Notes under the pieces: model-generated | Databases searched by the model: none | Seen by the model: the letters and a program-made list of their open reading frames with translations, nothing else | What the model was told of the DNA's origin: nothing | Shown here: in pieces, positions 1 to 39,464 of the stretch | Layout of the letters: each line of letters begins with the position of its first letter | Position numbering within the stretch: position 1 is the first letter of the stretch | Assembly (NCBI GenBank): GCA_009694125.1 | Contig: SHVT01000009.1 | Coordinates: 1-39,464, forward strand | DNA from: Rhodospirillaceae bacterium | Lineage (GTDB): Bacteria > Pseudomonadota > Alphaproteobacteria > CACIAM-22H2 | Reading direction: 5' to 3' | Length of the DNA: 39,464 bases | Program-made: the position numbers and the translations under genes

Positions 1-147
1 CATTCGATCGTCGACCTCCAGGCTGCCATCAACCGCTTCCTCGCCGAAACCAACGCCGCGCCCAGGCCCTTCACTTGGACCGCCGATCCGGACAAAATCA
101 TCGCCGCCGTCAGACGCGGGCACCAAGTGTTAGATTCGATCCACTAG
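1..147 (+). CDS. IS630-family transposase, C-terminal fragment
   Basis: The window opens inside a reading frame of 48 codons ending in TAG. Its product (HSIVDLQAAINRF, then PFTWTADPDKI and GHQVLDSIH) matches my memory of the C-terminal tail of IS630-family DDE transposases, which end in a WTADPD...ILAAV...YQVLDSIH-like block. The catalytic DDE residues lie off the window, so activity cannot be judged. The stop codon overlaps the stop of the convergent ABC permease gene by two bases, so there is no room here for the element's right terminal repeat before the neighbouring gene. The copy may therefore be a relic whose right end has been lost, or its inverted repeat lies inside the permease 3' end. 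Confidence 0.7.
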   Translation, partial: HSIVDLQAAINRFLAETNAAPRPFTWTADPDKIIAAVRRGHQVLDSIH

Positions 148-947
148 GTCTTGAGTCTGTAACCCGATGCGAACATGCGGTGCGTCAGCCACCACAGTCC
201 GATGTTGCAAGCGATGAGCACCCAAATTCCGGCGGAAAGCGAGCCGTCGGCGTGGCCCACGAAACCGTAACGAAACCCGTCGATCATGTAGAAAAAGGGG
301 TTGAGATGGGCCACGATCCGCCAGGCTTCGGGCAGACGTTCAACCGAATAGAACGTCCCCGAAAGGAAGGACAACGGCGTCACCACGAAATTGGTCAGCG
401 CCGCCAGATGATCGAATTTCTCCGACCAGATGCCGCCGACGATGCCGATCAGCGAAAGCATGAGCGAGGCGCCGACGGCGTGAAAGGCCACGAATGCCCA
501 ATCGTGAATGTGCAGGGACGAAAAGGGCAGCACCGCGAGCGCAACGGCGATACCCACGACCAGGCCCCGGGTCATGCCGCCCAGGGCAAAGCCAAAGGTC
601 AGCTCTCCGGGCGACAAGGGCGGCATCACCGTATCGACGATGTTGCCCTGAACCTTGGAGATCATCAGTGAGGACGACGTATTAACGAAGGCATTCTGGA
701 CCATCGTCATCATGATCAGGCCGGGCGCCAGGAACTCGAGGAAATCGACGTCGCCGAATCTTTGGGAAGCGCCGCCCAGCGCCAACAGGAACACCGCCAG
801 AAGCAAAAGCGCGGACACCACGGGTGCGGCGATCGTCTGGGTTCCGACCTTCCAGAAACGCCGCACTTCGCGGACATACAGCGTCCACAATCCGAGCCAA
901 TTGACCGGACCGTAACGGCGGGGAAGCGGGATCGATTGCAGCGGCAT
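144..947 (-). CDS. ABC-2 type transporter permease
   Basis: This 267-residue integral membrane protein has about six hydrophobic segments. It carries ABC-2 permease hallmarks: an N-terminal amphipathic stretch (LYVREVRRFWKV), a central FLAPGLIMMTMVQNAF segment, and the C-terminal FLSGTFYSVERLPEAW...NPFFYMIDGFRYGF signature. It should form the membrane channel of an exporter for polysaccharide, lipid or drug substrates; the substrate cannot be read from the sequence. The ATG is preceded by CGGAG at good spacing. No ATPase gene is next to it: mscS lies 42 bases upstream and an IS630 tail downstream. The partner ATPase must be elsewhere or has been lost. The C-terminus (GYRLKT) looks complete despite abutting the transposase relic. 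Confidence 0.85.
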   Translation of the reverse strand: MPLQSIPLPRRYGPVNWLGLWTLYVREVRRFWKVGTQTIAAPVVSALLLLAVFLLALGGASQRFGDVDFLEFLAPGLIMMTMVQNAFVNTSSSLMISKVQGNIVDTVMPPLSPGELTFGFALGGMTRGLVVGIAVALAVLPFSSLHIHDWAFVAFHAVGASLMLSLIGIVGGIWSEKFDHLAALTNFVVTPLSFLSGTFYSVERLPEAWRIVAHLNPFFYMIDGFRYGFVGHADGSLSAGIWVLIACNIGLWWLTHRMFASGYRLKT

Positions 948-989
948 GTTCGGCTCCGTGGGAAAACGATTGGGCGCGTGACGGCGCGA

Positions 990-3221
990 CTATCGCGCGG
1001 CGCTGGGGGTGGGCAGGGCCGGCGCGGCCGGTTCCGGCGTGATCACGATGCGGACCGTGCGCGGACCCGAAGCGAAGGCGACGCCGCGTTCGTCGAAGGC
1101 TTTCTTGAGCCGGCGCCGGAATTCGCGGGTGACGTTCCATTGCTGCGCCGGCCTGGTCTTGATCCGGGCTTTGACGATCACCGAGGAATCGCCAAAGCTG
1201 TCGATCCCGACCATTTCCGTGGGCGCCAGGATTTGCGCGGCGAACACCGGATCGGCCCGCAACCCGTCGCCGACCGCGCAAATCAAAGCGCTCACCGCTT
1301 CGTAGTCTTCCTGATAGCCGACACCGATCTGGATCACGGCGAAGGCGAAATCCTTGGTCATGTTGCGGACCGTGGTGACCGCGCTGAAGGGAACAGTGTG
1401 CACCGTGCCGGCCTCGTCGCGCAGGCGAATCGACCGAATCGACATGGCCTCGACGACCCCAGCATGGCCATCGAGATCAACGACGTCGCCCACGGCGATG
1501 ACGTCCTCCATCAAGAGCGAGACGCCGCTCAACAGGTCCTTGATCAGATTTTGCGCGCCAAAACCGATGGCCAGGCCGATCGCGCCGGCGCCGGCCAGCA
1601 AGGGCGCGATGTTGACGCCGATCTCCGACAGCACCATCAGCGTGACGAAAGTGGCGATGACGGCAAAGACGATGCGGCGCACCAGCGGCATCAGCGTCTG
1701 CGCGCGAGCCAGCCGGCGGGCCGCATCGCCGCTCGCCGTTTGGGAAAGGTACCGCTCCATCATCGCGTTGAGCGCGTCCCACAACACCAGCGCGACCAGA
1801 AGGATAAGAAGAATGTTAAAGGCGCCGCCGAGGGCGTTGCGCCCTTTGTCGGACAGCAGCCAGTCCAGCGATCCGATGCCCCAGGCCTGAAGGATGGACA
1901 GGGCGGCAAACACGTTGATCGCCGACCTGACGATGGAATGGAAAAGGTCGCGATGGCGGTTCAGCCGCTTTTGCAACGTCGGGAACCGCCGCCTGATTTC
2001 GCTGCCCAGCAGGATTTCCCGCGTGAACAAGCGGTTCACCCATTGCCCAAGAAGGCGGGCGGCGACCAGCGTCGCCAGCGTGAGCCCGGTGCCGCGCAGG
2101 ACGAATTCGAAGCCGCCGGGAACCCGCAGAACCCAGATCGCGTAAATGGCGACGACGTAAGCGATCGCCAGGATGTGCCAAACATCGGCGATGCGCTGGC
2201 GCAGCCTGCGCAGGCCGGCGAGCGCGGGTGAACCCCCGGCCGTGCGGCCGCGGATCCAGTCGGCCACGGCGGTCCGCTGCCGCAGAATCAGGAAAACCAA
2301 CATCCCCGCGACAATCAGTCCGACGGATTTGAGGATGAAATCGCGGCCCCCCGTCGGCAGGCCAAGCAACAGGCTCGCCTCGGCGGCGAAATAACCATAG
2401 ACGGTGGTGTTGGCCAGTCGATGCGCCCACCGGAATCCATATGCGGACGCGGCATCGTCAAGCGGCACCAGCCGCAGCGACGGTGTATTCGGGGCGAGCG
2501 CGATCCGCGCCAACAACAACACCGCGCGCGCCACCAGGCTGGCGTTGATCAGGCCCAGCGCGACCAACTGCGTGGTCAAATTCGGTCCGGTCAGCGGCAG
2601 CACCGAATAGGCCACCGCCGCAAAGGCGACGATGGCGGCCAAGTCGATACCGGCGCGGGCGAGCCGCAGCAGGAAACGCAGCCACAACGTTTCGGTATCG
2701 CGGTCCTCGACCGCGCGCCGGGGCCGCGCGAGCAGCCGGTGTGCGAACCGCTCGGCCAACATGCCGATGCCGATGACGACGGCGACCTTGACGATGATTT
2801 CCAGAAGGCGATTGCGGCCCTCCGGGCTCTCGGCCTGTAGCCAGACCCACATCAAAAGATTCGGCGCGTCGTTAACGAAGGCCAAGGCCGAAAACAGGCT
2901 GCGGCTGATGTCGGCGACCTGCTGCGACAGGAAGGCCAGAAGCTGCGCCCCCAGGCTGTCGGGTGGCAGCGCGATCGGCGACTCCGGCTGTTTTTGCTGG
3001 ACGGCAACCAGGGCGCGGATGTGATCGATCAGTTGCCTGCGGGCGGCTTCATCCTCGAGCGTGGCGGCCAGCGCTTCGAGTTCGGCGGGACCGGGGCCGG
3101 CGGCGGTGGTGGCAGCGGTCTGCGCCGCCGCTGTCTTTGGGGCGGCCATGGCCAGGCCCAGGAACAAGCCCAGGCCCGCCATCAACAGGAACAGGCTGGC
3201 AACATTGCGGCGGCGGATCAT
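990..3221 (-). CDS. Large MscS-family mechanosensitive ion channel
   Basis: This is a large (about 743 residues) MscS-type channel, the size class of E. coli YbiO. It starts with a signal peptide (ATG at 3221, MIRRRNVASLFLLM, cleavage near AAAQ), then a periplasmic helical region and roughly ten transmembrane segments. The conserved MscS module is near residues 530-720. The pore-lining helix is rich in Ala and Gly (LLAGAGAIGLAIGFGAQ), followed by NLIKDLLSGVSLLMED, the beta domain (VGDVVDLDGHAGVVE, SIRSIRLRD) and VPFS. Such channels release solutes on hypo-osmotic shock. Alternative in-frame starts exist at 3248 (ATG) and 3257 (GTG), but they fall inside a tandem repeat and lack a well-spaced ribosome site. 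The ABC permease follows 42 bases downstream and may be co-transcribed. Confidence 0.9.
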   Translation of the reverse strand: MIRRRNVASLFLLMAGLGLFLGLAMAAPKTAAAQTAATTAAGPGPAELEALAATLEDEAARRQLIDHIRALVAVQQKQPESPIALPPDSLGAQLLAFLSQQVADISRSLFSALAFVNDAPNLLMWVWLQAESPEGRNRLLEIIVKVAVVIGIGMLAERFAHRLLARPRRAVEDRDTETLWLRFLLRLARAGIDLAAIVAFAAVAYSVLPLTGPNLTTQLVALGLINASLVARAVLLLARIALAPNTPSLRLVPLDDAASAYGFRWAHRLANTTVYGYFAAEASLLLGLPTGGRDFILKSVGLIVAGMLVFLILRQRTAVADWIRGRTAGGSPALAGLRRLRQRIADVWHILAIAYVVAIYAIWVLRVPGGFEFVLRGTGLTLATLVAARLLGQWVNRLFTREILLGSEIRRRFPTLQKRLNRHRDLFHSIVRSAINVFAALSILQAWGIGSLDWLLSDKGRNALGGAFNILLILLVALVLWDALNAMMERYLSQTASGDAARRLARAQTLMPLVRRIVFAVIATFVTLMVLSEIGVNIAPLLAGAGAIGLAIGFGAQNLIKDLLSGVSLLMEDVIAVGDVVDLDGHAGVVEAMSIRSIRLRDEAGTVHTVPFSAVTTVRNMTKDFAFAVIQIGVGYQEDYEAVSALICAVGDGLRADPVFAAQILAPTEMVGIDSFGDSSVIVKARIKTRPAQQWNVTREFRRRLKKAFDERGVAFASGPRTVRIVITPEPAAPALPTPSAAR

Positions 3222-3245
3222 GCGCCAGAACCTAATCGCTTCCGT

Positions 3246-3295
3246 CATTCCTGTCACAAGCGACCGCTGGCATTCTTGTCACGAGCGACCGCTGG
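3246..3295. repeat. 25-bp tandem direct repeat, two copies
   Basis: Two head-to-tail 25-base units lie at 3246-3270 and 3271-3295 and differ at two positions. Each contains TGTCAC followed by AGCGACCGCTGG. They lie between the divergent mscS and the sulfite-oxidase-like gene, overlapping possible upstream starts of mscS. The spacing of about 2.5 helical turns would put both copies on nearly opposite DNA faces. They could be paired operator sites or a simple duplication; nothing decides between these. Confidence 0.75.
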
Positions 3296-3391
3296 CAATT
3301 CCAGATCAACGCGATGTGACGGAAACAACGCCTTTCCAGCGGGCACATTCGCGCTATCCTGAGGTCGAGTGTTGGCGGTAGGAGACAAACC

Positions 3392-4057
3392 ATGCCCGAA
3401 GATTCCCGCTTGGGCGGCAAAGACCGGCAGAAGCTGGTCGAGGCCAAGCAGAAATGGGCTCAAGAGGGTCGGCTGCTCACCGGCAAGGCGGCCGATGGGG
3501 CGCGCCCGCGCCTGCCGCCGGGCCAGCGCCATGTGACCAATTGGCCGATCCTCGATCTCGGCTTTCAGGTGAAGATCGAGTCGTTTCGCTGGCGGCTGGT
3601 CGTCGACGGCGCCGTCGAGAACCAATTGAACTGGGGCTGGCTCGAATTTCGGACCCAACCCCAGGTCCAGGACGTGTCCGATATTCACTGCGTTACGTCA
3701 TGGAGCCGTTACGACAATCATTGGGAAGGCGTGTCGGCGAAACACCTGCTGTCCGTGGTCAGGCCGCATGACAGCGTGAAGTTCGTCATCGCCCATAGTT
3801 ATGACGGCTATACGACGAATATCCCGCTTGCCCAGTTCGCCGATTCCGACGTCTTGCTCGCCCATTCCTGGGAGGGTAAGCCGATTCATTCGGACCATGG
3901 CGGGCCGATGCGGCTGATCGTGCCCAAGCTGTATTTTTGGAAAAGCGCGAAATGGGTGCGCCGGCTCGAATTTACGATTCAAGACCGACCCGGTTTCTGG
4001 GAGGCTCGGGGCTATCATAATCACGGGGATCCGTGGAAAGAGGAGCGATATGGCTAA
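3392..4057 (+). CDS. Sulfite-oxidase-fold molybdopterin-dependent oxidoreductase
   Basis: This 221-residue protein belongs to the oxidoreductase molybdopterin-binding superfamily (sulfite oxidase / MsrP-like, COG2041). Visible family features are the entry segment HVTNWPILDLGF, the IHCVTSWSRYDNHWEGV block, in which Cys100 is the expected molybdenum ligand, and KSAKWVRRLEF near the end. Unlike MsrP it has no Tat signal, so it appears cytoplasmic, and it is a minimal single-domain form without a haem or dimerisation domain. The substrate is unknown. Its last eight bases overlap the start of the glutathione peroxidase gene, which suggests translational coupling and a shared role, perhaps in oxidative-damage repair (inference). 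Confidence 0.85.
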   Translation: MPEDSRLGGKDRQKLVEAKQKWAQEGRLLTGKAADGARPRLPPGQRHVTNWPILDLGFQVKIESFRWRLVVDGAVENQLNWGWLEFRTQPQVQDVSDIHCVTSWSRYDNHWEGVSAKHLLSVVRPHDSVKFVIAHSYDGYTTNIPLAQFADSDVLLAHSWEGKPIHSDHGGPMRLIVPKLYFWKSAKWVRRLEFTIQDRPGFWEARGYHNHGDPWKEERYG

Positions 4058-4610
4058 GTTAATGGTTCGGCTCGCGTTGCGGGCGGGAGCGGTGGTTTGC
4101 TTGGCGCTGGTTTCGATGGGGGCGATGGCGATGAACGCTCACGATTTCACCTTTCCGTCGATCGATGGCGGCGACCTCGCGCTGAAGGACTACAAGGGCA
4201 AACCCGTCCTTGTGGTCAACACGGCGTCCTTCTGCGGGTATACCGGCCAATACGAGACCTTGCAGGCCTTGTGGGAAAAATACCGGGCCAAGGACCTGGT
4301 CGTGGTCGGCGTTCCGTCGAACGATTTCGGCGGGCAAGAGCCGGGCAGCAAGGCCGAGATCAAGCAATTCTGCGAAGCCAATTTCGGCGTCACATTCCCG
4401 ATGACCGACAAGCAGGTCGTAGCCGGCTCCGCCGCCCATCCCTTTTACCGCTGGATCGCGGCCCAGCTTGGCGACGCCGGCTCGCCACAATGGAATTTCC
4501 ACAAATACCTGATCGGCGGCGACGGCGCGCTGATCGGGGCATGGCCATCGGATGTGGAGCCGACTTCGCGGGAAGTAACTCAGGCGGTGGACGCGGCTCT
4601 GCGCCGCTGA
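4050..4610 (+). CDS. Glutathione peroxidase family protein, secreted
   Basis: This 186-residue thiol peroxidase of the glutathione peroxidase family reduces hydroperoxides. The catalytic tetrad is present: Cys62 (NTASFCGYT, cysteine not selenocysteine), Gln96 (NDFGGQEPG), Trp148 and Asn149 (PQWNF). A typical signal peptide precedes the domain (hydrophobic core AGAVVCLALVSMGAMA, cleavage near residue 27), so it acts in the periplasm, which is less usual for bacterial members. The ATG at 4050 overlaps the previous gene by eight bases; an in-frame ATG at 4062 is an alternative start. It converges on cobB with a 39-base gap in which I see no clear terminator. Confidence 0.92.
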   Translation: MAKLMVRLALRAGAVVCLALVSMGAMAMNAHDFTFPSIDGGDLALKDYKGKPVLVVNTASFCGYTGQYETLQALWEKYRAKDLVVVGVPSNDFGGQEPGSKAEIKQFCEANFGVTFPMTDKQVVAGSAAHPFYRWIAAQLGDAGSPQWNFHKYLIGGDGALIGAWPSDVEPTSREVTQAVDAALRR

Positions 4611-4649
4611 TCGGCGACGGCGGGATCGGCGCCGCCGGCAGCGATCGTT

Positions 4650-5975
4650 TTACGCGGCGTCGATCAAGTGAATGAAGGAGCCGGCGACGCTGCCCTCTAC
4701 CCGGCCGGCATCGGGCAATGACTGGCCGGTCGAATCGGCGACCTTGAACAAGGGATCGCCCGGCCCTTCGCGCAGCACCGTCGCGTAGTGGAATTCATGG
4801 CCGCGAAAATGGGCGCCGATCTCGCCCAGGGCGCAAGGCCCGGCCACTTCGACCTGCCGGTAGCCGAGATGAAGGCGGCGCTCGGCAAAGGACGTCTCGA
4901 CCGGCAGCAGACCGGCCATGGCGTGGCGGTGCCCGTCGGGGGCGGTTAATGTCCGACCCAACACCATGTAACCGCCGCATTCTCCGTAGATCGCCGCGCG
5001 TCCGCGCGCCGCGCCGCGCAGGCCCTCGAGGAAGCGGGAATTGGCGGCGAGTTGGCCGGCGTGCAGCTCGGGATAACCACCGGGCAGATAGACGGCATCC
5101 GCACGATCATCCGGCGCCTCATCGGCCAGCGGCGAAAAGGGAATGATTTCGGCGCCGGCCGCGTGCCATCCGGCCAAAATCGCTGGATAGGTAAAGGAAA
5201 AGGCAGTGTCCGCGGCCACGGCCATGCGCTGGCCGAGCGGCGGCAGCGGCCGCGCCGGCGCCGCGCCGGCATTCTTGGCCAGGGGACTGGTTCGGGCGAT
5301 GGCGGCGATGGCGGCGAGGTCGAGAACCGGCGCGATGGCGTCGGCGGCGGCATCGAGCCGGGCGCCGAGTTCGGCGTGTTCCCGCGCCTGAACCAGGCCC
5401 AGATGCCGCTCCGGCAACGCCAGCCGGGCGTCGCGCGGGACGAAGCCCAAGACGGGTACGCCGGGGGCGATGTGTTGCATGGCGTGGCGCAGAATTGATT
5501 CATGGCGGGACCCGCCGACGCGGTTGAAGACAACACCGGCGATGGTCGTGTTCGGCTGCAAACCCACGAAACCGCGGACGACGGCGGCCGCGGAGGCGCC
5601 CTGGCCCCGGGTGTCGACGACCAACAAGACCGGCCAGCCGGTCAGGGCGGCGATGTCCGCAGTCGAACCGCCGCCGCCTTCGGCGCCGTCGAACAAACCC
5701 ATCGCGCCCTCGCAGAGCACCAAGACGCCGCACGAGACATCGCCGACCAGCCGGCTCAACGTCGCCGGCCGCATCGCCCAGGCATCGAGATTGAGACAGG
5801 GCCGTCCACTGGCTGCCGCCAGGAAACCCGAATCGATATAGTCGGGGCCGCATTTCGCCGCCACCGTCTCGCTTCCGGCGCGCGCCAGTAGGCGCAGCAG
5901 GGCGAGGGTCACGATGGTCTTGCCGCTTCCCGAGGCCGGGGCGGCGACGATTAGCCCCCTGCCGCGCGTCGCCAC
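4650..5975 (-). CDS. cobB: Cobyrinic / hydrogenobyrinic acid a,c-diamide synthase
   Basis: This 441-residue enzyme makes the a,c-diamide of (hydrogeno)cobyrinic acid from glutamine and ATP (CobB/CbiA family). The N-terminal P-loop-like ATP site is VAAPASGSGKT (residues 10-20), followed by KCGPDYIDSGF and CEGAMGLFDG. The C-terminal class I glutamine amidotransferase domain has YLPGGYPELH and the nucleophile Cys333 in YGECGGYMVLG. Length is normal for the family. It is last in a minus-strand operon after cobA, a lipoprotein gene and a SCO1 gene, with only seven bases separating it from the SCO1 stop. Confidence 0.95.
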   Translation of the reverse strand: MATRGRGLIVAAPASGSGKTIVTLALLRLLARAGSETVAAKCGPDYIDSGFLAAASGRPCLNLDAWAMRPATLSRLVGDVSCGVLVLCEGAMGLFDGAEGGGGSTADIAALTGWPVLLVVDTRGQGASAAAVVRGFVGLQPNTTIAGVVFNRVGGSRHESILRHAMQHIAPGVPVLGFVPRDARLALPERHLGLVQAREHAELGARLDAAADAIAPVLDLAAIAAIARTSPLAKNAGAAPARPLPPLGQRMAVAADTAFSFTYPAILAGWHAAGAEIIPFSPLADEAPDDRADAVYLPGGYPELHAGQLAANSRFLEGLRGAARGRAAIYGECGGYMVLGRTLTAPDGHRHAMAGLLPVETSFAERRLHLGYRQVEVAGPCALGEIGAHFRGHEFHYATVLREGPGDPLFKVADSTGQSLPDAGRVEGSVAGSFIHLIDAA

Positions 5976-5982
5976 GGCGGCG

Positions 5983-6609
5983 TCACAGATTATCGCGCAA
6001 AGCTACCGCGATGCGGTCGGCTGGCACGTCGGGGCGAAAATGAGTCAGGTATTTTCCGTTCGATCCCATCAGATAGATAAAGGTGGAATGGTCCATCATG
6101 TAGTCGGGATCGCCCGGCGCCGTGGCCGCCGATTTCGCGTAGTAGACGCGATAGGCGCGCGCCGCCTCCGCCACCTGCTCGGCGGTCCCGGTGAGCGCCA
6201 GCAGCAGCGGATGGAAATGCGCGGCATAGTCTTTCAGTCTTTGCGGCGTGTCGCGCGCCGGATCGATGGTGATCAGGATCGGTTGAACCCGCGGCGCGTC
6301 ATCGCCGATCAGGTCGAGCGCGTCGCTCATGACCTGTAGGCTCGTGGGACAGGCATCGGGGCAATAGGTGAAGCCGAAATACACCAGCATGAGCCGCCCG
6401 CGAAATTCGGCGTCCTGGCGGGTCATGCCGTTTTGGTCGACCAGGGTGAATGGACCGCCGATCAACGAGACACCGGTCGCCGCACCCTCGCGCAGGACGG
6501 TGACGATCGGCGCCTCCGACGGGTAGAGCACCAGCCGCGCCAGCAGCCCGACGCCGCCGCCGATCAGAACAGCGAGCAGGACGGCCAGGATGCGTGTGTA
6601 CCCGGTCAC
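5983..6609 (-). CDS. SCO1/SenC family copper chaperone
   Basis: This 208-residue SCO1/SenC protein has one N-terminal membrane anchor (residues 6-28) and a thioredoxin-like periplasmic domain. Copper-binding residues are intact: Cys83 and Cys87 in TYCPDACPTS and His174 in MMDHSTFIYL. Such proteins deliver copper to, or maintain thiols of, the CuA site of cytochrome c oxidase. I chose the GTG at 6609 because it overlaps the upstream lipoprotein stop in a GTGA arrangement and leaves the membrane anchor at the N-terminus; the reading frame is open further upstream but encodes Arg/Pro-rich sequence typical of a shadow frame. Its place between cobA and cobB is unusual, and no oxidase gene is nearby. 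Confidence 0.9.
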   Translation of the reverse strand: MTGYTRILAVLLAVLIGGGVGLLARLVLYPSEAPIVTVLREGAATGVSLIGGPFTLVDQNGMTRQDAEFRGRLMLVYFGFTYCPDACPTSLQVMSDALDLIGDDAPRVQPILITIDPARDTPQRLKDYAAHFHPLLLALTGTAEQVAEAARAYRVYYAKSAATAPGDPDYMMDHSTFIYLMGSNGKYLTHFRPDVPADRIAVALRDNL

Positions 6610-6890
6610 GGCCCGCGCCCCGAATTCACGCGCACCTGCCGATACCCCAGCGCCTCCAAGCAGGTGCGATAGATCTGCCCCTGGCTGCGGTCGATCGGGC
6701 GTTCCTCGCGGCGGCCGCCGGACATGAAATCGAAATCGCCGGCGCGGTCGAGGCAATCGGCCCGGTCGCGGCGGAAATCGTCCGGTCCGGCGCCCTCGCG
6801 CACCCATTGCAGGCCTGAGGGCGCGCAGGCCGAAACAAGAAGGAGTGCGGCGCCCGACAACACGGCGCGCAGGTGGGAAAGGTGTCTCAC
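6606..6890 (-). CDS. Small putative lipoprotein
   Basis: This predicted 94-residue protein has a short basic start, a hydrophobic core and a lipobox ending at Cys22 (LLLVSAC), so it is probably lipid-anchored. The mature part is charged and contains two further cysteines (RADCLDRAGDF and RTCLEALGYRQV), which could form a disulfide. I do not recognise the family. Both ends support it as a real gene: its GTG start overlaps the cobA stop and its TGA overlaps the SCO1 GTG start, each by four bases. The tight coupling suggests co-translation with cobA and the SCO1 gene; a link to copper or envelope redox work is only inference. Confidence 0.72.
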   Translation of the reverse strand: MRHLSHLRAVLSGAALLLVSACAPSGLQWVREGAGPDDFRRDRADCLDRAGDFDFMSGGRREERPIDRSQGQIYRTCLEALGYRQVRVNSGRGP

Positions 6891-7729
6891 ACGCTTTTCC
6901 GCCGATGCCGGTTGCGGAGCGGATCGGCGTCGAGAACCCGCCCGGACAGCGCGCCGATCCAGTCGAGCCCCGCGCGCAGCCGCACCGTCTCGCCGACGAC
7001 GATCAACGCCGGCGGCTCGATGTGGTGCGCCGTGGCATCCGCGGCGCAGGAATCCAGCGTCGTTTCCAGCACACGCTGATCCGGCGTCGCGGCCTTGCTG
7101 ACGATGGCGACCGGTTCGGTGCCCGGACGTCCCGCCGCGATCAGTCGCGCGGCGATCCGGTCGATGTGTTTGAGGGCCATGTAGATCACCAGGACAGGCG
7201 CGCCGCGCGACAGCGCGGTCCAGTCCACGTCGTCGGGAACGTCGCCGCCTGCGGCGTGGCCGGTGACGAAGGTGACCGCGGCGTTGGTGTCGCGATGCGT
7301 GACCGGGATGCCGGCATAGGCAAGTCCTCCGATGGCGGCGGTGATTCCGGGCACCAGCCGGAAGGGAATGCCGGCGGCGACCAGCGCCAGGGCCTCTTCG
7401 CCGCCGCGGCCGAATACGAACGGATCGCCGCCCTTGAGTCGGAGCACGCGGAGTTTGCGGCGCGCGAGTTGAATCAGCCGTCCCGAGATGTTGGGCTGTT
7501 TGGCCGAAGGTTTGCCGCCGCGTTTGCCCGCATATTCCAGGCGTGCGCCCGGCCGCGCGAGTTTCAGGATGCGCGGATCGACGAGCGCGTCGTAGACGAT
7601 CGCGTCGGCCGAGCGCAGCGCGTGATGGGCGAGCAACGTCAGCAATCCGGGCTCGCCCGGTCCGGCGCCGACCAGCCAAACCCATCCGCCCTCGAACACC
7701 GGCAAATCGATCGTCGAATTGTCGTTCAT
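6887..7729 (-). CDS. cobA: Uroporphyrinogen-III C-methyltransferase (SUMT)
   Basis: This 280-residue enzyme transfers two SAM methyl groups to uroporphyrinogen III (C2 and C7) to give precorrin-2, the entry to cobalamin and sirohaem. It shows all tetrapyrrole methylase landmarks: LVGAGPGEPGLLTLLA near residue 19, VYDALVDPRIL, RLKGGDPFVFGRGGEEA near residue 97, the PGITAAIGG loop, GIPVTHRD, and VIYMALKHI. There is no fused CysG-type dehydrogenase/ferrochelatase domain or uroporphyrinogen synthase. It is first in the minus-strand operon cobA-lipoprotein-SCO1-cobB and is divergent from the methyltransferase/ATP-grasp gene. Confidence 0.95.
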   Translation of the reverse strand: MNDNSTIDLPVFEGGWVWLVGAGPGEPGLLTLLAHHALRSADAIVYDALVDPRILKLARPGARLEYAGKRGGKPSAKQPNISGRLIQLARRKLRVLRLKGGDPFVFGRGGEEALALVAAGIPFRLVPGITAAIGGLAYAGIPVTHRDTNAAVTFVTGHAAGGDVPDDVDWTALSRGAPVLVIYMALKHIDRIAARLIAAGRPGTEPVAIVSKAATPDQRVLETTLDSCAADATAHHIEPPALIVVGETVRLRAGLDWIGALSGRVLDADPLRNRHRRKSV

Positions 7730-8115
7730 CGCGTCAGCCTATACCGGCTTTTGGGCGAAACATAGGCGGCCGAATCTTCGCGTTCCACCGTGCGATCGGC
7801 TCGCCCACCGTGACCCATCGGCCGCACTCTTCAATTTTTTGTGTCGCCCGCCTCGAATCTTTTCCGAACCGCTTGACGGCCGTCCGACCGCGACGTTAAG
7901 TAGCGGCTCGACGAACGTGCGCGAGAATGCCTCGTCAATCACCCGATCCCGACCCTGGGAGTAGTCTGCCGCCGCCGGCCGAATTACGGTCGGAGGCGGC
8001 CATAGACCCATCATCCGCTTCGTTGCACGAAGCCGGCCTGGGCGGGCGCGCGTCCGACGCTTTTTCCGGCGAAGCCGGTCTCCCCTCCCCATCAACCCGA
8101 AAACGCGAGCGCGCA
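7730..8115. other. Gene-free divergent region between cobA and the methyltransferase/ATP-grasp gene
   Basis: These 386 bases must contain the promoters for both divergent units. I see no recognisable cobalamin riboswitch (no conserved B12-box core) and no clear sigma-70 pair. A short perfect hairpin, GCTTCG with loop TTGCA and CGAAGC, lies at 8017-8033. The plus frame is open back to 7927, but the extra 63 residues are low-complexity and unlike a conserved N-terminus. Confidence 0.5.
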
Positions 8116-10143
8116 ATGGCGAAAAAGTCGTCCAACGGCAACGGCGTCCACAAACCCAATGGGAACGGTACGCCCAAGCCGCAGGGACCGGTACGGACCC
8201 TTGGCCCGGTTTCCGATCTCGAACGCCATCTGCCCTCCGATTGGTGGCGGACGCTGTTCAATTCGCTCTACATCCAAACCGACGGCGATGTCGTCGAAAA
8301 CGACACCAACACCGGCCGCGAAATCGATTCGCTGATCAAATCCTCGGGTCTGGAACCGAACGACCGCATCCTCGATCTATGCTGCGGCCAGGGTCGCCAC
8401 GTCATCGAACTGGCGCGCCGCGGCTTCAACGCCGTCACCGGCATCGACCGCTCGCGTTATCTGGTCCGGCTCGCCCGCAAGCGCGCCAAGCAGCTGGGCC
8501 TCAACGTCTCCTTCCATGAAGGCGACGCCCGCAAATTACGGGTTCCGGAGAATTCCTTCCACTGCGTGACGCTGATGGGCAATTCCTACGGCTATTTCGA
8601 CCGCGAGGAAGACGACGCGGCGGTGCTGGAGGCGGTGAAACGGGCACTGGCCTCCAACGGCACGCTGGCCATGGACCTCGCCGATGGCGACTGGCTCCGC
8701 ACCCATTTCGAGCGGCGCTCCTGGGAATGGATCGATCAGAACCACTTCGTCTGCCGGGAACGTTCGCTCGCCAATGACGGGCAACGCCTGGTTTCACGCG
8801 AAGTCGTCGTCCATGCCGAACGCGGCGTGATCGCCGACCAATTCTATGCCGAGCGCCTCTATTCGCGTGAACGCATCCGCGAATTGCTGGAGCGCGTCGG
8901 TTTTGAATCCTTGCGCTTCCACGATTGGGTCGGCACCGAATCCGGGCGCAACCAAGACTTGGGCATGATGGCCACGCGTATGTTCTTGACCGCCCAGGCG
9001 CCGCGCAAGGTCGCGGTCACGGCGGTGCGCGGCATCGCCTACCCCGAGATCAGCGTCGTCATGGGCGATCCGCGCCTGCCCGACATGGTCAAGCGCGGCG
9101 GCCAGTTCAACAAGGAAGACTTCGAGACCATCAAGCGGCTGCGCGAGGCCCTGGGCGAGTTGCCGGGTTACAAATTCGACTTCATCGACAATCACACCGC
9201 GATGGTCAGCCAGCTTCGCGCCAATCCGCCCAAATTCGCGCTCAATCTCTGCGACGAAGGCTTCAACAACGACGCCTTCCTCGAGCCCCATGTGCCGGCG
9301 TTGCTCGACATGCTCGGCGTGCCCTATACCGGCGCCGGCGCGAGCTGCCTCGGCCTTTGCTACAACAAGGCGCTGGTCCGTTCGATCGCCGAATCGCTCG
9401 ATCTCCCGGTTCCGGCCGAAACCTATGTCAACCCGGACGACCAATCGGCGAACCTGCCCTCGATCTTTCCGGCGCTGATCAAACCCTGTTTCGGCGACAG
9501 CAGCATCGGCATCACCAAGGACGCCGTGGTGTGGACGCCCGAAGAAGCGATCACCTATCTGGAAAAGCTACGCGAGGAATTGCCCGGTCGCCCGGTGCTG
9601 GTGCAGGAATATCTGACCGGCGCGGAATACAGCATCGGCATCATCGGCAATCCCGGATTGTCCTATCAGGTGCTGCCTACGCTCGAGGTCGATTTCAGCG
9701 GGCTCAACGCCGATTTGCCCAAGATTCTCTCTTATGAATCGAAATGGGTACCGGAATCGCCCTATTGGACGCAGATCAAGTACAAGCCGGCGGCGATCGA
9801 CGAGGATGTGCGGCGCCGCCTGGTTGACTACTCGACCGTGCTGTTCGAGCGCCTGGGCTGTCGCGACTATGCGCGATTCGACTTCCGCGCCGATGCCGAA
9901 GGCGCGATCAAGCTGCTTGAGGTCAACCCCAATCCCGGTTGGTGCTGGGACGGCAAGCTCAACCTCATGGCGAGTTATGCCGGGCTGCGTTACGCCGACC
10001 TTCTCCGTTTGATCCTGGAGGCGGCGCAGGAGCGCGTTACCCAAGCTCGCCGGCCGGCGTCGGCGCCGCGCGTGCAGCCTGGTTTCCGGGTCGCTGCGAC
10101 CGCGATCGCCGCCCCGCAGCCCATGGCGGTGCACGGCGCCTGA
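8116..10143 (+). CDS. Fusion of a SAM methyltransferase and a D-Ala-D-Ala-ligase-like ATP-grasp enzyme
   Basis: This is a 675-residue two-domain protein. Residues 1-40 are a Lys/Asn/Gly-rich leader. Residues 45-300 form a class I methyltransferase (motif I ILDLCCGQGRHVIELA near residue 86, then VTGIDRSRYLVRLAR). Residues 310-625 form an ATP-grasp ligase of the D-alanine-D-alanine-ligase type: PYTGAGASCLGLCYNK, ALIKPCFGDSSIGI, VQEYLTGAEYSIGI, and the metal-binding LEVNPNPGW near residue 600. A peptide or amino-acid ligation coupled to methylation is likely, perhaps in small-molecule or cell-wall chemistry; the substrate is unknown. Start is the ATG at 8116; an upstream extension to 7927 is possible but unlikely. 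The last 40 residues are low-complexity. Confidence 0.85.
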   Translation: MAKKSSNGNGVHKPNGNGTPKPQGPVRTLGPVSDLERHLPSDWWRTLFNSLYIQTDGDVVENDTNTGREIDSLIKSSGLEPNDRILDLCCGQGRHVIELARRGFNAVTGIDRSRYLVRLARKRAKQLGLNVSFHEGDARKLRVPENSFHCVTLMGNSYGYFDREEDDAAVLEAVKRALASNGTLAMDLADGDWLRTHFERRSWEWIDQNHFVCRERSLANDGQRLVSREVVVHAERGVIADQFYAERLYSRERIRELLERVGFESLRFHDWVGTESGRNQDLGMMATRMFLTAQAPRKVAVTAVRGIAYPEISVVMGDPRLPDMVKRGGQFNKEDFETIKRLREALGELPGYKFDFIDNHTAMVSQLRANPPKFALNLCDEGFNNDAFLEPHVPALLDMLGVPYTGAGASCLGLCYNKALVRSIAESLDLPVPAETYVNPDDQSANLPSIFPALIKPCFGDSSIGITKDAVVWTPEEAITYLEKLREELPGRPVLVQEYLTGAEYSIGIIGNPGLSYQVLPTLEVDFSGLNADLPKILSYESKWVPESPYWTQIKYKPAAIDEDVRRRLVDYSTVLFERLGCRDYARFDFRADAEGAIKLLEVNPNPGWCWDGKLNLMASYAGLRYADLLRLILEAAQERVTQARRPASAPRVQPGFRVAATAIAAPQPMAVHGA

Positions 10144-10179
10144 GGCTCTCGCCGCGGCTTCGCCGATCCCGGCCGCGCG

Positions 10180-10615
10180 GTGCCCTTGCTAGCCAGCGCG
10201 GTCTTTGCCGCCGTTTATGTGGTGATGGCGGTGGGCCGCGTGCCGGGGTTGCGGCTGGATCGCACAGGCCGCCGCGCTGACCGGGGCCGTCATTTTGGTC
10301 GCGGCGGGCGCGTTGCCCGCCGACCGTCTTCCCGACGCCATCGACTTCCCCACCGTCTTGCTGCTGTTCGGATTGATGGTGTTGTCGGCGCGCTTCGCGG
10401 CACTGGCTTTTACGACGCGGCGGCTTCATGGATCGCTGGCGGGCAATTTTCTGCTGGTCGGCAGCATCGCCAATTTGATCGTGGTGGAGCGAGCGGCGAC
10501 GGTGGGGGTTCGTCTGAGTTTCGCCGACCATGCCCGATCGGGTATCCCGATCACGCTGCTGTCCATGGGCGTGGCGGTGGCCTGGCTGTATGGGATCGGC
10601 GCGATGACCTGGTGA
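10180..10615 (+). pseudogene. Degenerate ArsB/SLC13-type anion transporter gene
   Basis: Pieces of a membrane transporter of the ArsB/CitMHS/SLC13 type lie in two alternating frames. The N-terminal helix VYVVMAVGRVPGLRLDRTG is in the first frame. A shift near 10268 moves the continuation to another frame (AALTGAVILVAAGALP, DFPTVLLLFGLMVLSA). GFYDAAASWIA is back in the first frame, and the true C-terminus (GNFLLVGSIANLIVVERA, then GIPITLLSMGVAVAWL) is again in the second. Normal members have about 400 residues; here the start and end are joined with some 250 central residues missing. At least three frame changes plus the deletion make this a clear pseudogene. It begins at a GTG 36 bases after the fusion gene. 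Confidence 0.75.
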
Positions 10616-10689
10616 GCCGCCGCGCGCCGGGCTTGCCATGAGCCACCGATAGCCGCTTTGATAATCGTGAAACCTTGAGGATTTTTTTC

Positions 10690-11805
10690 GTGGCCGATGT
10701 CGATCCCGAAGAATCGGCAACCAGGCCGGCCGACAGGCGCGATTTACGCCGCGGCTGGACCACGGGCGCCTGCGCCACGGCCGCCGCGCGGGCCGCCTAT
10801 CAGGCCCTGCTGACGGGAGTCTTTCCAAACCCGGTCGCGATTGCCTTGTCGCGCGGCGAAAGACCGAGTTTCGCCCTTGCCCGCGGTGAACTCGGCGCCG
10901 GTTGGGCGCGCGCCGCCATTCTCAAGGATGCCGGCGACGATCCCGACATCACCCATGGCGCGTTGATCGTCGTCGATGTCGCGCACGGTGAGGAGGGCGG
11001 CGGCGTCGCCTTCAAGGCCGGGGAGGGTGTCGGCACGGTAACCTTGCCCGGATTGTCGCTGGCGCCGGGCGAACCCGCGATCAATCCGGCGCCGCGCGCG
11101 ATGATTCGACAGACAATCGGTGAAATCGCCGGCGCCTTTGGCGGCAGCGGAGACGTCCTCGTCACCATCACCATACCCGGCGGGGCCGAACTCGCGAAAA
11201 AAACCATGAATGCGCGACTGGGCATCGTCGGCGGCCTTTCGATCCTGGGCACCACCGGCGTCGTCATTCCCTATTCCTGCTCGTCCTGGATTCATGCGAT
11301 TCAGCGCGGCATCGATGTCGCCCGCGCCGCCGGCCAGGCGCATATCGCGGCCTGCACCGGATCGGCTTCGGAAGCAGCCGTGCAGCGCCGCTACGGATTA
11401 CCGGAGGTCGCCCTGATCGACATGGGCGATTTCGCCGGCGGCCTTCTCAAATATCTGAGGTCGCATCCGGTGCCCCGCCTGACAATCGCCGGCGGCTTCG
11501 GGAAATTGTCGAAACTCGCCGCCGGGCACCTCGACCTTCATTCCGGCCGTTCGTCCGTGGACACCGTGGCGTTGACGAGCCTCTTGCGCGAGATCGGTGC
11601 GCCGGACGAGGTTCTGCGGTCGGTGGACGGCGCGACCACGGCGGGGCAGATCATGGCCGCCGCCGGTGCGTGGGGGCCGATTCTGGCCGAACACGTCGCG
11701 CGCCGCGCGCGCGAAACCGCGCTGGCCGCGCTGGCCGGCGGAGTCGCGGTCGACGTGGCGGTTTTCGACAGGGGCGGCGTCTTGCTCGGCCATGCCGGGC
11801 CCTAG
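10690..11805 (+). CDS. cbiD: Cobalt-precorrin-5B C1-methyltransferase
   Basis: This 371-residue CbiD methylates C1 of cobalt-precorrin-5B using SAM during corrin ring contraction. The N-terminal signature LRRGWTTGACATAAARAA is complete, followed by VTITIPGGAELAKKTMNARLGI, the loop GGLSILGTTGVVIPYS, and ACTGSASE. I chose the GTG at 10690 because GAGG lies seven bases upstream; a TTG at 10675 is in frame but lacks a site. CbiD belongs to the cobalt-early branch; the oxygen-dependent route uses CobF for this step instead. Its end overlaps cobK by 14 bases, so the two form a small plus-strand operon. Confidence 0.94.
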   Translation: MADVDPEESATRPADRRDLRRGWTTGACATAAARAAYQALLTGVFPNPVAIALSRGERPSFALARGELGAGWARAAILKDAGDDPDITHGALIVVDVAHGEEGGGVAFKAGEGVGTVTLPGLSLAPGEPAINPAPRAMIRQTIGEIAGAFGGSGDVLVTITIPGGAELAKKTMNARLGIVGGLSILGTTGVVIPYSCSSWIHAIQRGIDVARAAGQAHIAACTGSASEAAVQRRYGLPEVALIDMGDFAGGLLKYLRSHPVPRLTIAGGFGKLSKLAAGHLDLHSGRSSVDTVALTSLLREIGAPDEVLRSVDGATTAGQIMAAAGAWGPILAEHVARRARETALAALAGGVAVDVAVFDRGGVLLGHAGP

Positions 11806-12556
11806 CCGCCGGTTGCTCATCCTGGGCGGCACGGCCGAGGCCGTGGCCCTGGCCGAGATGCTCGTTCAGGCGCTACCGCCGGGAATCGACATCGTAACCT
11901 CGCTTGCCGGCCGCACCGAACATCCACATCTGCCGCCGGGGGAAGTCCGCATAGGCGGCTTCGGCGGAAAGATTGGCCTCGCCGGCTTTCTTGCCGAACG
12001 GAACGTCGCGCTTGTCGTGGACGCCACCCATCCCTTCGCCACCCAGATCGCCGCCAATGCCGAAGCCGCCTGCGCCGCCGCCGGCGTGCCCTTGTTGCGA
12101 TTGGCCCGGCCGGCTTGGGAGCGTCAAGACGGCGACCGCTGGGTCGAGGTCGAGGATGCGGCTGCGGCGGCTTCGTTGCTGCCGGGACTCGGCCGGCGCG
12201 TGTTTCTCACCGTCGGGAGCCGCGCCCTGCCGGCGTTTTCCGGGATCGCGGATACCTGGTTCCTGGTGCGCCTGATCGATCCGCCGAAGGCGCGTCTGCA
12301 ACTGAACGATTATGAAATCGTTCTCGGCCGCGGGCCGTTCACGCTCGAATCCGAACGGGCTCTGCTTGCCCGCCACGACATCGACGTGGTCATCGCCAAA
12401 GCCAGCGGGGGCGGCGCGACCGCGGCAAAGCTGATCGCCGCGCGCGAGGCGCACATCCCGGTCATCCTCCTGCGGCGGCCGGCCAAGGGTCACGCCGAAA
12501 CCGTGGCCACCCCGGCGGCGGCGCTCACCTGGATACGGGCGCGGCTTCAGTCATGA
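11792..12556 (+). CDS. cobK: Precorrin-6A / cobalt-precorrin-6A reductase
   Basis: This 254-residue NAD(P)H-dependent reductase of the macrocycle (CobK/CbiJ family) shows the N-terminal [16 protein letters not shown], the diagnostic [12 protein letters not shown] block, [13 protein letters not shown], and the late [22 protein letters not shown] motif. The ATG at 11792 lies inside the end of cbiD (14-base overlap), as expected for translational coupling. The 3' end converges on cobM with a 10-base overlap. Length and motifs are normal. Confidence 0.93.
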
Positions 12557-13317
12557 TCGTTTCCCGCCTTGCGGCAGACATGGCGATGGTCGGCGGCATA
12601 AAGCCGGCTGTCGTCGAAGCCGGTCGGCGCCAAGGCGCGGCCGACCAGGATCATGGCCGTGCGTGTGAACCCCGCCGCCTTCACCTTGCTGCGGATGTCG
12701 GCGAGCGTGCCGCGCAGGATCGCCTCGTCCGGCCACGAGGCGCGGTGGACGACGGCGACCGGGCAATCGCCGCCATATAAAGGTGTCAATTCGCGGAGGA
12801 CGACAGCGAGGTTGTTGATCGACAGATGAATGGCGAGCGTCGCCCCGCTGGCCCCCAGCCGGGACAGCGACTCCCCCTCGGGCATGGGCGAGGCACGCAC
12901 GGCTGTGCGGGTCAGAATCACGGTCTGGCTGATTCCGGGCAGGGTCAGCTCGGCGCGCAGGGCCGCCGCCGCCGCCGCATAGGCCGGCACGCCCGGCGTC
13001 ACGTCATAGGTGATGCCCAACGCGTCGAGCCGCCGCATCTGCTCCCCGATCGCGCCGTACAGCGAGGGATCGCCGGAATGGATTCGCGCCACGTCCTGGT
13101 TTCGGGCATGGGCGCTGCGCATTTCTTCCACGATTTGATCAAGGTGGAGCGGCGCGGTATCGACGATCCGGGCGTCTTTCGGGGCCTCCGCGATTACCGC
13201 CTCCGGCACCAGCGATCCGGCATACAGAATGACGGGACAGCGTCGGATGAGGTTAAGCCCGCGCACCGTGATAAGGTCTGCGGCACCCGGCCCCGCGCCG
13301 ATGAAATGCACGATCAT
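12547..13317 (-). CDS. cobM: Precorrin-4 / cobalt-precorrin-4 C11-methyltransferase
   Basis: This 256-residue SAM-dependent tetrapyrrole methylase (CobM/CbiF) adds the C11 methyl group. Seen are [18 protein letters not shown] at the start, [43 protein letters not shown] and [10 protein letters not shown], all typical of this branch rather than CobJ or CobI. It stands alone on the minus strand between cobK (convergent) and the cyclase gene (divergent, 25-base gap), so it needs its own promoter in that short gap or inside the cyclase gene. Confidence 0.94.
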
Positions 13318-13342
13318 CCGGTATTCTTAGCTTGGTGCCGTC

Positions 13343-14452
13343 ATGAAAAGCGACTCCCCCGCCATCGCCGCGCCGGCCGCACAGGGCGAACCACCCCGTC
13401 TGGCGGCCGAGATCAAGATCGCCACCGGGTTGGTGCCTGGTTTCGGCGGCCTCGTCTTCCTTGCCGTCGCCTCGGTCCTGGCGCTTGGAATCTGGAGCGC
13501 CCGCACCAATACCATCGACCTGCTGCGCGACAAATCCGAGGCCGCGAGCCAGCAGATCGTCAGCGTGATCGACCAATATCTGCGGCCGGTGGAGAATCAG
13601 CTTACCCACCTGGCCCGCCAGATCGAGGCCGGCGCCATCACCTTCGAGGCTGGCGATCTCGGCAAATATTTCGCCGGCGCCCTGTCGGCGACTCCCGAGG
13701 TGCGTTCGCTCGTACTCATTGGCGCGGACAATTCCATGCTGCGCGCCCTTCGCCATCCAACGGGAGTCGCTCTGGACGTCATCGACGTGCGCGCGATGCC
13801 GGTCATCAGCAATGCCATGGACTCGGGGCGGAACAGAACGGGACTGTATTGGGCGGAAATCGTGTTGCCGGAAACCGCCGATCAGGTGTTGGTCAATGTT
13901 CGCCATCCGGCTCGCATCGACGGCAATTATGTCGGGCTATTGGTCGCCACCGTCCAGGTGGACCAGTTTTCGCGGATTCTCGGCGACACCGCGCGCACCC
14001 TCAAGGGCACGGCCTTCATCCTTTACGACCATCACATGGTCCTCGCCCATCCCTTTCTTCAGGCTCGCCGGCCGCCGCGCGGCGAGAATTTGCTCCCCAC
14101 GATCGCGGAGGTTGGGGATCCGGTTCTTCTGGCTTTTGACCGCCCGCAGAATTTGAGCGTGCTCGATCGTGACTTCACCGAAAAGACCGGCATTCGGCTG
14201 GCCGAATCCGGCGGCACTCAATACGCCATGTTGTCGCGAGTCTTGGACCGCTACAGCGACAAACCCCGGGAAGTCGGCGTCTATTTCGCCGCCACAGACA
14301 TCACCGACGAACTGACACGCCTGCGCTGGGCGGCGATCGCGGGAATCGCGGTTCTGCTCGTTTCGTTGCTGGTCGCTTATGGCTATTCCCGATATTTGAC
14401 CGTGCCTCTGATCCGGCTTTCGATCGCGGCGCGGCGGGTGAGCGATCTGTAG
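13343..14452 (+). CDS. Sensor adenylate cyclase, N-terminal part (interrupted by in-frame TAG)
   Basis: This 369-residue segment forms the sensor half of a membrane adenylate cyclase. It has a transmembrane helix near residues 32-53, an extracytoplasmic Cache-like domain (about 55-330; IDQYLRPVENQLTHLARQI, LYWAEIVLPE, VNVRHPARIDG), a second helix near 332-352, and the first half of a HAMP linker (VPLIRLSIAARRVSDL). It then meets TAG at 14450-14452. The same frame continues directly with the second half of HAMP and the catalytic domain, so this is one gene with a single nonsense codon and no frameshift. A GAG or CAG to TAG change would restore it. As it stands this product would lack catalysis. 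Confidence 0.85.
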   Translation: MKSDSPAIAAPAAQGEPPRLAAEIKIATGLVPGFGGLVFLAVASVLALGIWSARTNTIDLLRDKSEAASQQIVSVIDQYLRPVENQLTHLARQIEAGAITFEAGDLGKYFAGALSATPEVRSLVLIGADNSMLRALRHPTGVALDVIDVRAMPVISNAMDSGRNRTGLYWAEIVLPETADQVLVNVRHPARIDGNYVGLLVATVQVDQFSRILGDTARTLKGTAFILYDHHMVLAHPFLQARRPPRGENLLPTIAEVGDPVLLAFDRPQNLSVLDRDFTEKTGIRLAESGGTQYAMLSRVLDRYSDKPREVGVYFAATDITDELTRLRWAAIAGIAVLLVSLLVAYGYSRYLTVPLIRLSIAARRVSDL

Positions 14453-14470
14453 CTGGATACGGTCGAAAGG

Positions 14471-15184
14471 TTGCCCCGCACCCTGTTCGTGGAGCTGAAC
14501 GCCGCGGCCCAGGCCTTCAACGCCATGGTCGTCGGGCTGCGTTGGTTCGAGACCTACGTCCCCAGGAAATTGGTGCAGCGACTGGTCGGCCATGGCGAAT
14601 GGGACGCGGCGAAGGGTGCGATGCCGTCGAAGGAACGCACCGTCACGGTGATGTTCGCCGACATCGCCGGGTTCACCACGATGGCCGAAAAACTCCCGGC
14701 GCCGGAAGTCGCGGCGCTGCTCAACCGGCATTTCGGGCTGGTCACCGCCTGCATCGAGGCCGAAGGCGGCACCGTGGACAAATTCATCGGCGATGCGGTC
14801 ATGGCCTTTTGGGGCGCGCCCGAGAAACAGAAAGACCATGCCGCCCGTGGCTGTCGCGCGGCGCTGGCCATCGCCGAGGCCATGAGGCGCGAGGGCGGGA
14901 CCTTGGGCATTCGCATCGGCCTGCATTCGGGTGACGTCGTCGTTGGCAATATCGGCGCGCCCGGCCGCGTCAACTACACCATCGTCGGCGACACGGTGAA
15001 CACCGCGAACCGGTTGGAGCAGCTCGGCAAGTCCATCGATAATGCCGGCAACGTCGTGGTCGTGATGAGCGGGGTCACGCGGCAGGCCTCAAAGTTCGAT
15101 CTTCCCGTCAAATCCATCGGCCGGGTGGACGTGCGCGGTCGCCAGGGCCAGATCGAGGCCTTCTACGTCGATTTCCGTTCGTAG
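14471..15184 (+). CDS. Sensor adenylate cyclase, catalytic C-terminal part
   Basis: This 237-residue part continues the upstream sensor in the same frame after the TAG. It holds the end of HAMP (LFVELNAAAQAFNAMV), a linker (FETYVPRKLVQRLVG), and a class III cyclase domain. Metal-binding Asp is in VMFADIAGFTTM, the second Asp in FIGDAVMAFWG, the adenine-recognising Lys in TVDKFIGD, and the transition-state Asn/Arg in VGDTVNTANRLE. Specificity residues favour ATP, so cAMP is the expected product. It could be made separately from TTG 14471 or ATG 14524, which would give a soluble cyclase, or by stop readthrough. Its end overlaps the convergent cbiG-cobJ gene by 22 bases. Confidence 0.85.
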   Translation: MPRTLFVELNAAAQAFNAMVVGLRWFETYVPRKLVQRLVGHGEWDAAKGAMPSKERTVTVMFADIAGFTTMAEKLPAPEVAALLNRHFGLVTACIEAEGGTVDKFIGDAVMAFWGAPEKQKDHAARGCRAALAIAEAMRREGGTLGIRIGLHSGDVVVGNIGAPGRVNYTIVGDTVNTANRLEQLGKSIDNAGNVVVVMSGVTRQASKFDLPVKSIGRVDVRGRQGQIEAFYVDFRS

Positions 15185-16980
15185 CCGCGCGGCGTGTAGA
15201 CCCAGTCCTCCCGGCCTCGGCGCAATCGTCGCGATTGGGTGGAGCCGATCAATACGATGGTCAGCATGTCGACCTTGTCGGGGCCGAGTTCCGCCAAGGT
15301 GATGGTGTCGACGCGTTGGCCGTCGCGGCCCAGATTGCGCGCCAGCACGACCGGCGTATCCGGGGCGCGATGGGCCAGCAGGATGTCGCGGGCCACGCCG
15401 ATCCCGCGTTGCCGCTTCACCGATGCGGGATTGTAGAGGGCGACGACGAAATCGCCCTCGGCCGCGGCCCGCAGCCGCCGCTCGATATCGGGCCAAGGCG
15501 TCAACAGGTCGGACAGTGAAATCGCCGCGAAGTCATGGCCGAGGATGGCCCCGGCGGCGGCCGCTGCGGCCTGGAGCGCGGAAACCCCGGGTAAAACCGC
15601 GATGGCGACGCGATTCCAATCGGGCCGGTTCTCGCGGTCGAGCAATTCAAAGGCGAGGCTCGCCAAGCCATAGATTCCGGCGTCGCCGGATGAAATCAGC
15701 GCCACGTTCGCTCCGGCGGCGGCGAGGTCGAGCGCGAGTTGCGTCCGTTCGGTCTCCGCGCCCAATGGCCGTTCGTGGATACGTTTGCCGGTGGCGGCCG
15801 ACCCCAGCAGCTCCACGTAGAGGGAATAGCCGACGATATCGGTCGATTCGGCCAGCGCGGCGGAGGCCTCCGGCGTGCGCAGCGCGGCCGCGCCGGGACC
15901 GATGCCGACAATGGCCAGACGGCCGCGCCCGCGGCCAACCGCGGTCGCATCGATGTCGGACGGACTGCGCGCGATCGCGCCGGTGGCGCGCGCCGATTTG
16001 ACCTTAGACACGACCAGCACGGATTCCTTCCCGGCTGCGGCCAGCGCGGCCCCCTCGGCGACGCCATGACAGCCGGTTTCGCGGAACACGACCGCGGACG
16101 GGTTGCGCAGGCGCGGCTTCTCGTCTTCCAGGCGCGCGGCGGGGTAGAACCTGGCCGGCACGCCCAGTCTTCGCGCCAGCGACTGCACGGCCGGCTCGTC
16201 GGCCTTCAAATCGATGCTGGCCACGCAGGCGACCGCAAGCGGCGACAGCCCATGCGTGGCCAAGGCGCCATCGACCAGCCGGGCAAGTTCCTCCGGGTCG
16301 GCATCCCGCTCGCAGCCCACACCCACGGCCAGAACCGGCGGGTGCAGGACCAACGTCGAGGCATCCCCAAAAACCGCGCGGTCGGTCACCAACACGCGGA
16401 GCGGCGCCGTCTCCACGAAGGCGATCCCCGATTCGCGCAGCCAGGCGGCGTCGCCGGACTCCACCGCCAGCGCCACGGATTCGCCGGCCAACAGCGCGGC
16501 CGTCATGGCCTTGGCGGCCTCCACATTGGCGACGCGCCAGCCCGCGGGGGGGTCGTCGAGGGCAAAGCCAAGGGCGGTGTCGCCGGCGGTCGTGATCGCA
16601 GCGACGCCGCCGAGCGCCGAAGCGATGGCCTTGGCGAGCCGATTGGCGCCGCGATGCCCGCCGAGAAGCGGCACGACCGCGCCGCCATCGGTAGCGACCG
16701 CGATGACCAGCGGCTCGGCGCGTTTATTGGCGACCAGTGGCGCCAACGCTCGGATCAGGATGCCGGCCGCGCAGACACCGACGATCGGCCGGCCGGCGGC
16801 GAAGAGGAAGCGCAGGTGTTCGGCCGTGTCAGAGAAAATCTCGTCGGCGCCGGCGACGCGGGAACCGAGCCCATGGATGCGGGCGGCCGGCAGGGCGGGC
16901 TTCAGGCGTGCGGCTAGCAGTGCGCCGTCGGCGGTCAACGCGACCAGCGCGGCGCCCTCGGGCAAACGCGTCCGGTTCAT
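15163..16980 (-). CDS. cobJ: CbiG-CobJ fusion: cobalt-precorrin-5A hydrolase / precorrin-3B C17-methyltransferase
   Basis: This is a 605-residue fusion. The CbiG-like half (residues 1-345) has VALTADGALLAARL, FSDTAEHLRFLFA, VGVCAAGILIRALAP, LLGGHRGANRLA, and a C-terminal CbiG domain (AVGVGCERDADPEEL, FRETGCHGVAEGAAL). The CobJ/CbiH methylase starts near residue 355 (LAIVGIGPGAAALRTPEA) and includes VALISSGDAGIYGLA, VLPGVSALQAAAAAAGA and FVVALYNPASVKRQRG. CbiG opens the delta-lactone in the cobalt-early route; CobJ/CbiH performs C17 methylation and ring contraction. It starts four bases inside the end of cobI and is last in the cbiX-cobH-cobL-cobI operon. Confidence 0.93.
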   Translation of the reverse strand: MNRTRLPEGAALVALTADGALLAARLKPALPAARIHGLGSRVAGADEIFSDTAEHLRFLFAAGRPIVGVCAAGILIRALAPLVANKRAEPLVIAVATDGGAVVPLLGGHRGANRLAKAIASALGGVAAITTAGDTALGFALDDPPAGWRVANVEAAKAMTAALLAGESVALAVESGDAAWLRESGIAFVETAPLRVLVTDRAVFGDASTLVLHPPVLAVGVGCERDADPEELARLVDGALATHGLSPLAVACVASIDLKADEPAVQSLARRLGVPARFYPAARLEDEKPRLRNPSAVVFRETGCHGVAEGAALAAAGKESVLVVSKVKSARATGAIARSPSDIDATAVGRGRGRLAIVGIGPGAAALRTPEASAALAESTDIVGYSLYVELLGSAATGKRIHERPLGAETERTQLALDLAAAGANVALISSGDAGIYGLASLAFELLDRENRPDWNRVAIAVLPGVSALQAAAAAAGAILGHDFAAISLSDLLTPWPDIERRLRAAAEGDFVVALYNPASVKRQRGIGVARDILLAHRAPDTPVVLARNLGRDGQRVDTITLAELGPDKVDMLTIVLIGSTQSRRLRRGREDWVYTPRGYERKST

Positions 16981-17684
16981 CGGAATGCCGCGCCGCGTTT
17001 ATGCACGAGGATCATCGAGAAATAGGGAACCCGCGCCGGATCGACCGCGGCGAGTGGCGTCATGGCCTGGCCGTCCAGGGTCGCGCGTTCGATATAGCGG
17101 GCGCGATCGGCGAGCCCAAGCCGATCCAACACGGTGCGTACCTTGGCGAAATGCCGCCCGAGTTTGAGGATGGCCGCCGCGTCGGCCGCGGCGAGGGTCG
17201 CTTCCAGCCGGTCTTCCGGCAGTGTCGCCGGGATAATCGTGACGACATCGTCGCGGGCCGCCAGTGACATGCGCAGCGCCGCCGCCGACGCGGTAATCGA
17301 CGAAACGCCGGGAACGACCACAACCGTGAAGCTGTCGGCCATGCGCGCGAACAGATATTGGAAGGAGCCATAAAGAAACGGGTCGCCCTGACACAACACC
17401 GCCACGTCGTTTCCCCCGCGCAGCTCGGCCGCGATGGCCGCGGCACCGCGGTCATAGGCCGCCGCCGCGGGGAATCGCTCGGCGGTCAGCGGCATGCGGA
17501 TTTCGATCTCCCGCTGGTTTCCGATCAGGTGGGGGGCAACGATGGAGCGGGCGAAACTGTTGCCTTCCTCCGGCGCGGGATAGGCGATCACCGGGCAGGC
17601 GCGCAACACGCGCAGGGCCTTGAGCGTGAGAAGCTCCGGATCGCCCGGCCCGACGCCGAGACCGTAAAGAGTGCCGATGCCCAT
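16977..17684 (-). CDS. cobI: Precorrin-2 / cobalt-factor-II C20-methyltransferase
   Basis: This 235-residue SAM-dependent methylase (CobI/CbiL) acts on C20 of precorrin-2 or its cobalt form. Seen are LYGLGVGPGDPELLTLKA at the N-terminus, VIAYPAPEEGNSFARSI, VLCQGDPFLYGSFQYLF, VVPGVSSITASAAAL and LKLGRHFAKVR, all specific for the C20 family. It lies three bases after the cobL stop and overlaps the cbiG-cobJ start by four bases, in a tight minus-strand operon. Confidence 0.95.
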   Translation of the reverse strand: MGIGTLYGLGVGPGDPELLTLKALRVLRACPVIAYPAPEEGNSFARSIVAPHLIGNQREIEIRMPLTAERFPAAAAYDRGAAAIAAELRGGNDVAVLCQGDPFLYGSFQYLFARMADSFTVVVVPGVSSITASAAALRMSLAARDDVVTIIPATLPEDRLEATLAAADAAAILKLGRHFAKVRTVLDRLGLADRARYIERATLDGQAMTPLAAVDPARVPYFSMILVHKRGAAFR

Positions 17685-17687
17685 CGC

Positions 17688-18893
17688 TTAGACCTTCGCC
17701 GCCGCCCATTGCGTGACCGGCAACAAGGGCCGCCAGGCGAGATGATCGCCGAGTTTTTCGGCGCGCGAGACCTGGAGTCGCACCAATTCGCCGCCATAGG
17801 CCGCGCGCGCCGCCGCCACGGCGGTTTCGCCCGCGACCGTCACCGCATTGGCGACCAGCCGCCCGCGCGGCTTCAGCGCCGCCCACGCCGCCTTGATCAG
17901 GCCGGGATCGCCGAGGCCGCCGCCAATGAATACGGCGTCCGGCGCCGGCAATGTCGCGAGCGCGGCGGGCGCGGCGCCGCCCACGATCCGCAAGCCGGGT
18001 ACGCCGAGTCCGGCGGCATTGGCGGCGATCAGCACGCGCCGCGATTCATCGCGTTCGATGGCGATGGCCTGGGCCTCGCGGGCGGCGCGCGACCATTCGA
18101 TCCCGATCGAACCGCAGCCGGCGCCGATGTCCCAAAGCAACGCGCCCGGCAACGGCGCCAGCGCGGCGAGCGTCGCGGCGCGCACCTCTTGTTTGGTGAT
18201 CTGGCCGTCATGGCTGAAGGCGTCGTCGGGCAAACCGGCGGTTCGCGAGCGCGGTTTCGCCCCGGGGCCGGGGCGGCACTCGATGGCGATGGTGTTGAGC
18301 ACGTTGCAGCGTTCGGCCAGCCAATTGTCCGCCGTGCCCTCGACGATCCGTTCCCGCTCGCCCCCGAGCCTTTCGAGGAGGACGAATCGGCTTGGTCCCC
18401 ACCCCGCCTCGCGCAGCAGCGCCGCGGCTTGCGCGGGGGTCGTTCCGTCCTGCGAAAGCGCGAGGATGCGGATTCCGGGCGCAAGAAAAAGATGGAGCTG
18501 CGCGAGCGGCCGCGCCGCGAGGCTGATCGTCTCGACGCCCGCGAGCGGCCAGCCCAGGCGCGCGGCCGCCAGGCTGAAAGCGCCGGGCGTGGGCAGGATC
18601 GTCATGTCCGCGATCGTGAAACGGTCAAGCAGAGAGGCGCCGGCGCCGAACCACAGCGGATCACCCGAGGCGAGCGCGACGACCACGCGCCCGCGCTGCG
18701 CGGCGATGGCGGGAAATGAATCGGCGAACGGCCTGGACCAGGCGATGCGTTCGGCCTTGCCGGCGGGAACCATGGCGAGCAGGCGCTCGCCGCCGACCAA
18801 CACTTCCGCGGAATCGATCAACGCGCGATGGGACGAGGGCAGCCCATCCAGCCCGTCCTCGCCGACACCCACCACAAAAAGCCAGGGTGTCAT
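17688..18893 (-). CDS. cobL: Precorrin-6Y C5,15-methyltransferase (decarboxylating), CbiE-CbiT fusion
   Basis: This 401-residue bifunctional enzyme methylates C5 and C15 and decarboxylates the C12 acetate. The CbiE half (1-205) has LFVVGVGEDGLDGLP, VVVALASGDPLWFGAG and ILPTPGAFSLAAARLGWP. The CbiT half (about 215-401) has DDAFSHDGQITKQEVRA, LLWDIGAGCGSIGIEWSRAA (SAM motif I) and AVFIGGGLGDPGLI. This is the normal CobL arrangement. It overlaps the cobH stop by four bases at its start. Confidence 0.95.
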   Translation of the reverse strand: MTPWLFVVGVGEDGLDGLPSSHRALIDSAEVLVGGERLLAMVPAGKAERIAWSRPFADSFPAIAAQRGRVVVALASGDPLWFGAGASLLDRFTIADMTILPTPGAFSLAAARLGWPLAGVETISLAARPLAQLHLFLAPGIRILALSQDGTTPAQAAALLREAGWGPSRFVLLERLGGERERIVEGTADNWLAERCNVLNTIAIECRPGPGAKPRSRTAGLPDDAFSHDGQITKQEVRAATLAALAPLPGALLWDIGAGCGSIGIEWSRAAREAQAIAIERDESRRVLIAANAAGLGVPGLRIVGGAAPAALATLPAPDAVFIGGGLGDPGLIKAAWAALKPRGRLVANAVTVAGETAVAAARAAYGGELVRLQVSRAEKLGDHLAWRPLLPVTQWAAAKV

Positions 18894-20443
18894 GCGCCGT
18901 CCTCGGTTTCCGGCCGGGCCAGGGCGTTGACGGCGGCCGCGGCCATGGCGCTGCCGCCGCGGCGGCCGCGCAACGTGATGAAGGGCACGCCGCGCGGATC
19001 GGCCTCCAACGCCGCTTTGGCCTCGGCGGCGCCGACGAAACCGACGGGAAAGCCAAGGATCACCGCCGGGCGATCGGCGCCGTCGTCGAGCAATTCAAGC
19101 AGACGGAAAAGCGCGGTGGGCGCGTTGCCGATGGCGACGACGGCGCCGGCAAGCCGGGCTCGCCATTTTTCCACGGCGGCGGCGGAGCGCGTCGTGCCGC
19201 GTTTGCGCGCGAGCCCGTCCACGCCCTTGTCGCGCAGCGTGCAGACGATGTGGTTGCCGCCTTTCAGCCGCGCGGCGATGATGCCGGCTTCGACCATGCG
19301 CGAATCGACCAGAATCGGGGCTCCGCGCGCGAGCGCCTGGCGCCCGGCGGCCGCCGCGTCGGCCGACCAGGCGAGGTCGTCGACAACATCGGTCATGCCG
19401 CAGGCATGGATAAGGCGGGTGGCGATCGCCACCATGTCCGGCGGCAGGCGCGAAAAATCGGTTTCCTCGGCGATGGTGGCGAAGGAACGTCGGTAGATCG
19501 CCTGGGGATCGCGTTCATAGTCCAGCTTTCCGGTGACGCCGAAAATCCAGCCTTCCTCCTGTTCCACGCTCCGCCGCTCGGCCGCGCTCAAATCGGCGGT
19601 GCCGGCGAACATGCGCGGCAGCGCCCCGGCCTCGTCGCGCTCGGCGAGAAGGGAGACGACGGCGCGAACTTGCGCTTCGTCTAGGGTTTGGCCGGGCCCC
19701 GGCTTGATCCGCGAAGACCACAGCGACGGATAGATTTCGGCGTGGACGATCCAGGGCGCCGCCGGCGCCGGACGGGTCAAGGCGCGCAGCCCGGTCTCGA
19801 ACGGCCATATCGTGGAATGCGGGGCCAGGTCGCGATCGTGCCGCAGACGATGCACCCAAGGAATACCCAGCAGCGCCTGGCTGCCGACTGAGCCGTTATA
19901 AGCGAGCTGCCAGACCGATTTCGCCTTGGCGACATAGGGCGCGGTTTCGACTAGGCGTCTTTCCGCGATTTCATCCTGCCCGAACCCCGGAGTCTTGGTC
20001 GGCATCAACCCGGCGATCTCGCGGCCCGCCGGATGACCCCAAAACGGAAAGCCGGCTTTGAAATGTTTGCGGTTGAGCGCGGCGGCGATCTCGAAGCGGT
20101 TATTGGAATTGTCGTCCCGGTCGAGAAGGTCGCTGCGTTCGGCTAGGAAACGCCAGGTCTCGAGCCACGGCGTGCCGTCCAGCCCGAGCCGGCGCGCGAA
20201 TCCCCGAGGATAACCGTGCGGAAAGTCCCAGCCGACCAACACGGATTGTTTCCGCGTCTTGAAATCCAGCAGCCGGCGCTTGATTTCCGCGATCGCGGCG
20301 GAACGTGTTGCGAAATTGGCGGTTTCGATGTCCGGTCCGGCCTTGCCCTGCCGTCCGACGGCATACCAGATGCTGTTTTTTCCGGTGACGGGCTTCGAGG
20401 CGGCGCTCCAATCGACCATCACATAGGCGTCGAACTGCCTCAT
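18890..20443 (-). CDS. cobH: Unknown N-terminal domain fused to precorrin-8X methylmutase
   Basis: This is a 517-residue fusion. Residues 308-517 are a full-length CobH/CbiC, which moves the C11 methyl to C12; LDYERDPQAIYRRSF, RLIHACGMTDVVDDL with the catalytic His, and ILGFPVGFVGAAEAKAAL are visible. Residues 1-305 are a separate domain I cannot name. It starts DAYVMVDWSAAS, has VLVGWDFPHGYPRGF, NRKHFKAGFPFWG, YNGSVGSQALLGI and VHAEIYPSL. The early Asp in VDWSA and a later acidic YPS segment recall RNase H-like folds (weak inference). Start is ATG at 20443, five bases after the cbiX stop; further upstream the frame is antisense to the His-rich cbiX tail. CobL follows with a four-base overlap. 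Confidence 0.9.
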   Translation of the reverse strand: MRQFDAYVMVDWSAASKPVTGKNSIWYAVGRQGKAGPDIETANFATRSAAIAEIKRRLLDFKTRKQSVLVGWDFPHGYPRGFARRLGLDGTPWLETWRFLAERSDLLDRDDNSNNRFEIAAALNRKHFKAGFPFWGHPAGREIAGLMPTKTPGFGQDEIAERRLVETAPYVAKAKSVWQLAYNGSVGSQALLGIPWVHRLRHDRDLAPHSTIWPFETGLRALTRPAPAAPWIVHAEIYPSLWSSRIKPGPGQTLDEAQVRAVVSLLAERDEAGALPRMFAGTADLSAAERRSVEQEEGWIFGVTGKLDYERDPQAIYRRSFATIAEETDFSRLPPDMVAIATRLIHACGMTDVVDDLAWSADAAAAGRQALARGAPILVDSRMVEAGIIAARLKGGNHIVCTLRDKGVDGLARKRGTTRSAAAVEKWRARLAGAVVAIGNAPTALFRLLELLDDGADRPAVILGFPVGFVGAAEAKAALEADPRGVPFITLRGRRGGSAMAAAAVNALARPETEDGA

Positions 20444-20447
20444 GCGG

Positions 20448-21404
20448 CTATTTTGAATCGCGCCGGTGGCCATGGTCGTGATGGTCATGCCCGTGGTCAT
20501 GGCCGCGCTCGTGATCGTGACGATGATCGGCATCGGTGCCGATGCCGCGGACGTGGAGATGATGTCCGACCTGCGGCGTACCCACGGCGCTTTCGTACCC
20601 GACCAGCCTTTCGCGGTATTTGCACAGCCGACAATTCATCAGATTCTCGCCCCGGCCGATTTCGGCCAGATGGTCGATGAAGGTGTCCAGTACCTCCGGG
20701 TGATCGTTGAGGTAGCTCGCCTTGAGAATTTCGGTCTCGGGATGGGCGGCGGCTTCGTCGGTGGCGGCGTAAATGCGTTTCACCAGCACCCCGGTGAACA
20801 GGAAATAGGGAAAGACCACGATCCGCTTGAAGCCTAGCCGCAGAGCATAGGCGAGGGCATCGGGCGTCAGCGGCTGGGCGACGCCGCTATAGCCGACCGT
20901 CGCATAGCCGAAGCCCATGCCTTCCCACAACATGCGCGCGATCTTGGCGATGTTGCCATTGGCGTCGGGATCGTTGGTGCCGCGACCGATGACCAACAAC
21001 AAAGTATCCTTGCGCGCGATCGCGCGCGGCGAGACTTTTTCGGCCGCTTCGATGCGGGCGCGCGCCGCCGCCAACAACCGGGCGTCGATGCCCAGATCGC
21101 GGCCATAAGCCAATTCCACGCCCTTATGGTCGGCGGCGAAGCTGTTCAGCTCCCAAGGCAGGTCGTTTTTCACATGGCCGGCGGCGAACAGCATGGCGGG
21201 AAGCGCATGGATGCGGCGGGCGCCGCGCGCGACCAACGCCTCCAGCCCCTCGCGAATGGTGGGGCGGGCGAATTCCAGATAGGCCGCGCCGATTTCGCGG
21301 TGGGGCAGGCGCCGCCTCATGCCGGTGGCCAGCGCCTCCAGCTCGGTGATGGCGTCGCCATCGCGGCTGCCATGGGCGCAGATCAGAATCGCGACATCGT
21401 CCAT
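20448..21404 (-). CDS. cbiX: Sirohydrochlorin cobaltochelatase with MXCXXC motif and His-rich tail
   Basis: This 318-residue chelatase inserts Co2+ into sirohydrochlorin, the first step of cobalt-early cobalamin synthesis. It has two CbiX-type domains: the first carries the metal-site His11 (ILICAHGSRDGDA), the second begins LLLVIGRGTNDPDANGN with Arg-Gly where His-Gly would be, and continues to VVFPYFLFTGVLVKRI. The C-terminus has MNCRLC, the MXCXXC motif known to bind a [4Fe-4S] cluster in Bacillus megaterium CbiX, then a tail of about 15 His residues (HRHDHERGHDHGHDHHDHGH). Start is ATG 21404, 66 bases from the divergent cbiB. It heads the operon with cobH, cobL, cobI and cobJ. Confidence 0.92.
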   Translation of the reverse strand: MDDVAILICAHGSRDGDAITELEALATGMRRRLPHREIGAAYLEFARPTIREGLEALVARGARRIHALPAMLFAAGHVKNDLPWELNSFAADHKGVELAYGRDLGIDARLLAAARARIEAAEKVSPRAIARKDTLLLVIGRGTNDPDANGNIAKIARMLWEGMGFGYATVGYSGVAQPLTPDALAYALRLGFKRIVVFPYFLFTGVLVKRIYAATDEAAAHPETEILKASYLNDHPEVLDTFIDHLAEIGRGENLMNCRLCKYRERLVGYESAVGTPQVGHHLHVRGIGTDADHRHDHERGHDHGHDHHDHGHRRDSK

Positions 21405-21470
21405 CGTTGCGGCCTCGAACTTGGTTTCGCTCTCATTGACGCGCCCGACTCCGCGTCCCATGCTTTGGCC

Positions 21471-22463
21471 ATGGGGGAAGCCGAGATCGTCGCCGTCGAT
21501 CCATTCATTATTCTATTGCTGGCGTTGGCGATAGACGCCGTTCTCGGCGATATGCCGCAACTGTTCCGGTTCGTGCCGCACCCGGTCGCGCTGGTCGGCC
21601 GGGCCATCGAATTCCTGGAACGCCGCCTCAACCGGGACAGCCGCAGCAACGCCGACCGAACGCTGCGCGGCGCCTTCGTCGTCCTGGTTTTGTGCGGGTC
21701 CGCTGGCGGGGTCGCGTGGTTCATCCAATGGGTCGGCCAAGGCCGGGTCTGGAGTGGGGCGCTCGAGCTTTTCCTGGTCGCCGTCCTGGTCGCGCAGCGC
21801 AGCCTGTTCGATCACGTGGGGGCGGTGGCCGTGGCGCTGGACAAGGGCGGACTATACGCCGGGCGGGACGCCGTGCGCCATATCGTCGGACGCGATCCGG
21901 AAAGCCTGGACGAACACGGCGTGGCCCGCGCCGCCATCGAATCCTGTGCCGAGAATTTCTCCGACGCCGTGGTGGCGCCGGTGTTCTGGTACGCCCTGGC
22001 CGGGCTGCCCGGCCTGTTCGTCTATAAGACCGCGAGCACGCTCGACAGCATGATCGGCCATCGCAGCGCGCGCTATCGCGCCTTCGGCATGACCGCGGCG
22101 CGGCTCGACGACGCGCTCAACCTCGTTCCCGCCCGGTTGAGCGCGCTGCTCCTGATTCTGGCCGCGTTTTTCGTGCCCACCGCCAATCCCTGGCGGGCGC
22201 TGAAAACGACGTTGAGCGATTCGGGCCATCATCGCTCGATCAATTCCGGCTGGCCGGAGGCGGCGATGGCGGGCGCGCTCGACCTCGCTTTGGCCGGACC
22301 ACGGCGTTACCCCGGTGAATTCGTCAACGACCGCTGGATCGGCGAAGGCCGGGCACGGGCCACCGCCGGCGATATCCGCAGGTCGTTGTTCATGTTCGTC
22401 GCGGCGTGCCTGCTCAACGCCATGCTGGTCGCCGGCCTAGCCTGGGTCCACCTCGGAAGCTGA
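21471..22463 (+). CDS. cbiB: Adenosylcobinamide-phosphate synthase
   Basis: This 330-residue integral membrane protein (CbiB, called CobD in the aerobic nomenclature) attaches the aminopropanol linker to adenosylcobyric acid. Family features are DPFIILLLALAIDAVLGD, FVPHPVALVGRAIEFLE, ARAAIESCAENFSDAVVAPVFW, YKTASTLDSMIGHR, RLDDALNLVPARLSALL, and INSGWPEAAMAGAL. Four to five hydrophobic helices are present. ATG 21471 was chosen because the conserved N-terminal helix begins just after it; the open frame upstream is antisense to cbiX. It converges on cobQ with a nine-base gap. Confidence 0.94.
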   Translation: MGEAEIVAVDPFIILLLALAIDAVLGDMPQLFRFVPHPVALVGRAIEFLERRLNRDSRSNADRTLRGAFVVLVLCGSAGGVAWFIQWVGQGRVWSGALELFLVAVLVAQRSLFDHVGAVAVALDKGGLYAGRDAVRHIVGRDPESLDEHGVARAAIESCAENFSDAVVAPVFWYALAGLPGLFVYKTASTLDSMIGHRSARYRAFGMTAARLDDALNLVPARLSALLLILAAFFVPTANPWRALKTTLSDSGHHRSINSGWPEAAMAGALDLALAGPRRYPGEFVNDRWIGEGRARATAGDIRRSLFMFVAACLLNAMLVAGLAWVHLGS

Positions 22464-22472
22464 CCGGTCGAA

Positions 22473-23990
22473 TCACCGCCCGCGGGCTATCGTCAATAGC
22501 CGGTCGAGATCGAGCGCGGCGGCCAAATGATCGGCGAGCCGGTCGAGGGTCGTTTCGACCAGCGTGTCATAACCGACTCCGCCTTCGCGGCCCGGCCGCA
22601 AGCCCCGCAGAAGTTTGCCGCGATAATTGTCCGACGCGAGCAACCCGTGGATATAACAGCCACGGACACGGCCATCGCGGCTGGAGGCGCCATGCGGTTT
22701 GCCATCGATGACCAGCATCGGGCGTTCAAGATCGGGACCGGAAGTGGCGCCAACATGCATTTCATAACCGTGGATCGCCGTACCGCTCAGGGCATCGCCG
22801 CCCTTCACCGCGATCAGCGTCTTATCCCTGCCCATGATCGTTTCCACGGCGAGCAAGCCGAGACCAGGCGCCGCGCCCGCGTTTCCGTCCACGCCGTCGG
22901 GATCGGCGATGTGTGTACCCAGCATCTGATAACCGGCGCAAAGGCCGATCACCGAACCGCCGCGACGGACATGGGCGAGGATGTCGATGTCCCAGCCCTG
23001 CCGCCGCAGGAAAGCCAGATCGGACAGCGTGGATTTTGAGCCGGGCAGCACGATCAGCTCGGCATCTTCGGGCAAGGGCCGGCCCGCCGGCACCATGTCA
23101 ACCGACACGTCGGCCTCGGCCGCGAGTGGGTCCAGATCGTCGAAATTGGCGATGCGGGGCAAACGCGGGATGGCGACGCGGATGCGGCCGTCGGTCGGCG
23201 GCCGGATTTTGGTCGAATCGAGACTGGCTGAATCCTCGGCCGGCAATGCCGACGCGGCGTCGAAATAGGGCACGACGCCGAGGCATTCCATACCCGTGCG
23301 CTCCACGACGGCCCGGATGCCGTCGTCGAACAATCGGGGATCGCCCCGGAATTTGTTGACGATGAAACCTTTCAGGGCCGCGCGTTCGGCCGGTTCCAGC
23401 AACAGATGTGTGCCGACCAGGCTGGCGATGACGCCGCCGCGTTCGATGTCGCCGACAAGAACGACCGGAACTTCCGCGGCGAGCGCGAATCCCATATTGG
23501 CGATGTCGCCGTCGCGGAGGTTGATTTCGGCGGGGCTGCCGGCGCCTTCGACCAGGACGAGATCGGCATTCGCGCCGAGACGGCCGAAGCTGTCGAGCAC
23601 GGCGGGAAGCAACGTCGGCTTCAGGCTGCGATACTCCGCCGCGTTCGCCCGGCCATGGACCCGTCCTTGCACGACGATCTGCGCGCCGGTGTCCGATTGC
23701 GGCTTGAGCAGCACCGGGTTCATGTCCGAATGCGGCGCGATTCCACAGGCGCGGGCCTGAAGCGCCTGGGCGCGCCCGATTTCGCCGCCATCTTCCGTGA
23801 CCGCGGCGTTGTTCGACATGTTCTGCGGCTTGAAAGGGCGCACGCGCAGCCCGAATCGGGTAAAGGCGCGGCCCAGCCCGGCGACGATCAGCGATTTGCC
23901 GACATTCGAGCCGGTGCCCTGGATCATCAGGGCGGCGGTCCGCTTGCGGTCGCGGCGGATGCCGGTATCCGTCGCCCCCGCTCGGCTCAC
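22473..23990 (-). CDS. cobQ: Cobyric acid synthase
   Basis: This enzyme of about 505 residues amidates adenosylcobyrinic acid a,c-diamide at four side chains using glutamine and ATP. The N-terminal ATP domain has [34 protein letters not shown] and [20 protein letters not shown]. The C-terminal amidotransferase domain has [16 protein letters not shown], the nucleophile Cys in [12 protein letters not shown], and HGYEMHVG. I chose GTG 23990, six bases after the SYLF gene's stop, because family members carry a short leader before [11 protein letters not shown] 23927 would start at MIQGTG. It is last in the cobO-SYLF-cobQ operon. Confidence 0.94.
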
Positions 23991-23995
23991 TGCTT

Positions 23996-24697
23996 TCAGG
24001 CTCGCGGCAGCGCGGCGATCAAGGCGGCGGCGCCGGGATTGGTGAAACGCCGGTCGAAGACGATGGTCTGGGTGGTGGCGCCGGCACCGTAATAGGCGGC
24101 GTTGAAATCGTCGCGGCGATAGATGACCGTGCCTTCGAGCGACAAGCCGCCGAACAGCCCGCGGGTCTTTGAGAAAGAATAAATGTCCTCGCCCAGATTG
24201 GTCGTCGTCGCCGCGTCCAGCCCGGCGCCGACCGGGCCGGCGGCGATGCTGATGTCGACGCCCAGCTTGACCTGGTCGCGGGTGAGCGCGTTCAGCCCCT
24301 TTTCGTTCATGATCAACAACACGACCTGGGCGTCCTGGACGCCGATCTGCAACCCGATGCTGCCGCCGCCCATGGCGTAGAAGGCGGGCGGGCTCCAGCC
24401 GCGCGCCGGATCGCGGGCGAGGAGAAGACCATCGCCGCCCTCGGCACCCAGGATCAGTCCGGCCTTGAACAGATTGGGCACGATCAAGGTGGCCCTGGCC
24501 AAGGGCAGTAGGCGTTGGAAGGTTGCGTAGTCGCGGTCGGTGAGCAGCGCTTGCAGGGTCAGGCGCGCGCGATCGACCAGGGCCTGGTCGGCGCGGGCGG
24601 GCGCGGCGCAGGCGGCGGCGCTGATTCCGGCGGCCAGCCCGGTCGTCAGGAAGGACCGGCGGGGTTGAGTGTTCCGTGGGACAGCGGTGCGAAGCAT
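23996..24697 (-). CDS. SYLF-domain (YSC84-like) protein with Tat signal
   Basis: This 233-residue secreted protein starts with a twin-arginine signal ([13 protein letters not shown], cleavage near APARA). The body matches the SYLF lipid-binding domain: [94 protein letters not shown]. In eukaryotes SYLF binds phosphoinositides and actin; the bacterial role is unknown. A strong GGAGG lies seven bases before the ATG. It sits between cobO (47 bases) and cobQ (six bases) on the same strand, so it is expressed with cobalamin genes, though I see no mechanistic link. Confidence 0.88.
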
Positions 24698-24744
24698 GGG
24701 TGCCTCCAATCTTTCTGTAGGGGCGTGAATTGCGGCGGGCGGCC

Positions 24745-25356
24745 TCAAAACTCGACCCCCTTCTGCGCCTTGATTCCATCGCGAAACGGATGTTTGACCA
24801 AGGTCATTTCGGTGACGAGATCGGCCAGATCGATCAATTCGGGCGCGGCGTTGCGGCCGGTGACAACGACGTGCTGCCCCGGCGGCCGCGACCGGAACAC
24901 ATCCAGGACTTCGGTCAGGGGCAGATAGCCATAACGCAGCGCGACGTTCAACTCGTCGAGAATCACCATATCGTAACTGGAATCGGCGATCATCGACTTG
25001 GCCATGTCCCAGGCCCGGCGCGCTGCGGCGATGTCGCGTTCGCGATCCTGGGTTTCCCAGGTGAAGCCGTCCCCCATCGCGCGGATGGTCACCAACTCGG
25101 CGAAATGTTCCAGGGCATCGCGCTCGCCGCAATTCCACGCGCCCTTGATGAATTGCACGATGCCGATTCGCATCCCATGACCGATGGAGCGCAAGGCCAT
25201 GCCGAAGGCCGCGGTCGATTTGCCCTTGCCCTTGCCGGTATGGACGATAAGCAGGCCGCGTTGTCCGGTTTTGGTCGCCATCATGCGGTCGCGCGCCGCC
25301 TTGATCCGCGCCATCTTCTCGCGATGGAGGGTGTTTTCATCGGCTAGGTTTGACAT
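24745..25356 (-). CDS. cobO: Cob(I)yrinic acid a,c-diamide adenosyltransferase
   Basis: This 203-residue CobO/BtuR-type adenosyltransferase moves the 5'-deoxyadenosyl group of ATP to Co(I) of the corrinoid. Seen are an unusual P-loop in [18 protein letters not shown] (residues 35-52), then [35 protein letters not shown], and [22 protein letters not shown]. The N-terminal helix ([16 protein letters not shown]) is typical of the family. It heads the cobO-SYLF-cobQ operon and is divergent from the zinc-finger gene at 25428, from which 71 bases separate it. Confidence 0.95.
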
Positions 25357-25427
25357 TTCAGTATCGGCCTGCTCCGTTGATGCAAGGTTGTAATGGATTT
25401 GTTGCTTCTAAGACGGCCGCTGCCGCA

Positions 25428-26342
25428 ATGACGGACGAAATTCGCGAAGTACGGGCGATTTGTGCGCTGTGCAGAAAGCCTGCAGAGCTACGAGAAAGCC
25501 ACATCATCCCCACCTTCGTTTATCGATGGCTGAAGGATACATCTTTTACCGGCTACTTGCGCGCCGGTACGAATGTAAAGAAGCGCGTTCAGGATGGCCT
25601 CAAGAGAAAGCTTTTGTGCGCCAAATGTGAAGTGCTCCTCAATCCATGGGAGACGGCACTCGCCTCGCAAATCTTTCATCCCTATAACGCCAATAACGCT
25701 TTCAGCGGCAGCTACGGCGAGTGGATGCTTAAATTCTGCACGTCTGTTTCATGGCGTGCTCTGCGATTTTTCCTAGATGAAGGAGGAAGCTCTCAGCTAA
25801 CCAATGATCAAATCACGGCAGCAAATAAGGCTCTTGAGCGTTGGAGGGCGGTCATATTTGGTGAAATTGAACATCCGGGTGTCTATGAGCAGCACATCTT
25901 ACCCTTGAGCGCCATTGGCACGACCTCGATTGCCGATCTTCCTAACAACATGAATCGATATCTCATGAGAGGCGTCGAACTGGATTTGCCGCGTTCGGAA
26001 AAGTCGATGTTCACCTACGTCAAAATGGGCCGCTTTGCGGTCTTCGGCATTATTTCGCCCACTAAAATACGGTGGAAGGGAACCCGCGTCAGTGTAAGGA
26101 ATGGACAGATCGGCCCCTCTCAATTCATTTTACCTCAACAATTAGTCGAATACCTCAAAGACCGAGCTCGAAAAATGGCCGACCTAATGAAGGAAATTCC
26201 AACGGATCAGGCGAATGAGATTGAAAGGAGCATCTTGCACGACCGAGGGCGGGCCGTCGCTACCGACCAGTTCGCCGCGATGCTCGAAGATGAGCGTATG
26301 TTTGGTAGAGACGCGATCCTGAGAAAGACCACGGAAAGCTGA
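25428..26342 (+). CDS. Unknown protein with paired CxxC zinc-binding motifs
   Basis: This 304-residue protein has two CxxC pairs that probably form one zinc site: Cys12/Cys15 (ICALCRKP) and Cys64/Cys67 (LLCAKCEVLLNPWE), with a conserved-looking ESHIIPTFVYRWLK between them. The C-x2-C...SHIIP layout resembles an HNH-type zinc core, but I do not see a full HNH nuclease signature. Similar hypothetical proteins exist in many bacteria as far as I recall, without a known role. Base composition is visibly more AT-rich than all neighbours and codon use is relaxed, which suggests recent acquisition. ATG 25428 starts the conserved part; an upstream in-frame TTG at 25350 overlaps cobO. It interrupts the cobalamin region. 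Confidence 0.75.
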   Translation: MTDEIREVRAICALCRKPAELRESHIIPTFVYRWLKDTSFTGYLRAGTNVKKRVQDGLKRKLLCAKCEVLLNPWETALASQIFHPYNANNAFSGSYGEWMLKFCTSVSWRALRFFLDEGGSSQLTNDQITAANKALERWRAVIFGEIEHPGVYEQHILPLSAIGTTSIADLPNNMNRYLMRGVELDLPRSEKSMFTYVKMGRFAVFGIISPTKIRWKGTRVSVRNGQIGPSQFILPQQLVEYLKDRARKMADLMKEIPTDQANEIERSILHDRGRAVATDQFAAMLEDERMFGRDAILRKTTES

Positions 26343-26398
26343 GTTCTTCGCTGGCCTCCGCATTGCCGCCATCGCGGGCCGCCGGTAGGATGGGCACC

Positions 26399-27013
26399 AT
26401 GGCTTCACCCAAGCGATTGGTCGTCGGCATCAGCGGCGCGTCCGGCGTCGTCTATGGCGTTCGCCTGCTCGAGGTCCTGCGCGGGGCCGGGGTCGAGACG
26501 CATCTGGTGATGTCGCGTTCGGCCGAAATCACGCTGGCCCATGAAACGACGCTGAAGGTCGCCCAGGTACGCGATCTCGCCGCGGTCTTCCATGCCGTCA
26601 CGGATATCGGCGCGTCGCTGGCCAGTGGTTCGTTCAAGACTCTCGGCATGGCGATCGTGCCTTGTTCGATCCGTACGCTGTCGGAGATCGCCTCCGGGGT
26701 GACATCGAGCCTGTTGAGCCGCGCCGCCGACGTGACCCTGAAGGAAAGACGGCGGCTGGTGCTGGCCGTGCGCGAAACGCCGCTCCATCTCGGGCATCTG
26801 CGGAGCATGGCGGCGGTGACAGAGATGGGGGCGGTGGTGATGCCGCCGGTGCCGGCCTTTTATGCAAAGCCGGCGACCGTGGACGACATCGTGAACCAGA
26901 CGGTGGGCCGCATCCTCGACCAATTCGACCTCGATGTCGGGCTGGTGAAACGCTGGGGCGAAGCCGAAGCGCCGGACACCGCCCGCATCCGCCCGCTGCG
27001 CCGGAAGACCTAG
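26399..27013 (+). CDS. ubiX: UbiX-like flavin prenyltransferase
   Basis: This 204-residue UbiX/Pad1-family enzyme joins dimethylallyl phosphate to FMN to make prenylated FMN for UbiD-type decarboxylases. Motifs are LVVGISGASGVVYGVRLLE at the start, VPCSIRTLSEIASGV, and RRRLVLAVRETPLHLGHLRSM, VVMPPVPAFYAKPATVDDIVNQTVGRILDQF (quoted here as two adjoining segments of the family signature). ATG 26399 has AGGA upstream; ATG 26390 is an alternative three codons earlier. No ubiD lies next to it, so the partner decarboxylase must be elsewhere. It may serve ubiquinone synthesis or another UbiD-type reaction. Confidence 0.92.
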   Translation: MASPKRLVVGISGASGVVYGVRLLEVLRGAGVETHLVMSRSAEITLAHETTLKVAQVRDLAAVFHAVTDIGASLASGSFKTLGMAIVPCSIRTLSEIASGVTSSLLSRAADVTLKERRRLVLAVRETPLHLGHLRSMAAVTEMGAVVMPPVPAFYAKPATVDDIVNQTVGRILDQFDLDVGLVKRWGEAEAPDTARIRPLRRKT

Positions 27014-27076
27014 AGGCCGACGTCGATTATTGGGGGTGTGGGGCCGCCCTGCAGGCGAAGCCGGCCGACTCCCGAG

Positions 27077-27448
27077 TCAGTCGGGCTTCGCCCGACGGGC
27101 CCCCACAACTTTGTCCACCTCTCTCTGCATCCTGCCAACCGCCACCAGCCCGGCCATGCGGAAATCGCCGATCAGGCTCCAAAGCGGGTATTGGAATGTC
27201 GCCGGCCGGTTCTTTTCGATCAGAACATGCGAGGCCCAGGCGAAGCCGTAGCCGCAGACCGGCGCGGCGAGCAGAATCCAGGGTTCGCCCCAAGCCGCCG
27301 CCGCGACCAGAGTCCCCAACGCGCCCAACGTCCCGATGAAATGCAGCCGCCGCGTCCAGGCGTGGCGGTGCTCGCCGACGTAAAACGGCCAGAACGCGCG
27401 ATAGCTGGCGATGCGCCCGCGCGCGGGCGCCGAAGACGAATCCGTCAT
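27077..27448 (-). CDS. DUF962 / Mpo1-like membrane protein
   Basis: This small (about 123-residue) protein has two to three hydrophobic helices and the DUF962 pattern: YRAFWPFYVGEHRHAWTRRLHFIGT near the N-terminus and SHVLIEKNRPATFQYPLWSLIGDFRM in the second half. The yeast relative Mpo1 is an iron-dependent dioxygenase in fatty-acid alpha-oxidation, and the conserved His residues (GEHRHA, LHFIG, SHVLIEKN) are kept here; bacterial function is untested. Its last codons (GARRAKPD) and stop are encoded by a short palindromic repeat (27080-27103), so the original 3' end may have been replaced. ATG 27448 was chosen; GTG 27466 is an alternative. Confidence 0.85.
   Translation of the reverse strand: MTDSSSAPARGRIASYRAFWPFYVGEHRHAWTRRLHFIGTLGALGTLVAAAAWGEPWILLAAPVCGYGFAWASHVLIEKNRPATFQYPLWSLIGDFRMAGLVAVGRMQREVDKVVGARRAKPD
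27080..27103. repeat. REP-like short palindromic element, copy 1
   Basis: The unit contains TCGGGC, loop TTC, GCCCGA, then CGGGCCCC. It folds into a compact GC hairpin and spans the end of the DUF962 gene. A near-identical unit lies at 33064-33086 over the end of xerC, differing in the loop (TAC). Directly next to copy 1 is another small palindrome (GACTCCCGAGTC, 27067-27078). It may act as a transcription terminator or be a mobile REP-type repeat. Confidence 0.7.
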
Positions 27449-27547
27449 GCGTTTTCCCGGCAACACACCTATAATCGCCGGCCGCGGATTTCAGCGAAAG
27501 GCGATGAAAACGTCGCCGCTTCGTCACCCGATGGTCCCCCCCCCCGT

Positions 27548-27599
27548 GCTGTGGGCGCGTTCGACGTGACAGAGTTGTGGGCGCGTTCGACGTGACAGA
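27548..27599. repeat. 26-bp tandem direct repeat, two copies
   Basis: Two adjoining 26-base units (27548-27573 and 27574-27599) differ at one base. Each contains TGTGGGCGCGTT followed by CGACGTGACAGA. They lie in a 305-base gene-free stretch (27449-27753) upstream of the redox operon and about 30 bases before a candidate promoter, so they could be activator or repressor sites. Just before them is a run of eight to nine C bases. I see no match to known FNR or CRP consensus sites. Confidence 0.8.
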
Positions 27600-27626
27600 A
27601 ATGCACTGTAGAAGGACACTCCGAAA

Positions 27627-27656
27627 TTGACAACCGTCGGTCTATAACCCTAACGT
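27627..27656 (+). promoter_or_regulatory. Candidate sigma-70-type promoter of the redox operon
   Basis: A perfect TTGACA (27627-27632) is followed after 18 bases by TAACGT (27651-27656), which keeps the three most conserved -10 bases. Transcription would start near 27663, about 90 bases before the first gene, in a locally AT-richer stretch. This is by eye only; the -10 match is modest. Confidence 0.35.
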
Positions 27657-27753
27657 ACATATGAAATCCTGGCGGCGCGGGCCTTTCGCAAAGCGCCGAT
27701 TCGGGTTCGGGGGCTCTCGATAAACGCTGACGTGTCCGAGGGGGCGGACCGGC

Positions 27754-30153
27754 ATGGCCGAACACTATGCGATCGCGATTGTCGGATCGGGCCCGGCCGG
27801 ATTAAGCGCGGCGGGACGCGCGGCCAAGCGCGGCGCGTCTTACGTCCTGCTTGAACGCACGACCCATCTCTCCGATACGATCTACAAGTATCAGAAGAAA
27901 AAACACGTCATGGCGACGCCGGAAGTCCTGCCCCTGCGCAGCGATCTTCAATTCAAGGAAGGCTCGCGCGAAACCATCCTGGGTTCCTGGGACAAAAGCA
28001 CCGGCGATTTGAAATTCAACCTGCGCCAGAACGCCGATGTCGCAGGCATCAAGAAGGACGGCGCGATTTTCACGATCACGCTGGCCAACAAACAAACGCT
28101 TACCGCCGATGCCGTCGTGCTCGCCATTGGGTTGCAGGGCAATATCCGCACTCTGGGCGTACCCGGCGAAACCGGCCCGAACGCCCAGTACCAGCTCGAC
28201 GATCCCGAAGAATACAAGAACGAAACCATCGTTGTAATCGGCGCTGGCGACGCCGGGCTCGAAAACGCCATCGCGCTCGCCGTCCAGAACGAGGTCATCG
28301 TCGTCAACGTCATGGGCGATTTCGCACGCGCCAAGGCGGGCAACGTCGCGCTGATCGAATCGGCCATCAAGGATGGCCGCATCCAGTGTTATTTCAATAC
28401 CAAGGTCATTAAGGTCGAGACCGATCCCAGCGCCATTTTTCTGAAAACGCCCGAGGGTGAGGCGGTGGTCAAGTGCCACCGGGTCATCGCCCGTATCGGC
28501 GCCATGCCGCCGCGCAAATTCGTCGAAGCCTGCGGTATCGTCTTTCCCAACGCCGATCCCGCCTCGGTTCCAGGGGTCAGCGACAGCTACGAATCGAACG
28601 TGAAGGGGCTGTACATCATCGGCGCGCTCGCCGGATACCCCCTGATCAAACACTGCATGAACCAGGGCTACGAGGTGATCGAATACATCCTTGGGCATGA
28701 GGTGAAGCCGGCGGACGAGCCGCTGCTCGAAGCAAAACTCACCGGGCTGCAAGGGGTGACGGTCTCGCAGTTCCTGGAAGGCGTGCAACAGCGCGTGCCG
28801 ATGTTCTCGGCGCTGACCAAACTGCAGCTTCGCGAATTCCTACTCGATAGCGACGTGCACGCGCCCAAAAAGGGCGAGATCGTTTTCAAGCACAACGATT
28901 ATTCCGACAGCTTCTATTCGATCCTGTCGGGGTCGGTCGATGTCCAGGTCAGCGCCGAAAACCCGGCGATCAAGGTGACGCTGAAGACCGGCGAATTCTT
29001 CGGCGAGATGGGTTTGATCTCCGGCCGCCGGCGCACAGCGACGGTGGTGGCGGGCGCCGATTGCGTGTTGATCGAGACGCCGCGCCGGCAGGTCATCAAA
29101 CTGACCCGTTCGATCGCCGCCGCCAAACGCGTGCTCGACGAGACGGCCACGATCCGCCAGGTTCAAACCCATCTGGCGCCGCAGGTCTCCAAGCGCGACC
29201 TTGTCGATGTCGTGCGCACCGCCACGATCCAGTCCTTCAGCGCCGGCGACGTGCTGATCAAGGAAGGCGATATCGGCGACAACGTCTATTTGATCCGCAG
29301 CGGGTCGGTGACCGTGTCGCGCAACCTGGGCGGCCGCGACGTGGTTTTGTCCTATGTCCCGGCTGGCCATTACGTCGGCGAAATGGCGTTGCTGACCAAA
29401 AGTCCGCGCACGGCCACGGTGCGGGCGGCGGTGGCGACGGAGGTCATCAAGCTCGACGGCGGCGCCTTCCGCGACCTGCTCGATCGCTCGCCGGAGTTGC
29501 GCGTCGAGGTCGAAAGTCGGTTCCAGGCGCGGCTTGTCGAAAACGCCCGCATGGAAGGCCGGCCCGACCATTCAAATCTGATGCAGTTCCTGCTCGACCA
29601 AGGTTTGGGCGAGGCGACCGACGTACTGCTGATCGACGAAACGCTGTGCGTGCGGTGCGACAATTGCGAAAAAGCCTGCGCCGAGACCCATCACGGTGTG
29701 TCGCGGCTGGATCGCGAAGCCGGCCCGACCTATGCCTCGATCCATGTGCCGACCTCGTGCCGGCATTGCGAACACCCGCATTGCATGTCCGATTGCCCGG
29801 CCGACGCCATCCACCGTTCGCCCAACGGCGAGGTGTTCATCGACGAAAAATGCATCGGCTGCGGCAATTGCGAGCGCAACTGTCCCTATCACGTCATCCA
29901 CATGTCGGCGGAGCCGCCGGCCAAGCCGGGCTTGCTCGCCTGGATGTTGTTCGGGCTGGGCCACGGGCCCGGCGAGGATTGGGAAGCCACCCACGGCAAG
30001 AAAAAAGACCCGAACAAACGCAAAATGGCGGTGAAATGCGACATGTGCAAAGGCATCGAAGGCGGCCCGTCCTGCGTGCGGGCTTGTCCGACCGGCGCCG
30101 CCATTCGCGTCAGCCCGGAGGAGTTCTTCTCGCTGTCTAACCGGGGACTTTGA
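27754..30153 (+). CDS. FAD/NAD oxidoreductase with two cNMP-binding domains and four [4Fe-4S] motifs
   Basis: This 799-residue soluble protein has three modules. Residues 1-325 are a thioredoxin-reductase-like flavoprotein: FAD motif GSGPAG (11-16), NAD(P) motif GAGDAG (163-168), and the late GLYIIGALAGYPLIKHC; no redox CxxC of true thioredoxin reductases is seen. Residues 351-600 are two cyclic-nucleotide-binding domains with phosphate-cassette motifs FGEMGLISGRRRTATV (near 413) and VGEMALLTKSPRTATV (near 538). Residues 625-799 form a DmsB/NrfC-like ferredoxin domain with 16 cysteines in four clusters starting at Cys632, Cys669, Cys700 and Cys762. No export signal is seen, so it is cytoplasmic. 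It likely passes electrons between NAD(P)H and the membrane partner encoded next, under cAMP or cGMP control (inference). Confidence 0.92.
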   Translation: MAEHYAIAIVGSGPAGLSAAGRAAKRGASYVLLERTTHLSDTIYKYQKKKHVMATPEVLPLRSDLQFKEGSRETILGSWDKSTGDLKFNLRQNADVAGIKKDGAIFTITLANKQTLTADAVVLAIGLQGNIRTLGVPGETGPNAQYQLDDPEEYKNETIVVIGAGDAGLENAIALAVQNEVIVVNVMGDFARAKAGNVALIESAIKDGRIQCYFNTKVIKVETDPSAIFLKTPEGEAVVKCHRVIARIGAMPPRKFVEACGIVFPNADPASVPGVSDSYESNVKGLYIIGALAGYPLIKHCMNQGYEVIEYILGHEVKPADEPLLEAKLTGLQGVTVSQFLEGVQQRVPMFSALTKLQLREFLLDSDVHAPKKGEIVFKHNDYSDSFYSILSGSVDVQVSAENPAIKVTLKTGEFFGEMGLISGRRRTATVVAGADCVLIETPRRQVIKLTRSIAAAKRVLDETATIRQVQTHLAPQVSKRDLVDVVRTATIQSFSAGDVLIKEGDIGDNVYLIRSGSVTVSRNLGGRDVVLSYVPAGHYVGEMALLTKSPRTATVRAAVATEVIKLDGGAFRDLLDRSPELRVEVESRFQARLVENARMEGRPDHSNLMQFLLDQGLGEATDVLLIDETLCVRCDNCEKACAETHHGVSRLDREAGPTYASIHVPTSCRHCEHPHCMSDCPADAIHRSPNGEVFIDEKCIGCGNCERNCPYHVIHMSAEPPAKPGLLAWMLFGLGHGPGEDWEATHGKKKDPNKRKMAVKCDMCKGIEGGPSCVRACPTGAAIRVSPEEFFSLSNRGL

Positions 30154-30176
30154 GGTCGGCCAGCAGCCAAAAGACG

Positions 30177-31007
30177 ATGCATCAATCCTATCTCGTCTAT
30201 CGCAACTTCCGGTATCTGAAGGTGGCCGTCCTGGGCGCGCTAGCGGCCGCGATCGTCTATGGTGCCCACAGCCCAATGGATCCGCCCAATGGCGGGACCT
30301 GGCTCGGCTATGTGTTGGGCACGATCGGCGCGGTATTGATCCTATGGCTGATGTGGTTCGGCGTCCGCAAACGGCGGTACAATCGGGGGCCGACGAAACT
30401 TCAGGGCTGGCTTTCGGCTCATGTTTATCTCGGTCTGGCCCTGATCGTCGTGGCCACGCTGCATACCGGGTTCCAGTTCGGCTGGAACGTGCATACGCTT
30501 GCCTACACTTTGATGATGCTGGTCATCCTGTCGGGCGTGTTCGGCGTGTTTTTCTACCAGCGGTATCCGGCCCTGATGACACAGAACCGCGGCGGGCTGA
30601 CGCTGACCGAGATTTTCACGCGCATCGCCGCGCTCGATACCGAAAGCCGCGAGGTTTCCATGGGACTGCCCGACGAGATCACGCGGGCGGTACTCGATTC
30701 CGGCGGCAACACTCGGATCGGCGGGTCGGTGTGGCGTCAGCTTTCCGGTCGCGATCCCAACTGCCCGACGGCGCGGGCGCTGGCCAGGATCAAACAACTC
30801 GCGACCAAAGTCTCGGTCGAAGACGCCGTCGCCGTGCGCAAATTGCTGACCTTGTTGAGCCGCAAGGACGATCTCGTCGGTCGGGCGCGGCGCGACGTGC
30901 AATACCGGGCTTTTCTGGAAATTTGGCTGATGTTCCACGTGCCGTTGTCGGTCGGCCTTTTGGCCGCGCTGACGGCTCACGTCTTCTCTGTTTTCTTCTA
31001 CTGGTAA
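30177..31007 (+). CDS. Membrane dihaem cytochrome b-like protein
   Basis: This 276-residue protein has five predicted transmembrane helices (about 14-30, 41-62, 77-96, 105-125 and 254-275) and a soluble loop of some 125 residues between helices four and five. Two exact HX13H pairs, His82/His96 in helix 3 and His254/His268 in helix 5, have the spacing of bis-histidine dihaem b cytochromes, and the helices run parallel so the pairs would match up. His106 is a further candidate. It should carry electrons across the membrane between the Fe-S protein and the decahaem protein. Start ATG 30177; an in-frame TTG at 30150 overlaps the upstream stop (TTGA) and could serve as a coupled start. Confidence 0.85.
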   Translation: MHQSYLVYRNFRYLKVAVLGALAAAIVYGAHSPMDPPNGGTWLGYVLGTIGAVLILWLMWFGVRKRRYNRGPTKLQGWLSAHVYLGLALIVVATLHTGFQFGWNVHTLAYTLMMLVILSGVFGVFFYQRYPALMTQNRGGLTLTEIFTRIAALDTESREVSMGLPDEITRAVLDSGGNTRIGGSVWRQLSGRDPNCPTARALARIKQLATKVSVEDAVAVRKLLTLLSRKDDLVGRARRDVQYRAFLEIWLMFHVPLSVGLLAALTAHVFSVFFYW

Positions 31008-31031
31008 CGATTTCGGAGCGGGAGTAATACC

Positions 31032-32750
31032 GTGCTTGTCCAGGTCGGCTATCTGACTCGGCGCGGCAATCGTGGCGTTTCCCGGCGCGACCAAGACGCC
31101 ACCGTGGAATTCATTCGCATCGGCCGCGGCACGAAGAACGAGGTCTATCTTCCCGATCCGCGGGTCGCGCTCGACCACGTCGAAATACATGTGCGCGACG
31201 GCCAGGTCTACGCCTCCGCGGTGGGCAGCAACGATCTCTCGATCAATGGCGCCGCCGCCACCTCCGGCCGCGTCCGGCCCGGCGATGCGATCGCCGTCGG
31301 TCCTTACAAGATCGAAATCGTGGAAGCGCCGCCGGGCTATGGCGTCGCGGTTACGGTCGAACTGGTGCAGCCGCTGGGCGACGATCTCGTCGAGCTGACT
31401 CAGCGCAGCCGTGCCCGCCTGGGTGATGCCGCGATCAGCAAACGTGTGTTGTCCTGGGCCGCGTTCGTCACCGTTCTCCTGCTTTTCCTGGTGCTGCCGG
31501 TCGCCGCCTTCTTCATCCCCGATATTCACAAGCGCATGACCTCCATGCCGATTTCGGCGGATAAGTCTTGGGAATCCGGCGAAATCTCCGGGGTGCACAA
31601 ATATTTCGCGAGCGATTGCACGACTTGTCACGAGCGACCCTTCATCATGGTCCAGGACCAGGCCTGCCTGACCTGCCACAGCGACATTACCCACCATGCC
31701 GACGTCAAGACGGTGCGTCTGCCGGCCTTGGAAGAGACCCGCTGCGCGGCCTGCCACAAAGAACATCAAGGCCGCCAGCCGGCGATCCAGACGGCGCAGG
31801 CCTTGTGCGACGATTGCCATGTGCGGCTGACCGCGATCGTGCCCACGACCAAACTGATCAATGTCAGCGATTTCGGTCGCGATCACCCCGAATTTCGGCC
31901 GTCGGTGGTGACCGACCCGGCGACCCGGACCCTGGCGCGGTTGCCGATCGGCGATCCGGCGCTGAAGGAAAATTCCAACCTGATCTTCCCGCACGACAAA
32001 CATTTGGTGGCCGCCGGCGTGCGTGGCCCCACCGGGTTGCAGAAAATGGTCTGCAATGATTGCCACCGCCCGGAGACCGGCGGTGTGGGCATGCGCGCGG
32101 TGAACATGGAGACCGAGTGCCGCGATTGCCACAAATTGAAGTTCGAGGCGCACGCGCTCGACCGCGAAGTGCCGCATGGCAAACCCGACGAGGTCGCCAA
32201 GGTCCTCAACGATTTCTACGGCCGCGTCGCCCTCGAAGGCGGCTTCGAGGATCCCGAAGCGCCGGCCGTCGTGCGCCGCCGTCCCGGCTCGCCCCTCGAT
32301 GAAGCGGCGCGCACCGAAGCGCTGGCCTGGGCGCGCAGCCGCGCCGATGCGACCATCGAGGTCGTTTACGGCAAGAGCATTTGCGGGAGCTGCCACGTTG
32401 TGGAGCGGACGACCAGGCTCAATGAGAGACCCAATTTCCGGGTCAAGCCGGTCCTGGTGGCGGCAACCTGGATGCCCAAGGGCAAATTCGATCACAGCAA
32501 ACACAAAAACACCGATTGCGCCGATTGCCACGCCGCGCCGAAATCCGTTGCCAGTTCCGACGTCCTGCTCCCGGGTATCGCCAATTGCCGCCGCTGCCAC
32601 GGCGGGGAGGACGTAACCGCGCTGGTGCCGTCGACCTGCGTTGCCTGCCACGTCTTCCATACCCCGGCCATGGGTCCGATGCGTCCGCGAGCCGTCGGCG
32701 CGGCCGCCAGCGGCGCGCCGGGGGTTGGCCAAACGGCCGTGCCGCGCTAG
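31032..32750 (+). CDS. FHA-domain, membrane-anchored decahaem c-type cytochrome
   Basis: This 572-residue protein starts at GTG 31032 with GGGAG upstream. Residues 1-110 form an FHA domain (FIRIGRGTKNEVYLPD, ALDHVEIHV, NDLSINGAA, GDAIAVGPYKIEIVEAP); the usual Ser before the conserved His region is not kept, so phosphothreonine binding is uncertain. One transmembrane helix lies at 139-161. The rest is periplasmic with ten CxxCH haem motifs between Cys196 and residue 540 (CTTCH, CLTCH, CAACH, CDDCH, CNDCH, CRDCH, CGSCH, CADCH, CRRCH, CVACH) and many extra His for distal ligation. The topology puts a signalling domain in the cytoplasm and a haem wire in the periplasm. It is the third gene of the redox operon, 24 bases after the cytochrome b. 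Confidence 0.93.
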   Translation: MLVQVGYLTRRGNRGVSRRDQDATVEFIRIGRGTKNEVYLPDPRVALDHVEIHVRDGQVYASAVGSNDLSINGAAATSGRVRPGDAIAVGPYKIEIVEAPPGYGVAVTVELVQPLGDDLVELTQRSRARLGDAAISKRVLSWAAFVTVLLLFLVLPVAAFFIPDIHKRMTSMPISADKSWESGEISGVHKYFASDCTTCHERPFIMVQDQACLTCHSDITHHADVKTVRLPALEETRCAACHKEHQGRQPAIQTAQALCDDCHVRLTAIVPTTKLINVSDFGRDHPEFRPSVVTDPATRTLARLPIGDPALKENSNLIFPHDKHLVAAGVRGPTGLQKMVCNDCHRPETGGVGMRAVNMETECRDCHKLKFEAHALDREVPHGKPDEVAKVLNDFYGRVALEGGFEDPEAPAVVRRRPGSPLDEAARTEALAWARSRADATIEVVYGKSICGSCHVVERTTRLNERPNFRVKPVLVAATWMPKGKFDHSKHKNTDCADCHAAPKSVASSDVLLPGIANCRRCHGGEDVTALVPSTCVACHVFHTPAMGPMRPRAVGAAASGAPGVGQTAVPR

Positions 32751-32782
32751 AGTGGCCCGGCCTTTGTTGGCCGGGCAAGAAA

Positions 32783-33106
32783 ATGGGGGATGACCGGGTG
32801 GCGCTGTTGGCGCCCGATCCAATCGGAACGCGACCGAAAGCCGGCCCGTCCAGATTTGGATTTGCCTTTTATTTCATGGCGTTGGTGCTCCTCGTTCCGG
32901 CCTCCGGCTGGGGCGAGACGTTGAGCGTCGAAGGCGCGATGCTGGCACCGCTCACCATTCGCCCTGAGACCGCCGAGATCGTTCGCGAAATCGACCTGCA
33001 AGGCGATCAGCCGCTCGCCACCTATGTCATCGCCAAACCCTGGGGCAATTTGCTGCTGCAGCGGTCGGGCTACGCCCGACGGGCCCGGGGATGCGCCTTG
33101 TCGTAG
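32783..33106 (+). CDS. Putative small exported protein ending in a palindromic repeat
   Basis: This predicted 107-residue protein has a long hydrophobic segment (FAFYFMALVLLVPASGWGE) like a signal peptide, then a short mature part (LSVEGAMLAPLTIRPETAEIV). It would be the fourth gene of the redox operon, 32 bases after the decahaem gene. The family is unknown. Its last residues (SGYARRARGCALS) are encoded by the REP-like element at 33064-33086 and by bases antisense to xerC, so the original C-terminus may be truncated. ATG 32876 is an alternative start. It could be a remnant. Confidence 0.4.
   Translation: MGDDRVALLAPDPIGTRPKAGPSRFGFAFYFMALVLLVPASGWGETLSVEGAMLAPLTIRPETAEIVREIDLQGDQPLATYVIAKPWGNLLLQRSGYARRARGCALS
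33064..33086. repeat. REP-like short palindromic element, copy 2
   Basis: TCGGGC, loop TAC, GCCCGA, then CGGGCCC: a perfect hairpin that matches the element at 27080 except for the loop. It contains the stop codon and last codons of xerC on the minus strand (ARRA then stop) and the tail of the small plus-strand gene. Confidence 0.7.
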
Positions 33107-34035
33107 ACGGCGAGCAATTGGGTTAAGTCGATTTCGGTGTAGCGCTGTGTTGTCGATAGCGAGGCGTGGCCGAGCAATTCCTGGATGGCGCGCAGATCGC
33201 CTCCCGCCGCCAGCAGATGGGTGGCGAAGCTGTGGCGCAGCGCGTGCGGCGTCGCCCGGTCGGGAAGGCCGATGAGGCCGCGCAGCTCGCGCACCCGTTT
33301 CTGCACGATGCCGGCGTGCAGGCGTTTGCCGCGCGTACCGAAGAACACCGGCGCGGTGACGCCCGCGGCATAGGGGCAGACCCTGAGATAGGCGGCCAGC
33401 GCCTCGCGCACGGCGGGAAGAACCGGGACCATGCGCTGCTTGCGGCCCTTGCCGAGCACGATCAGGCTGTCGCCGCCCTGGAGCAGCGGCGCGATGTCGC
33501 GGCGGTTCAGCGACAGCGCCTCGTCGATACGCAGGCCGCATCCATAGAGCAGGCACAGCAATGCGGTATCGCGCAAACCCACCCAGGGTTCGTTGCTGAG
33601 ATCGCCGACCTGATCGACCGCCTTGCGCGCGTCGCCGACGGTCAGCGGGCGCGGCACCGATCGCGGCAGCTTGGGCGAGCGCAGTCCGGCCAGGCCGGTG
33701 TTTTTGCCGCGGCCGGTGCGGTCGAGCCAGCGAAAGAACGAACGCAGGACCGACAGCGCGCGGGCGTTGGTCGCGGCGGTCAGGCCCTTGCCGGCGCGGC
33801 GGGCGAGGAAGGCGCGGAAATCGCCGGTGCGGAGAAGCGCCAGATCGGCCGGGGACGGCGCGCTGCCTAGATGTCCACCCATGAAGCCGAGGAAGGTGAG
33901 CAGATCGCGGCGATAGGCGGCGAGCGTGTGGCGGGAGGCGCGGCGTTCCGTCGCCAGCCATTCGAGCCAGCCGGCGACCGCCTCGGCGGTTTCGGGGTTG
34001 GGAAGGAAATCGCTCAGGTCGTCCGGTCCAGCCAT
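33070..34035 (-). CDS. xerC: Tyrosine recombinase XerC
   Basis: This 321-residue tyrosine recombinase resolves chromosome dimers at dif with XerD. The N-terminal SAM-like core-binding domain spans residues 15-105. Catalytic residues are all present: Arg169 (CGLRIDEAL), Lys196 (GKGRKQR), His264/Arg267 (PHALRHSFATH), His290 (ELLGHASL) and Tyr299 (TQRYT). Context is strong: the DUF484 gene lies upstream with a 22-base overlap, as in many proteobacteria. Length is normal; the last four residues come from the palindromic repeat and replace the usual tail end. Confidence 0.94.
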   Translation of the reverse strand: MAGPDDLSDFLPNPETAEAVAGWLEWLATERRASRHTLAAYRRDLLTFLGFMGGHLGSAPSPADLALLRTGDFRAFLARRAGKGLTAATNARALSVLRSFFRWLDRTGRGKNTGLAGLRSPKLPRSVPRPLTVGDARKAVDQVGDLSNEPWVGLRDTALLCLLYGCGLRIDEALSLNRRDIAPLLQGGDSLIVLGKGRKQRMVPVLPAVREALAAYLRVCPYAAGVTAPVFFGTRGKRLHAGIVQKRVRELRGLIGLPDRATPHALRHSFATHLLAAGGDLRAIQELLGHASLSTTQRYTEIDLTQLLAVYDKAHPRARRA

Positions 34036-34739
34036 GACCGGATGCAGTGTTCGGTGACGCGGCCGAGGAAGGCGAGAAGCTCGGTTCCCTGGCCGGGGTG
34101 GAACTTATCGGCGTGGCGGCTGCCCAGCGCCAGGATGCCGAAGGGCGCGCCGCGCCGCGGTTCGATGCGGATCAGGGCTTGGGACCGGATCAGGCTGGCG
34201 GCCTCGGCAAACAGGTCCTTGTCGCCGGGCTCGTCGGCGAGCAGGACGATGGACTTGCCGCCATCGAGCAGGCGGTCGACGGCGCCGCGCGGCACCAGAC
34301 GCAGCCCCCGGCAGGCAACACCGTCGGGGCCGGCATTGGGCGGCGCCTCGAAACACAGGGTGGCGGCGTCCACGTCCAGATCGACGGCGAGATCGGTGCC
34401 GATCAGTTCGATCAGGTGTTCGAGCGTGGTGGCGCCCAGCAGCGCGAGCGCGGCGGCATGGACGCGGCCTTGATGGTGCATATTGTTGCGGCCGAGCGAG
34501 ACCAGCTCGTGTTCGGCCGACCGCAGCCGATCGATTTCGGCGCGCAGCTTTTCGACCATGACGCGCTGGAAATCGACGACACCGTCGCCCTCGCGCCGCG
34601 CGGGTGGCAACATCGCGGCCAGAATCTCGGGGTTTTTGTCCAGGAAATCCGGGTGCCGGCGCAGATAGACCGCGACATCGGCGGCGGCCATGTCCACCGC
34701 GGTCGAAGCCTTGGTTATCTTTTCGGGATCGCTGGCCAT
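34014..34739 (-). CDS. DUF484 (GAF-like) protein
   Basis: This 241-residue protein of the DUF484 family begins with a conserved helical segment (VAVYLRRHPDFLDKNPEILAAML), then a coiled coil (VMVEKLRAEIDRLRSAEHELVSLG), then a GAF-like fold ending in FGILALGSRHADKFHPGQGTELLAFLGRV. The biochemical role is unknown; the gene is commonly paired with xerC, as here with a 22-base overlap, which suggests a role tied to recombination or the division cycle. The ATG at 34739 was chosen because the conserved part starts shortly after it; it is divergent from priA (89-base gap). Confidence 0.92.
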   Translation of the reverse strand: MASDPEKITKASTAVDMAAADVAVYLRRHPDFLDKNPEILAAMLPPARREGDGVVDFQRVMVEKLRAEIDRLRSAEHELVSLGRNNMHHQGRVHAAALALLGATTLEHLIELIGTDLAVDLDVDAATLCFEAPPNAGPDGVACRGLRLVPRGAVDRLLDGGKSIVLLADEPGDKDLFAEAASLIRSQALIRIEPRRGAPFGILALGSRHADKFHPGQGTELLAFLGRVTEHCIRSWLDRTT

Positions 34740-34828
34740 CGTCCTTGCTCGATCGTCGTGCCGCTCGCGCCGGTCCGGCGTTATAAAGGGACGGGGGAAA
34801 ACCGCCCCCGCTTCGCAGAGTCTAGCCC

Positions 34829-37081
34829 ATGCCCGCCGCCCGCGCCACTTCGCCCCCCGACGGATCGCGTGTACCGACCCATCGCGTGGCGGTGTTGCTG
34901 CCGGTGCCGGTTGACCGGGCCTTCGACTACCTTCCGCTGCCCGGGACCGACGATCCATCAGCCAAAGGGATGGCGCTGAAGCCGGGCGACATCGTTGCCG
35001 TGCCGTTGGGCAAGACGCGCGGAATCGGCGTGGTGTGGGCGCCTTCGACACCGGACAGCAAACCCGTGGACCGCGCGCGTCTTAAGCCGGTGTTGGAAAA
35101 GCTCGACTTGCCGCCGCTGCCCGCCGATCTGTGCCGGCTGATCGATTGGGTCGCCGCCTACACGCTGACGCCGCGCGGCAAGGTGCTCCGAATGGCGATC
35201 AACACGGCCACGATCCTGCATCCGCCAGCCCCGCGTACCGCCTGCCGGCTGGTTGTGCCCCCGCCCGCCGGCGCGCGGTTGACGCCGGCGCGGCACCGCG
35301 TGCTGGCGCGGCTGAGCCAGCCCGGTCCGTGGTCGCGGCCGGTGCTGGCCAAGGCGGCCGGGGTGAGCGGCGCGGTCGTCCGCGGCATGGCCGAGGCCGG
35401 GCTGATCGAGGCCACGCCCATGGCCCCGGCGGTGGCGGTGTGGGGGCCATCGGGCGCCGATGCCTTGCCGGCTCCAGCCCTGTCGCCCGCGCAGGAAGCG
35501 GCGGCGGCGGCGCTGCGGCGGCGGGTGGGCGATGGCGGGTTCTCGGTGACGCTGCTCGATGGCGTGACCGGGTCGGGCAAGACCGAGGTGTATTTCGAGG
35601 CGATCGCCGAGGCGCTGCGGCGGGGGCGGCAAGCGCTGGTGCTGCTGCCCGAAATCGCGCTGTCGGCGCAATGGCTGGAGCGGTTCCGCCGCCGCTTCGG
35701 GGCCGATCCGGCGGTCTGGCATTCCGACCTGACGCCGGCGGTGCGGCGAGCGACCTGGCATGCCATCGCCGCCGGCCATGCCCGCGTGGCAGTGGGCGCG
35801 CGTTCGGCCCTGTTTCTGCCGCTGGCGGCGCTGGGTGTCATCGTCGTGGACGAGGAACACGAAGCCGCCTTCAAGCAGGAGGAGGGTGTCATCTACCACG
35901 CCCGCGACATGGCGGTGGTGCGGGCGCGGCTGGCGGCGATCCCGGCGGTGCTGGCCTCGGCGACGCCGTCGCTGGAGACGCTGACCAATGTCGAAGAAGG
36001 GCGGTACACGCGGCTGGTGCTGGCCGACCGCCATGGCGGGGCGCAGATGCCGCAAGTGACGATCGTCGATCTGCGCCGCCATCCGCCGCCGCGCCGGCAT
36101 TGGCTGTCCCCGGTCCTGCGGACGGCGGTCACGCAATCGCTGGAGCGCGGCGAACAGGCGATGTTGTTCCTCAACCGCCGCGGTTACGCGCCGCTGACCT
36201 TGTGCCGGGGCTGCGGCCATCGGATGCGCTGCGCCAACTGCGCGGCCTGGCTGGTGGAACATCGCGCGGCCGGGCGGCTGGCCTGTCATCATTGCGGGGA
36301 AAGCCAGCCTCTGCCACGCCTCTGCCCGCATTGTCAGGCGGAGGACAGCCTGATCGCCTGCGGCCCCGGCGTGGAGCGGGTGGCCGAGGAAGCCGCCGCG
36401 GCTTGGCCCCAGGCCCGCATCGCGATCATGACCAGCGACACCGTGACCGGCCCGCGCGACGCCGAGGCCTTGGTCGATCGGATGCAGGCGCGCGAGATCG
36501 ACATCCTGGTCGGCACCCAGGTGATGGCGAAGGGCCATCATTTCCCGCTGCTCACCGCGGTCGGGGTGGTCGATGCGGATTTGGGGCTGGCCGGCGGCGA
36601 TCTGCGCGCGGCGGAACGGACCTTCCAGCTTCTCCACCAGGTGGCGGGACGGGCCGGCCGCGCCGAACACCCGGGCCGGGTTTATCTCCAGACCTATCTG
36701 CCGCAACACCCGGTGACGCAGGCGCTGGCGGCGGGCGCCCGCGACCGCTTCATGGCGAGCGAGGCGGAGGACCGGCGCGACCGCCTGCTCCCGCCCTTTG
36801 GCCGGCTGGCCGCGATCGTGGTGTCGGCGTCGGCCGCGGCGGAGGCCGAGGCCGCCGCCCGCGCGCTCGCCAAAAACGCGCCGCGGATCGAAGGCGTCAG
36901 GGTGCTGGGCCCAGCCGCCGCCCCGCTATCGCTGCTGCGCGGCCGCCACCGCTTCCGGCTTCTGCTCAAAACCGGCAAGGGCGCGAACCTCCAGGCGATC
37001 CTGCGCCAATGGCTGGATTCGACCAAGATCAAGCCCGGCATCAAGATCGAGGTGGACGTGGACCCTTACAGCTTCCTGTAG
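34829..37081 (+). CDS. priA: Primosomal replication restart helicase PriA
   Basis: This 750-residue superfamily 2 DNA helicase restarts stalled forks. Domains in order are the 3'-end-binding domain (RVAVLLPVPVDRAFDYLP, YTLTPRGKVLRMA), a winged helix, Walker A in DGVTGSGKTEVYF near residue 246, Walker B-type DEEHEAAFKQEE near 340, SATPSLET, then eight zinc-binding cysteines in four CxxC pairs (residues about 461-505: CRGC, CANC, CHHC, CPHC), and the helicase C-terminal half with VGTQVMAKGHHFP and QVAGRAGRAEHPG. Everything needed is present and the length is normal. It is divergent from DUF484-xerC and convergent with the SRPBCC remnant. Confidence 0.96.
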   Translation: MPAARATSPPDGSRVPTHRVAVLLPVPVDRAFDYLPLPGTDDPSAKGMALKPGDIVAVPLGKTRGIGVVWAPSTPDSKPVDRARLKPVLEKLDLPPLPADLCRLIDWVAAYTLTPRGKVLRMAINTATILHPPAPRTACRLVVPPPAGARLTPARHRVLARLSQPGPWSRPVLAKAAGVSGAVVRGMAEAGLIEATPMAPAVAVWGPSGADALPAPALSPAQEAAAAALRRRVGDGGFSVTLLDGVTGSGKTEVYFEAIAEALRRGRQALVLLPEIALSAQWLERFRRRFGADPAVWHSDLTPAVRRATWHAIAAGHARVAVGARSALFLPLAALGVIVVDEEHEAAFKQEEGVIYHARDMAVVRARLAAIPAVLASATPSLETLTNVEEGRYTRLVLADRHGGAQMPQVTIVDLRRHPPPRRHWLSPVLRTAVTQSLERGEQAMLFLNRRGYAPLTLCRGCGHRMRCANCAAWLVEHRAAGRLACHHCGESQPLPRLCPHCQAEDSLIACGPGVERVAEEAAAAWPQARIAIMTSDTVTGPRDAEALVDRMQAREIDILVGTQVMAKGHHFPLLTAVGVVDADLGLAGGDLRAAERTFQLLHQVAGRAGRAEHPGRVYLQTYLPQHPVTQALAAGARDRFMASEAEDRRDRLLPPFGRLAAIVVSASAAAEAEAAARALAKNAPRIEGVRVLGPAAAPLSLLRGRHRFRLLLKTGKGANLQAILRQWLDSTKIKPGIKIEVDVDPYSFL

Positions 37082-37096
37082 GTGAAGCGGTGCCGG

Positions 37097-37539
37097 CTAA
37101 GGTTTGGCTTCGAGTAGTGCTTTCAGCAGCGCGAGGTCTTTGCGGTTGGCGCGCGCGACGGCGCGCGCCATGAAGGGCGCCAAGAGGCGCGAGAAGCCCG
37201 TGGGTTCGCCGCGGTTGCGAAGAGTCATGAGGGTGGCGCCTTCACCCGCGCCCTCCCACCGATAACTCGTTTCCATGGGGAACGGACCCTCGGCCGTCCG
37301 CATCAGGAGACTTTCGCCCGGAACCAATGCCGCGATTTCATAAGTGTAGGCCAGCCGGCGCCCGAGGAATTTCGCGACGAAGGCAATCTTCGAGCCGATC
37401 TGCGGTGGGCGCTCGGTCTGCCATTCGACCGATACGATGTTGACATACCAATGGGGACGTTGTCGGGATCGCTCGCATAGGAGGCGACCTCCAGGCGCGG
37501 CCGGTCGATCAAAGCCTGCGACGACACGTCGACACGCAT
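37097..37539 (-). pseudogene. SRPBCC-family polyketide-cyclase-like gene with a one-base frameshift
   Basis: The gene starts at ATG 37539 (MRVDVSSQALIDRPRLEVASYASDPDNVP would be the leader, split here for brevity) and loses frame near 37456 in a C-run. Adding one C restores a continuous SRPBCC protein: HWYVNIVSVEWQTERPPQIG, SKIAFVAKFLGRRLAYTYEI, then the remainder VPGESLLMRTAEGPFPMET...GATLMTLRNRGEPTGF ending at 37097. The intact product would be about 147 residues, a START-like ligand-binding fold common next to regulators. The lesion is a run of four C, where five are needed, so a sequencing error is as likely as true decay. An in-frame GTG start near 37327 could yield a C-terminal fragment. 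Confidence 0.72.
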
Positions 37540-37576
37540 TCTAAGAACTCGCCGCGGTCGCCGGGCCGGCGAAGGG

Positions 37577-37621
37577 GGAGGCCCTCACACCCTCGATCGC
37601 TCGAGGGTGTGAGGTGCCTCC
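37577..37621. terminator. Long perfect inverted repeat downstream of the LuxR-type gene
   Basis: A 14-base perfect stem (CCTCACACCCTCGA with loop TCGC) extends with an outer six-base stem (GGAGGC/GCCTCC) after one bulged T. It lies between the LuxR-type gene's stop and the SRPBCC gene, so it could terminate the minus-strand transcript; there is no U-run. It may equally be a dispersed palindromic repeat. Confidence 0.55.
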
Positions 37622-37671
37622 GCGCCCTAATGGGAAATTCCTGGGTTGGGGCCAGCGGCCCCCGGCGGATT

Positions 37672-38301
37672 TCAGGCCGCGGCGGCGAAGCCATTTTGGA
37701 CCGCGATGCGCACGGCGTGGGCGCGATTGCGGGCGCCGAGTTTGCGGCACAACGTCATCATGTAGGCTTTGACCGTGGCTTCGGTCAGGCTGAGGGTGCG
37801 GCCGATGCCCTTGTTCGAGCCGCCTTCGAGCAACAGGCCGAGCACCTCGCGTTCGCGCGGAGTGAGGCGATCGAGCGTGGGTGTCTCCCCGCCGCGGTCG
37901 CCGCCCATTGGGCGCACCGCGGCGAGTGCGGAGGCCGGGACGAAGCGCTCACCCGAGGCGACCAGGCGAAGCGCCTGAACCATGGCGGCAATCGGGAGGG
38001 ATTTAGGGACCACGCCGGACATGCCGCGGTCGAAGGCGGCGATGACGCCGGGCAAATCCACGAAGGTTGAGAGCAAGACCACGGGTGTGGCGGCGCCGGC
38101 GCGGCACAACAGGCGCAGATCGGCGGCGTTCATCTCGGCGCATAAGGAGGCATCGGCCACGATCATGCCCGGCTCGTCGATGCCCGGCGCCGGCCCGGCG
38201 GTGTCGCGTTCGGCCACCGCGGCCTCGCGCCACAACTTGCCGAGGGCGTGGGCCAGAACCGAGCGGGTCGCGGTCGCCGGGTGGATGAGCAGAAGCTTCA
38301 T
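37672..38301 (-). CDS. LuxR/NarL-type regulator with an atypical receiver
   Basis: This 209-residue protein has a receiver-like N-terminal domain (1-125) and a C-terminal LuxR helix-turn-helix (LTPREREVLGLLLEGGSNKGIG, then EATVKAYMMTLCRKLGARNR). The receiver keeps the end-of-strand Asp50 (MIVADASL), a Ser/Thr at 78-79 and Lys100 (VVPKSLP), but the acidic pair that binds Mg2+ at positions 7-8 is His-Pro instead of Asp-Asp. This suggests phosphorylation-independent control. No kinase gene is nearby. An AT-rich stretch upstream (38340-38410) probably contains its promoter. Confidence 0.85.
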   Translation of the reverse strand: MKLLLIHPATATRSVLAHALGKLWREAAVAERDTAGPAPGIDEPGMIVADASLCAEMNAADLRLLCRAGAATPVVLLSTFVDLPGVIAAFDRGMSGVVPKSLPIAAMVQALRLVASGERFVPASALAAVRPMGGDRGGETPTLDRLTPREREVLGLLLEGGSNKGIGRTLSLTEATVKAYMMTLCRKLGARNRAHAVRIAVQNGFAAAA

Positions 38302-38813
38302 TCGAGCACTCCTTGTCGCACGCTACTAAAGTAGATGGGCATGCGCCGTGCCAAACTAGACGAAAGTATGGTCATAAAATTACTGTTTATTTTCAATGAG
38401 ATAATTTTTGCTGCGGAGCACCATCTCCGTTGTGCGTCGCATTTTGCGGATAATCCTCATGCAGATTGGCAAAGTGCATTGCAATATGCCACAAAAACCG
38501 AGCGGGCGGAACCTCCAGAATCGTGACGCGTCATGCCCGCGCCCCTCCCTCTCCCCACTCTGGGGAGAGGGAGGGGCGCGGGCCGGCTAAGGCGCGCGCG
38601 GGGGGTGAGGGTGAACGGAGTCACGGCCGGGAAAGTCGCTGGGGTGCGAGGCCCCTGCACGCTGGTCGATGACCGACGGCGGGCAGCGGCAATGCCGGCA
38701 CCGACAGGGGTTCGATCACGGGGCAAGAGCTTGTGTTCGCCGTCCCCACCCTGCCAAAAACCGGGTGGGTTTATCGCTGACCTATGTCTGGATTCGGATA
38801 GGCTCGGGCCAAG
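38302..38813. other. Gene-free region with AT-rich segment and palindromes
   Basis: About 510 bases without a convincing gene. It begins with an AT-rich stretch (38340-38410), the lowest-GC part nearby, probably the regulator's promoter. A 22-base perfect hairpin follows at 38536-38582 (separate entry). Further on, CCCACCC and GGGTGGG at 38746-38769, followed by TTTAT, form a weak terminator-like hairpin just before the hicA remnant. The short open frame from 38335 lacks coding signals. Confidence 0.5.
38536..38582. repeat. Perfect 22-bp-stem palindrome, dispersed-repeat type
   Basis: The arm CCCGCGCCCCTCCCTCTCCCCA (given here only as landmark; positions 38536-38557) pairs perfectly with 38561-38582 across a three-base CTC loop. 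It is followed by GGGGGGTGAGGGT, a tail that recurs near 39430 in inverted orientation beside another CCCGCGCCC hairpin. This composition is typical of dispersed intergenic palindromes in alphaproteobacteria. Confidence 0.75.
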
Positions 38814-38974
38814 ATGAAAGCTCGCGAGATCGTCCGGATTCTGAGCGAAAATGGCTTCCGGCTGGACCGCCAAAAGGGCAGACGATTTCCGGCGCGGATG
38901 GCGAGGTGGTTTCGGCTTGGCTCCTGGCCCGAATTGTCCAGCAACCCGCGTTGCCGAAGGATTTATTCCGCTAG
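38814..38974 (+). pseudogene. Remnant of a hicA-type toxin gene
   Basis: The start MKAREIVRILSENGFRLDRQKG, in one frame from ATG 38814, matches the N-terminus of HicA mRNA-interferase toxins. Near 38877 the match moves to another frame: GADGEVVSAW, then LLARIVQQPALPKDLFR and a stop, which resembles the usual HicA C-terminal RSIIRQAGL...ELFR block. The usual SH.. motif with the catalytic His is missing and the middle is shortened, so this is a frameshifted and partly deleted relic. It converges on the HicB-like gene with a four-base overlap. Confidence 0.55.
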
Positions 38975-39294
38975 GCGGCGCAGGGGACGGTGAAGCTGGC
39001 GCGGCAGTTGTCGTCCTTGTCGCTGCCGAATTGGCTCGCCCGCACCGCCCACCAGAACATCTTGAGCCGCTCCGGCAACGGAGCCGCGCGCCGCAGCAGC
39101 TTGGCGCGCTCGGCCTCGGGCAGTTCCTGGGCGCGCTGGACATAGATGAAAACGGCATCCAAGAGGGAGTCGTAAACCTCCCGGAACGAGCGGCCTTCGA
39201 CCGCAATATCGTAGTCGAGGCAGACCGCGCGCCATTCGTTCGCGTGGCCTTCCGCGTAACATCGAATGACGGGCTCGGACATCGATCGCGTCAT
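38971..39294 (-). CDS. HicB-like / DUF1902-type small protein
   Basis: This 107-residue protein has a partial HicB fold: IRCYAEGHANEWRAVCLDYDIAVEGRSFREVYDSLLDAV, given as the main segment (residues 10-48, quoted in pieces IRCYAEGH, ANEWRAVCLDYD and AVEGRSFREVY), then VQRAQELPEAERAKLLRRAAPLPERLK. HicB antitoxins share the N-terminal RNase H-like fold and often sit next to HicA; here no C-terminal DNA-binding domain is seen. It is on the opposite strand to the hicA remnant, not the usual same-strand order, so a functional pair is doubtful. ATG 39294 is used; ATG 39282 is also possible. Confidence 0.65.
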   Translation of the reverse strand: MTRSMSEPVIRCYAEGHANEWRAVCLDYDIAVEGRSFREVYDSLLDAVFIYVQRAQELPEAERAKLLRRAAPLPERLKMFWWAVRASQFGSDKDDNCRASFTVPCAA

Positions 39295-39357
39295 ATTGTG
39301 CTGATTTCAAGGCTAACACCGCGCCACGCGGCCTAAAAGCCTAGGTCAACTACCGGG

Positions 39358-39458
39358 GTGCAGGGGCCTCGCGGCCCCTGCGGCGTCTCCGGCTTCGCCT
39401 GGCCTCACCCGAGCGGGGCAGCCCTACCCTCACCCTCCCGCGCCCGAGTGGGCGCGGG
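39358..39458. repeat. Terminal palindrome cluster
   Basis: Two hairpins close the window: CAGGGGCC with loop TCGC and GGCCCCTG (39361-39380), and CCCGCGCCC with loop GAGT and GGGCGCGGG (39437-39458). The 15-base sequence at 39358-39372 occurs in inverted orientation at 38646-38660, so the hicA/hicB-like pair is bracketed by inverted copies. No gene is seen from 39295 to the end. Confidence 0.6.
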
Positions 39459-39464
39459 TCCCTC

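Follow-up and report, generated by a model that had tools for sequence, protein, structure and literature searches.

Why should one protein join an FAD/NAD(P)H reductase to two cyclic-nucleotide-binding (cNMP) domains and four [4Fe-4S] motifs, directly ahead of genes for a putative b-haem membrane protein and a decahaem cytochrome? The question is raised by the window, that is, the whole stretch of 39,464 nucleotides analysed here (Rhodospirillaceae bacterium, assembly GCA_009694125.1, contig SHVT01000009.1). We favour the answer that the three genes, G1, G2 and G3, encode the inner-membrane half of a trans-envelope, NOX-like electron exporter, plausibly tuned by cyclic nucleotides. The features concerned are:

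27754..30153, + strand: G1 (799 aa, from the list of open reading frames), FAD/NAD(P)H reductase, cNMP domain 1, cNMP domain 2, four [4Fe-4S] motifs
27769..28668, + strand: FAD/NAD(P)-binding part of G1 (residues 6-305), Pfam Pyr_redox_2/3; NCBIfam YpdA-like match below cut-off
29002..29034, + strand: motif of cNMP pocket 1 of G1 (G417-E418 ... R425-R427), from an alignment of 83 sequences
29377..29409, + strand: motif of cNMP pocket 2 of G1 (G542-E543 ... R552), 83/83 in the alignment
29647..30087, + strand: four [4Fe-4S] motifs of G1 (C632-C778), from the alignment and Fer4_11 / HycB-HydN-like matches
30177..31007, + strand: G2 (276 aa), predicted five-helix di-haem b inner-membrane protein
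31032..32750, + strand: G3 (572 aa), with a predicted FHA domain in the cytoplasm, a single TM helix and a decahaem domain in the periplasm
31113..31319, + strand: FHA domain of G3 (residues 28-96), Pfam FHA 3.7e-6, above cut-off
31428..31532, + strand: single TM region of G3 (residues 133-167), one strong segment by hydropathy
31596..32660, + strand: haem-binding part of G3 with ten CxxCH motifs and as many invariant distal His
32783..33063, + strand: remnant of f8, a truncated fourth gene, aligned to the intact f8 of loci L024/L105 and L104
33063..33064, no strand: deletion junction; 8.1 kb with f2, f3 and f5 is present in G002 (same genus) and missing in G000 (the window's genome)

The list of open reading frames starts G2 at a TTG (30150), and the ATG at 30177 agrees with homologues; G3 starts at a GTG (31032). 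The spacing of 23 bases between G1 and G2 and 24 between G2 and G3, as given in the preliminary description, was confirmed, and so was the domain structure that it had proposed for each protein. For G1, an FAD/NAD(P) reductase with two cNMP domains and four [4Fe-4S] motifs (16 cysteines) is recovered by Pfam, with matches to cNMP_binding twice (1.4e-40), Pyr_redox_3 (7.6e-32) and several Fer4 families including Fer4_11 (1.5e-9; 38.4 bits vs a cut-off of 26.2), and by the alignment, where all 16 Fe-S cysteines are invariant in 83/83 sequences. Both cNMP domains keep the Gly-Glu and Arg of the phosphate-binding cassette in all 83, as does pocket 1 its G417, E418, R425, R426 and R427. Judged by sequence, the reductase part is TrxR/YpdA-like with no CxxC; its only cysteines are at 212, 241, 260 and 301, none arranged as CxxC. 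We rejected an assignment of G1 as a thioredoxin or bacillithiol-disulfide reductase, given that it has no TrxR redox-active CxxC and scores 127 bits on YpdA against an equivalog cut-off of 340.

The five helices and two HX13H pairs described for G2 are borne out by alignment and by an AF2 model (pLDDT 89), which places the His pairs on TM3 and TM5. Among complete G2 sequences H82 and H96 are invariant (65/65), as are H254 and H268 (62/62); SGxxG occurs in 52/52 members and two WX3HX13H motifs in 51/52. Family assignment is harder. Pfam gave G2 only a sub-threshold Ni_hydr_CYTB match (3.7e-4), a family weakly matched by 34/52 members, and none of the 52 matched Ferric_reduct. A fold search of the model against the PDB returned no significant match (best E 0.16), and a profile search against the PDB returned none. 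We do not claim membership of FRD/NOX for G2: the His pattern fits, but there is no Pfam, PDB fold or profile match.

For G3, Pfam, alignment and hydropathy agree with the FHA domain, single TM helix and ten CxxCH motifs first described. Pfam matches are Cytochrome_C7 (2.9e-15), Cytochrom_c3_2 and FHA, and ten histidines are invariant beyond the CxxCH motifs (189, 222, 245, 285, 321, 324, 382, 488, 491 and 543), so that the predicted ligands are sufficient for ten bis-His haems. The preliminary description had also suggested that a phosphoprotein gates electron flow through the FHA domain. Although the Gly-Arg of this domain is kept (Arg 62/62), the phospho-contact Ser position is mostly Ala (32/63) or Leu (10/63), with Ser not among its common residues, and the idea is therefore unsupported. 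It is more likely that the FHA domain is a docking scaffold for G1 and G2 than a phosphothreonine switch.

The gene order was searched across genomes, as the preliminary description had proposed, and is conserved: G1-G2-G3 stand together in 59/80 loci from Alpha-, Beta- and Gammaproteobacteria, and the remaining loci are mostly cut by contig ends or have G3 elsewhere. In the GR16-43 genome, G3 lies just upstream of the cluster. An apparent absence of G3 from Betaproteobacteria was discarded, because 17/17 tested genomes have it (one as a short fragment only). Since the redox ligands are invariant across homologues, chance is excluded for them. Distances of G1, G2, G3 and the barrel protein f3 co-vary (Mantel r 0.82-0.94; 0/500 permutations), with shared species history contributing to the correlation.

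The three genes had been taken as a whole unit, and this needs correction: they form the inner half of a cluster that normally has 7-8 genes, and the locus in the window ends early, at 33063. Relatives add f2 (HbpS-like), f3 (an AlgE-like outer-membrane barrel), f5 (a secreted decahaem-LVIVD protein) and f6 (a tetrahaem cytochrome); of the 46 loci with enough room, 40 have f2 and f3 after G3. Structure comparison of the f3 model points to the AlgE barrel (E 5.5e-16), and the model has ~19 strands. An MtrB-like barrel (26-28 strands) was ruled out by this strand count and by the fold matches, with AlgE-type structures best and no MtrB among the best 50. Both f5 and f6 have signal-peptide-like starts, with 10 and 4 CxxCH, respectively; f5 as an MtrA/DmsE decahaem protein was rejected (DmsE-family match 14.5 bits vs a cut-off of 192). 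The start of f8 is also signal-peptide-like, and the frame of its remnant continues by accident to 33106. Family f7 of the gene map is probably an antisense artefact of ORF calling.

Within the window's genus, represented by G000 (75% complete), G001 and G002, the outer half is deleted in two of the three genomes (G000 and G001). Neither f2, f3 and f5 nor f6 was found anywhere in G000 at that completeness. Misassembly at 33063 is judged unlikely, less firmly for G000 taken alone, because these genes are also absent from G001, where the gap has different end points, and no copy of f2, f3 or f5 lies elsewhere in either genome. The inner half in this genus is under strong purifying selection (dN/dS 0.05 for G1, 0.05 for G2 and 0.13 for G3 vs 0.16-0.18 for xerC/priA). 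These values of 0.05-0.13 speak against neutral decay after the loss, although a loss too recent to leave a trace would escape this measure. Because the outer half is lost and the inner half selected, the latter probably feeds a periplasmic acceptor in this genus.

In the proposed mechanism, the FAD of G1 would take electrons from NAD(P)H in the cytoplasm and hand them on, through the four [4Fe-4S] clusters, to G2. There, two stacked b haems would be held by H82-H254 (inner) and H96-H268 (outer), and electrons would leave for the periplasmic domain of membrane-anchored G3 with its ten haems. For most relatives the path would continue through periplasmic f6 to the barrel f3 and secreted f5. Direction and topology would thus be those of a NADPH oxidase with a multihaem wire attached. 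Of this picture, the gene order, the invariance of the ligands, the homologies, the deletion and the selection are observed here; which cofactors are bound, the sequence and direction of electron steps, binding of cNMP and the last acceptor are inferred. The electron-conduit reading, already put forward in the preliminary description, gains support from the invariant cofactor ligands, the conserved gene order and a sister system with a separate reductase gene. In that sister cluster an Hmp/BenC-type FAD-NAD-2Fe2S reductase, non-homologous to the reductase part of G1, adjoins homologues of the G1 Fe-S/cNMP part, of G2 (b-haem) and of decahaem cytochromes.

The two cNMP domains of G1 are most likely sites for cAMP or cGMP, through which the rate would be tuned. 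Cyclic-nucleotide gating is plausible because both pockets are intact and a phosphodiesterase gene lies beside the operon in one family, where a cyclic-nucleotide phosphodiesterase-like gene adjoins G3 in eight loci (including Sphingobium). The window's own genome has eleven cyclase-domain matches. In the sister system the second pocket is degenerate, so the cNMP domains may be partly structural. As a tentative idea, about which we have rather more doubt than belief, G1 could be an allosteric cAMP/cGMP valve, in which direct binding switches NAD(P)H electron flow across the envelope on or off, conserved in three Proteobacteria classes and, in one family, reset by the adjoining phosphodiesterase. 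Were this so, electron export would be under second-messenger control at the enzyme itself and not via transcription.

Other routes were weighed against export. We think a quinone-linked unit unlikely, in which G2 would give electrons to the quinone pool or take them from it, like HyaC or the cytochrome b of bc1, and quinol would join G1 and G3 in an oxidoreductase of the NAD(P)H:quinone or quinol:cytochrome type. The weak Ni_hydr_CYTB matches of G2 members point that way, but a fused NAD(P)H-FAD-Fe-S input beside a decahaem output requires no quinone. HyaC has one HX13H-type pair. With its two pairs on TM3 and TM5, G2 shows the pattern that He et al. 2017 (PMC5566968) name for FRD/NOX; the same authors suggested a quinone-active cytochrome b for the inner-membrane proteins of the porin-cytochrome clusters PCC3 and PCC4.

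Electron uptake, in which a periplasmic or outside donor (metal or mineral) is oxidised and electrons run inward to make NAD(P)H, seems to us quite improbable. Such flow would oppose the membrane potential and usually be uphill to NAD(P)H, and the set appears to include no energy-coupling subunit. Most hosts (Sphingobium, Lysobacterales, SAR116) are not known to be metal oxidisers, which also counts against uptake. On the other side, PCC3 and PCC4, related in architecture, were found in iron oxidisers, where models assign them to electron uptake, and a 10-CXXCH FHA protein occurs in 27 iron-oxidising Gallionellaceae (PMC10734462). We give very little weight to a redox-sensing or signalling device that reports the redox state of the envelope through its cNMP and FHA domains. 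Those domains, the intact pockets, the neighbouring phosphodiesterase gene and the persistence of the unit in G000 and G001 without outer-membrane partners would suit it. However, ~17 predicted redox centres in series exceed what a sensor needs, most relatives keep the barrel and secreted cytochrome, and the recurrent neighbour families included no linked transcription factor.

If the exporter reading holds, NAD(P)H pools would be coupled to redox chemistry at the outer membrane, bypassing the quinone pool. Genes of the G1-G2-G3 type occur in ~3.5% of sampled Pseudomonadota species, and the hosts include culturable aerobes not thought electroactive. Sphingobium herbicidovorans, which can be cultured, has the full cluster. 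The set is widespread and apparently unstudied: a search of the literature for this domain combination yielded nothing specific, and no biochemical test of any part of the system was found in the literature. The preliminary claim that no characterised system has this arrangement is literally right for the literature searched, but the arrangement resembles the predicted PCC4 (PMC5566968), and an FHA/10-CXXCH protein has been listed (PMC10734462). This 'Forkhead-associated protein' of the 27 Gallionellaceae genomes (cluster 403, Table 1) is a table entry, given without neighbours or role, with a domain combination like that of G3.

Like NADPH oxidase/FRD, the proposed exporter would run from NAD(P)H through FAD and two stacked b haems on TM3/TM5 to the outside; unlike them, it would have an Fe-S relay between FAD and haem and a c-haem wire outside, and it has no sequence or fold match to them. 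It shares with MtrCAB, MtoAB and PioAB the trans-envelope multihaem logic with a barrel, but the predicted input is NAD(P)H and not CymA/quinol. PCC3 (PMC5566968, PMC10734462) has the same inner-membrane signature, a porin, and extracellular and periplasmic multihaem proteins, but its cytochromes usually carry far more haems (medians 34 and 21) and no NAD(P)H reductase is described.

The closest described system is PCC4, a predicted cluster known from computation (PMC5566968), and the inner-membrane-protein signature of PCC3/PCC4 has been likened to FRD/NOX haem binding (PMC5566968). G2 has the features of PCC4 subgroup II (He et al. 2017, PMC5566968), namely five helices, SGxxG on TM4 and two WX3HX13H on TM3/TM5, and G1 lies directly upstream of it, as an Fe-S (pfam13247) gene does there. 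Also alike are 10-haem and 4-haem cytochromes, a porin in the relatives and a redox gene upstream of the tetrahaem gene (PMC5566968). PCC4 has 4-, 5- and 10-haem periplasmic cytochromes (PMC5566968), whereas here there are 4 (f6) and 10 (G3), the third being the 10-haem LVIVD protein f5; no pentahaem protein recurs among the cluster families. As the porin gene of the cluster, relatives have AlgE-like f3, which is absent from the window and from G000. Further differences from PCC4 are the FAD/NAD(P)H part of G1, of a different family and fused to the cNMP-Fe-S protein, the FHA domain on decahaem G3, the HbpS-like partner f2 and the AlgE type of the barrel. The main text of He et al. 2017 (PMC5566968) makes no mention of cNMP domains. 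Loci L135, L136 and L138, PCC4-like by gene content, are homologous to the cNMP/Fe-S part of G1, to G2 and to f6. If the exporter reading holds, the G1-G2-G3 set would offer a candidate input on the cytoplasmic side of PCC4-type clusters.

Listing the reading frames of the window re-finds the three genes of the proposed electron conduit, with the coordinates and the spacings of 23 and 24 bases that the preliminary description had claimed:

27754-30153, plus strand, G1, reductase with cyclic-nucleotide-binding (cNMP) domains
30177-31007, plus strand, G2, membrane protein
31032-32750, plus strand, G3, FHA cytochrome

Domain matches bear out the make-up of G1 (an FAD/NAD(P) reductase, two cNMP domains and a polyferredoxin-like part) and of G3 (an FHA domain plus c-type haem domains); G2 has weak Pfam/NCBIfam family matches only. 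The FAD part of G1 resembles YpdA/thioredoxin reductases. Its score falls well short of the YpdA cut-off and it contains no CxxC motif, which makes a one-electron relay to the Fe-S clusters a better reading than a disulfide reductase.

The arrangement recurs widely. Scanning one genome per species gave at least 80 loci with 55-98% identity to G1, and the three genes stand side by side in 59 of the 80 listed. In 11 more a contig end interrupts the set, and at the remaining 10 one or both of the downstream genes are missing. G3 lies elsewhere in all 17 tested genomes that lack it just after G1, in one as a fragment only. Homologue alignments show the predicted ligands to be invariant: the 16 Fe-S cysteines of G1, the four histidines of G2, and the ten CxxCH motifs and ten extra histidines of G3. 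Among 397 other Pseudomonadota species, evenly sampled, 14 have G3. The cluster is also present in MAG records titled Klebsiella pneumoniae, Bordetella parapertussis and Marinimicrobia (L092, L099, L100, L040), titles that look doubtful for these contigs.

In its model, G2 crosses the membrane five times; helices 3 and 5 carry the histidine pairs, and by the positive-inside rule both would run from inside to outside. The two haems would then be stacked across the membrane much as they are in NADPH oxidases. Neither fold nor sequence searches gave a match proving that kinship. Three sister clusters (L135, L136, L138; PCC4 kind), in which two cNMP domains precede the Fe-S part, contain homologues of the cNMP/Fe-S portion of G1, with E values between 1e-42 and 1e-35. 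They also encode homologues of G2, at E 1e-13 in L135 and with weaker matches in L136 and L138. L135 also has a separate Hmp/BenC-type FAD-NAD-2Fe2S reductase. Since two unrelated NAD(P)H modules are thus joined to the same chain, we argue that its cytoplasmic end is probably NAD(P)H. Electron export is downhill in both redox and membrane potential, and import is uphill; the same would apply here.

The preliminary description had flow gated by a cyclic nucleotide. Both G1 pockets appear intact, with Gly-Glu/Arg invariant among homologues, and such gating is plausible. In the sister system the first pocket alone appears intact, the second being degenerate. The window's own genome has eleven cyclase-domain matches, and a gene resembling cyclic-nucleotide phosphodiesterases (SpdA/CpdA-like) directly follows G3 at eight loci, in Sphingobium and six more genomes of one family (46-65% identity outside Sphingobium; scores under both the SpdA and CpdA family cut-offs):

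Window 13343-15184, plus strand, apparently split Cache-domain sensor with a class III nucleotide cyclase domain (dCache part 13343-14452, cyclase part 14471-15184, same frame)
L022 20158-21006, phosphodiesterase-like gene 3' of G3; also in L023, L144, L147-L149, L151, L152

A stop at about 14450 seems to divide the Cache/cyclase gene. Gating by a phosphoprotein through FHA is not borne out: the phospho-contact serine is lost in most G3 members, and for this reason we read the domain as a putative docking surface.

G1-G3 form the inner half of a larger cluster. Of the 46 loci with room, 40 continue after G3 with f2 (HbpS-like, in three stretches), f3 and then f5. The f5 protein, about 1,250-1,330 aa long, has a signal-peptide-like start, LVIVD repeats and ten CxxCH motifs, and f3 is modelled as a beta barrel whose best fold-search matches are AlgE structures (E 5.5e-16). 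Often close by is f6, with a signal-peptide-like start and four CxxCH. Genes for GspD, GspE, GspF and prepilin peptidase (type II secretion) recurrently adjoin the cluster in several lineages (L080, L089, L048, L035, L024), which circumstantially fits cytochrome export to the surface.

The same-genus genome G002 has the order G1-G2-G3-f8-f2-f3-f5-xerC-priA. Comparison with same-genus loci shows that in the window f8 is broken off at 33063 and fused straight to the xerC end. Another same-genus genome, G001, keeps f8 and, like the window, lacks f2-f5, with different end points; genome searches find f2, f3 and f5 nowhere in G001 or the window's genome. G001 retains f6 (dN/dS 0.085), which was not found in the window's genome (75% complete). 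With the outer half gone and G1-G3 of the window more strongly constrained than either xerC or priA, either the inner half is useful alone or the loss is very recent. The same-genus contig L024 has about 5 kb 5' of G1 (2744-7820, including a GspD secretin gene) that the window lacks (27477-27574), and the locus therefore differs on both sides. An ORF without a counterpart at the corresponding position of L024 looks like an insertion:

Window 25350-26342, plus strand, ORF of about 305-330 aa, no Pfam/NCBIfam match

The literature searched holds no description of the three-gene set, its sole possible trace being a table line in PMC10734462. The closest comparison is with the porin-cytochrome clusters PCC3 and PCC4, predicted by He et al. 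2017 (PMC5566968). Their five-helix inner-membrane proteins carry SGxxG and a pair of WX3HX13H motifs, and that paper compared them with FRD/NOX and cyt b. PCC4 combines a porin with 4-, 5- and 10-haem cytochromes, and in its subgroup II an Fe-S gene precedes that of the inner-membrane protein; cNMP domains go unmentioned in the main text (PMC5566968). G2 fits the inner-membrane signature (SGxxG, two WX3HX13H). However, our cluster has no pentahaem cytochrome, its FAD module is fused, and it includes FHA, LVIVD and HbpS-like parts; we therefore file it as a variant rather than a member.
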